DNA of 64,000 bases from Sphingomonas bisphenolicum. Lineage in GTDB: Bacteria > Pseudomonadota > Alphaproteobacteria > Sphingomonadales > Sphingomonadaceae. This document shows positions 1 to 64,000 of the stretch, piece after piece. Location: the NCBI RefSeq assembly GCF_024349785.1, contig NZ_AP018817.1:2139501-2203500 (forward strand), written 5' to 3'. A program made the translations under genes and the position numbers. Within the stretch, counting starts at the first letter, position 1. The number at the start of each line of letters is the position of its first letter. The notes under the pieces are model-generated. The model was not told the DNA's origin, did not search any database, and saw only the letters and a list, made by a program, of their open reading frames with translations.

Positions 1-1242
1 GAAGGCAAGGTGAGCGAGGCGCAGGTCGACCTGGCCGTCCGCCGGATGCTGGACCTCAAATTCCGCGCCGGGCTGTTCGAGCATCCCTATGCCGATGCCG
101 CCGCGTCGGAAAAAATCACCAACAACACCGAAGCCCGCGCGCTGGCGCTCAAGGCCGCGCAACGCTCCATCACCCTGCTCAAGAATGACGGCATGCTGCC
201 GCTTAAGCCCGAAGGCACGATCGCGGTCATCGGCCCGAGCGCGGCCGTGGCGCGGCTTGGCGGCTATTATGGCCAGCCGCCGCACAGCGTCTCGATCCTC
301 GAAGGAATCAAGGCCAAGGTCGGTGGCAAGGCCAACATCGTCTTCGCGCAGGGCGTGAAGATCACCGAAAATGACGACTGGTGGGAGGACAGCGTCACAA
401 AGTCCGATCCCGCGGAGAATCGCAAGCTGATCGCGCAGGCGGTCGAGGCTGCCAGAGGCGTGGACCATATCGTCCTGACGCTGGGCGACACCGAACAGTC
501 GAGCCGCGAAGGCTGGGCCGATAATCATCTGGGCGACCGTCCCAGCCTCGATCTGGTTGGCGAGCAGCAGGCGCTGTTCGATGCCTTGGAGGCGCTGGGC
601 AAGCCGATCACCGTCGTCCTCATCAACGGTCGCCCGGCCTCCACCGTGACGATCAGCGAGCAGGCCAACGCTATTCTCGAAGGCTGGTATCTGGGTGAGC
701 AGGGCGGCAACGCTGTCGCGGACGTGCTGTTCGGCGATGTGAACCCCGGCGCGAAGCTGCCCGTCACCGTACCCCGCTCGGTCGGGCAGCTGCCTATGTT
801 CTACAATGCCAAGCCCTCGGCGCGGCGCGGCTATTTGTTCGACACCACCGACCCGCTCTATCCCTTCGGTTTTGGCCTCAGCTACACAACATTCGACCTG
901 TCGCCCCCGCGTCTGGCCGCGGCCCGCATCGGCACGGGCGGCAAAACAACTGTCTCGGTCGATGTCCGCAACAGCGGCGGGCGGGAGGGCGACGAAGTCG
1001 TCCAGCTCTACATCCATGACAAGGTCAGCTCCGTCACGCGCCCGATCAAGGAATTGAAGGGCTTTCAGCGCATCACCCTGAAGCCCGGCGAAACCCGCAC
1101 CGTCACCTTCACCATCAGCCCCGAGAGCCTCCAGATGTGGAACGATCATATGGAGCGTGTCGTCGAACCGGGCGATTTCGAGATCATGACCGGCAACAGC
1201 TCGGTCGCGCTCCAGTCCGCGACGCTGACGGTGACGCCGTGA
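1..1242 (+). CDS. GH3 glycosidase (beta-xylosidase/beta-glucosidase type), C-terminal part
   Basis: The frame is open from the first base of the window, so the gene starts upstream and only its last 413 codons are present. The visible part is the C-terminal GH3 alpha/beta sandwich (LLKNDGMLPL, then AVIGPSA) followed by a fibronectin-III-like domain ending near the stop ([19 protein letters not shown]). The N-terminal barrel with the catalytic Asp is outside the window. The protein is a close paralogue of the complete GH3 gene that follows, with which it shares blocks such as GDTEQ-SREG and [13 protein letters not shown]. Its stop overlaps the next start by 4 bp (GTGA), so the pair is translationally coupled. 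Given the hexuronate genes downstream, release of xylose from (glucurono)xylo-oligosaccharides is the likely role. Exact substrate specificity cannot be read from the sequence. Confidence 0.9.
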   Translation, partial: EGKVSEAQVDLAVRRMLDLKFRAGLFEHPYADAAASEKITNNTEARALALKAAQRSITLLKNDGMLPLKPEGTIAVIGPSAAVARLGGYYGQPPHSVSILEGIKAKVGGKANIVFAQGVKITENDDWWEDSVTKSDPAENRKLIAQAVEAARGVDHIVLTLGDTEQSSREGWADNHLGDRPSLDLVGEQQALFDALEALGKPITVVLINGRPASTVTISEQANAILEGWYLGEQGGNAVADVLFGDVNPGAKLPVTVPRSVGQLPMFYNAKPSARRGYLFDTTDPLYPFGFGLSYTTFDLSPPRLAAARIGTGGKTTVSVDVRNSGGREGDEVVQLYIHDKVSSVTRPIKELKGFQRITLKPGETRTVTFTISPESLQMWNDHMERVVEPGDFEIMTGNSSVALQSATLTVTP

Positions 1243-3608
1243 GCCTCGCGCGTCGCCAGGCGCTCGGCCTGCTCGCTTCGACCTCGCTGTTCGCGGCGGC
1301 CCCGGCCGTGGCCGCAAAGGGGAAGGGGCCGCTCTACAAGGATGCCTCCGCGCCCATCGACCTGCGCGTCCGGGATCTGCTGGGCCGCATGACACTGGAG
1401 GAGAAGGTCGGCCAGATCATCGCGCTCTGGGCGACCAAGGCGGATATCATGGACGACCTGACCTTCTCGCCGACCAAGGCGAGCAAGGCCTATCCGAACA
1501 GCTTCGGCCAGATTACGCGCCCGTCCGATCGGCGCGGTGCGCCCGACGGGTCGCAGCAGGCCGGTGGCGTCGGCGCCCGCTGGCGCACCCCGGCCGACGC
1601 CGTCGCCTTCATCACCGCCGTCCAGACATGGGCGATCAAGGAGACGCGTCTCGGCATCCCGGTCCTCTTCCATGAAGAATCGCTGCACGGCTATATGGCA
1701 ACCGACGCGACCATGTTCCCGATGGCGATCGGCATGGCGGGCAGTTTCGACCGCCAGTTGATGCAGGATGTCCAGTCCGTCATCGCCCGCGAAGTCCGCG
1801 CCCGCGGCGTCCATCTGGCGCTGTCGCCGGTGGTGGACATCGCCCGCGATCCGCGCTGGGGCCGGATCGAGGAAACCTTCGGCGAAGACCCTTATCTCTG
1901 CGGCGAAATGGGCGTCGCGGCGGTGCTAGGTCTGCAAGGCGAGAGCAAACAGCTTGGCCCGGACAAGGTCATGGCGACGCTCAAACATATGACCGGCCAT
2001 GGCCAGCCTCAGAGTGGCGAGAATGTCGCGCCAGCGCCGATCAGCCAGCGCGAACTGCGCGAGAATTTCTTCCCGCCCTTCCGTCAGGTCGTGAAGCGCA
2101 CCGGCATCGCTGCCGTCATGCCGTCCTACAATGAAATCGATGGCGTGCCGTCGCACCAGAATAAGTGGCTGCTCGGCGACATTTTGCGCGGCGAATGGCA
2201 TTTCGACGGCGCGGTGGTCAGCGATTATGGCGCGGTCCACGAACTCGACACTATCCACCATGTTCAGCCCGACCCGGAGGCATCGGCCCGCGCCGCCCTT
2301 CGCGCCGGCGTCGATTGCGAGTTGCCCGATGGCCAGACCTATCGGACGCTCGTGGAACAGGTCCGCGCGGGCAAAGTGCCCCTCGAAGCGGTCGACATCG
2401 CCTGCACGCGCATGTTGACGCTCAAGTTCCGCGCGGGCCTGTTCGAAAATCCCTGGCCGCGCCGCGACCATGACACGTTGACCGGCAATGCGGAGGCGCG
2501 CGCGCTCGCGCTCAAGGCCGCGCACAAGTCGATCGCGCTGCTCAAGAATGACGGCACGCTGCCGCTCGCTGCTGGCGCGCACAAGCGGGTCGCGGTGATC
2601 GGCCCCAATGCCGCCATCGCGCGATTGGGCGGCTATTCTTCCATTCCCCGGCAGGACGTGTCTTTGCTGGAAGGGGTGAAGGCCAAGCTCAAGGGCAAGG
2701 CGGAGGTCGTCCATGCGCAGGGCGTCTTCATCACCCAGAGCGAGGATCGCTCGGTCGATGAAGTCTATCTGGCCGATCCCGCCAAGAACCGCCAGTTGAT
2801 CGCAGAGGCGGTCGAAGTCGCTAAGGGCGCTGATATCATCCTGCTCGCCATCGGCGACACCGAACAGACCAGCCGCGAAGGCTTTGCCAGGAACCATCTG
2901 GGCGATCGCACCAGCCTCGACCTGGTCGGCGAACAGAATGAATTGTTCGCGGCGATCAAGGCGACCGGCAAGCCCGTCGTGGTCTGCGCGATCAATGGCC
3001 GTCCGCCCAGCTATCCGACCGTGGTAGACGGGGCCAATGCGCTGCTGGAATGCTGGTATCCGGGGCAGGAGGGCGGCACCGCCATGGCGGATATCCTGTT
3101 CGGCGACGTCAACCCAGGGGCGAAGCTGCCTGTCACCGTTGCGCGCGACGCGGGGCAAATCCCGATCTTCTACAACCGCAAGCCCAGCGCCCGGCGTGGC
3201 TATGTGTTCGAGGATATCAGCCCGCTCTTCCCATTCGGATATGGCCTTAGCTACACGAAGTTCGAGTTTGGAAAACCACGACTTTCCTCACCGCGCATCG
3301 GTGTGGGGGGCAGCGTCACGGTCGAAGTCGATGTGCGCAATATGGGGACAAGGGCAGGGGACGAGGTCGTCCAGCTCTATGTTCATGATCAGGTCGCCAG
3401 CGTCACTCGCCCGATCAAGGAATTGAAGGGCTTCGAGCGCGTCACTCTTGCGCCCGGCGAAACGACGACCGTGCGCATTCCGCTTGGCCCCGACGCCTTC
3501 AGCTTATGGAACCTCGACATGGAAGAGGTCGTCGAACCCGGCCTCTTCGACATCATGGTCGGACCCGATAGCCAGAATCTCCAGACCATCACGCTCGAAA
3601 TCATCTGA
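1239..3608 (+). CDS. GH3 glycosidase, probable periplasmic beta-xylosidase
   Basis: This is a complete 789-aa GH3 enzyme that hydrolyses terminal beta-linked sugars. I chose the GTG at 1239, which overlaps the previous stop as GTGA. It is followed directly by a twin-arginine-like signal ([13 protein letters not shown], then a hydrophobic stretch ending AVAA). An in-frame ATG at 1137 would add 34 residues that are antisense-like and would hide the signal. The catalytic nucleophile is Asp329 in VVSDYGAV. The (alpha/beta)8 barrel is followed by the alpha/beta sandwich ([10 protein letters not shown]) and a C-terminal fibronectin-III-like domain. It is a tandem paralogue of the upstream gene. The neighbouring glucuronate pathway points to glucuronoxylan fragments as substrate. 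Beta-glucosidase activity is the alternative. Confidence 0.92.
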
Positions 3609-3622
3609 ACAGGACCGCTCAA

Positions 3623-4834
3623 ATGCCTAAGATTATTGATGCCAAGGTCATCGTTACCAGCCCCGGCCGCAACTTCGTCACGCTGAAGATCATTACGGAC
3701 GAAGGCGTCTACGGCCTCGGCGACGCGACGCTGAATGGCCGTGAACTCTCGGTTGCTTCCTATCTTCAGGACCATGTCATCCCTTGCCTGATCGGTCGTG
3801 ACGCGCACCGGATCGAGGATATCTGGCAGTATCTGTACAAGGGTGCCTATTGGCGTCGCGGTCCCGTCACCATGTCGGCCATCGCCGCCGTCGATACCGC
3901 GCTCTGGGATATCAAGGGCAAGATCGCGGGCCTGCCGGTCTATCAACTGCTGGGCGGGGCGAGCCGCGAAAGCGTCATGGTCTATGGCCATGCCAATGGC
4001 ACCACGATCGAGGATACGGTCAAGACCGCGTTGGAATATCAGGCGCAGGGGTACAAGGCGATCCGCATCCAGTGCGGCGTGCCGGGCATGGCGTCCACCT
4101 ATGGCGTGTCCAAGGACAAATATTTCTACGAACCGGCCGACGCCGACTTACCGACGGAAAATGTGTGGAATACCAGCAAGTATCTCCGCATTGTTCCCGA
4201 ACTGTTTAAAGCGGCGCGTGAAGCGCTGGGCTGGGACGTCCACCTGCTCCACGACATCCATCACCGCCTGACCCCGATCGAAGCCGGTCGCCTTGGCAAG
4301 GATCTGGAGCAATATCGCCCCTTCTGGCTGGAAGACGCGACCCCGGCGGAAAATCAGGAAGCCTTCAAGCTGATCCGCCAGCACACCACGACGCCGCTGG
4401 CCGTAGGCGAGATCTTCAACTCGATCCATGATTGCCGCGAACTGATCGAAAACCAGCTTATCGATTATATACGCGCCACCGTGGTCCATGCGGGCGGCAT
4501 CAGCCACCTGCGCAAGATCGCCAATCTGGCCGACCTTTATCAGGTCCGCACCGGCTGCCACGGCGCGACCGACCTGTCGCCGGTCTGCATGGCCGCGGCG
4601 CTGCATTTCGACCTCAGCGTTCCCAACTTCGGCGTGCAGGAATATATGCGCCATACGCCCGAAACCGATGCCGTATTCCCCCATGCCTACAGCTTTGCCG
4701 ACGGCGCGATGCATCCGGGCGAGGCGCCGGGTCTGGGCGTCGATATCGACGAGGACCTGGCCGCCAAATATGAATATAATCGCGCCTTCCTGCCGGTGAA
4801 CCGGCTGGAAGACGGCACCATGTTCAACTGGTGA
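3623..4834 (+). CDS. manD: D-mannonate dehydratase, enolase superfamily
   Basis: ManD dehydrates D-mannonate to 2-keto-3-deoxy-D-gluconate, the last step of glucuronate breakdown encoded here. The 403-aa protein closely resembles the characterised Novosphingobium aromaticivorans enzyme. The general acid/base pair is visible as Arg148 and Tyr160, and the Mg2+ ligands as Asp211, Glu237 (WLEDATP) and Glu263 (VGEIFN), with His213 in DIHHR. All are offset by one from the published numbering as I recall it. The gene starts 14 bp after the GH3 stop, with AGGA upstream, so it belongs to the same operon. This family replaces the unrelated UxuA-type mannonate dehydratase. Function is assigned with high confidence because UxaC and UxuB are encoded nearby. 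Confidence 0.95.
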
Positions 4835-4885
4835 TCGACATGATCGGCTCATCTTCTCAGCCCCGGACTTTCACGCCACTTACTT

Positions 4886-4947
4886 CCGTTCGTGCTGAGC
4901 CTGTCGAAGCACGCGTGCGCGCCCTTCGACAGGCTCAGGGCGAACGG
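4886..4947. repeat. REP-like imperfect palindrome
   Basis: Two 24-base arms (4886-4909 and 4924-4947) are inverted copies that match at 22 of 24 positions. Each contains the core GAGCCTGTCGAAG, separated by a 14-base loop. It lies between manD and the transporter gene. Elements with this core are scattered through many sphingomonad genomes. I saw no second copy in this window. The hairpin has no T-run, so it is not a classical terminator, though it could affect mRNA stability between the two genes. Confidence 0.75.
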
Positions 4948-4979
4948 ATGTGGGTAGTGTCAGGCGAGAGGATGAGCCG

Positions 4980-6281
4980 ATGAGCACTGCCATTCCCAAA
5001 CCCTCCGGCCCACCCAAGCCGTCAGGCAAAGTTCGCTGGATCGTCTGCGGCCTGCTCTTCGCGGCTGTCGTGCTCAGCTATATCGACCGGCTCGTCCTGC
5101 CGACGCTCAAGCCCGATCTTCAGGCCCGTTATGGCTGGAGCGAGAGCGGCTATGCCGATCTGGCCATCTGGTTCCAGGCGGGCTACGGCATCGCCTATGT
5201 GTTTTTCGGTCGCCTGATCGACAGGATCGGCGCGCGGACAGGCTATGCGCTGGCCGTGTCGCTGTGGACGATCGGCCATGTCGCGCACATCTTCTTCACC
5301 TCGACGGCGGGAATGCTGATCGCCCGCATCCCGCTCGCGATCGGGGAGGCGGGAACATTCCCCGCCGCCATCGCCGCGACCAATGAATGGTTCCCCAAGA
5401 AGGAACGGGCGCTGGCCATCGGCATCTTCAATGCCGGGTCCAATGTCGGGGCGATCCTGACGCCGTTGTTCGTCCCGATCATCGCGGTGACGCTGGGCTG
5501 GCGCTGGGCCTTCATCCTGACCGGCCTGCTGACGGTCCTGTGGCTCGCGGCATGGCTGAGCTTCTATCGCCGCCCGCGCGAAAAGACGAGCCTCAGTCCG
5601 CAGGAGCTGGCCTGGATCGAAACCGATCCGGTTGAAGAAAAGCGCCCGGTCAAATGGTCGACCCTGTTCCGCCATCGCCAGACCTGGGCCTATATGTCGG
5701 GTCGCTTCCTGATCGATCCAGTCTGGTGGACTTTCCTCTTCTGGCTGCCCGATTTCTTCAACAAGCAATATGGCGTGAAGATGCTCGATTTCGGGCCACC
5801 GCTGATCGCTGTCTATCTGATGGCGGATGTCGGGTCGGTCGCGGGCGGCTGGGCTTCCTCGCGCTTCATGGGGCGGGGCTGGAGCCTCAACCGCTCGCGC
5901 AAGAGCGCCATGTTCCTGGCCGCGCTCTGCGCCGTGCCGATCGCCTTTGCCGCCAGCGCGCCGTCCATGTGGATCGCCGTTGGCCTGATCGGCCTCGCCT
6001 GCGCCGGACATCAGGGCTTTTCCGCCAATCTCTACGCGCTGCCCGGTGACGTGTTTCCCCGCTGGATGGCCGGGTCGGTCGTCGGCCTGGGCGGCCTGTC
6101 GGGTGCGGTCGGCGGCATGTTGATGGCCAAGTTCGCCGGCGTGATCCTGGAGAGGATCGGTAGCTTCGGCCCGATCTTTGCGGTCGCCTCCGTCGCTTAT
6201 CTGATCGCGCTGGCGGTCATCCACTTCCTGCTGCCCCGCTATCAGCCGGTGGTCGCCTCTGTTCCCGGAAATCCCGCATGA
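4980..6281 (+). CDS. MFS hexuronate transporter, ExuT-like (ACS family)
   Basis: This 433-aa major facilitator has about twelve hydrophobic segments and the family A-motif GRLIDRIGAR after TM2. YIDRLVLPTLKPDLQ in TM1 is typical of the anion:cation symporter family that imports glucuronate and galacturonate. I chose the ATG at 4980, preceded by GAGAGG. A GTG at 4950 would add ten charged residues lying inside the edge of the REP-like repeat. Its stop overlaps the uxaC start by 4 bp (ATGA). Position between manD and uxaC makes D-glucuronate or a related hexuronate the likely substrate. A broader sugar-acid specificity cannot be excluded. Confidence 0.88.
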   Translation: MSTAIPKPSGPPKPSGKVRWIVCGLLFAAVVLSYIDRLVLPTLKPDLQARYGWSESGYADLAIWFQAGYGIAYVFFGRLIDRIGARTGYALAVSLWTIGHVAHIFFTSTAGMLIARIPLAIGEAGTFPAAIAATNEWFPKKERALAIGIFNAGSNVGAILTPLFVPIIAVTLGWRWAFILTGLLTVLWLAAWLSFYRRPREKTSLSPQELAWIETDPVEEKRPVKWSTLFRHRQTWAYMSGRFLIDPVWWTFLFWLPDFFNKQYGVKMLDFGPPLIAVYLMADVGSVAGGWASSRFMGRGWSLNRSRKSAMFLAALCAVPIAFAASAPSMWIAVGLIGLACAGHQGFSANLYALPGDVFPRWMAGSVVGLGGLSGAVGGMLMAKFAGVILERIGSFGPIFAVASVAYLIALAVIHFLLPRYQPVVASVPGNPA

Positions 6282-7693
6282 CCAAGACGCTCAGCCTTCA
6301 TCCCGATCGCCTTTTCCCGTCCGATCCCGCGACCCGCGACATCGCCCGCCGCCTCTATGCGAGCGTGAAGGATCTGCCGATCGTGTCGCCGCACGGCCAT
6401 ACCGATCCGCGCTGGTTCGCCTATGACGAGCCGTTCGCCAATCCGGCGGAATTGCTGATCGTGCCGGACCATTATGCTTTCCGCATGTTGATGAGCCAGG
6501 GCGTCAAGCTGGAGGATCTGGGCATCCCGACCGTGGATGGCAGCGCCACGGCCAGCGATCCGCGCGCCATCTGGCGCCTCTTTGCCGAGCGTTATCATCT
6601 GTTCCGGGGCACGCCCACGCGCATGTGGATGGACTGGGTCTTCGCCGAAGCCTTCGGCATCGACGTGCAGTTGAACGCGGACACCGCCGATCATTATTAC
6701 GACATCATCGACGCCGCGCTGAAGACCGATGCCTTCCGCCCGCGCGCCTTGTTCGAACGTTATAATATCGAAGTGATCGCCACGACCGAAGGGCCGCTCG
6801 ATCCGCTCGACCATCATCGCGCGATCCGGGCGTCCGGCTGGGATGGCAAGGTCATCACCGCCTATCGCCCCGACCCGGTGCTCGACCCCGACGATCCGCG
6901 CTTCATCGCCAACGTCCAGCGCTTCTGCGCCATGGCGGGCGAGGATGTGGACAGTTTTGCCGGCTATCTGCGCGCGCATGAAAAGCGCCGCGCTGATTTC
7001 CGCGCGGCGGGCGCGACATCGACCGACCATGGCCATCCGTCCGCCTTCACCGCCAACCTGCCGCGCGAAGAGATCGAAGCTCTGTACGCCAGGGTCATGA
7101 CCGGCCCGGTCACCGCGCGGGACGCGGAGCTGTTCCGTGGCCATATGCTGACCGAAATGGCGCGGATGTCGATCGACGACGGCATGGTGATGCAGTTGCA
7201 TCCCGGCGTCCATCGCAGCCACAATGCCGCCGTGCTGGCCCGTTTCGGCAAGGACAAGGGCGGCGATATCCCCACCGCCGGTGAATTCGTGCAGGCGCTC
7301 AAGCCGCTGCTCGACGTTTATGGCAATGATCCGTGCCTGACGCTGATCCTCTTCACCCTGGACGAGGATGTCTATGCGCGCGAGCTGGCGCCGCTGGCCG
7401 GCCACTATCCAGCGCTCAAGCTGGGGCCGCCCTGGTGGTTCCATGACAGTCCGGAAGGGATGCGCCGTTTCCGCGAGCGGATGACGGAAACGGCAGGCTT
7501 CTACAATACGGTCGGCTTCAACGACGACACTCGCGCCTTCCTGTCGATCCCGGCTCGTCATGACGTCGCCCGCCGCATGGATTGCGCCTGGCTCGCCCAG
7601 TTGGTCGCCGAACATCGGCTGGAGGAGGATGAGGCGTTCGAATTGGCGCGTGCGCTGGCCTATGACCTTGCCAAGACGGCATACAAGCTGTGA
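6278..7693 (+). CDS. uxaC: Glucuronate isomerase
   Basis: UxaC isomerises D-glucuronate to D-fructuronate (and D-galacturonate to D-tagaturonate) in the cytoplasm. The 471-aa protein has the normal family length. It carries the N-terminal metal-site motif SPHGHTDPRWF, with LLIVPDHYAFRML close behind, and a C-terminal region ending in the conserved HDVARRM. It overlaps the transporter stop by 4 bp upstream and the uxuB start by 4 bp downstream, so the three genes are translated as a coupled unit. No anomaly was seen. Confidence 0.96.
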   Translation: MTKTLSLHPDRLFPSDPATRDIARRLYASVKDLPIVSPHGHTDPRWFAYDEPFANPAELLIVPDHYAFRMLMSQGVKLEDLGIPTVDGSATASDPRAIWRLFAERYHLFRGTPTRMWMDWVFAEAFGIDVQLNADTADHYYDIIDAALKTDAFRPRALFERYNIEVIATTEGPLDPLDHHRAIRASGWDGKVITAYRPDPVLDPDDPRFIANVQRFCAMAGEDVDSFAGYLRAHEKRRADFRAAGATSTDHGHPSAFTANLPREEIEALYARVMTGPVTARDAELFRGHMLTEMARMSIDDGMVMQLHPGVHRSHNAAVLARFGKDKGGDIPTAGEFVQALKPLLDVYGNDPCLTLILFTLDEDVYARELAPLAGHYPALKLGPPWWFHDSPEGMRRFRERMTETAGFYNTVGFNDDTRAFLSIPARHDVARRMDCAWLAQLVAEHRLEEDEAFELARALAYDLAKTAYKL

Positions 7694-9159
7694 GCCGCCT
7701 GTCCATCACCACCCTCGCGCAACTGCCCGCCGACATCACGCCGCCGGCCTATGACCGCGCCGCCGTGACCTGCGGCGTCGTCCATATCGGCATTGGCGCC
7801 TTCCATCGTGCACACCAGGCGGTGGTCTTCGACGATGCCCTCAATGCCGGCGACCTGCGTTGGGGCGTCATCGCCGCTTCGCTGCGGTCGCCCGGCGTGC
7901 GCGACCAGATGCAGCCACAGGATGGCCTCTACACAATGCTTGTGCGCGATGGCGCGACGGAACGAGCGCGCCTGATCGGCGCGGTCCGGCATGTCATCGT
8001 CGCGCCGGAAGAGCCGCAGGCGCTGCTCGCGGCGCTGGCCTCCCCGGACACGCATATCGTGACGCTCACCATCACGGAAAAGGGCTACAAGCTGGACCCC
8101 GCGACCGGAATGTTGAACGAAAGCGATCCGCAACTCGCCGCCGACCTCATCTCGCTCGATAGTCCGCAGACCGCGCCCGGCTATCTGGTCGCCGCGCTGG
8201 CCCTGCGCCGCGCCGCCGGCCTTGCGCCCTTCACCGCGATCAGCTGCGACAACCTCCCGCATAATGGCGCGCGCCTGCGCAATGCCGTGCTGGAACTGGC
8301 ACGGCGGCACGACGCCGGTCTGGCCGACTGGATCGCAGAGCATGGCGCTTTCCCCGAAACCATGGTCGATCGCATCGTGCCGGCGACCACGCCCGAAGAC
8401 ATCGCCATGCAGACCGAACGGCTCGGCGTCGAAGACCGGGCGATGGTCAAGACCGAACCCTTCCTGCAATGGGTGATCGAGGATCGTTTCTGCAATCTGC
8501 GCCCGGATTTCGGGGCAGGGGTCCAATTGACCGCGGCCGTTGCGCCATGGGAAGAGGCGAAGCTGCGCCTGTTGAACGGCGCGCATAGCGGCATCGCCTA
8601 TCTGGGCGGTCTGGCCGGTATCGACCATGTCCATGAGGTGCTGGCCCTGCCCGAAGCCCGGCATTTCGTGGAAAGGCTCTGGGACGAGGCGGAAACGACG
8701 CTGTCGCCGCCGGCCGAGCTGGACGTCGCAGCCTATCGCCGCGAGCTGATGGCGCGCTTCGACAATCCGACGCTGCGCCACCGCACGCGCCAGATCGCCA
8801 TGGACGGATCGCAGAAACTGCCGCAACGGCTTCTCGCTCCCATCGCCGCGCGCCTCGAGGCGGGGCAGGGGATCGATGCCCTCTCGCTCGCCGTCGCAGC
8901 CTGGATTCGCTGGCAGGCCGGTCGAGACGACGAAGGCGACACCTATAAGGTGGACGACCCGCTCGCCGCCCTGCTCGCCGGCGCTCTGGAAAGTGCGCGC
9001 ACCCCGTCCGATCGCGTCGCCGCCATCCTGTCTTTCGATGCCGTGGTTCCGCCCGAGTTGGCCGAGGATGCGCAACTCAATGCGTCGCTCACCCATTGGC
9101 TGACAATGATCGAAACGCGTGGCGCTAAAGGGGCGCTCATGGCCTTCGTGTCACGCTGA
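7690..9159 (+). CDS. uxuB: Fructuronate reductase (mannitol dehydrogenase family)
   Basis: This enzyme reduces D-fructuronate to D-mannonate with NADH, feeding ManD. The 489-aa protein is a polyol-specific long-chain dehydrogenase. The nucleotide-binding N-terminus has HIGIGAFHRAHQAV, and the catalytic signature KLRLLNGAH fits the family pattern K-x4-N-x2-H. Translation starts at GTG 7690 inside the uxaC stop (GTGA). With uxaC and manD it completes the glucuronate to 2-keto-3-deoxygluconate route. KDG kinase and aldolase are not in the window. Mannitol dehydrogenase activity is the alternative, but the context argues for fructuronate. Confidence 0.93.
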   Translation: MSRLSITTLAQLPADITPPAYDRAAVTCGVVHIGIGAFHRAHQAVVFDDALNAGDLRWGVIAASLRSPGVRDQMQPQDGLYTMLVRDGATERARLIGAVRHVIVAPEEPQALLAALASPDTHIVTLTITEKGYKLDPATGMLNESDPQLAADLISLDSPQTAPGYLVAALALRRAAGLAPFTAISCDNLPHNGARLRNAVLELARRHDAGLADWIAEHGAFPETMVDRIVPATTPEDIAMQTERLGVEDRAMVKTEPFLQWVIEDRFCNLRPDFGAGVQLTAAVAPWEEAKLRLLNGAHSGIAYLGGLAGIDHVHEVLALPEARHFVERLWDEAETTLSPPAELDVAAYRRELMARFDNPTLRHRTRQIAMDGSQKLPQRLLAPIAARLEAGQGIDALSLAVAAWIRWQAGRDDEGDTYKVDDPLAALLAGALESARTPSDRVAAILSFDAVVPPELAEDAQLNASLTHWLTMIETRGAKGALMAFVSR

Positions 9160-9167
9160 TCCGCAAA

Positions 9168-9181
9168 CGATATCGTTACCA
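9168..9181. promoter_or_regulatory. LacI-type operator-like palindrome, upstream copy
   Basis: CGATATCGTTACCA matches the site at 9237-9250 at 11 of 14 positions and has the same A-x-CG-x-T centre. Its centre lies 69 bp upstream of the second site, with the TTGACA box between them. This resembles paired operators for a LacI-family sugar regulator. The regulator itself is not encoded in the window. Confidence 0.45.
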
Positions 9182-9200
9182 TATGTTGCATTTCGGCAAC

Positions 9201-9228
9201 TTGACAAAAGCCGCAGCGCGTATATTGC
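9201..9228 (+). promoter_or_regulatory. Candidate promoter of the TonB receptor gene
   Basis: A perfect TTGACA lies at 9201-9206. A weak -10 candidate, TATTGC, lies at 9223-9228 (16-bp spacer). The downstream operator-like palindrome starts just after it, where a bound repressor would block initiation. Assignment is by sequence only. Confidence 0.45.
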
Positions 9229-9236
9229 AGAGATAG

Positions 9237-9250
9237 TGATAGCGCTACCA
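9237..9250. promoter_or_regulatory. LacI-type operator-like palindrome, downstream copy
   Basis: TGATAGCGCTACCA is a near-perfect palindrome around GCGC. The half-sites TGATAGC and TGGTAGC differ at one base. It lies immediately downstream of the candidate promoter and 50 bp before the receptor start. The form resembles LacI-family operators that control xylose and related sugar genes in alphaproteobacteria. Confidence 0.6.
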
Positions 9251-9300
9251 GTTTACGCCCACCGGAGAGTCGGGGGCGGCGCTCAGGAGAGGATTAGTTC

Positions 9301-12234
9301 ATGTCTTCACGCACCCTTATGTTTCGCAGCGCCCTGTTCGCGGCGTCCGCGATCGGCTCGCTGACCCTGGCCCAGGCCGCCTTCGCGCAGGACGCCGCCC
9401 CGCAGACTGACCCGGCCACCGCCGCCGCGCCGCAGGACGGTGATGTCGCCGACATCGTCGTGACCGGTATCCGCGGTTCGCTGCAAAGCGCCACCAACGC
9501 CAAGAAGAGCGCTGTCGCATTCGGCGACTCGATTTTCGCGGAAGACATCGGCAAGCTGCCGGCCACCAACCTGGCTGAAACGCTCAACCGCATGCCCGGC
9601 GTTCGCCTGAACCGTGACATCACCGGTGAAGGTACGCAGGTTGCGATTCGCGGCCTTGGCCCCAGCTTCTCGAAGGTTCTGCTCAACGGGTCGCAGATCG
9701 CGGTCGCTTCCGACGGCGGCACGACCGGCGGCGGCGGCGGTAACCGCGAAGTCGATCTCGACTTCTTCCCGTCCGAACTCTTCACCCGGCTCGATCTCGC
9801 CAAGTCGGCGACCGCTTCCACCATCGAAGGCGGCATCGCGGGAACGGTCAATCTGCGCAACGCGCGCCCCTTCGACAAGCCGGGCACCCATGTCACGGTC
9901 GTTGCGCAGGGCCAATATACCGACACCAATGATCGCATCGGCCCGCGCGGCGCGATCGTCGCCAGCCACACCACCGACACGTTCGGCATCCTGCTCGGCG
10001 TTGCGGGCGTCAAGACCAAGACCCGCGTCGATGGTTTCGAATCCGTCGGCTGGACCGACGGCGACCTGGGCACCGTCAACGGTGTTCGCAATGCCGGCGG
10101 CAACAATTTCAGCTACGCCTCGGTCGTGCCGCGCAATACCGGCCATGGCCTGGTTGTCGGGCAGCCGGTCGATGTCGTCGCGACGTCGGGCCTGACCCGC
10201 GATCAGCTCAGCACCGCGCTGATCCCGCGCCTCGGCCGCAATACGCTCACCGAAGGCGATCGTTCGCGTATCTCGGCGCTGGCTTCGGTCGAATGGCGCC
10301 CCAGCGATGCGCTGCATTTCGCGATCGACGGCATCTGGGCCAAGTCCAAGCGCGACTATAGCAAGGTCAACATGAACTGGCAGGTCCGCAATTCGGGACC
10401 AGGCAGCACGCCGCAATCGACCGGCGGTATGATCCCGATCGACCTGACCGTGGACGACAACAATGTCGTCACCAGCGGCACCTTCGCCAACTCTTCCTTC
10501 TTCCTGGAAGCGAGCCTGTACAAGCAGACCACTCATTTCTGGAACATCAACCCCAGCGTCACCTGGGAGCCGACCGACAAGCTGAAGGTTGTTGCCAACC
10601 TCAATATGTCGAAGAGCCGCTTCTTCCGCGAACAGCCGACATGGGCGTTCCAGACCACGCCGCAATCGGGCGTCGATGTCTATTATGACAATACGGACGG
10701 CTATTATCCGTCGATCACCACCAATATCGACCTCAACAGCCCGAATGCTGGTTGGCAATGGTATCGCCAGAACGTGCAGAATGTCCGCCGCAAGACCGAA
10801 ACGCAGGGCGCGCATCTGGACGTCACCTATGGCGACGAATATCTGAACGTGAAGCTGGGCGGCGCCTATGACCGCGCCAAGCGGTTCGTGCGGGCCTTTG
10901 ACAACAGTATGGCCTATCAGGCGACCGTCTGCGGCGCCAACTGCGCCGGTCTGACCGGATCGATCACCAATGCGCAGGTACCGCAATATCTGCTGCCTAT
11001 GTCGGTCAGCAATTTCGGTCATCTGGCCAGCGGCGATATCGGCTATACGTCGTTCATCCGGCCCGATTTCCAGAAGATCATCGACGCGACCAACTACAAC
11101 CAGTTCCGTGACAGTGCGCCCGAAGCACGTGGTGCCGTGACCGGCGGATCGACCGGCGATGTCGATGAAAAAGTCTGGGGCGCCTATTTCGAAATCAACG
11201 GCAAGACGACCTTCCTGGGTCGCGACCTGGATGTGAATGCGGGCATGCGCTACGCTCGCACCCAGCAGAATGTCGTGGGACCAAGCCAGGTCGGTGTGGA
11301 GATCGTCGAACTCGTCGCCAATTCGACCTACGAGAATTTCCTGCCTGCGCTGAACGTAAGCTGGAGCCCGATGGACAATCTCAAGCTGCGTTTTTCGGCT
11401 TCGCGCACGATGACGCGGCCGGAAGCGGGCAACATCCTGCCGGGCATCACTTTCTCTGATCCTACGGCGCTGGAAGCCAGTGCGGGCAACCCGAACCTCA
11501 AACCCTTCCTGTCCGACAATTTCGATATTGGCGGCGAATATTATACGGGCGGCATCGGCTATGTCGGCTTGACCGCGTTCCAGAAAAATATCGACGGCTT
11601 TACGCAGAATCAGACCAGTGAGGTCAGCTTCGGCTCGCTCAACATTCCGCTGGAAACCCTGCAATCGACGCAGTTGGGTGCATTGCAAGATCGTGCGAGG
11701 CGGACTGGGGTCGCGATCGAAAACCTGCCGATCAACGTCAACCGCCCGGTTAATCTGGACGCGATCCGCCTGCGCGGACTGGAAGCAACCTGGGTCCAGC
11801 CGCTCGATTTCCTGGTCAAGGGCTTGGGCTTCTCGGCCAACGGCACCTACATCAAGCAATCGTCCAACTCGTTCGTGAACGGGGTGAAACTGATCGCGAC
11901 CGGCGTGCCGAAATGGTCGTACAACCTTCAGGGCTTCTATGAAAATGGCGGTCTGTCGGTCAGCCTGAACTATGTCTGGAACGACAAGACGGTGACCAGC
12001 GGCCCGGGCCAGAACGGCATTAGCACCGCTCGTCTGGGCAGCGATGCCCGTGGTCAGCTCGACCTGTCGGCCGGTTATCAATTGCCCTTCTTCAACAAGG
12101 CGGTGCGTCTCACGGTCGATGTGCTCAACATCACCAACGAACCGATCCGTTCGACCTTCGCCTACGACAATGCGCCTTACTCCATCTTCTATCCGGGTAC
12201 GTCCGTGTTGGCCGGCATCCGCGCGAATTTCTGA
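9301..12234 (+). CDS. TonB-dependent outer-membrane receptor, probable oligosaccharide importer
   Basis: This 977-aa receptor has a Sec signal peptide (cleavage near AAFAQ), a TonB-box-like DIVVTGIRGS around residue 50, a plug domain (LAETLNRMPGVRLNRD, VAIRGLGPSFSKVLLNG) and a long beta-barrel ending in a C-terminal Phe (AGIRANF). The length and the VTGIRGSL start are typical of the Xanthomonas/Caulobacter group of carbohydrate receptors. AGGAGAGG lies 6-13 bases before the ATG. A separate promoter with two operator-like palindromes precedes it, and a rho-independent terminator follows. The neighbouring xylosidase and glucuronate genes suggest (glucurono)xylo-oligosaccharides as ligand. Confidence 0.93.
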   Translation: MSSRTLMFRSALFAASAIGSLTLAQAAFAQDAAPQTDPATAAAPQDGDVADIVVTGIRGSLQSATNAKKSAVAFGDSIFAEDIGKLPATNLAETLNRMPGVRLNRDITGEGTQVAIRGLGPSFSKVLLNGSQIAVASDGGTTGGGGGNREVDLDFFPSELFTRLDLAKSATASTIEGGIAGTVNLRNARPFDKPGTHVTVVAQGQYTDTNDRIGPRGAIVASHTTDTFGILLGVAGVKTKTRVDGFESVGWTDGDLGTVNGVRNAGGNNFSYASVVPRNTGHGLVVGQPVDVVATSGLTRDQLSTALIPRLGRNTLTEGDRSRISALASVEWRPSDALHFAIDGIWAKSKRDYSKVNMNWQVRNSGPGSTPQSTGGMIPIDLTVDDNNVVTSGTFANSSFFLEASLYKQTTHFWNINPSVTWEPTDKLKVVANLNMSKSRFFREQPTWAFQTTPQSGVDVYYDNTDGYYPSITTNIDLNSPNAGWQWYRQNVQNVRRKTETQGAHLDVTYGDEYLNVKLGGAYDRAKRFVRAFDNSMAYQATVCGANCAGLTGSITNAQVPQYLLPMSVSNFGHLASGDIGYTSFIRPDFQKIIDATNYNQFRDSAPEARGAVTGGSTGDVDEKVWGAYFEINGKTTFLGRDLDVNAGMRYARTQQNVVGPSQVGVEIVELVANSTYENFLPALNVSWSPMDNLKLRFSASRTMTRPEAGNILPGITFSDPTALEASAGNPNLKPFLSDNFDIGGEYYTGGIGYVGLTAFQKNIDGFTQNQTSEVSFGSLNIPLETLQSTQLGALQDRARRTGVAIENLPINVNRPVNLDAIRLRGLEATWVQPLDFLVKGLGFSANGTYIKQSSNSFVNGVKLIATGVPKWSYNLQGFYENGGLSVSLNYVWNDKTVTSGPGQNGISTARLGSDARGQLDLSAGYQLPFFNKAVRLTVDVLNITNEPIRSTFAYDNAPYSIFYPGTSVLAGIRANF

Positions 12235-12257
12235 TCCTCCCCCAAGGACACCTCGCA

Positions 12258-12284
12258 GGGTCGGCGGCAACGCCGGCCCTTTTT
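12258..12284 (+). terminator. Rho-independent terminator after the TonB receptor gene
   Basis: GGGTCGGCG (12258-12266) pairs with CGCCGGCCC (12271-12279) across a GCAA loop, with one G-T pair. It is followed by TTTTT. The stem starts 23 bp after the receptor stop. Confidence 0.85.
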
Positions 12285-12638
12285 CTTCCGCTGTTCTGAC
12301 ACGGCCGATCGACATCGGATCGGCGAACGAAAGGTCCGGCCACCTCGGCTTTGCCCTTTCAATGTAGGATTTTCTTTGATCTACCAAGGTGATGGGCCGT
12401 TCGATCCGTCTTCCCTTGCCGTCGTGGTCGGCGCTCTGTCCTCGGTCACGCACGGGACAAATTTCCGGTGGCTTCGGCGTTACTTTGGCGTGACCTATCG
12501 GGCGCTTCGGGGTGGCTTTGCAGGCGCAATCGGGCTGAAAAGCCCGACAACGGTGTGAACTTCGGCGCCGACCCGAAGAACCATGCCATTATCGCGGTCC
12601 GCCCGGCAGGGGACCATGATCGAAAGGAAGTTGATCAA
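12285..12638. other. Intergenic leader before the SGNH esterase gene
   Basis: This 354-bp stretch lies between the terminator and the esterase start and has no convincing gene. Its short open frames lack a ribosome site and family resemblance. It does contain a perfect hairpin, CGGGCT-GAAA-AGCCCG at 12531-12546, without a T-run, in what would be the 5' leader. No clear -35/-10 pair was found. Confidence 0.5.
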
Positions 12639-13868
12639 ATGTCCCTCCGTTTCTGGTCCTGTCTGCTTCCCGCCCTGTTCGCAGCCGCTCCCGTCGATGC
12701 GAAAATCTGCGCCCCGACATGGGTGGCGGGCTGGGCCTCCTCTCAGTTCCGGCCGACCGGCGACGCGGCGCTGCCCGTCGGCACGCTGGCGGACCGGACT
12801 TTGCGCCAGATCGTCCGCCCTTCCCTATCCGGCGACCGCGTGCGCGTGCGCCTCTCCAACCTTGCCGGAACCCGGCCGCTTGTGCTGGCCGGCGCCAGCA
12901 TCGCCCGCGCGCGGGGGCCCGCCTCTGCCGCAATCGAACCCCGCACGCTGATGGCGCTCCGCTTCGATGGGCAACCCGACATCGTCATTCCGGCCGGCGC
13001 GGACTATCTGTCCGACCCGGTGTCGTTGCCGACAAAGGCGCTGGATACCATCGCCATATCGATCCGCTATGTCGGCGAGCCGGAACAGACATCGCATCCC
13101 GGATCACGCGCGACGTCATGGCATCTGCCCGGTGACCACCTCACTGATGCAGCCATGGCCGGTGCAGCCAGCTTCGATCACTGGTTCAATCTGGCCGCGC
13201 TGGAGGTCGAACGCTGTGCGCCCGCCAAGCTGATCGTCGCGCTGGGCGACTCGATCACCGATGGCAAGGGTTCCACCACCAACGGCAACGATCGCTGGAC
13301 CGATCGGCTGGCGGAACGGCTGCAGGCCGACCCGAAGCGCCGAGCCATCGCCGTCGTCAACCAGGGGATAGGCGGCAACCGCCTGTTGCATGACGGCCTT
13401 GGCCCCAATGCGCTGGCCCGGCTGGACCGCGACGTGCTAGCCCAGCCCGGCGTCACCCATCTGATCCTGCTGGAGGGGATCAACGATCTCGGCACGCTGA
13501 CCCGCGATGCGCCGGTGAGCGTCGACGCGCACCGGGCCCATGTCGCCCGCATCATCGGCGCCTATCGCCAGATCGTCGCCCGCGCCCATTCCAAGGGCGT
13601 GAAGGTGATCGGGGCAACAATCATGCCCTTCGTCGGCAACGCCTATTATCATGCCGATGCGCAGAATGAGGCGGATCGGCAGGCGGTGAACGCCTGGATC
13701 AGGCAACCGGGCAATTTCGATGCGATGATCGATTTCGATCGCGTCACCCGCGACCCTGCGCATCCCGACCGGTTACTGCCCGCCTTTGACGACGGCGACG
13801 CGCTCCATCCCTCGCCCAAGGGGTACAGGGCGATGGGGGAGGCGATCCCGCTCAGCCTTTTCGACTGA
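12639..13868 (+). CDS. Secreted SGNH/GDSL hydrolase, probable carbohydrate esterase
   Basis: The 409-aa protein begins with a Sec signal peptide (MSLRFWSCLLPALFAAAPVDA) at ATG 12639, with AAGGAAG eight bases upstream. All SGNH blocks are present: the nucleophile in IVALGDSITDG, the Gly block in NQGIGGN, the Asn block in LLEGINDLG, and the Asp/His block in DALHPSPKGY. An N-terminal domain of about 190 residues precedes the catalytic domain, as in bacterial rhamnogalacturonan- or xylan-acetylesterase-like GDSL proteins. Removal of acetyl or other acyl groups from plant polysaccharide fits the locus, though substrate is inferred. Its 3' end overlaps the convergent Lrp/AsnC gene by 96 bp. Confidence 0.88.
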   Translation: MSLRFWSCLLPALFAAAPVDAKICAPTWVAGWASSQFRPTGDAALPVGTLADRTLRQIVRPSLSGDRVRVRLSNLAGTRPLVLAGASIARARGPASAAIEPRTLMALRFDGQPDIVIPAGADYLSDPVSLPTKALDTIAISIRYVGEPEQTSHPGSRATSWHLPGDHLTDAAMAGAASFDHWFNLAALEVERCAPAKLIVALGDSITDGKGSTTNGNDRWTDRLAERLQADPKRRAIAVVNQGIGGNRLLHDGLGPNALARLDRDVLAQPGVTHLILLEGINDLGTLTRDAPVSVDAHRAHVARIIGAYRQIVARAHSKGVKVIGATIMPFVGNAYYHADAQNEADRQAVNAWIRQPGNFDAMIDFDRVTRDPAHPDRLLPAFDDGDALHPSPKGYRAMGEAIPLSLFD

Positions 13869-14342
13869 TCCGCTGTGCCCCGCCTCCAGCACCGTCTCCA
13901 TCGCGACGAAGGTCGATGTGCTGGCGACATGGGGCAGGGCGCTGATCTTTTCGCCCAGCACCATGCGGTATCGCCGGATGTCCGCGGTGCGCACCTTGAG
14001 CAGATAGTCGAAATTGCTCGCCAGCATATGGCATTCCTCGACCTCCGGGATGCGCCGCACCGCCGCGTTGAATTCGCGCAGCGCCGCTTCCCGTGTGTCG
14101 GACAGCTTCACCTCGGTAAAGGCGATATGGTCCATGCCCAGTTTCGCCGGATCGACGATCGCCCGAAAGCCGCGGATGACGCCCGCTTCCTGCAAACGTT
14201 TCAGCCGTACCTGGCACGGCGTCTTGGACAGGCCGACCTGCGCGGCAAGATCGGTGACGGTCATCCGCCCATCTTCGACCAGGGCGGCGATGATCCGCCG
14301 GTCGAAATCGTCCAGATCGACCGCTTTGGGTATATTCTCCAT
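13773..14342 (-). CDS. Lrp/AsnC-family regulator, probable activator of putA
   Basis: The 189-aa protein has an N-terminal HTH (DFDRRIIAALVEDGRM, then LAAQVGLSKTPCQVRLKRL) and a C-terminal RAM/AsnC ligand domain (FTEVKLSDT, SNFDYLLKVRT). It is divergent from putA, 99 bp between starts. In other alphaproteobacteria a PutR of this family senses proline and activates putA, so that role is likely here. The family is usually 150-165 aa. The last 35-40 residues (HSGSVEKAERDRL onward) are an Arg-rich tail encoded opposite the 3' end of the esterase gene, so they may be a read-through extension rather than a conserved domain. Confidence 0.88.
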   Translation of the reverse strand: MENIPKAVDLDDFDRRIIAALVEDGRMTVTDLAAQVGLSKTPCQVRLKRLQEAGVIRGFRAIVDPAKLGMDHIAFTEVKLSDTREAALREFNAAVRRIPEVEECHMLASNFDYLLKVRTADIRRYRMVLGEKISALPHVASTSTFVAMETVLEAGHSGSVEKAERDRLPHRPVPLGRGMERVAVVKGGQ

Positions 14343-14441
14343 AACATCTGCCTAACAAAGCCACTTTAATAAGTCACTCCGGCTTCTGGAGGGCCGTTGA
14401 TAAGGCGGAACGAAAATTCGACTTGGGTTATTCTCAGTCTC

Positions 14442-17400
14442 ATGACCGACCAGAGCCCCTTCGCCGCTTTCGCCCCCGCCATCCGCCAGCCCACGCCGCT
14501 GCGGCAGGCTATCACCGCCGCCTATCGCCGCGACGAGGCGGAAGCGCTGGCGCCCCTGATCGCATCGGCGACATTGCCCGACGACATGCGCGCGGCCATC
14601 GCAAATACCGCCCGCACTCTCGTCACCGCGCTGCGCGCCAACCACAAAGGCACCGGCGTCGAAGGGCTGGTGCAGGAATATGCGTTGTCCAGCCAGGAAG
14701 GCGTGGCGCTGATGTGCCTGGCCGAAGCGCTGCTCCGTATTCCCGACACTGCCACCCGCGATGCGCTGATCCGCGACAAGATCGCCGATGGCGACTGGGG
14801 TTCGCATCTGGGCGGCGACAAGTCGCTGTTCGTCAACGCCGCCACTTGGGGCCTGGTCGTCACCGGCAAGCTGGTGGGCAGCGTCGATGACCGTGGTCTC
14901 GGCGCGGCGCTGACCCGCCTTGTCGCCCGCGCCGGCGAGCCGGTCATCCGCCGCGGCGTGGATCTGGCGATGCGGATGATGGGCGAACAGTTCGTCACCG
15001 GCGAGACGATCAAGGAAGCGCTCAAGCGGGCGAAGGAACTGGAGGCGAAGGGCTTCGCCTATAGCTATGACATGCTGGGTGAGGCTGCCACGACCGCCGC
15101 CGACGCCAGGCGTTACTATGCCGATTATGAACAGGCGATCCACGCCATCGGCAAGGCGTCGGCCGGGCGCGGAATCTATGCCGGCCCCGGCATATCGATC
15201 AAACTGTCGGCCTTGCACCCGCGCTATGTCCGGGCGCAGGCCGATCGCGTGATGGGCGAATTGCTGCCGGCGGTGAAGAAGCTGGCGCTGCTGTCGAAGA
15301 GCTACGACATCGGCCTCAACATCGACGCGGAGGAGGCCGATCGGCTCGAACTGTCGCTCGACCTGCTGGAAAGCCTGGCGATCGACCCGGACCTGGCCGG
15401 CTGGAACGGGCTTGGCTTCGTGGTGCAGGGCTATGGCAAACGCTGCCCGTTCGTCATCGACTGGATCGTCGATCTGGCGCGCAGGGCCGACCGCCGGATC
15501 ATGGTGCGGCTGGTCAAGGGCGCCTATTGGGATGCGGAGATCAAGCGGGCGCAGGTCGACGGTCTGCCCGACTTTCCGGTCTATACCCGCAAGGTCCATA
15601 CCGATGTCGCCTATGTCGCCTGCGCGCAGAAGCTGCTGGCCGCGCCCGATGCGGTCTTCCCCCAATTCGCGACCCATAATGCCCAGACGCTCGCGACCAT
15701 CTATCAACTGGCAGGGCCGGACTTTGCGATCGGCCAATATGAGTTCCAGTGCCTTCACGGCATGGGCGAGCCGCTCTACGAACAGGTGGTCGGCGCCGGA
15801 AAACTGAACCGCCCCTGCCGCATCTATGCGCCGGTGGGCACGCATGAGACGTTGCTCGCTTATCTTGTCCGCCGTCTGCTGGAAAACGGCGCGAACAGCA
15901 GCTTCGTCAATCGCATCGCCGATCCCAATGTCTCGATCGAGGAAATGATCGCCGATCCGGCCGATGTCGTGCGCGCGATGGCGCATCCGGGCCATCATCA
16001 CGACCAGATCGCGCTGCCGGCCGATCTCTATCCCGATCGCCGCAATTCGGACGGGCTCGACTTCAGCAATGAAGCGACGCTCGCCAGCCTGGGGGAGGCG
16101 CTGCGTCATAGTGCGGCGATCGGCTGGACAGCCATGGCTGAAGGTGCGTCCGGTCTTTCGCGCACGGTGTTCAATCCGGCCGATCATCGCGACGTGGTGG
16201 GGCGCGTCACCGAAGCATCGCTGGACGAGGCCCGCGCCGCCGCCATCCGCGCAGCCGCGTCGCGCTGGTCCGACAGGGCAGTCGCCGATCGCGCCGCTGC
16301 GCTGGACCGCGCCGCCGACGCGATGCAGGCGCGGATGCCGATCCTGCTGGGCCTGATCGTGCGCGAAGCCGGTAAGTCTTTGCCCAACGCCATCGCCGAA
16401 GTGCGCGAGGCGATCGACTTCCTTCGCTATTACGCCGCGCAGGCGCGCACGACCTTCGGCCCGGCGCAGGCCGCCCTGGGGCCGGTCACCTGCATCAGCC
16501 CGTGGAACTTCCCGCTGGCCATCTTCACCGGACAGGTCGCCGCCGCCCTGGTCGCGGGCAATCCGGTGCTGGCCAAGCCGGCCGAGGAAACCCCGCTGAT
16601 TGCGGCGGAGGCCGTTCGCCTGCTGCATGAGGCGGGCGTCCCTGCCGATGCGCTGCAACTGCTGCCCGGCGACGGCCGCATCGGCGCGGTGCTGGTCGCG
16701 GCGCCCGAAACCGCCGCGGTCATGTTCACCGGATCGACCGAGGTCGCCCGCCTCATCCAGCGCCAGCTTTCCACGCGCCTGTCCGCGGATGGCAAGCCCA
16801 TCCCGCTCATTGCAGAGACCGGCGGCCAGAATGCGATGATCGTAGATTCTTCGGCGCTCGCCGAACAGGTGGTGGCCGATGTCATCGCCTCCGCCTTCGA
16901 CAGCGCGGGCCAGCGCTGTTCGGCGTTGCGCATCCTGTGCCTGCAGGAAGACGTCGCCGACCGGACGCTGACGATGCTCAAGGGGGCGCTCGCCGAATTG
17001 CGGATTGGCCGCACCGACGCGCTGAAGGTCGACATCGGCCCGGTCATCAGCGCGGAGGCGCGCGACGGCATCAACGCCCATATCGACGCGATGCAGGCGC
17101 TGGGCCGCAAGGTCGAACATAGTCCGCTGCCACCCGAAGCCACGCACGGCACCTTCGTTCCGCCGACGATCATCGAGATAGAGTCCATCGCCGATCTCAG
17201 CCGCGAAGTCTTCGGCCCCGTTCTGCACGTCCTGCGGTTCCGGCGCGACCGGCTGGATGCGCTGGTCGACCAGATCAACGCCACCGGCTACGGCCTGACC
17301 TTCGGCCTGCATACCCGGCTGGACGAGACGGTAGCGCGGGTCACGGCGCGGGTGAAGGTCGGCAATATCTACGTGAACCGCAACGTCATCGGCGCGATCG

Positions 17401-18044
17401 TGGGCGTGCAGCCCTTTGGCGGTTGCGGTCTGTCGGGCACCGGTCCCAAGGCTGGCGGGCCGCTTTATCTGGGGCGACTGGTCACGACGCCGCCGGTGTT
17501 CGCGGCGCGGGTCAGCCATTTGCGATCGCCGCTGCACGCCTTCGCCGACTGGCTTGAGCAGCAGTGCGAGGAGAAGGCAGCGCTTCAGGCGCGCCGCGCC
17601 GGCGATGCGTCCGCGCTGGGCGTCGAACAGGCGCTGCCGGGGCCGGTGGGCGAACGTAACATCTACGCCCTGCATCCGCGCGGTCGTATCCTGTTGCGCC
17701 CGGCTACGCGGCAGGGGCTGTTCCGCCAGATGGCCGCCGTGCTGGCCACCGGCAATCATGGGGTGGTGCAGGGGATGACGATCCCGCAGGGAATGCCCGC
17801 CGATGTCGCCGCCTGCTTCAGCACCGACGCCACCGGCCATTATGCGGCCGCGCTGGTGGAAGGGGACGCCGCCAAGGTCGCCGCGACCGCCCAGTGCGTC
17901 GCCGATCTGCCCGGCCCGATCGTGTCGGTCCATGCCGACGATCATGGCCATGGCTATTGCCTCGACTGGCTGCTGGAGGAGCAGTCGACCTCCATCAACA
18001 CGACGGCGGCGGGGGGCAATGCCAGCCTGATGATGATCGGCTGA
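14442..18044 (+). CDS. putA: Bifunctional proline dehydrogenase / L-glutamate gamma-semialdehyde dehydrogenase
   Basis: PutA oxidises proline to pyrroline-5-carboxylate with FAD and then to glutamate with NAD+. The 1200-aa protein has an N-terminal arm, a proline dehydrogenase barrel (RLVKGAYWDAEIKRAQ near residue 356; MGEPLYEQV), an aldehyde dehydrogenase domain with catalytic Cys826 in SAGQRCSALR and PFGGCGLSG, and a C-terminal domain of about 200 residues. There is no ribbon-helix-helix domain at the N-terminus, so this PutA is not its own repressor. The divergent Lrp/AsnC gene is the likely regulator. I chose ATG 14442 because the upstream TTG at 14397 adds residues without homology. The Shine-Dalgarno sequence is weak. 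Confidence 0.96.
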   Translation: MTDQSPFAAFAPAIRQPTPLRQAITAAYRRDEAEALAPLIASATLPDDMRAAIANTARTLVTALRANHKGTGVEGLVQEYALSSQEGVALMCLAEALLRIPDTATRDALIRDKIADGDWGSHLGGDKSLFVNAATWGLVVTGKLVGSVDDRGLGAALTRLVARAGEPVIRRGVDLAMRMMGEQFVTGETIKEALKRAKELEAKGFAYSYDMLGEAATTAADARRYYADYEQAIHAIGKASAGRGIYAGPGISIKLSALHPRYVRAQADRVMGELLPAVKKLALLSKSYDIGLNIDAEEADRLELSLDLLESLAIDPDLAGWNGLGFVVQGYGKRCPFVIDWIVDLARRADRRIMVRLVKGAYWDAEIKRAQVDGLPDFPVYTRKVHTDVAYVACAQKLLAAPDAVFPQFATHNAQTLATIYQLAGPDFAIGQYEFQCLHGMGEPLYEQVVGAGKLNRPCRIYAPVGTHETLLAYLVRRLLENGANSSFVNRIADPNVSIEEMIADPADVVRAMAHPGHHHDQIALPADLYPDRRNSDGLDFSNEATLASLGEALRHSAAIGWTAMAEGASGLSRTVFNPADHRDVVGRVTEASLDEARAAAIRAAASRWSDRAVADRAAALDRAADAMQARMPILLGLIVREAGKSLPNAIAEVREAIDFLRYYAAQARTTFGPAQAALGPVTCISPWNFPLAIFTGQVAAALVAGNPVLAKPAEETPLIAAEAVRLLHEAGVPADALQLLPGDGRIGAVLVAAPETAAVMFTGSTEVARLIQRQLSTRLSADGKPIPLIAETGGQNAMIVDSSALAEQVVADVIASAFDSAGQRCSALRILCLQEDVADRTLTMLKGALAELRIGRTDALKVDIGPVISAEARDGINAHIDAMQALGRKVEHSPLPPEATHGTFVPPTIIEIESIADLSREVFGPVLHVLRFRRDRLDALVDQINATGYGLTFGLHTRLDETVARVTARVKVGNIYVNRNVIGAIVGVQPFGGCGLSGTGPKAGGPLYLGRLVTTPPVFAARVSHLRSPLHAFADWLEQQCEEKAALQARRAGDASALGVEQALPGPVGERNIYALHPRGRILLRPATRQGLFRQMAAVLATGNHGVVQGMTIPQGMPADVAACFSTDATGHYAAALVEGDAAKVAATAQCVADLPGPIVSVHADDHGHGYCLDWLLEEQSTSINTTAAGGNASLMMIG

Positions 18045-18128
18045 TACGTCGCGCGTCTTTTCGGTCTGGCCATTGCACCTTTGGTGGCGGCGGCTATAGA
18101 TTTGTCGGTCTGTTCCGGAGCGCACCCC

Positions 18129-18863
18129 ATGGCATCTATCTCTTCTGCAAAGCCCAGCTTCGCGCCCATCAAGACGCGGCGGGCGTTCGAGATCATCTGC
18201 GAGCAGATCCGCGCGCAACTGGCGGCGGGCACGCTCAAGGCCGGAGACAAGCTGCCGGCCGAGCGCGAACTGGCGGTCGAGTTCCAGGTGAGCCGCAGCG
18301 CGCTGCGTGAGGCGTTGCGCAGTCTGGAGGTCGCCGGAATCATCCGCAATGTGAAGGGGGCGAAGGGCGGCGCATTCGTGCAGACCGCCGAGCCCGACCG
18401 GATCGTGCAGGCGATGCAGGATTATGTGCATCTGGGCGATATCTCGCTGAATGAACTGACCGAGGCGCGGTTGGCGTTGCAGGACATCATCGTGCGACTG
18501 GCCTGCGAACGGGCGACCGAGACGGATCTCGCCGATCTGGAGGCGATCGCCGAGCGGACCAAGCGGGAAACGAGCGTCGAGGCGCGATACCAGTGCGCGG
18601 CGGAATATTATGGCGTGCTGGCGCGGGCGACCAAGAACCGCATCTTCGGCATCTTCGTCGATTCCCTGTCGGCGATCCTGCATGAGTTCGTGCAGGGGCC
18701 GGATTATGAGATGCTGCAGCAGTCGCTGATCGAATCCCGATTCCGGCTGGTGCGGCAGTTGCGGGCGAAGGACAGCGAAGCGGCGGTGGCGGAGATGCGC
18801 AAGCATCTGGAGCGGGTGCATCGCCATGTCCGCAAGAACAGCAAGGCGGCGGCCAAGGGCTGA
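18129..18863 (+). CDS. GntR-family regulator, FadR subfamily
   Basis: The 244-aa protein has an N-terminal winged HTH (AGDKLPAERELAVEF, VSRSALREALRSLEVAGII) and an all-helical FCD-type effector domain (ARLALQDIIVRLACERA, DLADLEAIAERTK, HLERVHRHVRK). Such regulators bind TnGTnnnACnA palindromes and release them on binding an organic acid or acyl-CoA. Matching palindromes occur before the next gene, before the acyl-CoA dehydrogenase gene and before the Rieske operon, so this protein probably controls all three. ATG 18129 is chosen, with CCGGAG upstream. An in-frame start at 18081 adds an unlikely 16 residues. Confidence 0.9.
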   Translation: MASISSAKPSFAPIKTRRAFEIICEQIRAQLAAGTLKAGDKLPAERELAVEFQVSRSALREALRSLEVAGIIRNVKGAKGGAFVQTAEPDRIVQAMQDYVHLGDISLNELTEARLALQDIIVRLACERATETDLADLEAIAERTKRETSVEARYQCAAEYYGVLARATKNRIFGIFVDSLSAILHEFVQGPDYEMLQQSLIESRFRLVRQLRAKDSEAAVAEMRKHLERVHRHVRKNSKAAAKG

Positions 18864-18954
18864 CCTTTGCGCCTGACCGGGCGTCTGACAGGGGCGTTTG
18901 AAACAACGAGTTGGACAGTTGTACGCGATTGACGCCCCATGACCGCCATGCAAT

Positions 18955-18965
18955 AGGTAGGACCA
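18955..18965. promoter_or_regulatory. FadR-type operator before the CoA-transferase gene
   Basis: AGGTAGGACCA matches the GntR/FadR form TGGT-n3-ACCA except for its first base. The longer block GGTAGGACCATTA is repeated exactly, in reverse orientation, before the acyl-CoA dehydrogenase gene (21891-21903). It is 33 bp upstream of the CoA-transferase start. Confidence 0.65.
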
Positions 18966-18997
18966 TTAGATATTTGGTTCGACAGGCGGGTGAGGAT

Positions 18998-20185
18998 ATG
19001 GCGGAAGAGAGCAAGGCGGCGACGGTAGGCGCGCTGGACGGCGTGCGGGTGCTGGATTTCACCAGCGTCATGGCCGGACCGTTCGCGACCCGGATGCTCG
19101 CCGATCTCGGGGCCGACGTCATCAAGGTGGAGTCGCTGGAGGGCGACCAGGTGCGCGCGCGGCCGCCCAAAAGAGATGGTTTCAGCGCCTATTTCGGCAA
19201 TCTCAATGCGGGCAAGCAGAGCATCGCCTGCAACCTCAAATCGCCTGAGATCATCGCCCTTATCAAGCAACTGGTCGCGACCTGCGATGTGCTGGTCGAG
19301 AATTTCCGGCCCGGCGTCATGGCGCGATTCGGGCTGGATTTCGCCGCGCTGCGCGAGGCCAATCCCCGGCTCATCTATTGTTCGATCTCCGGCTATGGCC
19401 AGACCGGGCCGAAGGCGCTGTCCCCGGCCTATGCGCCGGTGATCCATGCGGCCAGCGGATTCGACATGGTCAATCTCCGCTATCAGGACGGCGCGGACCG
19501 GCCCGCGACCAGCGGCGTCTTCATCGCCGACGTGCTGGGCGGCACCCATGCCTTCGGCGCGATCCAGGCGGCGCTGTATCAGCGCGAAAAGACGGGCGCG
19601 GGCCAGCATATCGACCTGTCGATGCTGGAGGCGATGGTGGGGATGCTGGTGTTCGAGACGCAGGAGGCGCAATTCCCCGGCGACGCCCGGCGGCCGCTCT
19701 ACACCCCGCTCAAGACCAATGATGGCTTCATCATGGTCGCGCCGACCAGTCCCCGCAATTTCGAGCAATTGACAGACGCGGTCGGACATCCCGAATGGCG
19801 CGACGATCCGCGCTTCCTGACCAATGCCGATCGCAACGCCAATTGGGCGACGCTGCTGGCGCTGACCGAAGAATGGACGCTGGAGCGCAGCGCGGAGGAG
19901 GCCGAGGCGATTCTGTCGCGCCATGGCGTGCCCTGCGGGCGGTATCGCGAGATCGACGAATTGCTGGACGATCCGCAACTGGCGTCGCGCGGCGCCTTTG
20001 CGCAGATCAGCGATGGGGCCGGCAGCTTCAAGGTACCCAACCCCCCGTTCCGCATGAGCGGATCGCGGGTCGAGGCGCGCAACCATGTCGCGCGGCTGGG
20101 TGAGGAGGGCGCGGATATCCTCACAAAGCTGGGCGTGGACGAAAGCGCGGTGGCAGCGCTACGCGCGCGGGGCGACCTGCTGTAA
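18998..20185 (+). CDS. Class III (CaiB/BaiF family) CoA-transferase
   Basis: The 395-aa enzyme moves CoA between carboxylic acids. Family features are the N-terminal GVRVLDFTSVMAGPFAT, DLGADVIKVE, ENFRPGVMARFGLD and ISGYGQTGP. The catalytic aspartate that forms the acyl anhydride is Asp178 in GVFIADVLGGTHAFGAIQAA. ATG 18998 follows GTGAGGAT. The earlier in-frame start at 18911 would place coding sequence over the FadR-type operator. The substrate is unknown. The shared operator with the acyl-CoA dehydrogenase and Rieske operon suggests it activates an acid made in the same pathway. An acyl-CoA racemase is the less likely alternative. Confidence 0.9.
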   Translation: MAEESKAATVGALDGVRVLDFTSVMAGPFATRMLADLGADVIKVESLEGDQVRARPPKRDGFSAYFGNLNAGKQSIACNLKSPEIIALIKQLVATCDVLVENFRPGVMARFGLDFAALREANPRLIYCSISGYGQTGPKALSPAYAPVIHAASGFDMVNLRYQDGADRPATSGVFIADVLGGTHAFGAIQAALYQREKTGAGQHIDLSMLEAMVGMLVFETQEAQFPGDARRPLYTPLKTNDGFIMVAPTSPRNFEQLTDAVGHPEWRDDPRFLTNADRNANWATLLALTEEWTLERSAEEAEAILSRHGVPCGRYREIDELLDDPQLASRGAFAQISDGAGSFKVPNPPFRMSGSRVEARNHVARLGEEGADILTKLGVDESAVAALRARGDLL

Positions 20186-20212
20186 CAAAAGGAATCGCCA
20201 CGGCGTGGTGCG

Positions 20213-20572
20213 CTATTCCAGTTCGTGGAAGGGTCGGATTTCGATTTCGCTCGGCCCCGGCATGGGATTGGGGCAGCGCTTCACCCAGGCGACGGCTTCA
20301 TCCATATCCTTCACGTCCCAGAGCCAGAAACCCGCGACCAGTTCGCGTGGTTGGGGGAAGGGGCCGTTAATGACGGTGCGTTCGGCGCCATCGAAGGCGA
20401 CGCGCCTGCCTTGTGAAGAGGGGGTGAGGCCATCGGCCATCACCAGGATGCCGGCGTCGCGCAATTCATCGTTAAAGCGGCCCATTGCGGCCATCATCGC
20501 GTCCGTTTCCGGCGAGGGCCGATAGCCTTTCTCGCTGTCCTCGGTCGCCTTCACCAGCACCATCACGCGCAT
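20213..20572 (-). CDS. YciI-like (YCII/DGPF domain) protein
   Basis: This small 119-aa protein of the YCII-related fold begins MRVMVLVKATEDSEKGY and ends MPGPSEIEIRPF, with the conserved central FWLWDVKDMDEAVAWVKR. ATG 20572 is preceded by AAGGAGA. Longer in-frame starts are low-complexity antisense. Members often accompany ECF sigma factors, but none is present here. It is convergent with the CoA-transferase gene (27 bp apart) and lies downstream of the acyl-CoA dehydrogenase gene on the same strand. Biochemical function is unknown for this subgroup. Confidence 0.85.
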   Translation of the reverse strand: MRVMVLVKATEDSEKGYRPSPETDAMMAAMGRFNDELRDAGILVMADGLTPSSQGRRVAFDGAERTVINGPFPQPRELVAGFWLWDVKDMDEAVAWVKRCPNPMPGPSEIEIRPFHELE

Positions 20573-20696
20573 CGCCTGTCTCCTTGCCGGGCGTTGGAAC
20601 GATGGCGGGAGTGTTCGGGAATTACCGTCCCTGCGCAAATGAATTTTGGTGAAAGGAAAAGGGCGGGAGGCCTGCACGCACCCCGCCCGTCTCCCT

Positions 20697-21836
20697 TCAT
20701 CGCAGCAATTCGCGCGCGATCGTGTTCTTCTGGATTTCCGACGAGCCTTCATAAATCCGCGTGATGCGAATGTCGCGATAGAGGCGCTCGACCGCGAACC
20801 CGCGGCAATAGCCGGTGCCGCCGAAGATCTGGACCGCTGTGTCGACCGTGCGGCTGCCCGCTTCGGTGGCGAAGAGCTTGGCCATAGAGGCGAGGTCGCG
20901 GCGCTTTTCGCCCTGGTCATAGCGCCAGCAGGCGTCGAGCAGGATCAGGCGGGCGGCGCGCATGTCGGTCGCCATCGTCGCGATATAGTGGCGGATCGCC
21001 TGGAAGTCGGAGATGACGCCGCCGAAGGCGGGGCGCTGCTTGGATTCCTCGATCGCCAGTTCCAGCGCATATTCGCCCATGCCGACCGCGGTCGCGCCGA
21101 CATTCATGCGGCCCTCGTTCAGTCCTTCGAGCGCATAATGGAAGCCGCGGCCCAGTTCGCCGATCAGCGCGTCGGGGCCGACCTGGCATTCGTCGAAGGT
21201 CAGTTCGAAGACGCCCGGCGTCGCGGTGCCCATCAGCTCGATCGTGCCGGTGACGGAAAAGCCGGGCGTGTCGGCCGGCATCAGGAAGGCGGAGATGCCG
21301 CCGCGCGCGCCCGCCGCCTTGTCGGTATAGGCGTAGACGATGACATATTTGGCCTTCTTGCCGTTCGAGATGAAGGTCTTGCTGCCGTTGATGACCCAGC
21401 CGTCGGCGTTGCGGACGGCGGTGGTGCGCATCGAGCCCGGATCGGAACCGCTATTGGGTTCGGTGAGCGCGAAGGCGATCGGGATCTCGCCGGTGGCCAT
21501 GCCGGGCAGCAGCGCCTCGCGCTGGGCTTCCGACGCATGATACATGATATTCTTGGCGCCCGGCCCCATCAGCGGGCGCAGTTCGGTCCAGAATTGGGGG
21601 GGAAGGCGGGCAAGCTCGATCTGCACCGCGGCTTGCGCGAGAGCGCCCAGCCCCAGGCCGCCATATTGTTCGGGCAGCGCCATGCCGAAATAGCCATTGT
21701 CGACCAACGTCTGGCGCACGATCGGCGGAACCACGCCGGTTTCCTGAAATTCGATTTCATGCGGCAGCAGGTCGCGCACGATGTCGCGGGTGACGTCACA
21801 AAATTCCTTGATGTCGTCTGGCAGTTCAAAGTCCAC
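20697..21836 (-). CDS. Acyl-CoA dehydrogenase
   Basis: The 379-aa flavoenzyme introduces a 2,3-double bond into an acyl-CoA. It shows the FAD/substrate motifs ALTEPNSGSD and GWVINGSKTFISNG and the C-terminal base Glu363 in RIYEGSSEIQ, the usual position for short- and medium-chain enzymes. FGGTGYCRG, a GG-x-G motif, precedes it. Translation starts at GTG 21836 after a strong AAGGAGG. Two FadR-type operators lie 57-87 bp upstream, so it is probably co-regulated with the CoA-transferase. The actual acyl substrate is unknown. Confidence 0.92.
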   Translation of the reverse strand: MDFELPDDIKEFCDVTRDIVRDLLPHEIEFQETGVVPPIVRQTLVDNGYFGMALPEQYGGLGLGALAQAAVQIELARLPPQFWTELRPLMGPGAKNIMYHASEAQREALLPGMATGEIPIAFALTEPNSGSDPGSMRTTAVRNADGWVINGSKTFISNGKKAKYVIVYAYTDKAAGARGGISAFLMPADTPGFSVTGTIELMGTATPGVFELTFDECQVGPDALIGELGRGFHYALEGLNEGRMNVGATAVGMGEYALELAIEESKQRPAFGGVISDFQAIRHYIATMATDMRAARLILLDACWRYDQGEKRRDLASMAKLFATEAGSRTVDTAVQIFGGTGYCRGFAVERLYRDIRITRIYEGSSEIQKNTIARELLR

Positions 21837-21892
21837 GGGGCAGCCTCCTTATGGTTCGACTCTGATGCGCGGATGACCGCGTTGTTCATTAA

Positions 21893-21903
21893 TGGTCCTA
21901 CCA
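21893..21903. promoter_or_regulatory. FadR-type operator before the acyl-CoA dehydrogenase gene, perfect copy
   Basis: TGGTCCTACCA is a perfect TGGT-n3-ACCA palindrome. It lies between the divergent acyl-CoA dehydrogenase and LysR genes, 57 bp from the former. Its reverse complement extends to TAATGGTAGGACCATTA, itself nearly palindromic. Confidence 0.72.
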
Positions 21904-21912
21904 TTATGACAA

Positions 21913-21923
21913 TGGTCAGTCCA
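21913..21923. promoter_or_regulatory. Second, degenerate FadR-type operator
   Basis: TGGTCAGTCCA has one perfect half-site and one changed base in the other (TCCA for ACCA). It is 20 bp, about two helical turns, from the perfect site at 21893. This spacing would allow two dimers on the same DNA face. Confidence 0.5.
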
Positions 21924-22043
21924 TTAAATTTTATGCGCTATCGGGCGGGGATACCTGTCCTTCGGGGACGTTATTCTCTAGGGACGGAGGCACCGTCCGA
22001 TGACGCAAAAGCGCGTGGGCGCAGGGTAACAAGAGTAACCGGC

Positions 22044-23276
22044 ATGGCGACCGATCCGTTCGACCTCAATCTGCGCCACCTGCGCGCGCTGCTGGCGATC
22101 CGCGAACATGGCAGCATCACTGCTGCGGCCGATGTTGTGAGCCTGTCGCAACCAGCGCTGACCCAGGGGCTGGCGAAGCTGGAGCGGCAGTTTGGCTATA
22201 CGTTTTTCGAGCGAAGATCGGGGGGCATGGTCCCTACGCCGATGGGCGAGATCGTGATCGAGCGTGCGCGTGCGGCGCTGGATCATCTGTCGCAGGCGGC
22301 CAAGGGGTTGTCGGGCGTATTCCAATATCCCGAACGACTGATGACGATGACGCAACTGCGTGCCTTTCTGGCGCTGGCGGAAGCGGGGAGTTTCGCCGCG
22401 GCGGCGCATGGCAGCAGCCTGTCGCAGACGGCGGTGCATCGCGCAGTCGGCGATCTGGAGCAGATGATCGGCGGCAAGCTGGTCGAGCGGCGCGGGCGGG
22501 CAGTGTGGCTCAATCCGGCGGGCAAGCGTCTGGCGCGCGGCACCAGGCTGGCGGTGGCGGAGATCGTCGCGGCGCTGGCCGACATGGGGCTGGACAGCGG
22601 CAGCGGCAGCGAGGTGATTTCTTTTGGCGCGCTGCCATTGGCGCGGCCCTATCTGGTGCCGGCAGCGATGGCGCGGATGGCGCGAAGCGATCCGCGTGCG
22701 GCGTTCAAGGTGCTGGAGGGGAGCTGGCGCGAACTGGTCGAGCCGTTACGCGATGGCGTGATCGACATGATCGTCGGAGCGCTGCGGCCCTATGAGATCG
22801 CCGATCTGTATCAATTGCCGTTGTCGGAGGATCGGCTGGTGATTGCGGCGGGGAGCCAGCATCCGCTCGCCGCGGTAGCGAAGCCGACGATGGCGCAATT
22901 GGCGCGCTATCCCTGGATCGTGGCGCCGGCCAATTCGCCGCTACGCGAACAGTGGGAGAAATTGTTCGGTGAGGGGACAGCGCCCGCTACCCCGATCGAA
23001 TGCGGGTCGGTGATGATTATCGGACGCTTGCTGACGGAGGGGGATTTCCTGACCCTGTTGTCGCCCGATCAGGTCGCGTTGCAGATCCGCAGCGGGTTGC
23101 TGACCCAGATCGGTCCGCCGCTCGAGGGCAGCAAGCGCGTAGTGGGGATTACGACGCGCCGGAGCTGGCGGCCGACCGCGACGCAGCGGCGGTTTCTGGA
23201 GATGCTGAGCGAGGCCGCCAGGGGTGAACGGGTCGAAGGCGCGCCGCCCGATTTGCGGGAATCGGGCTGGGTATGA
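22044..23276 (+). CDS. LysR-type regulator with two N-terminal HTH domains
   Basis: The 410-aa protein contains two complete LysR-type winged HTH units in series. The first spans about residues 8-67 (LRHLRALLAIREHGSITAAA, SQPALTQGLAKLE). The second spans about 101-160 (TMTQLRAFLALAEAGSFAAA, SQTAVHRAVGDLE). A single effector domain follows (ISFGALPLARPYLVP, LRDGVIDMIVGALRP). The usual length is about 300 aa, so the extra 100 residues are the duplicated HTH. ATG 22044 is used. The very long upstream frame is antisense to the acyl-CoA dehydrogenase gene. It is divergent from that gene and may regulate it, but its target and effector are unknown. Confidence 0.88.
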   Translation: MATDPFDLNLRHLRALLAIREHGSITAAADVVSLSQPALTQGLAKLERQFGYTFFERRSGGMVPTPMGEIVIERARAALDHLSQAAKGLSGVFQYPERLMTMTQLRAFLALAEAGSFAAAAHGSSLSQTAVHRAVGDLEQMIGGKLVERRGRAVWLNPAGKRLARGTRLAVAEIVAALADMGLDSGSGSEVISFGALPLARPYLVPAAMARMARSDPRAAFKVLEGSWRELVEPLRDGVIDMIVGALRPYEIADLYQLPLSEDRLVIAAGSQHPLAAVAKPTMAQLARYPWIVAPANSPLREQWEKLFGEGTAPATPIECGSVMIIGRLLTEGDFLTLLSPDQVALQIRSGLLTQIGPPLEGSKRVVGITTRRSWRPTATQRRFLEMLSEAARGERVEGAPPDLRESGWV

Positions 23277-23292
23277 CGCCGCCGCCTGACGG

Positions 23293-23514
23293 TTATTGCG
23301 GGTCGGTGGCCTGAAGCGCGGCGATCCGGCCCTTGAGCCGATCGGCAAGCGAAGGCCGGATCGGCTGTCCGGCGAGCAGTTTGCGCCATGTGTTGTAGCT
23401 GATGCCGAAGCGGGCGTTAAGCGCTTCGTCGGTGCGGCCGGTGGCCAGCCTCTGCATCTGGAGGATCATGTCCTCCCCCAGATGCACCCCATTGCTATTG
23501 CTGTTCTGCTGCAC
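23293..23514 (-). CDS. Small HTH-like protein of unknown function
   Basis: A 73-aa frame with a helical, HTH-like core (ALNARFGISYNTWRKLLAG) followed by a basic helix. Codon use is like that of neighbouring genes and I believe it is real, but function is unknown. The start is uncertain. GTG 23514 gives the longest form, and ATG 23469 has GGAGG only two bases before it. Before the IS insertion it would have started 10 bp after the aldehyde dehydrogenase stop, as the last gene of that operon. The IS now separates them by about 830 bp. Confidence 0.6.
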   Translation of the reverse strand: MQQNSNSNGVHLGEDMILQMQRLATGRTDEALNARFGISYNTWRKLLAGQPIRPSLADRLKGRIAALQATDPQ

Positions 23515-23527
23515 GGTGCGCGCCCTA

Positions 23528-24348
23528 AGGGCTGTGGGGATTTAGGATTCCCCTTTTGCTGGAGTTGTGATTCACACTCTGGATGGATCGCTTTGTACTG
23601 ACGGACGCCCAATGGGCGCAGATGGAACCGCACTGTCTGGGCAAGATCACCGACCCCGGACGCAGCGGCAGAAACAACCGGCTGTTCGTGGAGGCAGTGC
23701 TGTGGATTGTCCGCACTGGAAGTCCATGGCGCGACCTACCGGCGATGTTCGGCAATTGGAGCACGGCATTCCGCCGATTTCGCGATTGGCGGGAAGCCGA
23801 TGTTTTCAAGCGGATTTTCGATGCTCTGTCGGATGAACCCGACATGGAATACGCCATGATCGATGCCACCATCGTCAAGGTTCACCGGCACGGCCAGGGC
23901 GCAAAAGGGGGACTCAGAGCCAGGCCATTGGTCGTTCCAAAGGAGGCATGACGACCAAGATCCTGGCTTTGACCGATGCGCTGGGCAACCTTGTCCGCTT
24001 CCGCTTGATGCCCGGCCACCGCTTCGACACGGTTGGCGTTGCTCCACTCATCGACGGCATCAAGTTCGGCGCACTGCTCGCTGACAAGGCTTTCGACAGC
24101 AACGATATCGTCGCCGATCTCAACGAGCGGGGTGCAAAAATCGTCATCTCGCAGCACCCGCGACGCGCCAGACCCATCCCGCTCGACGCCGAAATGTACA
24201 AGTGGCGCCACCTCATCGAAAACTTCTTCTGCAAACTCAAGGAATTCAAGCGTATCGCCATGCGCGCCTGCAAAACCGATCGCAGCTTCGAGGCCATGAT
24301 CCACCTCGCTGCAGCCGTCATCAATTCCCGGTGAATCCCCACAAGCCT
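23528..24348 (+). mobile_element. IS5-family (IS427-group-like) insertion sequence, 821 bp
   Basis: The element is bounded by imperfect inverted repeats: GGGCTGTGGGGATT at 23529-23542 and AATCCCCACAAGCC at 24334-24347 (12 of 14 matching). It is flanked by CTA on the left and TAG on the right, so a TA duplication of a CTAG target explains the ends. It carries one transposase in two overlapping frames. The right end sits exactly in the stop codon of the aldehyde dehydrogenase gene. All three DDE residues can be seen, so it may be active. Confidence 0.88.
23583..24334 (+). CDS. IS427-group DDE transposase, two frames joined by -1 frameshift
   Basis: The first frame (23583-23951) starts MDRFVLTDAQWAQMEPHCLG and contains the first catalytic Asp in MIDATIVKVH. 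The second frame continues to 24334 with the second Asp in LLADKAFDSND and the Glu in LIENFFCKLKEFKRIA. The reading frames join at a run of four A and five G (23903-23911). A -1 slip there gives AKGGTQSQAIGRSKGG, the sequence expected for full-length IS427-group transposases. Two-frame organisation with programmed slippage is normal for this group, so the gene is probably intact, not broken. Confidence 0.9.
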
Positions 24349-25778
24349 TAGTCCAGGTTGATCCAGACCGCCTTGGTCTCCAGATAATCCTCGATATGGT
24401 GAGGCCCGGATTCGCGGCCGAAGCCGCTCATCTTGTAGCCGCCAAAGGGGACGGCGGGGTCGAGCATCTGGTAGCAGTTGACCCAGACCGATCCCGCGCG
24501 GATGCCACGCGCCATGCGATGGGCGGTGCCGAGGTCGCGTGTCCATACGCCGCTGCCCAGACCAAATTCGGTGGCATTGGCGCGGGCCAATACCTCCTGC
24601 ACCGTGTCGAAGGTGAAGGCGGAGAGGACGGGGCCGAAAATCTCTTCCCGCGCGATCGTCATGTCGTCGGCGACATGGGTGAAGATGGTCGGTTCGATGA
24701 AATAGCCCGCGTCATAGCCCGCGCCGCTCATCCGTGCGCCGCCGGTCAGGGGGCGGGCGCCCTCGGTGCTGGCACCGTCGATGAAGGCGAGGATCTTGTC
24801 CATCTGGGGCGCGGAGACGACCGGTCCCATCTGGGTGGTGGGGTCAAGCGGATCGCCGACCTTGATCGTCCTGGTGAAGGCGGCGAGGCGCTCCATGAAT
24901 TCGTCATGGATCGGACTTTGCACGAACAGGCGGGTGCCCGCGCTGCAAATCTGGCCGGCGTTGGCGAAGACCGCCATGGCGGCGGCTGGCACGGCCTTGT
25001 CGAGATCGGCGTCGGCGAAGACGATGTTGGGCGATTTGCCGCCCAGTTCGACGGTGACGCGCTTCATCGTCGGGGCGGCGGCGTGGAGGATTTTCTCGCC
25101 GACGCCTGTGGAGCCGGTGAAGGCGATCTTGTCGACGTCCGGGTGGCTGGAGAGCGCCGCGCCCGCGTCGCCCAGCCCGGTGACGACGTTGATGACGCCT
25201 TCGGGCACGCCGGCTTCCAGGCAAAGCTCGCCGAAACGGAGTGCGGACAGGGGCGTCTGTTCGGCGGGCTTCATGACCAGGGTGCAGCCCGTGGCGAGGA
25301 CCGGGCCGGCCTTCCACACCGACATGCCGATCGGGCCGTTCCAGGGATTGATCGCCGCAACCACGCCGATCGGTTCCTTGAGCGTGTGGGACAGGACATC
25401 GCCGGGGGCATTATTGTCGATCGTGTCGCCAGTGATGAGCATCGCCTGGCCCGCATAATAGCGCAGCAGCGCGCCGGCGCGGGCCTTGCCCATGATGGTG
25501 CGGCTGTAGGGCGCGCCGAGGTCGAGCGTGTCGAGCATCGCCAGCTCTTCATAATGCGCTTCGACCAGATCGGCGAGGCGCAGCATGATGCGCTGGCGCT
25601 CGACCGGCTTCATGCGGCGCCATGGCCCTTCGAACGCGGCGCGGGCGGCCTTGACCGCGCGGTCCACATCTTCGGCGCCGCCCTGCGCGATCGTGGCGAG
25701 CAGCTCGCCGGTGGCGGGGTTGCGGGTTTCGAAGCGCTTGCCCGACAGGGCCGGGACGCGCTGGCCGCCGATCAGCAT
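24348..25778 (-). CDS. Aldehyde dehydrogenase, NAD(P)-dependent
   Basis: The 476-aa enzyme oxidises an aldehyde to the acid. Visible motifs are NPWNGPIGMSVWK, FTGSTGVGEKI, the catalytic Glu/Cys region VELGGKSPN and NAGQICSAGTRL, and EEIFGPVL. The C-terminus ends WINLD. Its stop codon is at the IS junction. The first two bases come from the TA target duplication and the last from the IS. Just upstream, a 20-codon frame with a good ribosome site (ATG 25834, after GGAGAG) stops across the annotated start as ATGCTGA. The upstream in-frame residues (PALLDTLEQD) look coding, so an indel in the G/C runs at 25806-25816 is possible. It follows the GMC oxidoreductase gene, whose aldehyde product it probably oxidises. 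Confidence 0.9.
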   Translation of the reverse strand: MLIGGQRVPALSGKRFETRNPATGELLATIAQGGAEDVDRAVKAARAAFEGPWRRMKPVERQRIMLRLADLVEAHYEELAMLDTLDLGAPYSRTIMGKARAGALLRYYAGQAMLITGDTIDNNAPGDVLSHTLKEPIGVVAAINPWNGPIGMSVWKAGPVLATGCTLVMKPAEQTPLSALRFGELCLEAGVPEGVINVVTGLGDAGAALSSHPDVDKIAFTGSTGVGEKILHAAAPTMKRVTVELGGKSPNIVFADADLDKAVPAAAMAVFANAGQICSAGTRLFVQSPIHDEFMERLAAFTRTIKVGDPLDPTTQMGPVVSAPQMDKILAFIDGASTEGARPLTGGARMSGAGYDAGYFIEPTIFTHVADDMTIAREEIFGPVLSAFTFDTVQEVLARANATEFGLGSGVWTRDLGTAHRMARGIRAGSVWVNCYQMLDPAVPFGGYKMSGFGRESGPHHIEDYLETKAVWINLD

Positions 25779-25856
25779 GTCCTGTTCAAGCGTGTCGAGC
25801 AGAGCGGGGCGGGGGGAATGGTCATCAGGGTCATGGCTAGTCTCTCCGGGCCGCGA

Positions 25857-27485
25857 TCAGGCGGCGATATTCGAGGTAATGGCATCTTCCAGGATGAAGC
25901 GGGCGGCGCGCTGCGCGATCATCATGGTGGGGGCGGAGGTGTTGCCGCTGATGATCGCCGGCATGACAGACGCGTCGACGACGCGCAGGCCGGATACGCC
26001 GCGCACGCGCAGGCGGGCGTCCACGACCGCCATCGGGTCGCTGTCCGGTCCCATTTTGCAGGTGCCGGTCGGGTGATAGGCGGTGTTGACGATCTTGCGC
26101 AGGGCGGCGTCGATCTCCGCGTCGCTCTGGTGCTGGATGCCCGGTTCGATCTCCGCGCCGGTCATGGCAGCCAGCGCGGGCTGGGCGAAGATGCGGCGGG
26201 CTTCGCGGAAACCGGCGATCAGCGTCTTCATGTCATAGGGATCGGCGAAGAAATTGGGATCGATCACCGGCTTGTCCTCCGGCCGGTTGCTCGCCAGGCG
26301 CACCGAGCCGGCGCTTTTGGGGCGCAGCAACTGGATCAGGCCCATATAGCCGTGGCGGCGGGGAACCGAGCGGGCGTCGAGCTTCAGACCCGCAAGGAAG
26401 GTGATCTGGATATCGGGGCGGCCGCTGCCGTCGGTGCAGAGGAAGCCGCCGGCTTCCGCGACGTTGGAGGCCAGCATCCCTTCGCGCTTAAACAGATATT
26501 TGATCGGGCTGAACAGGATGCGCGGCAGCACCCTGGCCGAGACGGCGTAGGATTCCGCGGTGGGGTTTTCCATCGCGACATGAACGGTCGGATGATCCTG
26601 CAAATGCTGGCCGACGCCGGGGAGGTGATGGACGACATTGATCCCCATCTCGCGCAGATGGGCCTGCGGACCGATGCCCGACAGCATCAGCAGTTGCGGC
26701 GAATTGGTCGCGCCGGCGCACAGGATGATCTCCCGCTTCGCGCCGATCGTGCGGCGCGCGCCGTCCTTCTCGATCTCCAGCCCGATTGCGCGGCCGCGAT
26801 CGAACAGGATGCGGCGAACCAGGGTTTCGTCGAGGATGGTGAGGTTCGGGCGCTTGAGTGCGGGATGGAGGAAGGCGCGGGCGCTCGACAGGCGGGTGCC
26901 GTTGCGCTGGTTGAGGTCGTAGCGGCCAAAGCCGTCCTGCCGATCGCCCGCGAAATCGTCATTGCGGTGATGGCCCGCCTGCGTGGCGGCGTCCACGATG
27001 GCGGCGCTGACCGGGTTCCAGCTTTTGGGCTTCTGCACGTCCAGTTCGCCGCCCTTGCCATGCCAGGGCTTGTCGGGGCCGGCATAATTTTCGACCGCCT
27101 TGAAGGCGGGAAGGACGTCGTCATAGGACCAGCCTGTGTTGCCCTCCGCCGCCCAGGCTTCGTAATCCGCCTTCTGCCCGCGAATATAGACGCCGCCATT
27201 GATGGCGCTGCAGCCGCCGAACAGCTTGCCGCGGGGAAAATTGATTTGGCGGTTGTTGACGGCCGCGTTGCCGGAGAGCGACTGTTTCCAGTTATATTTT
27301 TCGTGCGGCAGCAGGAAGATGTTGCCGACGGGCATGGCGGTCTTGAGGTTGACGGGCCATTTCCTGTCGGACGGTCCGGCCTCGATCAGGACGACGCGGT
27401 TGGCCGGGTCGGCGGACAGGCGGTTGGCCATCAGGCTGCCGGCCGAGCCGGAGCCGATCACGATATAGTCGAAACTGTCGCTCAT
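25857..27485 (-). CDS. GMC-family FAD-dependent oxidoreductase (choline/alcohol dehydrogenase type)
   Basis: The 542-aa flavoenzyme oxidises an alcohol to an aldehyde. The N-terminal FAD Rossmann motif is YIVIGSGSAGSLMANRLS. GMC signature 1 is RGKLFGGCSAINGGVYIRG, signature 2 is GATNSPQLLMLSGIG, and the active-site His is in AYHPTGTCKMG. Its ATG overlaps the upstream transporter stop by 4 bp (ATGA). Longer open frame extending to 28673 is antisense noise. It probably works with the aldehyde dehydrogenase that follows 78 bp later in the operon. The alcohol is unknown. The aromatic-acid-type transporter and Rieske oxygenase in the same operon suggest an aromatic or terpenoid alcohol. Confidence 0.92.
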   Translation of the reverse strand: MSDSFDYIVIGSGSAGSLMANRLSADPANRVVLIEAGPSDRKWPVNLKTAMPVGNIFLLPHEKYNWKQSLSGNAAVNNRQINFPRGKLFGGCSAINGGVYIRGQKADYEAWAAEGNTGWSYDDVLPAFKAVENYAGPDKPWHGKGGELDVQKPKSWNPVSAAIVDAATQAGHHRNDDFAGDRQDGFGRYDLNQRNGTRLSSARAFLHPALKRPNLTILDETLVRRILFDRGRAIGLEIEKDGARRTIGAKREIILCAGATNSPQLLMLSGIGPQAHLREMGINVVHHLPGVGQHLQDHPTVHVAMENPTAESYAVSARVLPRILFSPIKYLFKREGMLASNVAEAGGFLCTDGSGRPDIQITFLAGLKLDARSVPRRHGYMGLIQLLRPKSAGSVRLASNRPEDKPVIDPNFFADPYDMKTLIAGFREARRIFAQPALAAMTGAEIEPGIQHQSDAEIDAALRKIVNTAYHPTGTCKMGPDSDPMAVVDARLRVRGVSGLRVVDASVMPAIISGNTSAPTMMIAQRAARFILEDAITSNIAA

Positions 27486-28879
27486 ATATGCGCGTCCTTG
27501 CGGCCGAGCGCGGGCACATGGCCCCGCACGGCGATGAAACCCAGGGCGTTGACCAGCATCAGGGCGGCGAGCGCGCCGAAGAAGCCGAGATTGCCCCAGT
27601 CGATGAGGAGGGCACCGGCCACCGCGCTGACGATCGCACCGACACGGCCGGCCGCGCCCATGAGGCCGAGGCCGCGGGCGCGCAGGCCAGTGGGGAAGGC
27701 GTGGGCGCCGACCGCGAACATGGCGGACTGGGCGGCGCTGGCGAACAGGCCGAGCGCGCCGAGGCAGGCGAGCACCGCAGCTTCGTTGCGGCCGCCGCTG
27801 ATGGGGAGAAGGGCGAGGGTGGCGCAGACGGTCGCGCCGACGATCGCCATCAGGATCAGCACCGGGCGCGATCCGAAGCGGATGATGGCGAGGCTGGCGA
27901 TCATCGCGCCTATGGTGCCGCCCATGTTGAAGCTTGTGAGGCCCAGGCTCGCGGTCTGGAGGCCGAAGCCCGCGCTGTTCAGCATCGTGGGCGCCCAGTT
28001 GAACATGAGGTAGATCATGAACATGCCCGAGAACATCGCGACCGCCAGCGCCAGCGTGTCGCGCAGCAGTGCGGCGCCGAACAGGTTGCGCATCGGTTCG
28101 TAGCGGGGCGCCTCCCCCACGGCGAGCGGGACATGGGCGGCCGAGGCGGGATCGGGATGGCCGATGCGGCGCAGGATGCGGTCGAGTTCGGCGGCGCGGT
28201 CGGGCCGTTCGGCGAGATAGCGCGGGGATTCCGGCAGGATGAACCAGAGCCAGGTGACGAAGATCATTGTCACGACCCCGCCGATATAGAAGAGCCAGCG
28301 CCATCCGAGGCCCGGCAAGATCAGGGCTGCCGCTACGCCGCCCAATATGCCGCCGATCGAAACGCAGACGACGCCGAAGGTGACGGCGACGCTGCGCCAG
28401 CGGACCGGGGTGAACTCCGCGATCATGGCGCTGGCGGTGCCGGGGACGCCGCCCAGGCCGACGCCCGCCAGTGTCTTCAAGGCGGCGACCTGCCACAGCG
28501 CGTCGGTGAAGCCGGTGGCCAGCGTTGCGATGCCGAATATGGCGACGCCGATGATGAGTGCGCCGCGGCGACCGAAGCGATCGCCGACCCAGCCCGACGT
28601 CAGCGTGCCGATGGCCATGCCGACGAAGCCGAGCGCGAAGACGGAGCCGAGCGCTTCGCGCCCGATGCCCCATTCCCTGAGCAGCGACGGTGCGGCGAGG
28701 CCGAGCATCTGGTTGTCGAGGCCGTCGAGGACGACGGTCGCGGCGATCATCAGCACCGACCAGATCTGGTAGGACGACATGGGTATGTCGTCCAACATGC
28801 CTTTAGTGCTGCTGCCTTCTATCGTGGCGACCGCCAAGATCGTCTCCTTGAGCCTTTGGGCCGTTTGCGACCGCTTCAT
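27482..28879 (-). CDS. MFS transporter, aromatic acid:H+ symporter (AAHS) type
   Basis: The 465-aa protein has about twelve membrane segments after a polar N-terminus of some 35 residues. The AAHS signature is present: an Asp-rich TM1 (VVLDGLDNQMLGLAAPSL) and the TM2-3 loop GWVGDRFGRRGAL. A second loop near PESPRYLAERP follows TM6. PcaK, VanK and BenK are characterised relatives that import benzoate-type acids. It sits between the reductase gene (40 bp) and the GMC oxidoreductase gene (4-bp overlap). Uptake of an aromatic or similar carboxylic acid that the Rieske system attacks is the likely role. Confidence 0.85.
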   Translation of the reverse strand: MKRSQTAQRLKETILAVATIEGSSTKGMLDDIPMSSYQIWSVLMIAATVVLDGLDNQMLGLAAPSLLREWGIGREALGSVFALGFVGMAIGTLTSGWVGDRFGRRGALIIGVAIFGIATLATGFTDALWQVAALKTLAGVGLGGVPGTASAMIAEFTPVRWRSVAVTFGVVCVSIGGILGGVAAALILPGLGWRWLFYIGGVVTMIFVTWLWFILPESPRYLAERPDRAAELDRILRRIGHPDPASAAHVPLAVGEAPRYEPMRNLFGAALLRDTLALAVAMFSGMFMIYLMFNWAPTMLNSAGFGLQTASLGLTSFNMGGTIGAMIASLAIIRFGSRPVLILMAIVGATVCATLALLPISGGRNEAAVLACLGALGLFASAAQSAMFAVGAHAFPTGLRARGLGLMGAAGRVGAIVSAVAGALLIDWGNLGFFGALAALMLVNALGFIAVRGHVPALGRKDAHI

Positions 28880-28919
28880 TCATTTGCCGGTGTAACATTG
28901 AGAAACCGGAATATCGCAA

Positions 28920-29852
28920 TCAGATGTCGAGGACGAGGTTTGCCGTTTTCGATCCCGAGCAGCAGACCATGATCGACTTGTTGGCGGCCTTGTCATCATC
29001 GCTGAGGAAATGGTCGCGATGGTCGGGGATGCCGTCCAGCACCTTGACCTCGCACGTGCCGCAAATCCCTTCCGAGCAGGCGAAGCCGACATTGACCCCA
29101 GCGCTCAGCAGCGCGTCGAGCATCGTTTCGCCTTCCTCCACCGCGATGGTCTTGCCGCTCCTGGCGAGTTCAAGCGTATAGCCGCCCTCGGTCGCCATTT
29201 CGGTTTCGGCGGAGAAATATTCGATATGGGCATGGCCCTTGGGCCGGTCGGCATTGGTGGCGACGAAGGCGTCGAGCATCCCGCCCGGACCGCAGCAATA
29301 GAGATGCGCATCGGCGGGCGCGGCGGCGCAGATGGCCTTCAAGTCGAGGCGACGACCGCCGGGGATGCCGTCATAGGCGATTTCGACCCGATCATAATCG
29401 GACAGGCGATCGACATAGGCGGCGCGTTCCGGGGAGGCGGCGACATAATGGAGTTCCCAGCTCCGCCCCAGTTTTTCGAGGCGCGCGATCATCGGCAGCA
29501 TCGGCGTGATGCCGATTCCGCCGCCGATCATGACGGTGTGGCTGGCATCCTCCACCATCGGGAAGTTGTTTTTCGGTTCGGAGATTTCGAGGATCTGGCC
29601 GACCTGCCATTTTTCATGGATGTGGCGCGATCCGCCCCGGCCGTCGATCGCATGATGGACGGCGATCTCATAATAGCCGCGGATCGCGGGGTCATTCACC
29701 AGCGAATAGCTGCGAGCCAGGCCGGGCGACAACTGCACATCGACATGGGCGCCCGGATCGAACGCGGGCATCAGCCCGCCATCGACGGGTTCGAGGATGT
29801 AGCTGTTGATGCCTTCGGCTTCCCAGCGGATATTCTTCAGTCTTGCGCGCAT
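28920..29852 (-). CDS. Oxidoreductase of a Rieske oxygenase system (VanB/phthalate dioxygenase reductase type)
   Basis: The 310-aa electron-transfer protein contains, in order, an FMN-binding barrel (ARSYSLVNDP), an NAD-binding domain (VMIGGGIGITPMLPMI, LYCCGPGGMLDAF) and a C-terminal plant-type 2Fe-2S domain with Cys259, Cys264, Cys267 and Cys297. It would pass electrons from NADH to the Rieske oxygenase encoded upstream and possibly also to the second oxygenase at 34.8 kb. I chose ATG 29852, six bases after GGAG. The GTG one codon earlier is inside the ribosome site. Confidence 0.92.
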   Translation of the reverse strand: MRARLKNIRWEAEGINSYILEPVDGGLMPAFDPGAHVDVQLSPGLARSYSLVNDPAIRGYYEIAVHHAIDGRGGSRHIHEKWQVGQILEISEPKNNFPMVEDASHTVMIGGGIGITPMLPMIARLEKLGRSWELHYVAASPERAAYVDRLSDYDRVEIAYDGIPGGRRLDLKAICAAAPADAHLYCCGPGGMLDAFVATNADRPKGHAHIEYFSAETEMATEGGYTLELARSGKTIAVEEGETMLDALLSAGVNVGFACSEGICGTCEVKVLDGIPDHRDHFLSDDDKAANKSIMVCCSGSKTANLVLDI

Positions 29853-29999
29853 CACCCTCTCCGTCCGGTGCGATGCGTCTCATGGCAGGGCCGGGGCGCC
29901 ATGGATCGGCGAACCGGACAAACCGCAATGCGTTTCGTCACCTCTGTCATCCTTGTATGCGGTGCCGGGGCATGGATCGCCCCGGCCCTTGTTCCCGTC

Positions 30000-31313
30000 T
30001 CACTCAGCCGCTTCGACCTTGTCGGGCCAGCGCACCGCCTTGGCCAGCGCCGATTCATAGGCATTGGCCAGCGTGTCGCTGGGATCGTGCAGGAAGGAGC
30101 CTGCGCGCGCCCGGTAGAAGATGCTGGGGTCTTCGATGCCCGGCGGCAGCGTGCCCTTGTTGGCGAGCGCGCGGGCGGCGAGCAACACGCGGCGGCGGAC
30201 GCGGGCGATCATCTGGTCGGTCGGCGCCAGATTTTCAAAGCTGTGGTCGGTGATCGGCCCCATGCTTTCGGTCACCGCCTGGTCCTGCATCGTGATATTG
30301 GCGATGCCGGTGAACTGGGTGCCGTTGCGCTGGGTTTCGCGATCGATCGCCCAGTCGTTCTTCTCGCTGTCGGGCGAGCGCCAGCGGCCATACCAGTCGG
30401 TGGTGTTGGGCGCATATTCCAGCGGCGCGAACAGCGGTGTGCCGTCCTTGAGCGTCGAGGTATAAGCGGGGTTGCCCGCATCGACACCGCAGGTGATGTC
30501 GAACAGCATCGAATGCTCGTCGTCCATCGGCACCCAGGCGCGGGCGATGGCGCGGGTCGCGAAGCGGTTGTTCGGCGTCTGCGTCCAGAATGGGAACATA
30601 TAATGGGCGACGCGCCAGCTCATCTGGCCATCGTCGTTCGGGCGATAGCCGCCATACATGACGCCCCAGTCGGCCTGCGCGACTTCATAGTCGGGCGCGC
30701 GGTTGAGGACGGTCGGGCGCATCGGATGGTCTTCATCCAGATCGTCCGCCTCGATCGAACCGACATGCAGGAAGCCGACATGGCTGGTGTCGATGTCGCC
30801 TTCCAGCGCCTGGAGCCAGTTGCAGTCGCGTTGCAGGCACCAGATTTCGGCGTCCGGGTGCATCGTCGCCTCGATTTCAGGCAGCGGCGGCGGGGCGGAC
30901 TGGTTCTCGCCCATATAGACCCAGATCAGACCGTTCGCCTCGTGGGTCTTGTACGCCTTGGCATGGACCTTTTCCTTGAAGTCCATGCGCGCGGGAACCG
31001 ACGGCATGTCCACGCACTTGCCGTCGACGTCGAACTTCCAGCCATGATAGACGCAGCGTATGCCGTTTTCCTCGTTGCGGCCGATAAACAGCGACGCGCA
31101 GCGATGGGGGCAGCGGTGGTCCATGATGCCGACCCGGCCGCTGCTGTCGCGGAAGGCGATCAGCTTTTCGCACAGGATCATCAGGCGCACCGGGTCGCCA
31201 TCGGCCTTCACCTCGGAGGACAGGACGGCGGGCAGCCAATATTGGCGCATCATCGTGCCCATGACCGTGCCCGGTCCAACCCTGGTCATGTCGGCGCTAT
31301 CAGTGGACTGCAT
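30000..31313 (-). CDS. Rieske non-heme iron oxygenase, large subunit (phthalate 4,5-dioxygenase-like)
   Basis: The 437-aa oxygenase has a Rieske 2Fe-2S site with Cys68, His70, Cys87 and His90 (CPH, CVYHGWKFD). The mononuclear iron ligands are His178 and His183 in DIDTSHVGFLHVG. The start, GPGTVMGTMMRQYWLPA, is typical of phthalate 4,5-dioxygenase-type single-component oxygenases. That group also contains O-demethylases acting on lignin-derived aromatics. It heads the minus-strand operon with the reductase, transporter, GMC oxidoreductase and aldehyde dehydrogenase genes. A perfect FadR-type operator lies 112 bp upstream. Hydroxylation or O-demethylation of an aromatic acid is the inference. 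Confidence 0.92.
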   Translation of the reverse strand: MQSTDSADMTRVGPGTVMGTMMRQYWLPAVLSSEVKADGDPVRLMILCEKLIAFRDSSGRVGIMDHRCPHRCASLFIGRNEENGIRCVYHGWKFDVDGKCVDMPSVPARMDFKEKVHAKAYKTHEANGLIWVYMGENQSAPPPLPEIEATMHPDAEIWCLQRDCNWLQALEGDIDTSHVGFLHVGSIEADDLDEDHPMRPTVLNRAPDYEVAQADWGVMYGGYRPNDDGQMSWRVAHYMFPFWTQTPNNRFATRAIARAWVPMDDEHSMLFDITCGVDAGNPAYTSTLKDGTPLFAPLEYAPNTTDWYGRWRSPDSEKNDWAIDRETQRNGTQFTGIANITMQDQAVTESMGPITDHSFENLAPTDQMIARVRRRVLLAARALANKGTLPPGIEDPSIFYRARAGSFLHDPSDTLANAYESALAKAVRWPDKVEAAE

Positions 31314-31424
31314 GAGTTTTCAGCCTCTTCCTTGCTTTTCGTTATCGGCGCGGCTTGAATCGAAGCCAGTGCCATTCCCTGATCCCTGACTAGAGGGTCG
31401 CAGCCGCCTGCCCCAATCGGAATG

Positions 31425-31435
31425 TGGTCGGACCA
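31425..31435. promoter_or_regulatory. FadR-type operator between the Rieske operon and the TonB receptor gene
   Basis: TGGTCGGACCA is a perfect TGGT-n3-ACCA palindrome in the 220-bp divergent intergenic region. It is the same type as the sites at 18955 and 21893 and could control both directions. Extended context is TGTGGTCGGACCATTC. Confidence 0.7.
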
Positions 31436-31533
31436 TTCAATAATCGGGACGATACTATTGCGCCCATTTCCTTTTTGCTGCTTCACGCTCCCCAGGCGGC
31501 GTCAAGCCGTGTCGTTAAGGGAGAGTCCGGGTA

Positions 31534-33786
31534 ATGATTTTCAGCTTTAAAACATCCTCCGCGCTGGGCGCGATCATCGCCGTGATGGCGGCTGCCCCCG
31601 CCTTTGCGCAGGCCGATCAGCCAGCCCCGCAACAGGCCGCACAACAAGATGCTCTGTTCCCGGAAGATATCGTCGTCACTGCCGAGCGTCGCGAATCGAC
31701 GGTGCGTGAAGTGCCCTTTTCGATTGCAGCCTTTGGCGGCGAACTGCTGCGCGAGGCGCAGGTCTACAGCCCGGCCGCCCTGACGCAGCAGATGCCCGGC
31801 ATCACCGTCAACACCGCCGACAAGTCGCTGTCGATCGTCGCGATCCGCGGCAATGTGTCGACCTTCCGTACCGCCACGCTCGATACGCCGGTCGCCTATT
31901 TCATGGACGACGTCTATTATGTGTTCAACAACGATCTGAACGCGAATTTCTACGACACCGATCGCGTCGAAGTGCTGCGCGGGCCGCAGGGCACCTTGTT
32001 CGGACGCAATGTGGTGGGCGGTGCGATCGCCGTTATCACCAAGAATCCCGACTTCAAGGATGATTATTACGCCCAGATCACCGGCGGCAATGGCGGCTAT
32101 GTGCGCACCGAAGGCATGGTCAACGGCACGCTGGTCGACGACAAGATCGCCGGCCGCTTCGCGTTCAGCACCGAACATAATGACGGCCTGATCGACACGC
32201 CGAACCAGTCGGGCAGCTACGGCAAGTCGGACAGCTATTCGGCGCGCGGCAAATTGCTGTTCCAGCCGACGGACACGCTCAAGATCGTCCTGTCGGGCGA
32301 TTACAGCTATACCAAGGGCAATGGCGGCGCGATCCAGCTCGGCATCGGCGGCAATCAAGTCATCCCCGATACGTTCGGCGATTTCAGCGACGACAAGTGG
32401 ACGAATAACGATTTCGTGGCCTCGCCCTATCGCCAGCGTCTGCGCGGCGGCTATTTGCGCGGCGACCTCGATCTGCTGGGCGGCACGCTGACGTCGATCA
32501 CCGGCTATCGCATGAACGACAGCCGCGCGATCAACGACGACGTGCCGGTTGGCACCGAAGTTCCCGTGTTCGACCGCCGCCAGGTGGTGAAAAACCGCAG
32601 CTTCACGCAGGAAGTCCGCTTCGCCTCGGCGCCGGGCCGCTTCTCCTATGTGGTCGGGGCCTATTTCCTGTCGGCCGATGTTTCGACCACCAACATCTTC
32701 TTCTACAGCCCGCTGCCGGGTTCGGCGGTCAATGCCAGCGTCCGGCGCAATCCGGACGTGACCAACATCACCCGCGTCCAGGAAGGCAATGTCCGCAGCC
32801 TGGCCGTGTTCGGCGAAGCGACCTTCGAGATCACCGACAAGCTGGCCGTCGTTGCAGGCGGCCGCTACACATCGGACCGCAAGAAGATCGACTATCACGC
32901 TTTCTCGACCACCGACGCCGGCGCGATCCCGGGCTTCGGCTTCCCCGGCGAGGTGTTCGCGTCGGGCGGCAAGACCTGGGACGCCTTCACCCCGCGCTTC
33001 ACGCTGAAGTTCGAGCCGATGGACAAGGTCAACATGTATGCGACCTATGCCAAGGGCTTCAAGTCGGGCGGCTTCGTCGACAATGCCTATCGCAACCCGA
33101 CCATCCCGCTGGAACCGGAAAAGGCCGAGAATTACGAGATCGGCGCCAAGTCGCGGCTGTTCGACAACAAGCTGGACCTGAACGTCGCGCTGTTCCGGCA
33201 AACGACCAAGAACCTCCAGAATTTCTCCGGCGCGGGCGGTATCGCGCATACCTATAACGGCACGCTCAAGATGAAGGGGCTGGAGGTCGAATCCGTGATC
33301 CGTCCGGTCGAGGATCTGCGCCTGACCGCCAACTACACGCATCTGGTCGGCAAATATACGTCGCTGCGCGATCCGCTGGTGAACCTCGATTATTCGGGCA
33401 ACCCGGCCAAGTTCGCGCCGCGCGACAGCTTCACCGTGGGTGCGGCCTATACCGGGCGCCTGGGCAATGGCGCGACGCTGACGCCGCAGGCGGACTTCAA
33501 CTTCTCCACCCGCATCTCGACCGATGATGCGAACACGCTGCGCCTCTACGACAATCTGCACGAGGATACCCGCGGGCGGACGCTCAATGCACGGCTCAAT
33601 TACGAGACGGCGGACGGGCGGTTCCAGATCGGCTTGTGGGGCAAGAACCTCACCAACAACTATCAGATCGTCAATGCGGACGACATCACCGCCTTCCTCG
33701 CGGTGCCCGGCAACGGCACGACCTATTGGAAGATCTTCACCAACACGCCGCGGACCTACGGCCTGACGCTGTCGTTCCGTCACTAA
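31534..33786 (+). CDS. TonB-dependent outer-membrane receptor
   Basis: The 750-aa receptor has a signal peptide (MAAAPAFAQ cleavage region), a TonB box-like DIVVTAERRESTVREVP, a plug domain (LTQQMPGITVNT, DRVEVLRGPQGTLFGRN) and a barrel ending LTLSFRH. This shorter, FecA/CirA-like form is the kind greatly expanded in aromatic-degrading sphingomonads, and differs from the 977-aa sugar-type receptor at 9.3 kb. GGGAGAG precedes the ATG. It is divergent from the Rieske operon, and the shared operator suggests that it imports the substrate of that operon. A terminator follows the stop by 8 bp. Confidence 0.93.
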   Translation: MIFSFKTSSALGAIIAVMAAAPAFAQADQPAPQQAAQQDALFPEDIVVTAERRESTVREVPFSIAAFGGELLREAQVYSPAALTQQMPGITVNTADKSLSIVAIRGNVSTFRTATLDTPVAYFMDDVYYVFNNDLNANFYDTDRVEVLRGPQGTLFGRNVVGGAIAVITKNPDFKDDYYAQITGGNGGYVRTEGMVNGTLVDDKIAGRFAFSTEHNDGLIDTPNQSGSYGKSDSYSARGKLLFQPTDTLKIVLSGDYSYTKGNGGAIQLGIGGNQVIPDTFGDFSDDKWTNNDFVASPYRQRLRGGYLRGDLDLLGGTLTSITGYRMNDSRAINDDVPVGTEVPVFDRRQVVKNRSFTQEVRFASAPGRFSYVVGAYFLSADVSTTNIFFYSPLPGSAVNASVRRNPDVTNITRVQEGNVRSLAVFGEATFEITDKLAVVAGGRYTSDRKKIDYHAFSTTDAGAIPGFGFPGEVFASGGKTWDAFTPRFTLKFEPMDKVNMYATYAKGFKSGGFVDNAYRNPTIPLEPEKAENYEIGAKSRLFDNKLDLNVALFRQTTKNLQNFSGAGGIAHTYNGTLKMKGLEVESVIRPVEDLRLTANYTHLVGKYTSLRDPLVNLDYSGNPAKFAPRDSFTVGAAYTGRLGNGATLTPQADFNFSTRISTDDANTLRLYDNLHEDTRGRTLNARLNYETADGRFQIGLWGKNLTNNYQIVNADDITAFLAVPGNGTTYWKIFTNTPRTYGLTLSFRH

Positions 33787-33794
33787 TGATATGG

Positions 33795-33824
33795 GCGGGG
33801 AGGGCGATGCCTTCCCCGCTTTTT
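33795..33824 (+). terminator. Rho-independent terminator after the TonB receptor gene
   Basis: GCGGGGAGG pairs with CCTTCCCCGC (one bulged base), followed by TTTTT at 33820-33824. It lies between the receptor stop and the SDR start, so the SDR gene probably has its own weak promoter or depends on read-through. Confidence 0.8.
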
Positions 33825-33849
33825 CTTTTGCCAGTTTCAGGACGGACCT

Positions 33850-34629
33850 ATGACCGATCAATTCACCCTTCCCGCCAATGGCAGCTTTTCCTTCTCAGGG
33901 CGCGCCGCCCTGGTGACCGGCGGCGGCCGGGGCGTGGGAGAGGCGGTGGCGCGCGAAATCCATGCCGGTGGTGGGCGCGTGGCGGTGAGCGACGTCGATA
34001 TCGATGTCGCGCAGGCGGTGGCGGCTTCGCTGGATCCGTCGGGCGAAACGGCGATCGCCCTGACGCTGGACGTGCGGGAAAAGGATCATTTCCTGGCCGC
34101 GCGGGACAAGATGGCGGCCCTTTGGGGCAAGGTCGATATTGTGGTGAACAATGCGGGCTTCGCCAAGCGCACGCCGACGCAGGATATATCACCCGAAGAA
34201 TTTGACGCGATCGTCCAGATCAACATGCGCAGCGTGTTCCTGAGCTGCCAGATATTCTCCGAACATATGCGCGAAAATGGCTATGGCCGGATCGTCAACA
34301 TCACTTCGCTCGCCGGGCAGAATGGCGGGACGGTCGCCTCCCCCCATTATGCCGCGTCGAAGGCCGGGGCGATCATGCTGACCAAATATTTCGCGCGCTA
34401 TCTGGCCGGGACCGGCGTGACCGTGAACGCCATCGCGCCGGGACCGATCGACACCGCCAAGGCGCGCCTGTCGGCCGAACAGATCGCGCGGGTCGAGGGC
34501 GAAGTGCCGGTCGGCCGCTTCATGGCAGTGGGCGAGATCGCGGCCGCGACGGCGTTGCTGGCGTCGGACCGGGGCGGGTTCTTCGTCGGCGCGACGCTGG
34601 ACATGAATGGGGGGCTGTATTTGCGGTGA
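33850..34629 (+). CDS. Short-chain dehydrogenase/reductase (SDR)
   Basis: The 259-aa classical SDR has the cofactor motif VTGGGRGVGEAVA, NNAG at about residue 96, the active-site HYAASKAG and the post-catalytic VNAIAPGPIDTA. AspVal in SDVDID after beta-2 suggests NAD(H) preference. It oxidises or reduces a hydroxyl or keto group, substrate unknown. It lies between the TonB receptor and the second Rieske oxygenase on the same strand, so it may dehydrogenate a product of that oxygenase. ATG 33850 has AGGACGG upstream. Confidence 0.9.
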   Translation: MTDQFTLPANGSFSFSGRAALVTGGGRGVGEAVAREIHAGGGRVAVSDVDIDVAQAVAASLDPSGETAIALTLDVREKDHFLAARDKMAALWGKVDIVVNNAGFAKRTPTQDISPEEFDAIVQINMRSVFLSCQIFSEHMRENGYGRIVNITSLAGQNGGTVASPHYAASKAGAIMLTKYFARYLAGTGVTVNAIAPGPIDTAKARLSAEQIARVEGEVPVGRFMAVGEIAAATALLASDRGGFFVGATLDMNGGLYLR

Positions 34630-34774
34630 TCCCGCTTTGCCATATTCATTTCCCGCTTTTCTTATGGCTTTATGGGATTGCGATTGGCGGTTCGGTACCG
34701 GGCATCCATAATCATGCCCAACAATAGGGTAGCGCCGGAGCGATGCACCGCCCGGCCGGACAATGGAGAGCAGC

Positions 34775-35818
34775 ATGTTCATCTACAACGCATGGTATGT
34801 GGCCGCCTTCGCAGCCGATATCGAACCGGGCAAGACGCTGGGGCGCAAATATCTGAACAAGGCGGTCGTGCTGTTCCGCACCGAAAGTGGCGAGATCGCC
34901 GCGCTGGAGGACCGGTGCAGCCATCGCGCCATGCCGCTGTCCGCCGGCCATGTCGACGGCGACGTCATCCGTTGCTGCTATCATGGCGTCGAGTTCAACG
35001 GGAAAGGCGCCTGTACCCGTATCCCCAACCAGGCGCGCATTCCCGCGTCCGCCAATGTCCGCCATTATCCCGTGGTGGAGAAGGATCATCTGATCTGGAT
35101 ATGGATGGGCGAACCGGCGCTGGCCGATCCGTCGATCATCGTCGATAGCCCCGAACATAATGATCCGGCCTGGACCTGGCGCCCCTATAATTTTCCGGTG
35201 AAGGCCAACTGGCAGCTCATTATCGACAATATCATGGACCTGACCCATGTGCCCTATATCCATGCGCGCACGATCGGCGGGAACCCGGAGCAGCATTATA
35301 ATGCCGACACCAAGGTCGAGTTTGACGGCCGCAAGGTGACGCTGTTGCGCAAAATGCCCAATTCGGTGCCGCCCAAATCCTATATCGATGCTGGCGGCTT
35401 CAAGGGCCGGGTCGATCGCTGGCAGGAGGTGCGGTTCGAGCCGGGCATCGGCATGACCTGCCGTGTCAATGCCGGTGGCTGCGAGGTGGATACCGGCGCC
35501 TATGAGGGCAAGCGCGACAATGGCTTCATGCTGGCGAACAATCATTTCATCACGCCGGAGACGGAAACGACCAGCCATTATCTCTGGACCATCTGCACCA
35601 CCGCGCCCAAGGAAAGCGGCGTTCCGGACGTGCTGTTCGACCAGTTTTTCGATACCATCACCGAGGATGAGGAAACGCTGCAGGCGCAGCAGGCGCGCAT
35701 CGATGACGAACCGGAGCGGCCCTTCGTGGGCATCGCCAGCGATGGTGCGGTCAACCAGGCGCGCCGCCTGCTGAGCGCCATGCAGGAAGCGGAGGAAGGC
35801 GCGAAGGTCGCGGCCTGA
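34775..35818 (+). CDS. Rieske non-heme iron oxygenase, VanA (vanillate O-demethylase) type
   Basis: The 347-aa oxygenase has a Rieske site with Cys48, His50, Cys67 and His70. The mononuclear iron ligands are His158 and His163 in DLTHVPYIHART. The start FIYNAWYVAAF and the short length are typical of VanA-like O-demethylases and related monooxygenases. ATG 34775 is preferred because GGAGAG ends four bases before it. The in-frame ATG at 34763 lies before that ribosome site. A perfect inverted repeat (GGGCAT-n8-ATGCCC, 34700-34719) lies about 55 bp upstream and may be an operator. No separate reductase is adjacent, so it may share the one at 28.9 kb. Confidence 0.92.
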   Translation: MFIYNAWYVAAFAADIEPGKTLGRKYLNKAVVLFRTESGEIAALEDRCSHRAMPLSAGHVDGDVIRCCYHGVEFNGKGACTRIPNQARIPASANVRHYPVVEKDHLIWIWMGEPALADPSIIVDSPEHNDPAWTWRPYNFPVKANWQLIIDNIMDLTHVPYIHARTIGGNPEQHYNADTKVEFDGRKVTLLRKMPNSVPPKSYIDAGGFKGRVDRWQEVRFEPGIGMTCRVNAGGCEVDTGAYEGKRDNGFMLANNHFITPETETTSHYLWTICTTAPKESGVPDVLFDQFFDTITEDEETLQAQQARIDDEPERPFVGIASDGAVNQARRLLSAMQEAEEGAKVAA

Positions 35819-35828
35819 CGGTCTTCAT

Positions 35829-35859
35829 GCCCTCCGTTCGCAACGAATGGAGGGCGTTT
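35829..35859 (+). terminator. Probable terminator hairpin after the VanA-type gene
   Basis: GCCCTCCGTTCG (35829-35840) pairs with CGAATGGAGGGC (35844-35855) around CAA, with one G-T pair. GTTTC follows. The stem is strong but the T-run is short. Confidence 0.6.
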
Positions 35860-35922
35860 CCATTGCGTATGGCCTGCACATAGCGGCTTGCTCCGTTCGA
35901 TCCGCCATGCTGTAGCGTCATC

Positions 35923-36665
35923 ATGAAGATGCGCGAACTGGAAGAGCGGACCGGAGTCCATCGCGAGACGATCCGCGTCTATCTGCGCGAAGGATTGATT
36001 CCAGAGCCGGCTCGCCCCGCAAAACCGTCGCCGACTATGGTGAGGAACATGTGCAGGCGATCCTGGCGGTGCGGCGGTTGCAGCGCGAAAACCGGCTGAC
36101 GCTGGCGCAGATCAAGGCGATCATCGGTGGCGAGGGGACCGAGGGGCGGGTCGAGGCCAGCGCCTTCGATCAACTCGAGCAACTGGTCGCGCATCGCGTG
36201 GGCGTGGACGGGCCGCCTGTCACCATCGCCTCGCTGCTGGAACGCTATCCCCATGCGGTGGAAGACGCCCGGACGCTGGCGAAGATCGGCATTCTTGACA
36301 TCATCGAAACGGAGCAGGGCAAGGCGCTGAGCATTACCTGTGCGCAGTTGGTCCGTATCTGGGGCGACATGCGCAAGGCCGGGTTCGACCAGCGGCTGGA
36401 CTATACGCCAGACATCCTCGGCTTCTATACCGAAGCTGCCGATTTTGTCGGCCGTTGGGAAGCCGTCACCTTCATGGAACGGGTCGAGGGCCATATCGAT
36501 GTCGGACAGGCCGCGACCATGGTGGAACATGCGTTGCCGCTGATGCTCGATTTCTTCGGCCTGATGCGTCAGCGCGCCTTCTTCCGCCATGTCGACGCAA
36601 TCCGTGCTGGCAGGGAAACGGAGCGTCCCGACGAGACGGTCAAACCGTCCGCCGCTCAGCATTGA
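35923..36665 (+). pseudogene. MerR-family regulator interrupted by a single-base frameshift
   Basis: The N-terminal frame from ATG 35923 encodes a MerR HTH start (MKMRELEERTGVHRETIRVY, LREGLIPEPARP). Homology then jumps to another frame (KTVADYGEEHVQAILAVRRL onward) that continues to the stop at 36665. The two join if one C is added to the CCCC run at 36015-36018. The joined protein would be about 247 aa, with a large C-terminal effector-type domain. This is either a real inactivating deletion, a phase-variable tract, or a sequencing error. The downstream frame lacks most of the HTH, so it could not bind DNA alone. It precedes the P450 cluster on the same strand and could be its local regulator. 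Confidence 0.75.
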
Positions 36666-37001
36666 CGTCAGCCGCGGGGGCGGTTTTGCCCCTCGACGGA
36701 TTGCGTATCGTTAATCGTTAGTTCCCCGGCGATGGCTTGGTCGTTGATGGGCAGGTTGCTTGTCGCCGTCCATTTTCAGGCCCTTCGGCTCATTCAATCT
36801 GTGGACGAGCATTCAGTTTTTGGGACATGGCGATGCCATTCTCAGTGGTAAAATACTGTAATAAAATGGTTTTTATTTCAGGATTGCCAAATAGTCCGAA
36901 CGATTTTTGTGATTGACGACTCTCTCCATCCATAGTTACGTAAATGGCATACGCAATGCGCAGAGATCCTTTAGGGCGGCGTAGCAGGAGAGGGTAGTTC
37001 C
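36666..37001. other. AT-richer intergenic region before the P450 gene
   Basis: This 336-bp stretch contains no supported gene. Its centre (about 36830-36950) is clearly AT-richer than the rest of the window. A TTGACG at 36913 is followed by the palindrome TTACGTAA at 36936-36943, and GCATACGCAATGC lies nearby, but no good -10 box is in register. The region probably holds the promoter of the P450 operon. AGGAGAGG at the end is the P450 ribosome site. Confidence 0.5.
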
Positions 37002-38303
37002 ATGGCGACTTCGCTGGATGCCGATGTGCGTCCGATCATTCCCGATGACATCGCCCGCGTCGTGATCGCACCGAAAAGCTATACGGACGACGCCACCATC
37101 TATGGTGCGTTCCGGTGGCTGCGGGAGCATATGCCGCTGGGGATCGCGCAGGTTCCGGGCTATGATCCGATCTGGGTCGTCACCAAACATGCCGACATCA
37201 AGGAAGTGGAGCGCAACGGCAAGCTGTTCCACAATGCCGATCACAACCCGATCCTGGTCGATCAGGCGTCCGACGCTTTTACGCGGGAGATCAATGGCGG
37301 GTCGCTGCGCATATTGTCGTCCCTCACCTATATGGACCCGCCCGAACATGCGTCTTACCGCACGCTGACTTCCAACTGGTTCCTGCCGGGCAAGATCAGC
37401 AAGCTGGAGGAACAGATCCGCGTGCTGGCGCGCCAGTCGGTCGACAATCTGCTGAGCTTCGACGGAGAATGCGATTTCGTCCGCGACTTCGCGCTCCATT
37501 ATCCGCTGCGCGTCATCATGACCCTGTTCGGCGTGCCGCCAGAGGACGAGCCGCGGATGCTCAAGCTGACGCAGGAATTTTTCGGCGTGCATGATCCCGA
37601 GGAACAGCGGCCCGAAATGGCGGCCGATCCGGTGGTGGCGGCGAAGCAATGGGCGGCCTCGATCGAAGATTTCTACGTCTATTTCGACAAGCTGAGCGCG
37701 GCGCGGCGCGAGCAGCCCACCGACGACCTGCTGTCGCTGATCGCCAACTCGCGGATCAACGGCGCGCCGATCCCGCGCGACGAGGCGAACGGCTATTATG
37801 TCGCGATCGCCACCGCCGGGCATGACACGACATCGTCGTCCACCGCAGGCGGGCTGCACGGGATGATGGTCTATCCGGAGAATTGGGCGAAGGTGAAGGC
37901 GGACCCGTCGCTGATCCCCGGCCTGGTGGACGAGGCGATCCGCTGGACCAGCCCGGTCAAGCATTTCATGCGCAACGCCACCGCCGATACGCAGGTGCGC
38001 GGCATGGACATCCGCGCGATGGACCGGCTGATGATCTGCTACCCATCGGGCAATCGCGACGAGGCGGTGTTCGCCGATGCCGACCGGTTCGACATCACGC
38101 GTTCGCCCAATCCGCACATCGCCTTCGGTTTCGGCCCGCATATGTGCCTGGGCCAGCATCTCGCCAAGCTGGAGATGCGCATATTGTTCGAGGAATTGTT
38201 GCCGCATCTGGAATCGGTCGAACTGGCGGGCGATCCGCGGCTGGTCGAGACCAATTTCGTCGGCGGCTACAAGGCGCTGCCGATCCGCTTCAAGAAAAGC
38301 TGA
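37002..38303 (+). CDS. Cytochrome P450
   Basis: The 433-aa soluble bacterial P450 has the I-helix motif AGHDTTSS, ExxR in DEAIRW, and the heme-binding loop FGFGPHMCLGQ with Cys382 as axial ligand. The start (IVAPKSY-like VVIAPKSYTDD, WVVTKHADIKEVE) and the C-terminal NFVGGYKALPIRF resemble CYP108/CYP124/CYP125-type enzymes that hydroxylate terpenoid, branched or steroid side chains. AGGAGAGG lies upstream. No ferredoxin or ferredoxin reductase is in the window. It leads the + strand block and probably makes the first hydroxylation of the pathway. The CYP subfamily and substrate are inferred. Confidence 0.93.
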   Translation: MATSLDADVRPIIPDDIARVVIAPKSYTDDATIYGAFRWLREHMPLGIAQVPGYDPIWVVTKHADIKEVERNGKLFHNADHNPILVDQASDAFTREINGGSLRILSSLTYMDPPEHASYRTLTSNWFLPGKISKLEEQIRVLARQSVDNLLSFDGECDFVRDFALHYPLRVIMTLFGVPPEDEPRMLKLTQEFFGVHDPEEQRPEMAADPVVAAKQWAASIEDFYVYFDKLSAARREQPTDDLLSLIANSRINGAPIPRDEANGYYVAIATAGHDTTSSSTAGGLHGMMVYPENWAKVKADPSLIPGLVDEAIRWTSPVKHFMRNATADTQVRGMDIRAMDRLMICYPSGNRDEAVFADADRFDITRSPNPHIAFGFGPHMCLGQHLAKLEMRILFEELLPHLESVELAGDPRLVETNFVGGYKALPIRFKKS

Positions 38304-38318
38304 ACCCTCTCCCCCTGG

Positions 38319-38344
38319 GCCGCGCCCTGCAAGGCGGGCGCGGC
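38319..38344 (+). terminator. Hairpin between the P450 and aldehyde dehydrogenase genes
   Basis: GCCGCGCCC (38319-38327) pairs perfectly with GGGCGCGGC (38336-38344) across an 8-base loop. TCCTTCTT follows rather than a pure T-run. It may be a partial terminator or a stability hairpin that sets the ratio of the two proteins. Confidence 0.45.
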
Positions 38345-38372
38345 TCCTTCTTATCAACTGGAGACATGGCCC

Positions 38373-39881
38373 ATGAATGCACCCTCAACGATCGCCGCCG
38401 GACTGCACGGCGAAAAGGGGCATGAAGTCCGCCTGCCGCAGCAGAAGATGCTGATCGGCGGGTCGTGGGACGCGGCCGGGGACGGTCGCACCATCGACGT
38501 GGAAGACCCGGCGACGGGACAGGTGTTCGCCAGCGTTCCGGCGGGTAGCGCCGTGGATGTGGACCGGGCCGTGACAAAGGCGCGCGCCGCGTTCGAGTCT
38601 GCCGTCTGGGCGCGGATGCGGCCGCTCGATCGCGGCAAGATCATCGAGGCGATCGCCCGCAAGATCGAGGATCATGCGCAGGAACTGGCGCTGCTCGAAA
38701 GCTATGACAACGGCAAGGCGGTGCATCATGCGCTGGCCGTGGACGTGCCGGCCGCCGTCGACATCTTCCGCTACATGGCGGGCTGGGCGTCGAAAATCTA
38801 TGGGCAGGTGAACCCGATTTCGGGCGATGGCCGCCAATATCACAGCTATTCCGTGCGCGAACCGATCGGCGTCGTCGGCCAGATCGTGCCGTGGAATTAT
38901 CCGCTGGCGATGGCGGCGTGGAAGATCGCGTCGGCGCTGGCGGCGGGTTGCACCATCGTGCTGAAACCCTCCGAAGTGACGCCGCTGACTGCGCTGCGCC
39001 TGGCCGAACTGGCGCTGGAGGCCGGGCTGCCCGAAGGCGTGCTCAACATCGTCACCGGCTATGGCCATGAGGCGGGGCAGGCGCTGGTCGAGCATCCCGG
39101 CATCGACAAGATCGCCTTCACCGGATCGACCCGCGTGGGCAAGCAGATCGTCCAGACGGCGGCGAAGGATCTGAAGCGCGTCACGCTGGAACTGGGCGGC
39201 AAGTCGCCCTCGCTGATCTTCGCCGATGCGGATATCGAGAAGGCCAGCATCGGCGCTGCGCTCGCCATCTTCTTCAATTCTGGGCAGGTGTGCCTCGCGG
39301 CCTCGCGCCTCTATGTCGAGCGATCGGTGTTCGACAAGGTGGTGGATGGCGTTGCGCAGGTCGCCAAGAGCTTCAAGCTGGGCCATGGCCGCGATCCCGA
39401 CACAATGCTGGGGCCGCTGGTGTCGAAGGTGCAGCAGGGCCGGGTACTGGACTATATCGCGCAGGGCAAGGCGAGTGGCGCGGACCTCGTCACCGGCGGC
39501 GGGACGGGCGATCGGGACGGCTATTTCGTCGAGCCGACGATCTTCGCCAATCCCGACGCTGACGCCAGCATCGTGCGGGAGGAGATTTTCGGCCCGGTGC
39601 TGGTGGCGACCCCGTTTGACGATGTGGACGATGTCGTCCGCCAAGCCAATGACACCCGCTATGGCCTGGCCGCCAATATCTGGACCCGCGATCTGTCGCG
39701 CGCCCACCTGACCGCGCGCAAGCTGCAGGCCGGGACGGTGTGGATCAACACCCATGGCATGAATGATCCGTCCGCGCCCTTTGGCGGCGTCAAGGAATCC
39801 GGCTGGGGTCGCGAGGTCGGTGAGGAGGGCGTGCTTCATTATACCGAAACCAAGACGGTGACGGCGCTGCTGGACGATTGA
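38373..39881 (+). CDS. Aldehyde dehydrogenase, NAD-dependent
   Basis: The 502-aa enzyme shows PWNYPLAMAAWK, FTGSTRVGKQI, LELGGKSPS with the catalytic Glu, NSGQVCLAASRLYV with the catalytic Cys, and EEIFGPVLVATPF. It is closer to betaine/phenylacetaldehyde-type dehydrogenases than to the one at 24.3 kb. The gene follows the P450 gene by 69 bp with GGAGAC upstream. Oxidation of an aldehyde formed from the P450 product (for example via the zinc alcohol dehydrogenase at 46.7 kb) is the likely role. Confidence 0.93.
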   Translation: MNAPSTIAAGLHGEKGHEVRLPQQKMLIGGSWDAAGDGRTIDVEDPATGQVFASVPAGSAVDVDRAVTKARAAFESAVWARMRPLDRGKIIEAIARKIEDHAQELALLESYDNGKAVHHALAVDVPAAVDIFRYMAGWASKIYGQVNPISGDGRQYHSYSVREPIGVVGQIVPWNYPLAMAAWKIASALAAGCTIVLKPSEVTPLTALRLAELALEAGLPEGVLNIVTGYGHEAGQALVEHPGIDKIAFTGSTRVGKQIVQTAAKDLKRVTLELGGKSPSLIFADADIEKASIGAALAIFFNSGQVCLAASRLYVERSVFDKVVDGVAQVAKSFKLGHGRDPDTMLGPLVSKVQQGRVLDYIAQGKASGADLVTGGGTGDRDGYFVEPTIFANPDADASIVREEIFGPVLVATPFDDVDDVVRQANDTRYGLAANIWTRDLSRAHLTARKLQAGTVWINTHGMNDPSAPFGGVKESGWGREVGEEGVLHYTETKTVTALLDD

Positions 39882-39918
39882 GGCCAATCAAAACAAAAAT
39901 CGCGGCGGGAGGATGGCA

Positions 39919-40860
39919 ATGGAAAGGATGAGCATGACGGCACTCACCAACGTTTACATGACCGAAAATTGTGAGCGTCATATTCCCAATCCGGCCATCT
40001 GCAAATGGAACCAGAGCTACTATTTTAACTTCTACGACCGGCAGGCGAAACTGGGTGGCTTCATCCGCTTCGGGTTCATGGAGAATATGGGCGAAACCAA
40101 TGGCTTCGCAATTTTCTTCATGGACGGAAAGCCGCTGTTCACCCGCATCAACATGAATCTTCCCTACACCAGGGACCGTCCAGATGGTGGGGTGACCGTG
40201 GCGGGCGTGCGCCTTGAGGCGATAAAGCCGTTGCAAACCTGCCGGATCACGATCGACACCGAGGATTTCGGCGTCGACCTGAGCTGGGATCAGCGCTTCC
40301 CGATGGGCGACAGTATCGTTCCGGGGAACGAGGACGATGCGATCGCACGCGAACTGGCCTATATCCATCTGGAAGGCGTGTGCGACGTCACGGGCACGGT
40401 GCGCCTGCGCACCGGGCAGACCATCACGATCAAGGATGCGGGCTTTCGCGACGTCAGCTGCGGCCCGCGCAATTGGGCGGGAGTGCAGCATTACCGGCTG
40501 GCATGGCCGATCTTCGACAATGGCATGTCCTGCGTTGCGGTCCACGCCATCACCGAGCAGGGCGAGGGCTATCAGAAGATTCTGCACGACGGGCAGCGCT
40601 GGCATCATATCGGCCGGGTCGAGGAAGTGATCGAATACGAGCCCGACGAGATGGGCTTCAAACATGTCCACTGGAAGGTGTGGGACGAGGATGAACGGCT
40701 GTGGGAGTTCACCGCCAAGCCGTTGTTCCGCTGGCAATTTCCCTTCGACAGTTTCGTGATGGTCGAACAGATGATGGAATATCGGCTAAGCGACGGGACG
40801 GTTGGCTACGGCATGGGCGAAGGCGGCTTCCGCTTTCCCTGGGAAGGCAATGGCAATTGA
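39919..40860 (+). CDS. CrtC/AttH-like (DUF7064/DUF7065-type) protein, cassette copy A
   Basis: This 313-aa protein is beta-rich and soluble, with no signal peptide and no known catalytic motif. It shows the pattern of hydroxyneurosporene synthase/AttH-like two-lobed lipocalin-fold proteins, with the conserved central FRDVSCGPRNWAG followed by YRLAWPIFDNG. Its paralogue at 42.6 kb has RDHSWGPRVWG at the same place. ATG 39919 is six bases after GGGAGG. ATG 39913 abuts that ribosome site and ATG 39934 is a further option. It forms the first gene of a three-gene cassette with the kinase and small helical protein. Hydration or isomerisation of a hydrophobic substrate is a guess from the fold family only. 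Confidence 0.72.
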   Translation: MERMSMTALTNVYMTENCERHIPNPAICKWNQSYYFNFYDRQAKLGGFIRFGFMENMGETNGFAIFFMDGKPLFTRINMNLPYTRDRPDGGVTVAGVRLEAIKPLQTCRITIDTEDFGVDLSWDQRFPMGDSIVPGNEDDAIARELAYIHLEGVCDVTGTVRLRTGQTITIKDAGFRDVSCGPRNWAGVQHYRLAWPIFDNGMSCVAVHAITEQGEGYQKILHDGQRWHHIGRVEEVIEYEPDEMGFKHVHWKVWDEDERLWEFTAKPLFRWQFPFDSFVMVEQMMEYRLSDGTVGYGMGEGGFRFPWEGNGN

Positions 40861-40861
40861 C

Positions 40862-42043
40862 ATGAGCGAGATCATCGACGCGCCGTCGATCGACAGGATC
40901 GATATCTGGAACCGCGACGACATGGAGCCGCGCATCCGGGAGATACTCGACAGGACCGTGCGGGACCGGGCGAAAGGCCCCTATGCAGCGAAGACCGATA
41001 GCGAGGTCATCGCCATGCTGGAGGATTATTTCGCCAGGACCGAAGGGCTGGAAGCCATCGGCATTTCCGATGTATCGCGCATGGCGGGCGGCGCTTCGAA
41101 GGAGCAGTTCGCCTTCACCTTGCGGCACAGGGAGGACGCGGCGGGGGAGCGGCTGGTGCTGCGCATGGACCCGCTGGAGGCGATTTCGCAGACCTGTCGC
41201 GGGCGCGAGGCGCAGGTGCATGTCGCCTTTGCCGACATATTGCCGGTCGCATCGGTCCGCAGCATCGATGCGGACGGCGAAATAATGGGCCAGCCGGCGA
41301 TCATCCTGGGCTTCGTCAACGGCGTGACCGAGCCGAGCGAAGGCACGGGACATGGCGTGTCGGGCATTGGCACGCGCTATGACGATTGGGCGGACAAACT
41401 GGCCCCCCAATTTATCGACGCGCTGGCGCAGGTGCATCGGTTCGACTGGCGTTCCGCCGACTTGTCCTATTATGCGGCGCCCGAAGCGGGGACGCGACAG
41501 GCCGCGATCTGGCAGGTCAACTGGTGGTCGCAGGTCTGGTGGGACGGCGTCGTCCAGCCGGTCGCGATGGTGACTTATGCCGAACGCTGGCTGCGCGAAC
41601 ATGCACCGGTCTGCGACGCGCCCGTCATGTGCCACAGCGATCTGCGGCTGGGCAATTTCATGTTCGAGGAACCAAGCGGCAAGTTCACCGCCGTACTGGA
41701 CTGGGAACTGGCGCATATCGGGGATTTCCACGAGGATATCGCCTGGGCCATCCAGCGCCTTTTTGGCACCTGGACGGACGACGGCACCTTCCTGGTGTGC
41801 GGGCTGATCGCGCGGGACGAGTTCCTGCGCGCCTATGAAGCCGCGTCCGGCAACCGCATCGATCCGGTGAAACTGCGCTATTATGAGGTGCTCAACGCCT
41901 ATAAATGCGCGGTGATCGACCTGGGCCAGGCGATGCGCGCCGCGACGCAGAGCAATAATCACCAGGATATCATCCTCACCTGGCTTGGCTCAGCCGGCGC
42001 CGTGTTCCTGGAACAACTCGTCATGCTCATTCGGGAGGCCTGA
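40862..42043 (+). CDS. APH-fold phosphotransferase (ACAD10/11- and LvaA-like kinase), copy A
   Basis: The 393-aa kinase of the aminoglycoside phosphotransferase fold has the catalytic loop CHSDLRLGN (His258, Asp260, Asn265) and the metal-binding Asp280 in VLDWELAHIGD. The N-lobe has GGASKEQFAF and LVLRMDP. The VLR form is typical of the kinases fused to acyl-CoA dehydrogenases ACAD10/11 and of LvaA, which phosphorylate 4-hydroxyacyl-CoA. ATG 40862 follows the previous stop by one base, and ATG 40850 is possible. The small protein follows after 3 bp. Phosphorylation of a hydroxylated acyl-CoA is the inference. No acyl-CoA dehydrogenase domain is fused. Confidence 0.85.
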   Translation: MSEIIDAPSIDRIDIWNRDDMEPRIREILDRTVRDRAKGPYAAKTDSEVIAMLEDYFARTEGLEAIGISDVSRMAGGASKEQFAFTLRHREDAAGERLVLRMDPLEAISQTCRGREAQVHVAFADILPVASVRSIDADGEIMGQPAIILGFVNGVTEPSEGTGHGVSGIGTRYDDWADKLAPQFIDALAQVHRFDWRSADLSYYAAPEAGTRQAAIWQVNWWSQVWWDGVVQPVAMVTYAERWLREHAPVCDAPVMCHSDLRLGNFMFEEPSGKFTAVLDWELAHIGDFHEDIAWAIQRLFGTWTDDGTFLVCGLIARDEFLRAYEAASGNRIDPVKLRYYEVLNAYKCAVIDLGQAMRAATQSNNHQDIILTWLGSAGAVFLEQLVMLIREA

Positions 42044-42046
42044 CCC

Positions 42047-42559
42047 ATGCTGCCCAATATCGACCTGCGCATCGCGAATATGATCAAGGCGCTGGAGCAG
42101 GTGGTCCTGCCCGCGCTGCCGCGCGACCAGCGCCTGGCCCGCGATCAGGCCATGCTGGTGGCCGGCCATTTGCGCATGATGGGCGAACAGTGGAAGTCTG
42201 CGCTTCGTTACGAGCAGGTGGCGCTCGACGATTTACAGGGACTGGCCCGGCATTTGCTGCCCGATGCGCCGGCATTGCTGGCGGACGATCTGAAAGCCGC
42301 GCTGTCCATGGCGCAGGCGTGCGATCGCGTCAGCGTGACCGCGATCGAGCGGGCCAATATCGACCTTGGCCACGCCGTCGATGCGGTCATCCTTGGCGGA
42401 AAGGATCATGCGCCGCTGCCGCCGGAATCGATCGACGCGCTGCTTAACTATGCGCTGCGTCATGCCCGGCGGGAGCGAAGCTGGTTCAAGGCCAATCGGC
42501 TCGATCCCGACCAGCATGACCTGCCTGACCTGGAGACGATGCTGGCTGAAGCCGACTGA
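42047..42559 (+). CDS. Small helical partner of the APH-fold kinase (LvaB/DUF6285-like), copy A
   Basis: This 170-aa, probably all-helical protein starts MLPNIDLRIANMIKALEQVV followed by LPAL. The pattern of an N-terminal helix ending in VLPAL resembles the LvaB-type/DUF6285 proteins encoded beside LvaA-like kinases, which are needed for activity of LvaA. It lies 3 bp after its kinase, and the same junction (TGACCC then ATG) occurs in copy B. Its likely role is as a kinase subunit. LvaB itself is shorter (about 110 aa), so the C-terminal 60 residues are extra. Confidence 0.68.
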   Translation: MLPNIDLRIANMIKALEQVVLPALPRDQRLARDQAMLVAGHLRMMGEQWKSALRYEQVALDDLQGLARHLLPDAPALLADDLKAALSMAQACDRVSVTAIERANIDLGHAVDAVILGGKDHAPLPPESIDALLNYALRHARRERSWFKANRLDPDQHDLPDLETMLAEAD

Positions 42560-42601
42560 CGACCCCAGCCGAAGAACAGAAAATAGAAGGAGACGTCGAA
42601 G

Positions 42602-43531
42602 ATGCCTGAGACCGCCGAGCCGTTCGCCGACTATCCCGTGCAAAATGCCTATCGCCACAAACTGGCGGAAGACGGCCGGGAATCGGCGACCCATCAGTTC
42701 GTCCTGCCGCAATATGGCATTGCCGGCTTCTATTATCCTACCGTGCGCGCCAACGGCCATGCCAAGGGACGCCTCCACCTCTTCGGACCCGGCCTGAGTG
42801 CGCCGATCGAAGAGGAGGTCGAGCAGATGGTGTCGGAGGACATGGACTTTGACGACTGGCGCTTCGGCCCCCTGTTGATGGCCGTGCGCGAGCCGTTCAA
42901 GACGATCGATCTGGGCTGGGTCGGCGATCGCATCCAGTTCGAAGGACAATGGAGCGCGATCCATCCGCCCTATGCCTTCAGTATGCATCCCAAGGGCAAT
43001 CCGCCCTATTATGGCGACGATCGCACCGAACAGCATGGCAGGATCAAGGGCAATCTGCGTATCGACGGCAAGGATTTCGCGCTCAACGACTTCATGATCC
43101 GCGATCATAGCTGGGGGCCACGCGTCTGGGGCCTCAACCAGCATTATAAATGGTTCCACGCGACCACCCCGAGCGTGTCGGTGCATTTCTTCGAGATGAT
43201 GTCGTTCGGCAAGGTCGAAACGCGCGGCTATCTCTTCAAGGACGGCGTCATGCAGCATGTCCAGAGCATCGACTATGACATCGATTATGACGAAGACATG
43301 ATGCAGGAGCGCTTCCGCGTCACTGTCACTGACAGCGACGGGCGGTCGGTCTTCGTCGATTGCCAGGCTTTCGCGACATATCAGCTCGACCTGGACCCGA
43401 TCGTCCTGCTGAACGAAGCCGTGGTGACGGCCACGATCGACGGCGAACAGGGCACCGGCTGGTGCGAATTCTGCTGGAATCGCGACTATCTCAAATTCGC
43501 CAAGCCCTATGTCCGGCGCTTCGCCTGGTGA
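42602..43531 (+). CDS. CrtC/AttH-like (DUF7064/DUF7065-type) protein, cassette copy B
   Basis: The 309-aa paralogue of the 39.9-kb gene product has the diagnostic RDHSWGPRVWGLNQHYKW in the centre and YGDDRTEQHGRIKG before it. It has no signal peptide. Copy B keeps the His/Trp form of the motif (DHSWGPR) while copy A has DVSCGPR, so the two may have diverged in activity. AGGAGA precedes the ATG. Its stop overlaps an ATG at 43531, close to the next kinase start. Function is unknown. See copy A for fold reasoning. Confidence 0.75.
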   Translation: MPETAEPFADYPVQNAYRHKLAEDGRESATHQFVLPQYGIAGFYYPTVRANGHAKGRLHLFGPGLSAPIEEEVEQMVSEDMDFDDWRFGPLLMAVREPFKTIDLGWVGDRIQFEGQWSAIHPPYAFSMHPKGNPPYYGDDRTEQHGRIKGNLRIDGKDFALNDFMIRDHSWGPRVWGLNQHYKWFHATTPSVSVHFFEMMSFGKVETRGYLFKDGVMQHVQSIDYDIDYDEDMMQERFRVTVTDSDGRSVFVDCQAFATYQLDLDPIVLLNEAVVTATIDGEQGTGWCEFCWNRDYLKFAKPYVRRFAW

Positions 43532-43545
43532 TGGAGGATATCGCC

Positions 43546-44718
43546 ATGCAGGTGACGCCTGCCCGCAGCGGGGACGTGGACGTCTGGGACCGGTCCGAGA
43601 TGGAGCCGCGCATCCGCCATATTCTGGAACGGACGGTCCGCTTGCGCGATACCGGTCCCTACCGGCCAAAGTCCGACGCCGAGGTGACGGCGATGCTCAC
43701 CGGCTTCTTCGCGGCGAAGGGCCTGGAGGGGATTGCGATCACCGACGTCGAGCGCATGTCGGGCGGCGCATCGAAGGAACAGTTCGCCTTCACGCTAACC
43801 CATCGCGAAACCCCGCAGGGCGAACGGCTGGTGCTGCGGATGGACCCGCTGGAGGCGATCGCCCAGACCTGTCGCGGCCGGGAAGGGGAAATCCAGTCGA
43901 TCATGGGAAACCACATGCCGGTCGCGCCGGTGCGGTGGTTCGATGCCGATGGCGACCTGCTGGGACAGCCTGCGGTCATCCTGGGTTTCGTGCGCGGCGT
44001 GACGCAGCCGAGCGAGGGCGGGAGTGGCGGCGTTTCCGGTATGGGGGGACGGCTGGGCAGCCTGATCGACCGGCTGGCGCCGCAATATATCGACGCGCTT
44101 GCCACCACCCATCGCTTCGACTGGTCGCGCGCGCATCTGCGCTTTTTCGATGCGCCACGCGCCGACAGCAATCAGGCGGCGATCTGGCAGGTCAACTGGT
44201 GGTCGCAGGTCTGGTGGGATTGCCTGGTGGAGCCGGTGCCGGTCGTGGCCCTTGCGGAGCGATGGCTGCGCGAGAACGCCCCGCTGTGCGACCGGCCGAT
44301 GCTGGTGCATGGCGACCTGCGCATGGGCAATTTCATGTTCGAGGAACCGAGCGGGACGTTCACGGCCGTCCTCGACTGGGAACTCGCGCATATCGGCGAT
44401 TTCCACGAGGATATCGCCTGGACCATGCAGAAACTGTTCGGGGCCTGGGGCGACGATGGCGTTTTCCTGGTCAGCGGACTTTTGCCCCGCGACGACTTCA
44501 TTGCGCAATATCAGGCCGCTTCGGGGAATCGGATCGACCCGGTCAGGCTGCATTATTATGAAGTGCTGAACGCCTATAAATGCGCGGTCATGGACCTGGG
44601 GCAGGCCATGCGCGCCTCGATCGCCAGCAACAACCATCAGGAAGTCGTGTTGACCTGGCTGGGCTCTGCCGGGGCCGTCTTCCTGAGCCATATCGTCCAA
44701 CTGATCCGGAAGGGCTGA
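43546..44718 (+). CDS. APH-fold phosphotransferase (ACAD10/11- and LvaA-like kinase), copy B
   Basis: The 390-aa kinase is closely related to copy A over its whole length. The catalytic loop is VHGDLRMGN (His255, Asp257, Asn262), the metal Asp is Asp277 in VLDWELAHIGD, and the N-lobe has GGASKEQFAF and LVLRMDP. Both copies share IWQVNWWSQVWWD, which is unusual for APH kinases and may shape the substrate pocket. ATG 43546 is eight bases after GGAGG. ATG 43531 overlapping the previous stop is the alternative. Retention of all catalytic residues in both copies argues for two active enzymes with different acyl-CoA substrates. Confidence 0.86.
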   Translation: MQVTPARSGDVDVWDRSEMEPRIRHILERTVRLRDTGPYRPKSDAEVTAMLTGFFAAKGLEGIAITDVERMSGGASKEQFAFTLTHRETPQGERLVLRMDPLEAIAQTCRGREGEIQSIMGNHMPVAPVRWFDADGDLLGQPAVILGFVRGVTQPSEGGSGGVSGMGGRLGSLIDRLAPQYIDALATTHRFDWSRAHLRFFDAPRADSNQAAIWQVNWWSQVWWDCLVEPVPVVALAERWLRENAPLCDRPMLVHGDLRMGNFMFEEPSGTFTAVLDWELAHIGDFHEDIAWTMQKLFGAWGDDGVFLVSGLLPRDDFIAQYQAASGNRIDPVRLHYYEVLNAYKCAVMDLGQAMRASIASNNHQEVVLTWLGSAGAVFLSHIVQLIRKG

Positions 44719-44721
44719 CCC

Positions 44722-45228
44722 ATGCTGCCGAGTATCGATCTGCGCATCGCGAACATCATCAAGGCGCTGGAACAGGTGGTCCTGCCGGCGCTGACCGGGC
44801 GCGAGCGGCTCGCCAAGGACCAGGTCAATCTGTGCATCGGCCATTTGCAGATGATCGCGCATCAATGGCGATGGGCGGCGGCATTCGAGGCCGGTTCCTT
44901 TCAAGCCATGATCGCGTTGGCGGAGGAGATGGAGCCTTCGGTCGATAGCAGCTATGCCGAGGAACTGACGCAGGCGATCGCGTCGGCGAAGGCGGTGGAC
45001 GGGCAGGATCTGGCGGCCGTGGAACATGCCATCGTCGCGCTGGGCGGCCTGATCGACCGCATCATCCTGGGCGAGGATGGCAAGGTGGTGCTGGCGCCCG
45101 CCGTCTGGGAGGCGGTGCTGGGCTATGGCGAGAAGCAGGCGTTGCGCGAACGGACATGGTTCGCCGCCACCGGCCTCGACCCCGATCGACGGGAGCTGCC
45201 GAGCATCGCGGCGATGATGGCGGGATGA
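44722..45228 (+). CDS. Small helical partner of the APH-fold kinase (LvaB/DUF6285-like), copy B
   Basis: The 168-aa protein is a paralogue of the 42.0-kb gene product, with an almost identical start (MLPSIDLRIANIIKALEQVV then LPAL) and similar length. It begins 3 bp after the kinase stop and ends with a 4-bp overlap (ATGA) into the MmgE/PrpD gene, so the second cassette is translationally tied to that enzyme. It probably supports or targets its kinase. Confidence 0.68.
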   Translation: MLPSIDLRIANIIKALEQVVLPALTGRERLAKDQVNLCIGHLQMIAHQWRWAAAFEAGSFQAMIALAEEMEPSVDSSYAEELTQAIASAKAVDGQDLAAVEHAIVALGGLIDRIILGEDGKVVLAPAVWEAVLGYGEKQALRERTWFAATGLDPDRRELPSIAAMMAG

Positions 45229-46640
45229 AGCACGAAAATCCCGTCCTGCCCGAACATGATCCCGCCGGCGCGCTGGCGCGGATGGTCGCGGACACACGCT
45301 ACGAGGACTTGCCCGCTGGCGTGATCGATCTCGCCAAGCGAGCGATCCTGGACACGCTGGCGGTGACGATCGCGGGGTCGGGCTGGGAGGTCAGCCCCGC
45401 CATCGCCGCGCAGGTCGCGGAATGGGGCGGGGCGCCGCAGGCGACCGTGCTGGTCCACGGGCACAAGGTGCCCGCGCCCATGGCGGCGTTCGCGAACGGG
45501 GTGATGGCCCGCGCCATCGACATGGGCGACGTGCATGAGACGGGCGGTCATGTCACCGAATGGAATGTGCCGGCCATGCTGTCCGTGCTGGGCATCGCCG
45601 CAGGGCCGGTCAGCGGCCGGGATTTCCTGACTGCCTATGTCACCGGGGCGGAAGTGGGCGTGCGCGCCAGCGCGGCGCTCAATCTGGTGCGCTATCATAC
45701 GACCTGGGGTATGCCGGGCGAGTGGAACGGGCCGCTCTGCGCCGCCGCATCGGTCGCGCACATCCTGGGCCTGAACGCCGACGAGACATGGAATGCGATG
45801 GGCATGGCCTATACGGTCCATGGCATGTCGGAATATAATAAATATTCGGAAGGCACGCAGATGGCGCGCGTGCAGCACAGCTTTGCCGGCGATACGGCGG
45901 TCAAGGCGGCGCTGTTGACGCGGCGCGGGGTGACGGCGCCGCGCGGTATATTCCAGGGCGTGCCGAGCGGCATATTGCGGCATGTCGCCTGGGACGATGT
46001 GCGGCCCGAATTGCTGACCGACGATCTGGGCACCCGCTGGCAACTGGCGGAAGGGCTGTCGATGAAGCCCTATTCCGCGTGCAAATTCACCCACAGCTTC
46101 ATTGCCAGCACAGTCGCCATCATACAGGGTCAGGGGCTGGACTGGCGCGACATCGACCGGATCGACTGCGTGGGCAGCAACAGCGCGCGCATGACATTCG
46201 AGCCGGCTGCGGCGAAATGGAACCCGCGCAGCGTCCCAGAAGCCATGTTCAGCGCGCCCTATACGATCGCGACGGCGGCGATCAGCGGTGGCTTTTTCCT
46301 GCAGGACCTGCATGTCGACCGGATCATGGACGAGGAGCGGCGCGCACTGATGCAACGCGTCCACATCATGGCCGATCCCGCCCATGCCGACCAGTTCGAG
46401 GGCTTTCCCGTCACCATCACGCTGACGGATGGACGGCGCTTCACCCATGTCACCCCTTATGTGAAGGGCCATAGCCGCAATCCCATGGACTGGGACGATC
46501 TGGCCGACAAGCTGGGTCGGTGCGCTCCCTTTGCCGCCGTCGCGCTGCCGCAGTCGAAGCTCGACAAGTTGGTCGCGCTCTGCCGCGCCATGGAAGAGGT
46601 GGAGGATATGCGCGACGTCCTGACCTTGATGACCGCCTGA
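45225..46640 (+). CDS. MmgE/PrpD-family protein
   Basis: The 471-aa protein belongs to the 2-methylcitrate dehydratase-like family, cofactor-free hydro-lyases and isomerases acting on di- and tricarboxylic acids. Family features are LAKRAILDTLAVTIAGSG near the N-terminus, NGVMARAIDMGDVH, a central substrate loop WNGPLCAAASVAHILGL and KPYSACKFTHSFI. ATG 45225 overlaps the previous stop by 4 bp. A methylcitrate-cycle role is unlikely because no prpB or prpC is present. A dehydration or decarboxylation within the degradation pathway is more likely. The lower conservation of such family members prevents a firmer call. Confidence 0.85.
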   Translation: MKHENPVLPEHDPAGALARMVADTRYEDLPAGVIDLAKRAILDTLAVTIAGSGWEVSPAIAAQVAEWGGAPQATVLVHGHKVPAPMAAFANGVMARAIDMGDVHETGGHVTEWNVPAMLSVLGIAAGPVSGRDFLTAYVTGAEVGVRASAALNLVRYHTTWGMPGEWNGPLCAAASVAHILGLNADETWNAMGMAYTVHGMSEYNKYSEGTQMARVQHSFAGDTAVKAALLTRRGVTAPRGIFQGVPSGILRHVAWDDVRPELLTDDLGTRWQLAEGLSMKPYSACKFTHSFIASTVAIIQGQGLDWRDIDRIDCVGSNSARMTFEPAAAKWNPRSVPEAMFSAPYTIATAAISGGFFLQDLHVDRIMDEERRALMQRVHIMADPAHADQFEGFPVTITLTDGRRFTHVTPYVKGHSRNPMDWDDLADKLGRCAPFAAVALPQSKLDKLVALCRAMEEVEDMRDVLTLMTA

Positions 46641-46673
46641 CATTCCGACCTTTCCGCAACATTGGAGAACATC

Positions 46674-47768
46674 ATGAAGGCCGCCATTCTCAACAGCCTC
46701 GACGGCACATTCCAGATCGAGGAGATCGACATCGATGCGCCGCGCGGCCGCGAGGTGCTGGTGGAGGTGAAGGCGTCGGGACTGTGTCATTCCGACCTGC
46801 ATTTTGCCGAGCAGGATTTCGGCGTGCCCTTGCCGGCTGTTCTTGGACATGAGCTGGCAGGTGTCGTCCTGGCGATCGGTCCGGAAGTGCGCGAGTTCGT
46901 GGTCGGCGATCATGTGGTGGGGTCGCTGATCCAGTTTTGTGGTCATTGCCGCGCCTGCATTGGTGGGCGGACCTATCAATGCACTCATCCGGAAGAGACG
47001 CTGCGCGACGATCCTGACCATGCGCATCGCCTGACCCGCAATGGCGAGGGGGTCGCGCAGGTCTTCGGCACGGGCGCTTTTGCCGAGCGCGCGCTGGTGC
47101 ATGAAAACCAGCTTGCCAAGGTGCCCAAGGAATTGCCCTTCGCCCAGGCATCGCTGCTGGGTTGCGGGACGATCACCGGCGCTGGCGCGGCCATCAACAC
47201 GGCGTCGGTCCGGCCGGGCGAAACGGTCGCGGTGATCGGCATCGGCGGGGTCGGGCTGAATGTGATTTCCGGGGCGCAACTGGCGGGCGCGGCCCGGATC
47301 GTCGCGATCGACATGCAGCCGAAGAAAGAAGAGCTGGCGCGCAAGTTCGGCGCCACCGACTTCATCGACGCATCCGCAGGCGACAGCGTGGCAGCGGTGC
47401 AAGCGTTGATCGAGGGCGGCGTCGACCACGCATTCGAGGTGGTGGGCATCAAGGCGACGTCGGAACAGGCGATCAAGATGGTTCGCAAGGGCGGCGGCGC
47501 CTATCTGATCGGGGTGCATTCGCCGGCCAATACGATCGACGTCAACGTCACGATCGACCTGCTGACCAACCAGGTCGACCTGCGGGGCGTCTATATGGGG
47601 TCGTCCAATATCAAGCACGACATCCCGATGTACGCCCGGCTGTACCTGGAGGGTAAACTCAATCTGGACGACCTGATTTCGCGCGAGATCAGCCTGTCCG
47701 ATATCAACGACGCCTACAAGGAATTGAAGGGCGGAGCGATCGCGCGCAGCGTCATCACCTCCTTCTAG
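46674..47768 (+). CDS. Zinc-dependent alcohol dehydrogenase (medium-chain, class III/NDMA-like)
   Basis: The 364-aa enzyme oxidises an alcohol with NAD(P)+. The catalytic zinc ligands are in GLCHSDLHFAE and LGHELAG. The structural zinc site is CGHCRACIGGRTYQC. The Rossmann motif is VIGIGGVGLNVISGAQ. ATG 46674 follows GGAGAAC by four bases. The TTG at 46662 is inside the ribosome site region. It ends the + strand block and its stop overlaps by 4 bp the stop of the convergent SnoaL-like gene. It could oxidise the P450-derived alcohol before the aldehyde dehydrogenase at 38.4 kb acts. Confidence 0.92.
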   Translation: MKAAILNSLDGTFQIEEIDIDAPRGREVLVEVKASGLCHSDLHFAEQDFGVPLPAVLGHELAGVVLAIGPEVREFVVGDHVVGSLIQFCGHCRACIGGRTYQCTHPEETLRDDPDHAHRLTRNGEGVAQVFGTGAFAERALVHENQLAKVPKELPFAQASLLGCGTITGAGAAINTASVRPGETVAVIGIGGVGLNVISGAQLAGAARIVAIDMQPKKEELARKFGATDFIDASAGDSVAAVQALIEGGVDHAFEVVGIKATSEQAIKMVRKGGGAYLIGVHSPANTIDVNVTIDLLTNQVDLRGVYMGSSNIKHDIPMYARLYLEGKLNLDDLISREISLSDINDAYKELKGGAIARSVITSF

Positions 47769-48346
47769 GGGCGTTCACGCGGGGCGACGCCATGGCGGGC
47801 GCGACCCCGTTCGCTCATCCGGTCGATATCGCCCGGCCAGAAAGGCGCATCGAAGCCGGCGGTCAGCCTTTCGATGCGCCATGCGCCATCTTCTGGCCGA
47901 TAGTCGGTGCGGTAGAAACCGGTCGTTTCCAGCTTCGCCGCCCGGCCATCCGACGACATCAGCAGCAGATAGCTGAGCGTCGTCGCGCGTTCGGAGGTCT
48001 GTTGTTCCACGATGGTGTTGAGGATCATGTGGCGGCGCTGGTCATGCTGGTGCGGCCAGAATTCGGTCAACCAGCACACGACCCGATCGCGGCCGACAAA
48101 GGGGCCGATCGGAATGCGCCCCAGCACATCGCCTTCCCATATTGCGTCCTGCGTGAAGCAGTCGGCCAGCGCATCGGCGCGGCGCTCGTCATAGGCCCAG
48201 CAGTAGCGTGCGATGCGCTCGCAGATCACTTGCCTGTCCGTCACGCCGTTCGGTCCTTCAGGCGCACGCGCCTCGCCCAGCGCGAGCATACCGGCATGAT
48301 GCGCCCAGCCGGGCATAACGAACGAATCGTTCGATGGTTCACTCAT
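47765..48346 (-). CDS. SnoaL/NTF2-like protein
   Basis: The 193-aa protein has an NTF2-like fold pattern (ERIARYCWAYDERRADALAD, then CFTQDAIWEGD near the N-terminal third, and GFYRTDYRPEDGAWRIERLT near the end). Such proteins are dehydratases, isomerases or binding proteins. No catalytic residue can be fixed from the sequence alone. Its ATG overlaps the SDR stop by 4 bp, making it the last gene of the minus-strand block. It may act on a cyclic or steroid-like intermediate, as SnoaL-like proteins commonly do in such clusters. Confidence 0.8.
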   Translation of the reverse strand: MSEPSNDSFVMPGWAHHAGMLALGEARAPEGPNGVTDRQVICERIARYCWAYDERRADALADCFTQDAIWEGDVLGRIPIGPFVGRDRVVCWLTEFWPHQHDQRRHMILNTIVEQQTSERATTLSYLLLMSSDGRAAKLETTGFYRTDYRPEDGAWRIERLTAGFDAPFWPGDIDRMSERGRARHGVAPRERP

Positions 48347-49308
48347 GATGCAGCGTTCGCGGCGGGAACGCCGAACAGTTTCGGGATAAGAAGGAGTTCG
48401 TCCAGCGTGCTGCGCGGGTCGAGCGCCCCGTCGAGCGAGCGGAGGGTATCCACATTGTCGCGCAGATCTTCCGGGCCATGGTCGGGATTGAAATAGCCTT
48501 CGCCTACGACGAAGCCGACGCGTGCGACCTTGCCCGACGAGACGCTGAAGATGTCACCGTTGAGTGTAGTCGAGCGATGGGCGAGCCATAGCACCGCCGG
48601 CGAGACGATGGCGGGCGGTCCCATCGGTACTTTGCCCGCGCGAATGTCCGCCTGCCAATCGTCGCCGCCTGCGTCCGCGCCGCCGAAAAAGGCGTCGCGA
48701 TTCATGCGGGTGACTGCCATCGGGGCGATGGCGTTGATGGTGATGCCGCTGTCGCCGACCTCGTTCGCCAGCGCCTTGGTGAAGCCCGCTACGCCGAGCT
48801 TCGCGGCGCCGTAATGGACGAGTTGCTCATTGCCCGCGAAGCCGGCGTTGGATGTGGTGTTGACGATGCGGCCATGGCGCTGCGCGACGAAATGGGGCCA
48901 GACCGCCTTCGACATTTGGAAGGTGCCGTCCAGCGTCACGGCGATCATTCGTCGCCAGCCGTCGTCGCTAATATGCTCCAGCGTCGCGAAGTCGATTATG
49001 CCGGCATTGTTGACGAGTATGCTGACCGAGCCGAAGGCATCGAGCGCGGTCCGCACGACGGCGGCGGCGCCCTCCGCGGTAGTGACGCTGTGACTGTCGG
49101 CTACGGCCCGGCCACCGATGGCGACAATCTCATCCACCACCGATTGGGCGACCTGGGTCGATCCACCTAGGCCATCGGGTTCGACGCCGATGTCGTTGAC
49201 CACGACCGCTGCGCCCCGCGCCGCGAAGGCGAGCGCATGTTCGCGACCGAGGCCCCGACCGGCACCGGTGATGATGACGACATCGTGGTCGAAGCGCATC
49301 TGGTTCAT
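48343..49308 (-). CDS. Short-chain dehydrogenase, MFE-2/HSD17B4-like 3-hydroxyacyl-CoA dehydrogenase type
   Basis: The 321-aa SDR is longer than the usual 250. It has the cofactor motif [40 protein letters not shown], the active-site Ser/Tyr/Lys region NTTSNAGFAGNEQLVHYGAAK, and a C-terminal extension. VNDIG after beta-2 and the extension match the dehydrogenase unit of peroxisomal multifunctional enzyme 2, which oxidises 3-hydroxyacyl-CoA of branched or steroid side chains. ATG 49308 follows the thiolase stop by 8 bp. The longer open frame reaching 50343 runs antisense to the thiolase gene. Confidence 0.9.
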   Translation of the reverse strand: MNQMRFDHDVVIITGAGRGLGREHALAFAARGAAVVVNDIGVEPDGLGGSTQVAQSVVDEIVAIGGRAVADSHSVTTAEGAAAVVRTALDAFGSVSILVNNAGIIDFATLEHISDDGWRRMIAVTLDGTFQMSKAVWPHFVAQRHGRIVNTTSNAGFAGNEQLVHYGAAKLGVAGFTKALANEVGDSGITINAIAPMAVTRMNRDAFFGGADAGGDDWQADIRAGKVPMGPPAIVSPAVLWLAHRSTTLNGDIFSVSSGKVARVGFVVGEGYFNPDHGPEDLRDNVDTLRSLDGALDPRSTLDELLLIPKLFGVPAANAAS

Positions 49309-49316
49309 GTGCCGCC

Positions 49317-50519
49317 TCAGCCCGGAATTTCGAACAGGCCGGCCGACCCCATGCCGCCCGCCACGCACATGGAGACCACCGCCCAGCGCACGCCTCGCCG
49401 ACGCGCCTCGATCAGTGCATGGCCGGCGATGCGGCTGCCGGTCATGCCGAAGGGATGGCCGAGCGCGATGCCGCCGCCATTGACGTTGATCTTTTCCGGA
49501 TCGATGCCCAGAAAATCGCGGCAATAGAGATATTGGCTGGCGAAAGCCTCGTTGATTTCCCACAGGCCGATATCCTCGACCTTCAGGCCGGCGCGATCCA
49601 GCAACTTGGGAATGGCGAAGATCGGACCAATGCCCATCTCTTCCGGGGGACAGCCAGCCGACTGGAAGCCGCGATAGAGGCCCAGTATCTCGCGCCCCTC
49701 CGCCTTCGCCGTCGCATGGTCCATCACTATCTGGGCGGAGGCGCCGTCCGATAGCTGGCTGGCATTGCCGGCGGTCACGAACTTGCCTTCCTTCACGATC
49801 TGGCCGTCGCGCCAGACCGGCTTCAGCCGGGCAAGACCCTCCGCCGTGGTGTCGGCGCGGATGCCTTCGTCCACCGACAGCATCAGCGTTTCGGTGCCCG
49901 ACATGCTGCCGTCCTTCTCGACGATATTCTTGGTGACGGTGATCGGCGCGATCTCGTCCGTGAAGCGGCCGGCCGCGACGGCGGCGGCGGCGCGCTGGTG
50001 GCTGATGGCGGCGATCTCGTCCTGCGCCTCCCGGCTGATGCCGTACCGGTCCGCGACGATCTCCGCCGTCTCGATCATCGCCATATAGGCGTGGGGCTTG
50101 CGGTCCAGCACGGCCGCCGGGCGGGCGCGATGGGTGGGGGCATAGTCGCGCGTGTGGGTGATCGATTCGACGCCGCCCGCAACGGCAACGTCCATGTCGC
50201 CGGCGATGATGCCGCGCGCCGCGAAAGCGAGCGCGGTGAGGCCGCCGGCGCATTTGCGGTCGACCGACGCGCCGGGGATCGAATCGGGCAGGCCGGCGGC
50301 GAACACGGTGGTGCGGCCGATGTTGAAGCCCTGATCGCCCCATTGCGAGCCCGCGCCGAAGATGACGTCGTCGATCCGGGCGGGGTCGATGCCCGCGCGG
50401 GCGATGGCGGCGTTGACGGCATGGCCCGCCAGCGCCGGGGCGTCGGTATCGTTGAAGGCGCCGCGCGTCGCCTTGGCGACGGGGGTGCGAGCGGTGGAAA
50501 CAATGGCAGCTTCACGCAT
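49317..50519 (-). CDS. Acetyl-CoA acyltransferase (thiolase)
   Basis: The 400-aa classical thiolase keeps all catalytic residues: nucleophile Cys90 in [24 protein letters not shown], the His in [16 protein letters not shown], and the C-terminal Cys in [12 protein letters not shown]. The start [17 protein letters not shown] with ATG 50519 is six bases after AAGAGA. It cleaves 3-ketoacyl-CoA to acetyl- or propionyl-CoA plus a shortened acyl-CoA. It contrasts with the two Cys-less thiolase-like proteins in the divergent block, and is the only clearly thiolytic enzyme of the cluster. Confidence 0.94.
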
Positions 50520-50532
50520 GGACATTCTCTTT

Positions 50533-51405
50533 TCAGCGGATGGTTTCGAGGAAATCGGTGAGCGCGGCCAGAAAGGCGGCGCGAGACTGATGGTGCAGCC
50601 AGTGGCTGGCGCCGGGGAAGCGGACCAGGCGATGGTCGGCGATGCGGTCGAGCCGGTCGGCTGCGGGTTCGGGAATCCAGCTTTCCCCGCCATAGGCAAG
50701 CAAGGTGGGGCAGGCGATAGCCGCCAATATCTCGTCCAGATCGACGCCATGGGCATCGTAGGGGGCACGATCGCGACAGGCGTCGTCATATTTCCAGCGC
50801 CAGCCGCCGTCGGCGGTCCGGGTGACGCCATGATAAGCGAGGTGGGCGATGGTTTCTGCGTCCATCCCGGGATTATGCGCGGCCATCCGCGCCGCCGCCT
50901 CCGCAACGTCGGCATAGATACGGGGCGTGCGCTGCCGGTCGCGACGCTGCCCGTCGATCCATTGGCGCAGGCGGGTGGGATAGGGTTTGGACGCTTTCGC
51001 CTGATCGCGGATGATCGGCAGCTCGACTCCCTCGATGCTGCAGAGCGATCGCACCCGTTCGGGGAAGGTGGCAGCGAAACGCAGGGCGATGTGGCCGCCC
51101 ATGGAATGGCCGACGAGATGGATGTCGGACAGGCCGAGCGCATGGACGCAATCGGCAATGTCGATGACATGGTTGGACAGGGCGTAGGAGCCGCGCCCGG
51201 TCCAGTCGCTGTCGCCATGGCCGCGCAGGTCGATGGCCACGACATGATAGCGATCGGCAAGGGCGCTGGCGATCCAGTCCCAATTATGGGCGTGGTCGAG
51301 CAGGCCGTGGACCATGAGCGCGGCGGGATTAGCCGGATCGCCCCATGTCAGGACATGGCGGCGCGATCCGCAAATGTCGACGAAGGTGGAATCCGGTGCG
51401 ATCAT
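50533..51405 (-). CDS. Alpha/beta-fold hydrolase
   Basis: The 290-aa hydrolase has the nucleophile elbow LVGHSMGG (Ser101), the oxyanion region MVHGLLDHAHNW and the late His in FPGASHWLHH. DLRGHGDSDW is the conserved strand-4 loop. It may be an esterase, a thioesterase, or a C-C bond (meta-cleavage type) hydrolase. It lies 3 bp after the acyl-CoA ligase and 13 bp before the thiolase start, so it works within the same pathway. Its substrate is unknown. Confidence 0.88.
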   Translation of the reverse strand: MIAPDSTFVDICGSRRHVLTWGDPANPAALMVHGLLDHAHNWDWIASALADRYHVVAIDLRGHGDSDWTGRGSYALSNHVIDIADCVHALGLSDIHLVGHSMGGHIALRFAATFPERVRSLCSIEGVELPIIRDQAKASKPYPTRLRQWIDGQRRDRQRTPRIYADVAEAAARMAAHNPGMDAETIAHLAYHGVTRTADGGWRWKYDDACRDRAPYDAHGVDLDEILAAIACPTLLAYGGESWIPEPAADRLDRIADHRLVRFPGASHWLHHQSRAAFLAALTDFLETIR

Positions 51406-51408
51406 GGG

Positions 51409-52935
51409 TCAGCCGGCGACCGGCTGGGCGCGCAACGCGCGGCGCAGGATTTTGCCGGTCGGCCCCTTGGGCAACTCGTCCAACAGGGTGATCGCGGCGG
51501 GCACCTTGTAAGCGGCCAGATGCGTGCGGCAATGCGCGAGCATCTGATCGGGGGTAGGTCGACGGCCGGGCTGGAGCGCGACGAAGGCGACCGGAACTTC
51601 GCCCAGCATCGTGTCTTCGCGGGCGATCACCGCGGCTTCCGCCACGCCGGGTATCTGGTAGAGAATTTCCTCTATGTCGGCGGGGTAGATATTCTGGCCG
51701 CCGCGGATGATGACGTCCTTCTTGCGATCGACGATATAGGCATAGCCGTCCGCGTCGAGATGGCCGATGTCGCCGGTCCGCAGCCAGCCGTCGCGCAGCG
51801 CCATCGCACTGTCGAGCGGCGCGCGATAATAGCCCGCCATGATGTTCGGTCCGCGCACGATGATTTCTCCGCTGGCGCCGACCGGGCAAGGCGCGCCAGT
51901 ATCGTCGACGATGGCGAGGTCCATGCCGTCCAGCACGCGGCCGATGGTGCGTTCCCGCTCCATCCCGCCATGATCGCCGAGCCGGACCTGCGTCAGGGTG
52001 ACGAGTGCCGTCGCTTCGGTGAGGCCGTATCCGGTGAGCAGCCGGACGTTGGGGGCCACGGCGAGCAGCCGCTGGAGGAGGGCGGAGGGCACTGGCGCGC
52101 CGCCGGTCATGATCGTGCGGAGCGAACCGAGCGAATCACGGTTGGCGGAAGGATGATCGAGGATTTTTTGCAGCATCGTCGGGACGGCGGGCAGGAAGGT
52201 GCAGCGATGCGCGGCGATGGCGTCGATGCAGGCGCCTGCGTCGAAGCGCGCGTGGAGGACCAGCGTGCAGCCGGTCACCAGCATCGCGTTGATGCACTGG
52301 TTGAGGCCGAACGTGTTGTAGAGCGGCAGGGCGCACAGGATGACGCTGTCGCCGTCCAGCCCCAGCCAGCCCGGCGTGCTGTCATAATTGGCGGCGAGAT
52401 TGCCGGCGGACAGCATGACGCCCTTGGCCTTGCCGGTGGTGGCGCTGGTGAGGAGGAGCATGGCCATGTCCTCCGGCTGGAGCGGGACGGGCGCGGGAAG
52501 GGGCGAGGCCTGCTCGATCGCGAGCGGCAGCGACCGGCTGTTCGCGCCATCCGCTGGCGCGTCCAGCAAGATCATCGCGCAACCCATGTCCGCGTCCAGC
52601 GCATCGGCGAGGTCGCGGGCAGTGACGATATGATCGAGCGCGCAGCAGGCGACGGCATGATGGATTTCGCCCGCGCGATAGAGGATGTTGATCGGCGTCA
52701 CCACCGCGCCGAGCGCGAACAATGCCTGCTGGACCAGAATGAAGTCGGGCGAGGCGCGCAGCAGCAGCCCGACATGGTCGCCATGGCCGATACCCAGCGC
52801 GGCAAGGCCGCCGGCCATCGCCTGCACGCCCTGCGCCAGCCTGGCGAAGCTGTGCGTCGCGCCCTCGAAGAGCAGCGCCGTCCGGTCGGGCGATTCGGCG
52901 GCTAGGTGAAAGAGGCGGGCGGCGCGATTAGCCAT
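51409..52935 (-). CDS. Acyl-CoA ligase / AMP-binding enzyme (ANL superfamily)
   Basis: The 508-aa enzyme activates a carboxylic acid with ATP and CoA. Core motifs are LLTSATTGKAKGVMLSAGN (A3), GYGLTEATALV (A5), GWLRTGDIGHLDADG (A7), DRKKDVIIRGGQNIYP (A8) and the catalytic lysine in GPTGKILRRALR (A10). A3 has SATTG where SGTTG is usual, a tolerated change. It overlaps the amidohydrolase stop by 8 bp. It is the only acyl-CoA ligase in the 37-64 kb cluster and so probably performs the entry activation after P450 and dehydrogenase steps. Confidence 0.92.
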   Translation of the reverse strand: MANRAARLFHLAAESPDRTALLFEGATHSFARLAQGVQAMAGGLAALGIGHGDHVGLLLRASPDFILVQQALFALGAVVTPINILYRAGEIHHAVACCALDHIVTARDLADALDADMGCAMILLDAPADGANSRSLPLAIEQASPLPAPVPLQPEDMAMLLLTSATTGKAKGVMLSAGNLAANYDSTPGWLGLDGDSVILCALPLYNTFGLNQCINAMLVTGCTLVLHARFDAGACIDAIAAHRCTFLPAVPTMLQKILDHPSANRDSLGSLRTIMTGGAPVPSALLQRLLAVAPNVRLLTGYGLTEATALVTLTQVRLGDHGGMERERTIGRVLDGMDLAIVDDTGAPCPVGASGEIIVRGPNIMAGYYRAPLDSAMALRDGWLRTGDIGHLDADGYAYIVDRKKDVIIRGGQNIYPADIEEILYQIPGVAEAAVIAREDTMLGEVPVAFVALQPGRRPTPDQMLAHCRTHLAAYKVPAAITLLDELPKGPTGKILRRALRAQPVAG

Positions 52936-53992
52936 GGCTCGCCTCGGCCAGGGCGGGTAAGGACAGCCCGTAGCTGGCGGTCGCCGTGCCGGCGAACAGG
53001 GCGTGTTTTTCCGTGTCGCTGGCGCCGGCGGCCAGCCGCTTGAAGGCGTTCCAGAGCGTGGCGTAGCAATACATCGCCTTGTCGACCGGGAAATTGCTTT
53101 CGAACATGCAGCGATCCGCGCCGAACAAGTCGATGCAGCGTTCGACAGTGGGCCGCCATGCGTCGGCCAGTTCGATCGAGGATGGCGGCGCGTCGCGTTC
53201 GTGCCAGCGCGCGCCGCAGATGATCATCCCGAAGCCGCCGATCTTGACGCGAACATTGGGGCAGCGGGCGAGGCCAGCCATGTCGTGCGACCATTGCTGG
53301 AAATTCTCCTCCGCGCGCCCTTCATAAGGCCCGACGCCGATGATGCAGCCGATATGGTCGAGGATGATGGGCAGGTCGGGCATGGCTCGGGCAAGCGCCG
53401 TCAGTTCGGGGATCTGCCGATGATAGAGCATCGCGTCATAGGCGATGCCCGCCGCCTGCACCCGCGCGAGCCCCGCGCGATAGGCCGGGTCGGCCAGCAT
53501 CCCTGCGGGGGAAGGGCGCAGCACGATGCCGTTGGGAAACAGTTCGTCGCGGGAAACGGAGTGGCGGATACCGCGCAGCCGGCCGTCGGCGGCGTCAGCA
53601 TGGGCGGCCAGCACCTCTTCCACCGCGTCGCCCAGCATCAAGTTGGCATGGGCGACGATGCCCGCGGCGATCATGGTTGACGCGCCGCGCCGCGAGGCTT
53701 CCGCGGCGATGGCGGCGACCGCTTCCGTTTCGCCAACAGGCGCGAGATCGGCCTCCCCCTTGGTGCGATAGGCATAATGGGCCTGGACGAAGACGGTCGC
53801 GTCGATCCGGTGGCCTTCGCCCAGATCGGCCAGCAGCTCATCGAGCAGATAAGGGACGCCCGATTCCACCCACAGGTGATGATGCGGGTCTATGATCGGC
53901 AGGTCGGGATCAATCGCCTCTTCGCGGGCGCGGGCCAGCCACGCCGGATTTGGCGTCGGATAGCGATAGCGGCCCGTCACGTCCAAACCCAT
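52928..53992 (-). CDS. Amidohydrolase-family (amidohydrolase 2/lactonase-like) protein
   Basis: The 354-aa TIM-barrel metal hydrolase has the N-terminal metal motif PIIDPHHHLWVESG, LDHIGCIIG in the centre and MFESNFPVD near the C-terminus. Relatives include 2-pyrone-4,6-dicarboxylate lactonase and 4-sulfomuconolactonase, so lactone hydrolysis or decarboxylation is plausible. ATG 53992 follows AGGCAGGAT. ATG 54007 or the frame start at 54043 would add residues over the ribosome site. It is the first gene of the minus-strand block, 240 bp from the divergent thiolase-like gene. Confidence 0.88.
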   Translation of the reverse strand: MGLDVTGRYRYPTPNPAWLARAREEAIDPDLPIIDPHHHLWVESGVPYLLDELLADLGEGHRIDATVFVQAHYAYRTKGEADLAPVGETEAVAAIAAEASRRGASTMIAAGIVAHANLMLGDAVEEVLAAHADAADGRLRGIRHSVSRDELFPNGIVLRPSPAGMLADPAYRAGLARVQAAGIAYDAMLYHRQIPELTALARAMPDLPIILDHIGCIIGVGPYEGRAEENFQQWSHDMAGLARCPNVRVKIGGFGMIICGARWHERDAPPSSIELADAWRPTVERCIDLFGADRCMFESNFPVDKAMYCYATLWNAFKRLAAGASDTEKHALFAGTATASYGLSLPALAEASHG

Positions 53993-54232
53993 ATCCTGCC
54001 TCTCCATTCTTGCTTTGCCCGATAATGTTTCGGATAAAAGCAAAAAGCAATCTCCTTATTCCATCCTCATAATCTACAATTTCGCCCGGAATAGGGCATT
54101 CTCCTTCCCATCGTCAAAATCCGACTAATCGTCGAATTATCTTGACTAGGACGTTGATGGCGGCATAACCAGGGCTACAACGCCGTTCACCGCTTCAAGC
54201 ATGGGAATGGTGCTGGGATGAGGAATGCACTG
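53993..54232. promoter_or_regulatory. Divergent promoter region between the two beta-oxidation blocks
   Basis: This 240-bp, AT-richer region serves two opposite operons. Toward the + strand, TTGACT (54142-54147) and CATAAC (54164-54169) form a possible promoter with a 16-bp spacer. Overlapping it are short inverted repeats: CGAC-TAATC-GTCG (54122-54134), and an outer pair GTCAA (54113) / TTGAC (54142). They may bind a regulator, but none is encoded nearby except the frameshifted MerR gene at 35.9 kb. Confidence 0.45.
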
Positions 54233-55351
54233 ATGGCACTAAGCAAGGTGGGGGTCGTTGCGACCGCCCAGACAGAATTTCGACCTGCCTGGAACAATGC
54301 CCAGCATATCGATCTGATCTCTTCGGTGGTCACGTCGGTATTCAAGGGTTCAGGCCTGACGATCGATGATGTGGATTTCATCATCGATTCCGGCAGCGAC
54401 GTGCTCGACGGCCGGTCCATTTCCAACTGTGGTTTCCTCGGTGCGCTCGGCGCGCATCACAAGGAAGAGGCGCGGGTCGAGGAAGACGGGCTGTGGGCGG
54501 CGCTTTACGGCGTGAACAAGATCCGCTCCGGCTCGTCCTCGGTCGGCTTGATCGTCGCTTACTCCAAGCCGTCGGAATCCAATGTCGATCTGTACTGGAA
54601 TGCGCAGGTGGAGCCTTTCTACCAGCGTCCGGTCGGCTTCGGCCAGCGTGCCGCGAACGGCATCATGGCGCAGCGTTATCTGGCCGACAGCGGCCTTTCG
54701 AGCCGCGATCTGGCCGATCTGGTCGCAGACCGCTGGGCGGCCGCTGCGGCGTCCGGCAAGGTGTCGATCGATGACCTGCCCGACGCCGACGCCATATTGG
54801 CTGCGAAGGAGGGGGCGGCTCCGCTCACCGAACTGATGTTCGCCCGGCCGGTCGACGGCGCCGTCGCCGTGCTGATCGCACGGGAAGACATTGCCCGGCG
54901 GGTGAGCCGCAATCCGGCCTTCATCACCGGCATGGGCACATCGATGGATACGCATAGCGTCGCCGCGCGCGAGGCCGGCCGACTGTCGTCCGCCGCCACG
55001 GCCGCCGCCATGGCTTACCGCAATGCCGGCTGGGCGTCGGCGGATGCGGACATTGCCGAAATCAGCGGATCGTCGGTGATCGGCGAATTGCTGGCGATCG
55101 AGGCGCTGGGACTGGCGGAAGCGGGCAAGGGCCTGTCGGCCGCGCGCGACGGCAAGGTCGCGATCAACCGGTCGGGCGGCGCCTTGCCGGCCGATCCGAT
55201 CATGGCGACCGGCCTCGTCCGACTGGCGGAAGCCAGCCGGCAACTGAGCCAGCCTGAAACGTCCAGCGGCGGCACTCCGCGCCGCGCCATCGTCCACGGC
55301 GCCGGCGGCGTCGGCATGCAGAACAACTGCGTTTTCACTCTCGAGGTTTGA
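54233..55351 (+). CDS. Thiolase-like protein without the nucleophilic Cys (SCP-x/Ltp2-like), subunit 1
   Basis: The 372-aa protein has the thiolase/SCP-x fold (KVGVVATAQTEFR, then TIDDVDFIIDSGSDVLDG) but no Cys at the nucleophile position and no GHP His. The C-terminal block reads NRSGGALPADPIMATG. Members of this group pair with DUF35 proteins, and in actinobacterial steroid pathways Ltp2 with a DUF35 protein is a retro-aldolase. A second such protein and a DUF35 protein follow at once. ATG 54233 has AGGA seven bases upstream. ATG 54218 would add five residues. Thiolytic cleavage is unlikely. Aldol cleavage is inferred. Confidence 0.82.
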   Translation: MALSKVGVVATAQTEFRPAWNNAQHIDLISSVVTSVFKGSGLTIDDVDFIIDSGSDVLDGRSISNCGFLGALGAHHKEEARVEEDGLWAALYGVNKIRSGSSSVGLIVAYSKPSESNVDLYWNAQVEPFYQRPVGFGQRAANGIMAQRYLADSGLSSRDLADLVADRWAAAAASGKVSIDDLPDADAILAAKEGAAPLTELMFARPVDGAVAVLIAREDIARRVSRNPAFITGMGTSMDTHSVAAREAGRLSSAATAAAMAYRNAGWASADADIAEISGSSVIGELLAIEALGLAEAGKGLSAARDGKVAINRSGGALPADPIMATGLVRLAEASRQLSQPETSSGGTPRRAIVHGAGGVGMQNNCVFTLEV

Positions 55352-55353
55352 TC

Positions 55354-56505
55354 ATGGGCCGTCATGTTGGAATAGTAGGGGTCGGACAGACCCATCATGC
55401 CCGCCGCCGGACCGATGTCAGCCAGGCGGGTCTGGTGCGCGAAGCGGTGGACCGCGCGCTCGCGGACGCCAAGCTGAGCATGGAGGATATCGACACCGTC
55501 GTCGTCGCCACCGGCCCGGTGCTGTTCGCCGCGGTGAACCAGCCGGAAAAATGGGTGGTCGATGCGATCGGCGCGCAGGGCAAGTCGGTGGTCCGCCTGA
55601 CCAGCGGCGGCGGAGCGGGCTTCGCCGGGGCGCTGGCCGGCTATTATCAGGTCGCGGGCGGCTTTTCCGAGCGCACGTTGGTCGTCGCCTATGACAAGCT
55701 GTCCGAGGGGCAGCTGCAATATTCGATCTCCACCCTCTACGATCCCTTCTGGGGCCGGGAATTCGCGGTCGGCATCATGGGCTTTTCCGCCGCCTACTGG
55801 CGCGCGCGCATGGATGTGCTGGGCCATACGGAGGAAGCGGCGGCGATGGTCGCGGCGAAGAACCGCAAGAATGCGATCGCCAACCCCTATGCGCATGTGA
55901 AGAAGGAAGTGTCGGTCGACGACGTCCTCAATTCCAAGCCGCTCTGCTGGCCGATCAAACTGCTCGACGTGCCGCCCATTTCGGATGGCGCCGCTGCGAT
56001 CGTGCTGTCTTCCGAGAAGATGGCGCACCATTCGACCAGCCGTCCCGCCTGGATTCGGGGGATGGCCTATTGCTGCGAAGCGGACAATGCGCCCGAACGG
56101 TCGCTGATGCTGTCGGAGCCGCTGGCGATCGCCAGTCGCCAGGTCTACCGCGCCGCCGGTATCACCAATCCGCGACGGCAGTTCGACGTGGTGGAGGTGC
56201 AGGAGCCCTATAGCTGCTTCGAGCTGAACTACTATGAGAGCCTAGGGCTTTGCCCGCCGGGACAGGCGGCCGAGCTGATCGCGTCCGGCGCGACGCAGCT
56301 GGACGGCGACATCCCCGTGAATCCGTCGGGCGGCTGCATGGGGGCGAACCCCATCGGCGCGGTCGGCGTGATCCGCCTGATCGAGGCGGCGACGCAGGTC
56401 ATGGGCAAGAATGAAAGCCACCAGATCAAGGACGCCAAGACCGCCCTCGTGCAGTCGGGTGGCGGTTGGGCCAATCTGCGCGGTTGCGCCGTTCTGAGCG
56501 CATAA
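55354..56505 (+). CDS. Thiolase-like protein without the nucleophilic Cys (SCP-x/Ltp2-like), subunit 2
   Basis: The 383-aa protein begins GRHVGIVGVGQTHHARRR and carries the thiolase fold, but the nucleophile loop reads VVRLTSGGGAGFAGA with no Cys, and the histidine block reads NPSGGCMGANPIGAVG with Ala-Asn in place of Gly-His. VEVQEPYSCFELNYYESLG is well conserved for the family and contains Tyr residues of the kind used by Ltp2. ATG 55354 starts 2 bp after the previous stop, with GAGG upstream. The pair is probably a heteromer with the DUF35 protein encoded next. Confidence 0.85.
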   Translation: MGRHVGIVGVGQTHHARRRTDVSQAGLVREAVDRALADAKLSMEDIDTVVVATGPVLFAAVNQPEKWVVDAIGAQGKSVVRLTSGGGAGFAGALAGYYQVAGGFSERTLVVAYDKLSEGQLQYSISTLYDPFWGREFAVGIMGFSAAYWRARMDVLGHTEEAAAMVAAKNRKNAIANPYAHVKKEVSVDDVLNSKPLCWPIKLLDVPPISDGAAAIVLSSEKMAHHSTSRPAWIRGMAYCCEADNAPERSLMLSEPLAIASRQVYRAAGITNPRRQFDVVEVQEPYSCFELNYYESLGLCPPGQAAELIASGATQLDGDIPVNPSGGCMGANPIGAVGVIRLIEAATQVMGKNESHQIKDAKTALVQSGGGWANLRGCAVLSA

Positions 56506-56516
56506 GGAGAGACACG

Positions 56517-57443
56517 ATGTTTTCCGCACCGGACAGTTATCCGATCGACCTGCCGACTTTCCACAGCGAGATCAACCTGCCCTATACGCTGACGCCCGGC
56601 CGCGCGGCGGGCACGTTCCTGGCGGAGGTGAAGAACCGCCGGATCATCGCCTCGCGCTTCGCCTCCGGACAGGTGGTCGCGCCCGCGCAGGATTTCTCCT
56701 CCACCGGCGGAGAGGAGCCCGAAGCCTTTGTCGAAGCGCCGCACACCGGTGTGCTGACCGCCTTCACCCGTGTCGACGGGCAGGTGATCGGCTTCATCCG
56801 CCTCGACGGCTGCGACAATGATTTTCCGCACCGCATCCTGGCCGAACTGGATGATATTGCGATAGGCCAGCGGGTCGAGGCGGAATGGGACGACAGCGTC
56901 GAACAGTCCGTTCTGGCTATCAAGGGCTTCCGGATCGCGCCCGACGCCCCGGTCGGCGCGGTCAAGGCGCTGGCCGGGACGGAAGAGCCGCTGGGCGTCA
57001 TCCCCTACGCGATGAAGCTCGATTATGAACATGCCTATGGCCCCTATTATGGCCGCATGTTCGACGAGATCCGGGAAAATGGTCGCTTCATGGGCGTGCG
57101 CTCGCCCGGCAGCGACGTCGCTTTGCTGCCCCCGCGCGAGATTGACGACGTCACCCACAGCCGCACCGGCACCTGGAAGGCGTGCGCCGACACCGGGACC
57201 ATCCGCGGCTGTTCCATCATCAACATGGAAGTCTATGGCCAGACCCGCAAGGTGCCCTATGTCTATGCGGAGATCGTGCTGGACGGTGCGTCGACCCGCA
57301 TGATCCACGTGATCGAGATCGACAGCCTGGAAGAGGCCAAGGAGAAGATCAAGCCGGGCACCCGCGTCCGCGCGGTCTGGACCCAGGGCGAGCGCAAGGG
57401 CCGCGTGTCCGACATCGAACGCTTCGAGGTTATCGAGGGGTGA
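56517..57443 (+). CDS. Double DUF35 (OB-fold) protein, partner of the thiolase-like subunits
   Basis: The 308-aa protein contains two DUF35/OB-fold units. The first spans about residues 30-135 (VEAPHTGVLTAFTRVDGQVI, GFIRLDGCDNDF). The second spans about 175-305 (THSRTGTWKACADTGTIRG, VYAEIVLDGASTRMIHVIEI). The usual zinc-ribbon cysteines before each OB fold are absent from both. DUF35 proteins bind acyl-CoA and activate thiolase-like partners. Here the operon order (thiolase-like, thiolase-like, DUF35) matches such complexes. ATG 56517 is six bases after AGGAGAG. The last bases overlap the next gene as GTGA. Confidence 0.82.
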   Translation: MFSAPDSYPIDLPTFHSEINLPYTLTPGRAAGTFLAEVKNRRIIASRFASGQVVAPAQDFSSTGGEEPEAFVEAPHTGVLTAFTRVDGQVIGFIRLDGCDNDFPHRILAELDDIAIGQRVEAEWDDSVEQSVLAIKGFRIAPDAPVGAVKALAGTEEPLGVIPYAMKLDYEHAYGPYYGRMFDEIRENGRFMGVRSPGSDVALLPPREIDDVTHSRTGTWKACADTGTIRGCSIINMEVYGQTRKVPYVYAEIVLDGASTRMIHVIEIDSLEEAKEKIKPGTRVRAVWTQGERKGRVSDIERFEVIEG

Positions 57444-58273
57444 GCCACTATCGCATCACCTCCCTCCGGCTGGGCGAGCTGTATCTGCCGCATGGCGGAT
57501 CGGTGATGCGCGATCCGGTGCATTGCTGGCTGGTCCGGGGGGATGGCCGCACCATCCTGGTGGATAGCGGGATGGCCGACATCCCGACCATCCACAAGCG
57601 GTTGCGGGTGCAGGGCACCGGCGGCGGTCATCCGGCGCTGGTCGCGGCGCTCGCGGCGGAGGGGCTGACGCCGTCCGATATCAGCCATGTCGTGCTGACC
57701 CACATGCATTTCGATCATGCCGACAATCTGGACCTGTTCCCCGATGCCTGCATCGTGGTGCAGCGGGCCGAGATGCTGGCGGCGGTCGATCCGGTGCCCT
57801 CTCAACGGGTCTTCTACTGGCGCTCTACGCTCGACAATCTGATGGCGCGCAAGCGGCCGGCGCAATTGATGCTGCTGGATGGCGACCATCAGCTTTTTCC
57901 CGGTATCCGCCTGCTGTGGGTCCCCAGCCATACCGAGGGGATGCAGGTCGTCATCGTCGATACCGCCAAGGGCAAGGCGGCGATCGTGTCGGACCTGGGC
58001 GACCATTATCGCTACTGGTTCCCGGCCGACCCGCGGGCGACCAGTCATCCGCAACGGTCACTGACCGGCGCCTATCTGACGGGCAATATCCGCAGCGAGA
58101 GCGAGCGCGACTGGCAGCGCGCTATGCGCCGCGTGCAGGATAATAGCGACATCGTCATCCCCGCCCACGACTTCCGCATTCCGCGCAACATTCCCGACGA
58201 ATGGTTCGCGATCCCCGATTCCACCGACGGCGACCTGGCGCATGAACCGCCCGAGCCGGCCGCTTCCGCATGA
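57440..58273 (+). CDS. Metallo-beta-lactamase-fold hydrolase
   Basis: The 277-aa enzyme has the dinuclear metal motif THMHFDHADN, a conserved SGMADIP after the first strands, VPSHTEGMQV with a later His ligand, VSDLGDH with the bridging Asp, and PAHD near the C-terminus. Lactonases (AHL type), thioesterases and glyoxalase II share this fold. It overlaps the DUF35 stop by 4 bp (GTG 57440). Hydrolysis of a lactone or of a CoA thioester in the pathway is plausible. The sequence does not decide which. Confidence 0.88.
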   Translation: MSHYRITSLRLGELYLPHGGSVMRDPVHCWLVRGDGRTILVDSGMADIPTIHKRLRVQGTGGGHPALVAALAAEGLTPSDISHVVLTHMHFDHADNLDLFPDACIVVQRAEMLAAVDPVPSQRVFYWRSTLDNLMARKRPAQLMLLDGDHQLFPGIRLLWVPSHTEGMQVVIVDTAKGKAAIVSDLGDHYRYWFPADPRATSHPQRSLTGAYLTGNIRSESERDWQRAMRRVQDNSDIVIPAHDFRIPRNIPDEWFAIPDSTDGDLAHEPPEPAASA

Positions 58274-58282
58274 GGATGCCCC

Positions 58283-59080
58283 ATGGCCTATAATAATCTG
58301 CTCTACGATGTCAGCGACCGGATCGCGACGATCACGCTGAACCGGCCCGACGCGATGAACGCGACGACCGACGAACTCTATCAGGAATTGCAGGATTTGC
58401 TGGGCAAGGTCGCGGCGTACCGGGACGTTGGCTGCATCATCCTGACCGGCGCGGGGCGCGGTTTCTGCGCCGGCGCGGACCTCAAGGCGCGCAAGGACGA
58501 CATGACGCCGCTGCAACGCCGCGCGCGGCATCGCTGGATCTTGAAGGATATATTGGAGCCGTTGTTCCGCATCGAAAAGCCGGTGATCGCGGCGGTCAAT
58601 GGCGCAGCGGCCGGGGCGGGGTTCAACATCGCGCTCGCCTGCGACTTCATCGTGGCGAGCGAGAATGCGAGCTTCATCCAGGCCTTCGCGCGCGTTGGGC
58701 TGGTCCCGGACCTGGGCGGCCTCTACCTGCTCGGCAGGGTGATCGGCATCAACAAGGCCAAGGAGCTTTGCTATACCGCCCGCAAGGTGTCGGCGCAGGA
58801 AGCGGCAGACCTGGGCATCGTCAATCATGTGGTGCCGCATGACGAACTGCTGGAGCGCGCCCGCGCCATTGCGGCCAAGATCACCGCAGGATCGCCAACC
58901 GCGATCGGCATGACCAAGACGCTGCTCAACAAGGCCAGCAATTCCACGCTCGACCAGATGCTGGAATATGAAAGCTATGCGCAGACCGTCGCCTATCTGA
59001 CCCCGGAATATGAGGAGGGCGTGCAGGCATTCCGCGAAAAGCGCGCGCCCGATTTCGCCGCAGCCGCAGCAAGGGGCTGA
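58283..59080 (+). CDS. Enoyl-CoA hydratase/isomerase (crotonase family)
   Basis: The 265-aa crotonase has the oxyanion-hole segments FCAGADLKARKDD and NGAAAGAGFNIALACDF. In the second active-site block the sequence is GLVPDLGGLYLLGR, with Asp where classical hydratases have Glu. This Asp is typical of PaaG-like isomerases and hydratases, so double-bond isomerisation is as likely as hydration. GAGG lies eight bases before ATG 58283. It follows the MBL-fold gene by 9 bp. Confidence 0.92.
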   Translation: MAYNNLLYDVSDRIATITLNRPDAMNATTDELYQELQDLLGKVAAYRDVGCIILTGAGRGFCAGADLKARKDDMTPLQRRARHRWILKDILEPLFRIEKPVIAAVNGAAAGAGFNIALACDFIVASENASFIQAFARVGLVPDLGGLYLLGRVIGINKAKELCYTARKVSAQEAADLGIVNHVVPHDELLERARAIAAKITAGSPTAIGMTKTLLNKASNSTLDQMLEYESYAQTVAYLTPEYEEGVQAFREKRAPDFAAAAARG

Positions 59081-59084
59081 AATC

Positions 59085-60275
59085 ATGGACTTCAGCTACA
59101 GCCCGCAGGAAGAAAGGTTTCGCGCAGACCTGCGCGCCTGGCTGGCGGACGCCCTGCCGCCGGGCTGGGGCGAGACGGTGTTCGAACCGGAAGACGAGGA
59201 CGAGCGGGCGATGTTCCGTCTGGCCTGGGAGCGCAAGCTGCATTCGGGTGGCTGGAGCGGGATCAACTGGCCGGTCGAATATGGCGGGCGCGGCGCCACG
59301 CTGGTCGAGCGGGCGATTTTTGCCGAGGAGATGGCGCGGGTGGGGGCGCCCGAGGGGCTGAACATCATCGGCCATAACCTGGCCGGGTCGACGATCCTGC
59401 GGCACGGGACGGAGGCGCAGAAGAAATATTTCCTGCCCCGCATCCTGTCGTCGGAGGATGTGTGGTGCCAGGGCTTTTCGGAGCCCAATGCCGGGTCCGA
59501 CCTGGCGTCGGTGCGCACGCGGGCCGAGCGGCGGGGCGACAAGTTCATCGTCAACGGACAGAAAATCTGGACCAGCTTCGCGCAATATTCGCAATGGTGC
59601 TTCGCGCTGGTGCGGACGGACCCCGACGCGCCCAAGCATAAGGGCCTCAGCTTCCTGTTGATCGACATGAAGAGCCCCGGCATCTCGATCCGTCCGCTGC
59701 GGCAGATATCGGGCGAGTGCGAATTCAACGAGACCTTCTTCGACGATGTCGAGGTGCCGGTGGACAATATCGTCGGCGACATCAACGACGGGTGGCGGAT
59801 CGCGATGACGACGCTGGCCTATGAGCGGGGGCCGGAAGATGCGCTGGGTCGCCAGATCCGCTTCAGCCAGGAACTGGAAAAGCTGGTCGGCACGGTCGCC
59901 GCGACGCCGCGGGGCGGCGCCAAGCTGATCGACGATCCGATCGTGCGGCAGAAGCTGGCGCGCTCCATCACCGAGGTCGAGATCATGCGCCTGAATGCGG
60001 TGCGGACCTTCAGCAAATATCTGAACGGCGACGACCGGGGGCCGGACGCATCGATCATCAAGCTCTACTGGAGTCATGCGGCGCAGAATATGTACGAGGC
60101 GGCGATGGACATATTGGGGCCGACGGCGCCGATCGCCGCGCCCGATCCTTTGAGCGCGGGCGGCGGGCGGTTCCAGCTGAGCTACCTCCAGTCCAAGGCC
60201 TTCACCATCTATTCCGGGTCGTCGGAAATCCAGCGTAACATCATCGGCGAGCGTATGCTCGGCCTGCCGCGTTAG
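59085..60275 (+). CDS. Acyl-CoA dehydrogenase, large-type subunit (FadE29/ChsE-like)
   Basis: The 396-aa flavoprotein starts MDFSYSPQEERFRADLRAWL, has WCQGFSEPNAGSDLASV and the FAD segment KFIVNGQKIWTSFAQYSQW, and ends FTIYSGSSEIQRNIIGERML. The YEG catalytic Glu position is Ser (YSG), as in subunits of heterotetrameric steroid side-chain dehydrogenases. AAGGGG precedes ATG 59085. The next gene encodes a second, smaller and divergent member 11 bp later, so an alpha2-beta2 enzyme is likely. The substrate is probably a bulky acyl-CoA. Confidence 0.92.
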   Translation: MDFSYSPQEERFRADLRAWLADALPPGWGETVFEPEDEDERAMFRLAWERKLHSGGWSGINWPVEYGGRGATLVERAIFAEEMARVGAPEGLNIIGHNLAGSTILRHGTEAQKKYFLPRILSSEDVWCQGFSEPNAGSDLASVRTRAERRGDKFIVNGQKIWTSFAQYSQWCFALVRTDPDAPKHKGLSFLLIDMKSPGISIRPLRQISGECEFNETFFDDVEVPVDNIVGDINDGWRIAMTTLAYERGPEDALGRQIRFSQELEKLVGTVAATPRGGAKLIDDPIVRQKLARSITEVEIMRLNAVRTFSKYLNGDDRGPDASIIKLYWSHAAQNMYEAAMDILGPTAPIAAPDPLSAGGGRFQLSYLQSKAFTIYSGSSEIQRNIIGERMLGLPR

Positions 60276-60286
60276 GGGGACGGCCC

Positions 60287-61411
60287 ATGAATTTCGGCTT
60301 CAACGAAGAACAGAAGAGCCTGGGGGAAACGGTCGCCGCCTTGCTGGCCGACTTCCCGGCACTGACCGGCCCCGACCCGGCCGAAGCACGCGATCCGGCG
60401 GTCTGGCAGGCGCTGGCGGACCTTGGCCTGTTCGCCCTGCTGGTGCCGGAGGCGCATGGCGGGGTGGGGCTGACGCTGGTCGACGTCGCACTGGCAATCG
60501 AGGCGCTGGGCGCGGGTCTTGCGCCGCCGATCGCCGCGTCCACCCTGATCGCGACTGACATCATCGTGCGCGCAGGCACCGCGGCGCAGCAGGCGTCGCT
60601 GCTGCCGCGCATCGCCACGGGCGAGTTGCGCATCGCGCTGGCTATGCTGGAGAATGGTCAGGGCTATGACCCCGATGCGGTGCAAACCGTGATGGGCGGC
60701 AATGGCGTGACCGGATCGAAGATATTGGTGCCCGATGCGGATGTCGCCGACCTGCTGCTGGTGCTGGCGCGCATCGATGGTCGCATTGGCCTTCTCCTGG
60801 TCGCGCGCGATGCGCGCGGGGTGTCGATCCGCCGCCATGCCGATATCGATCCGTCGAGCGGGCTGTGCGAAGTGACGCTGGACGGCGCCGCATTGATGGA
60901 CGGGGCGCTGGTCGGCCATGCGGGATCGGGCGACGTCGTTCCCCGCCTAATGGACGCCGCCGCCATCGTCTATGCAGGCATGGCGATGGGCATGGCCGCA
61001 AGGATGCTGGACGCATCGGTGGACTATGCCAAGACGCGGGTGCAGTTCGGCCAGCCGATCGGGGCATTCCAGTCGATCAAGCACCGCTGCGCCGACATGG
61101 CGGTGGCCGTCGAGGCGGGGCGGTCGGCTGCTTATTACGCCTTCTGGACCGCCGCAGAAAATGACCCCGATCGCAGCCGCGCGGCGTCGATGGCCAAGGC
61201 TTATTGCGGCGAAGTCGCGCGCGATGTCTGCAACGAAACGGTGCAAATCCATGGCGGCATGGGCTTCACCTGGGAATTGGGACTGCACCGCTTTTTACGC
61301 CGGGCAAAGGTGCTGGAGCATGGCTTTGGCAATCATGTCTGGCATTATGAGCGGATCATGGTGGAAACGCTGGCTGCGCAGGCGGTCGGCGACAAAGCCC
61401 AGGCGGCCTGA
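60287..61411 (+). CDS. Acyl-CoA dehydrogenase, small-type subunit (FadE28/ChsE-like)
   Basis: The 374-aa protein begins MNFGFNEEQKSLGETVAALL and has a divergent middle domain lacking the usual SEPxAGSD segment (LAMLENGQGYDPDA there). The C-terminal half keeps the FAD-binding RVQFGQPIGAFQSIKHRCAD and QIHGGMGFTWELGLHRFLRR. Such sequence-degenerate partners pair with a large-type subunit and complete its FAD site. It starts 11 bp after that gene and ends 24 bp before the biotin carrier gene. Confidence 0.9.
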   Translation: MNFGFNEEQKSLGETVAALLADFPALTGPDPAEARDPAVWQALADLGLFALLVPEAHGGVGLTLVDVALAIEALGAGLAPPIAASTLIATDIIVRAGTAAQQASLLPRIATGELRIALAMLENGQGYDPDAVQTVMGGNGVTGSKILVPDADVADLLLVLARIDGRIGLLLVARDARGVSIRRHADIDPSSGLCEVTLDGAALMDGALVGHAGSGDVVPRLMDAAAIVYAGMAMGMAARMLDASVDYAKTRVQFGQPIGAFQSIKHRCADMAVAVEAGRSAAYYAFWTAAENDPDRSRAASMAKAYCGEVARDVCNETVQIHGGMGFTWELGLHRFLRRAKVLEHGFGNHVWHYERIMVETLAAQAVGDKAQAA

Positions 61412-61435
61412 CGATCAGGCCCTTCATCACATGGT

Positions 61436-61927
61436 ATGGACCGGATGAGCGAACAATTGCTGCGTGACATCGAAATACTGGCCGACCTGTTCAAGGCCGG
61501 CGGCTGGACCGAGTTGCGGGTCGAAAGCGGCGCAATCAGCCTGCTGTTGTCGAAGGACAAGGCGACGCTGTCGCTGGACGGGGCGCAACAGGCGGCGATG
61601 CCGGTTGCGGTGCCGCCTGTTGCGCCCGCGCCAGCCGCACCGGAACCCGTCGGAGCGGGCGCCAGTGCCGGGCCGATCGATCCCGCCTGGACCGCGGTGA
61701 AGGCGCCCAATCTGGGCACCTTCTACCGGTCGCCCAAGCCAGGCTCCCCGCCCTTCGTGGAGGTCGGGCAGCGGGTAGAGGCGCATACCGAACTCTGCCT
61801 GATCGAGGTGATGAAGCTCTTTACGTCGGTCAAGGCGGGGATAGCCGGAACGCTCCAGCACGTCGCCGTGGCCGACGCCGATCTGGTCGAGGGCGGACAG
61901 CCGCTCTTCTACATCGCGTGCGACTAG
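61436..61927 (+). CDS. Biotin carboxyl carrier protein (AccB-like)
   Basis: The 163-aa protein has a predicted N-terminal helix, a Pro/Ala-rich linker (about residues 54-80) and a C-terminal biotinyl domain with the biotinylation site Lys127 in CLIEVMKLFTS. PNLGTFYRSPKPGSPPFVEV is the thumb region as in AccB. No biotin carboxylase gene is in the window, so AccC from elsewhere must serve it. ATG 61436 is used. ATG 61445 (MSEQLLRDI) is equally possible, since neither has a clear ribosome site. The next gene encodes a carboxyltransferase-like protein, its likely partner. Confidence 0.9.
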   Translation: MDRMSEQLLRDIEILADLFKAGGWTELRVESGAISLLLSKDKATLSLDGAQQAAMPVAVPPVAPAPAAPEPVGAGASAGPIDPAWTAVKAPNLGTFYRSPKPGSPPFVEVGQRVEAHTELCLIEVMKLFTSVKAGIAGTLQHVAVADADLVEGGQPLFYIACD

Positions 61928-61984
61928 GTCTGCACCCCAACATTCTGAAAGACGCGCCGGACGGCCGCGGGAGAGTATAAGTAA

Positions 61985-63442
61985 ATGGCTCATATCGAAT
62001 TTCTCGACGAAACGATGCGCGACGGGCAGCAGAGCCTGTGGGGCCTGCGGATGCGCGCGGGCATGGCGCTGCCGGTGTCGCCGCTGATCGACAGGACGGG
62101 CTTCAAGACCATCGACCTGACCGGCGGCGGCATGCTCGACGTGCTGACCCGCTATTGCCAGGAAAATTATTGGGAGGGTCTGGACCTGCTGGTCGCTTCC
62201 ATGCCCAACACGCCGTTGCGGGCCGGGCTGCGCTCCAACGCCAATGTCACTTTCAGCGTCAGCCCGCGCGCGCTGATGGACCTGTGGGTCCGGCGCCTGT
62301 GCGCGCATGGCGTGCGGTCCTTCTGGATCTATGACGTGTTGTTCGGCTTCGACAATATGCTGCGCCTGGCCAAGGTTGCCAAGGAAAGCGACGCCTGGGT
62401 GGCGGCCGCCGTCATGTTTGCGCTCTCGCCCGTCCATACCGACGCCTATTATGCGGAAAAGGTGCGCGTGCTGGCCGCGAGTCCCGACGTGGACAGCATC
62501 CTGCTGTACGACACGGCCGGCGTGCTGGAGAAGGAGCGGCTCCAGACCCTGATGCCTGGCATCGTCGCGGCAGCCAATGGCAAGCCGATCGAATTCCACG
62601 CCAACAATCTGCTGGGCCAGACCGCCAAGGCCTATCTGGATGCGGTGGACCTGGGCGTGTCCGTCCTCCACACCGCCAGCAAGCCGATGGCGAACGGCCC
62701 GTCCGTGCCCGCGACCGAGACGATGGTGCGCAATATCGAATTGAAGGGGCATACCCATAATCTGGATACGAGCCTGTTCCAGCCGGTGGCCGATCATTTC
62801 CGCGCCGTTGGCAAGGCGGCGGGCTTCCTGGTCGACCAATATGCCGAATATGACATTTTCTCGATCGAGCACCAGATTCCCGGCGGGATGATGGGCACGT
62901 TCAAGGCGCAACTGGCCATGCACAATATGACCGACCGGATCGGCGACGTGCTGGCCGAAGTCGCGGCGGTGCGCAAGGATCTGGGCTATCCCGGCATGGC
63001 GACGCCGTTCAGCCAGTTGGTCGGCATCCAGGCGGTGCTGAACATCGTCACCGGCGAGCGTTATGGCACCGTGCCCGACGAGGTCGTGCAATATGCCGCC
63101 GGCTTCTATGGCGAGACGGTCGCGCCGATCGACGCCAATGTGCTGGACCGCATCATGGGCAGCGCGCGGGCGAAGGAAGTGCTGGACAATCCGCCGCCTG
63201 ATCCGGACCTGGCCGAGCTGAAGAAGCAATATGGCACGGACGACGAGGACGAACTGATCCTGCGTGCCACCGTGCCGCAGGCGGACATCGACAAGATGCG
63301 TGCGACCGGGCCGGTGCGCCGCGACTATCCGCTGCTGTCGTCGCCCGAACTGGAACAGATGCGCAAGCTGATGCAGGTCGCCACCATGCCGGTGGTGGAG
63401 TTGAAGTCCGCCGGCCTCAACCTCAGCCTGCGGAGAGAGTGA
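61985..63442 (+). CDS. Carboxyltransferase-domain protein (pyruvate carboxylase B / transcarboxylase 5S-like) with altered metal-site residues
   Basis: The 485-aa TIM-barrel protein of the HMGL/PYC-B type starts IEFLDETMRDGQQSLWGLRM, the counterpart of the metal- and substrate-binding RDxxQS of 5S subunits. The Lys that is carbamylated in pyruvate carboxylase and 5S (in KDMAG) is Tyr175 (LLYDTAGVL). The second metal His of HxH is Asn207 (FHANNLLG), with His205 kept. The C-terminal PYC_OADA-like domain is present (GGMMGTFKAQL, TPFSQLVGIQAVLNI). It may carboxylate a non-pyruvate substrate by altered chemistry, or have become a lyase. It pairs with the biotin carrier gene 57 bp upstream. Confidence 0.85.
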   Translation: MAHIEFLDETMRDGQQSLWGLRMRAGMALPVSPLIDRTGFKTIDLTGGGMLDVLTRYCQENYWEGLDLLVASMPNTPLRAGLRSNANVTFSVSPRALMDLWVRRLCAHGVRSFWIYDVLFGFDNMLRLAKVAKESDAWVAAAVMFALSPVHTDAYYAEKVRVLAASPDVDSILLYDTAGVLEKERLQTLMPGIVAAANGKPIEFHANNLLGQTAKAYLDAVDLGVSVLHTASKPMANGPSVPATETMVRNIELKGHTHNLDTSLFQPVADHFRAVGKAAGFLVDQYAEYDIFSIEHQIPGGMMGTFKAQLAMHNMTDRIGDVLAEVAAVRKDLGYPGMATPFSQLVGIQAVLNIVTGERYGTVPDEVVQYAAGFYGETVAPIDANVLDRIMGSARAKEVLDNPPPDPDLAELKKQYGTDDEDELILRATVPQADIDKMRATGPVRRDYPLLSSPELEQMRKLMQVATMPVVELKSAGLNLSLRRE

Positions 63443-63524
63443 AGGCCAGCGCTGATTAATTCGCAAATCCGGGTCCGATCCTTCCTATCGGGCGCCGAAC
63501 CGCCTCTTCATCAAGGAGCATGAG

Positions 63525-64000
63525 ATGACTTCGGAAAAGATGGACGCGATCCGCGCGAAGGATCTGGCCAAGGACGAATTCAAGGACTTGCCCAATCTGG
63601 TGAAGGACGAACTGGAAAAACACCGGCAGCTCTATCTGTCAGATCCCGTGGCCGCCCATTATTGGGACCCGATCGTGATCGGCACGCCTGGGGGCGCGGT
63701 CGCCTGCCTGCTGCTCCACCATCTGGGTCACAAGAGCGGCGTCTGGCGCAATACGGCGCTGCAATATTACCGGTTCAACGGCGACATATTGATCGTCGCG
63801 TCGCGCGGCGGGACCGAGGAGCCGCCGAGCTGGTATCTCAACCTGATGGCGAATAACGCTTGCCGCATCCAGGTCGGCGCAAACGGCTCGTCCGCTGTCG
63901 CCCGCGTCATCACGGGCGAGGCGCGGGCGGCCTATTGGGACCATATCTCGCGCGAACAGCCCGCCCAGATCGAATATCAGCAGCGTTGCCGGCGCGAGAT
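63525..64000 (+). CDS. DDN-like nitroreductase-family (deazaflavin/flavin-dependent) protein, 5' part
   Basis: The frame opens at ATG 63525 after AAGGAG and is still open at the window edge (158 codons visible), so the gene is cut. The visible part has LLHHLGHKSGVWRNTALQYY, VASRGGTEEPPSWYLNLMAN and CRIQVG, the core of the deazaflavin-dependent nitroreductase (DDN) split-barrel family. Sphingomonads normally lack coenzyme F420, so such proteins there may use FMN or bind another ligand. It lies 82 bp after the carboxyltransferase-like gene on the same strand. A redox step in the pathway is inferred. Confidence 0.82.
   Translation, partial: MTSEKMDAIRAKDLAKDEFKDLPNLVKDELEKHRQLYLSDPVAAHYWDPIVIGTPGGAVACLLLHHLGHKSGVWRNTALQYYRFNGDILIVASRGGTEEPPSWYLNLMANNACRIQVGANGSSAVARVITGEARAAYWDHISREQPAQIEYQQRCRRE

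Follow-up and report, generated by a model that had tools for sequence, protein, structure and literature searches.

Two kinase-lyase gene trios in a P450terp-type operon of Sphingomonas bisphenolicum as a likely ATP-dependent dehydration system for tertiary isoprenoid alcohols

Described systems for the removal of hydroxyl groups

Tertiary hydroxyl groups cannot be oxidized directly, and they block β-oxidation. The strategy of phosphorylating such a group and then expelling the phosphate is so far known from sterol and hydroxy-acid breakdown. The 25-hydroxy-steroid kinase (25-HSK) of Sterolibacterium denitrificans and the 25-phosphosteroid lyase (25-PSL) are reported to dehydrate a tertiary isoprenoid alcohol at the expense of ATP (PMC8449060, PMC7411048). 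Another source describes a phosphorylated intermediate in hydroxyl removal for LvaA/LvaB and ACAD10/11 (PMC12440821). ATP-free routes have also been reported, namely the α-terpineol dehydratase activity of P. gladioli (PMC4097962) and an energy- and cofactor-independent conversion of limonene to α-terpineol in a Sphingobium (PMC13348398); for clearing or adding the tertiary hydroxyl of p-menthane terpenoids, these two sources present the P. gladioli activity and candidate clusters and name no genes.

Here, we analyzed a window of 64,000 nucleotides from S. bisphenolicum, in which a three-gene set, designated A-K-B for a predicted lyase, a kinase, and a small partner, occurs twice. We estimate a probability of about two in three that each trio is an ATP-dependent dehydratase for an isoprenoid tertiary alcohol, here likely a p-menthane. 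The locus resembles the sterol system in pairing an APH-type kinase with a lyase homologous by profile and fold, but in the 2021 paper the surroundings of the 25-HSK gene offered no candidate for the lyase, whereas kinase and lyase genes are linked here, in a P450terp context and in two trios whose lyases belong to different clades. Like LvaA/LvaB, the locus has an APH-family kinase directly followed by a small protein; the kinase clade is different, however, and the role of the lyase likely falls to a protein of the AttH fold and not to an acyl-CoA dehydrogenase.

The monoterpene island of Castellaniella defragrans 65Phen likewise carries K-B twice, along with two genes for A, with the kinases annotated as acyl-CoA dehydrogenases and the A and B proteins as hypothetical. 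An insertion mutant of one A gene, CDM25297, shows a growth phenotype, the insertion being possibly polar on CDM25298-25300, and homologous proteins were detected only with a growth substrate (PMC4109377). None of the mutants in Table 2 of that paper affects a K or B gene. The island encodes an oxygen-independent limonene dehydrogenase, in place of which our locus has a P450.

A repeated trio in a catabolic operon

All genes described lie on the forward strand. The first trio consists of A1 (39913 or 39928 to 40860), K1 (40850 or 40862 to 42043), and B1 (42047–42559), the second of A2 (42602–43531), K2 (43531 or 43546 to 44718), and B2 (44722–45228). The six reading frames form two sets in the same order, as a sequence-only reading had described, and the shared 3-bp gap between kinase and partner that it had pointed out lies within nine identical bases, TGACCCATG, at both junctions. 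The two kinases are 68.4% identical (260/380), the two partners 44.3% (74/167), and A1 and A2 26.2% (39/149, confined to the C-terminal half), each pair scoring above the best of 100 shuffles. In an 88-row tree of A proteins, A1 (clade b1) and A2 (clade a) fall into separate clades and are therefore not a recent duplicate pair despite the repeated gene order.

The operon also contains a P450 (37002–38303) with 556 bits to P450terp (8euh/1cpt) and 58.9% identity (249/423), above the 40% by which the naming convention defines membership in CYP108; this relationship makes the oxidation of a terpenoid alcohol its probable function. An aldehyde dehydrogenase gene follows (38373–39881; PF00171, E 8e-180). 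Downstream, the gene of an MmgE/PrpD-family protein (45225–46640; PF03972/PF19305) overlaps the stop of B2 by 4 bp and recurs in nine of the 79 genome loci bearing K (L076–L084, from Sphingobium, Novosphingobium, and one MAG). The last operon gene (46674–47768; PF08240/PF00107) encodes a zinc alcohol dehydrogenase, whose PDB matches are alcohol dehydrogenases. A TonB-dependent receptor (31534–33786; PF00593/PF07715), with relatives in 39/79 K loci, probably serves uptake. The gene cluster looks geared to plant-terpene breakdown.

The K-B and A-K-B linkages are conserved across genomes. B lies beside K in 76 of 79 loci, and the neighborhood search that had been proposed found the A-K-B-A-K-B order again in six of them, with near-variants in two loci (AKKBAKB in L078, AKBAKK in L084). 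A DUF7064 match is absent from 7 of 42 K-bearing genomes and present in only 5 of 10 K genomes of the same order as the window (K at E ≤ 1e-90), so some K-B pairs operate without A. Conversely, no K-family kinase lies within three genes of 12 of the 40 A genes found in loci sampled from the order; three of these 12 are near the end of a locus. One genome of the same genus (G263) keeps the P450 (96%) and the aldehyde dehydrogenase, with no trio at the P450 locus and no K or DUF7064 match genome-wide. The K-B pairs without A, the A genes far from K, and the P450 without a trio all weigh against the dehydratase reading.

Predicted lyases, kinases, and partner proteins

The DUF7065/DUF7064 proteins A1 and A2 match PF23213 and PF23212 above the cut-off. 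Among PDB sequences, a profile of 46 A proteins, including A1 and A2, retrieved 25-PSL (9fzn, E 3.3e-11; 9g4c, E 3.5e-10) and no other sequence at E ≤ 1. The AlphaFold model of A2 (pLDDT 95.2, pTM 0.91) has the same fold, with 25-PSL as the best PDB match, tied with AttH. Of the earlier description of A as CrtC/AttH-like, the AttH part is supported by this shared fold, and CrtC was absent from the matches listed. Kievitone hydratase, CghA, and Fsa2 also share the fold; we know of no phosphorylated substrate for these proteins, AttH, or CrtC. The identity of about 16% between A and 25-PSL, the tie with AttH, and a fold that also serves Diels-Alderases and kievitone hydratase speak against the dehydratase reading.

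Asp168 of A2, located in the motif RDHSWGPR, and its counterpart in A1 occupy a position at which the product complex 9g4c has Asn. This Asp is present in 87 of 88 A proteins, and 9g4c would, judging from its sequence, be a deliberate variant at the position. The A1 motif, RDVSCGPR, keeps Asp and Arg and lacks His, a further point against dehydration. We predict that A1 and A2 are phosphate lyases of the 25-PSL type.

K1 and K2 belong to the APH family (PF01636; E 1.9e-22 and 1.8e-22) and, as in 25-HSK-type kinases, carry the HxD and LDWE motifs. The catalytic motif reads HSDLRLGN in K1 and HGDLRMGN in K2, and both retain VLDWELAHIGD and IWQVNWWSQVWWD, in agreement with the HxDLxxGN motif, metal Asp, and unusual block noted earlier. 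The IWQVNWWSQVWWD block is exact in the two kinases of locus L044 and elsewhere mostly QVNWWSRVW in a 16-row alignment. K2 is 77% identical to a kinase of Sphingomonas MM-1 pISP1. PDB entry 9fsg may be 25-HSK. In a FastTree tree of 156 rows, with long branches flagged, K1 is placed in the K-B clade (115 rows) and LvaA in a separate group (7 rows), contrary to the suggestion that the kinases are LvaA-like.

The B proteins have no Pfam match at E ≤ 10, and PF19802 (LvaB/DUF6285) has no match in the S. bisphenolicum genome at E ≤ 0.001. Comparison of B with an LvaB profile by hhalign gave a probability of 2.2–4.4% (E 0.009–0.02 for one comparison), so the supposed likeness to LvaB was not recovered; a solved LvaB structure was not found by sequence. 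The B2 model (pLDDT 95.3, pTM 0.85) consists of helices only, with no Foldseek match in the PDB at E ≤ 0.001. These results point to a small kinase-partner family without a detected relative. Since 25-HSK is active alone as a monomer, B is not required in principle, whereas in our loci it nearly always accompanies the kinase.

Proposed reaction and alternatives

In the proposed reaction, K together with the helical B would move the γ-phosphate of ATP onto the tertiary hydroxyl, and A would use the conserved Asp to expel the phosphate, leaving an alkene. The substrate here would most likely be a p-menthane alcohol related to α-terpineol, a methyl group of which would be oxidized by the P450terp-like enzyme and the alcohol and aldehyde dehydrogenases. 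The trio would convert the blocking hydroxy-isopropyl group into isopropenyl, letting β-oxidation continue. The phosphoester used by A presumably comes from K, with B as a putative kinase subunit, and the two trios may split the labor.

The same kinase-lyase chemistry might instead act on a branched hydrophobic alcohol other than a monoterpenoid, such as a sterol side chain, a diterpenoid, or a tert-alkyl pollutant, a possible but rather unlikely case that overlaps with our preferred explanation and differs in substrate alone. Genes resembling steroid side-chain enzymes lie at 54218–61411 (thiolase-like proteins with matches to thiolases of the SCP2 and lipid-transfer types, an OB protein of the ChsH2 type, paired acyl-CoA dehydrogenases), a Sphingopyxis trio lies near an alkane monooxygenase, and N. 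resinovorum has nine DUF7064 genes; against this, the operon P450 scores only about 170–310 bits to the sterol-type CYP125, CYP142, and CYP125MRCA.

We consider it improbable that K and B phosphorylate 4-hydroxyacyl-CoA as LvaAB do, with an acyl-CoA dehydrogenase removing the phosphate and A in another role, e.g., acyl-CoA binding. The common APH family of K, LvaA, and the ACAD11 kinase domain, the same kinase-small protein succession in the lva operon, and two downstream acyl-CoA dehydrogenases (59085 and 60287) fit this earlier reading. However, LvaA forms its own clade, B shows no detectable LvaB homology, the dehydrogenases lie about 14 kb away, and A has a solved phosphate-lyase relative of its own. 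There is a similarly small chance that A acts as an isomerase or a hydratase, with the trio shifting a hydroxyl from a tertiary to a primary allylic position instead of eliminating it and a phosphatase finishing the reaction in some species. K-B-A of C. defragrans adjoins ldi, the linalool dehydratase-isomerase gene, kievitone hydratase shares the fold, and 13 of 79 K loci hold a Y_phosphatase3-type gene (Pfam identity checked for four examples); yet no phosphatase was found in the other 66, and 25-PSL, the nearest sequence relative of A, is named a lyase and was crystallized with phosphate and alkene. A detoxification set phosphorylating a xenobiotic, like aminoglycoside or macrolide phosphotransferases, is very improbable given the catabolic operon, the lyase family of A, and homologues detected only with growth substrate; in its favor are weak matches to APH and Mph models, far below their cut-offs.

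Returning to dehydration by kinase and lyase, the two trios probably strip a stubborn hydroxyl by attaching and then expelling an ATP-derived phosphate. This reading names candidate genes for the hydroxyl-clearing step in p-menthane terpenoids, gives the orphan genes of the Castellaniella island a testable function, and places the newly solved 25-PSL in a wide DUF7064/DUF7065 family often genetically tied to kinases. Opinion could go either way on whether A-K-B is a general, horizontally spread machine for the ATP-driven dehydration of tertiary isoprenoid alcohols, from monoterpenes to sterols and in aerobes and anaerobes, with B as a new kinase subunit family and the paired clade a and b lyases giving two regio-outcomes or pathway stages. 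If true, this would explain why the classical limonene-degrading anaerobe needs CDM25297, a so far unexplained gene.

Two trios within one operon

The window contains two trios, each composed of a predicted phosphate lyase (A, DUF7065/DUF7064), an APH-fold kinase (K), and a small kinase partner (B). The six genes A1-K1-B1-A2-K2-B2 are located on the plus strand at 39913–45228, in the order described by the sequence-only reading. The identical 3-bp kinase-partner junction it pointed out was also confirmed, as the stop codon of either kinase is followed by CCC and then by the ATG of B. The tandem duplication it proposed stands only in part. The gene order is repeated, and K1 and K2 share 68.4% identity (44.3% for B1 and B2). 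However, A1 and A2, with 39 identical residues out of 149 aligned in the C-terminal half only, fall into separate clades of a tree of 88 A proteins (A2 in clade a, A1 in clade b1), and are old relatives. They are the only two DUF7064 matches in the whole genome.

The trios reside in an operon on one strand (plus) in which no gap exceeds 69 bp, starting with a P450 gene (37002) and an aldehyde dehydrogenase gene (38373), and continuing after the trios with an MmgE/PrpD protein (45225) and, as the last member, a zinc alcohol dehydrogenase (46674). The P450 best matches P450terp (556 bits, 249 of 423 residues identical), named P450-terp in the titles of the matched PDB structures. P450terp is an alpha-terpineol hydroxylase from a pseudomonad, and alpha-terpineol is a tertiary alcohol.

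The locus of a congeneric genome (L260 in G263) matches the window at 28920–39881 with 91–98% identity, including the P450, and its neighbourhood lacks the two trios, the MmgE/PrpD protein, and the operon's alcohol dehydrogenase. L260 is thus a natural module-minus version, and since G263 keeps the flanks without the trios, the block from A1 to the alcohol dehydrogenase is separable. A MerR-type regulator gene at about 35900–36665 (plus strand), between the Rieske oxygenase and P450 genes, is split over two frames in the window; an unbroken 247-residue homologue is found at L260:7225–7968.

Beyond the operon, genes for SnoaL-like, SDR, thiolase, alpha/beta hydrolase, CoA ligase, and amidohydrolase proteins occupy the minus strand (47765–54007), followed on the plus strand (54218–61411) by two thiolase-like proteins, a ChsH2-type OB protein, a metallo-beta-lactamase fold, an enoyl-CoA hydratase, and two acyl-CoA dehydrogenases. 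In another sphingomonad (L089), a K-B pair adjoins an operon closely related to 54218–60275 (95% for the second thiolase-like protein, 79% for the enoyl-CoA hydratase), which independently ties this downstream operon to K-B. A separate minus-strand set (24348–31262) encodes an aldehyde dehydrogenase, a GMC oxidoreductase, an MFS transporter, a Fer2 protein, and a LigXa-type Rieske oxygenase. The plus-strand genes at 1–18044 (glycoside hydrolase family 3 genes, uronate isomerase, mannitol dehydrogenase, TonB receptor, putA) serve sugar and proline use and are apparently unconnected with the trios.

Distribution of kinase, partner, and lyase

A 16-kinase profile was run against a single genome for each species, and the neighbours of K were read by six-frame translation in 79 loci from the best 80 of at least 554 matches, a sample and not a census. 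Among these 79 loci, B adjoins K in 76, and A is found on the same strand no more than 1.5 kb away in 48 and anywhere in the locus in 56. B does not adjoin K in L101, where the contig ends, or in L123 and L126, which have B elsewhere in the locus. In the kinase tree, the kinases with adjoining B form a single clade (12 of 37 rows, support 100/100). Carriers among the matches listed include Sphingobium, Novosphingobium, Zhongshania, Spongiibacter, Pseudomonas borbori, Castellaniella, Thauera terpenica, Denitromonas, Nevskia, Solimonas, Frankia, Mycobacterium, and Gordonia. Plasmids of Sphingomonas MM-1, Sphingopyxis macrogoltabida, and two Rhodococcus also carry the trio; in MM-1 it is a one-trio block surrounded by IS6100 copies. 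A gene of the tyrosine-phosphatase family (Y_phosphatase3), which recurs near the kinase at L071, L074, L128, and L147 and in 13 of the 79 loci, could serve to recycle wrongly phosphorylated alcohol.

In the family of genome G396, including Thauera terpenica (G398) and Denitromonas (G399), the kinase occurs at E≤1e-45 in 8 of 395 genomes, with up to four candidates scored per genome. DUF7064 is present in all eight versus 0 of 60 sampled kinase-less genomes (Fisher p 1.4e-10, the genomes not being independent), whose best kinase match, with all candidates scored, reaches E 4e-37. The window's order speaks against this pattern: of its genomes, 5 of the 10 with the kinase at E≤1e-90 carry DUF7064, as do 18 of 386 others (p 8.8e-5). 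DUF7064 occurs in 35 of 42 distinct kinase-bearing genomes checked; one set within this check was a hard test because 16 of its 23 loci have no A. For each of the seven K genomes of the 42 without DUF7064 (loci L106, L108, L109, L111, L112, L114, and L122), the label is that of a sphingomonad or erythrobacter relative, and K-B is therefore in use in this group without A. Moreover, A also partners kinases without B, since in the order-sample loci a kinase of the wider family lies within three genes of 28 of 40 A genes, and B of only 8. Genomes G393, G383, G396, and G407 have 9 to 13 DUF7064 matches each, often in dense catabolic islands, and several of those in G393 adjoin kinases without B.

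Clade a and clade b lyases are co-resident in 16 of 20 loci having at least two A genes, although several of these loci are closely related; this points to roles that complement each other. The gammaproteobacterial A proteins at L091:8741–9865 and L093:1924–3048 (both minus strand) form an outlying clade and contain DRSWGVR, the exact motif of 25-phosphosteroid lyase (25-PSL).

Known systems and the proposed route

The Castellaniella defragrans contig analysed belongs to strain DSM 12141, which we take to be 65Phen. On its monoterpene island, a 1023-bp A gene at contig position 6522–7544 corresponds by length and neighbours to CDM25297 in the available text of PMC4109377. The lengths of ctmA (1698 bp), ctmB (1650 bp), ctmE (324 bp), and mrcC (888 bp) agree with that text, and mrcF as called here is longer (1449 versus 1239 bp). 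According to the same text, a mini-Tn5 mutant of CDM25297 grew on acetate and not on limonene or myrcene (PMC4109377). A K-B-A set, by order CDM25275–25273 (L176, contig 28202–32059), stands immediately ahead of ldi, which encodes the linalool dehydratase-isomerase, and CDM25241–25240 is a K-B pair. Both kinases were annotated as acyl-CoA dehydrogenases, with peptides only from alpha-phellandrene-grown cells, and the mutant table in the available text lists no K or B mutants (PMC4109377). In Sterolibacterium, the 25-hydroxy-steroid kinase (25-HSK) attaches a phosphate to the tertiary hydroxyl at C25, and the available parts of the reports assign alkene formation to a separate lyase, unknown at that time (PMC8449060, PMC7411048, PMC11061730). 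Its authors noted no lyase candidate near the 25-HSK gene in the portion available (PMC8449060).

The sequence-only reading had taken K and B for relatives of LvaA and LvaB, the lva-operon kinase pair, and thought a new hydroxyl-removal or migration step possible. K is a member of the APH family, yet it lies outside the LvaA clade. B, predicted to be all-helical, has no Pfam match, no significant PDB match, and no detectable likeness to LvaB. A-K-B forms a genuine, conserved module whose most plausible interpretation is a variant of the 25-HSK/25-PSL system, not a new LvaAB module. In the proposed route, for which we infer the substrate, the function of B, and the meaning of the two trios, K with B would place a phosphate onto a tertiary hydroxyl, and A would eliminate it, leaving an alkene open to further processing. 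Because hydration and dehydration of a tertiary hydroxyl without ATP are on record (PMC4097962, in the part available; PMC13348398), this route with its use of ATP would stand as one among several.
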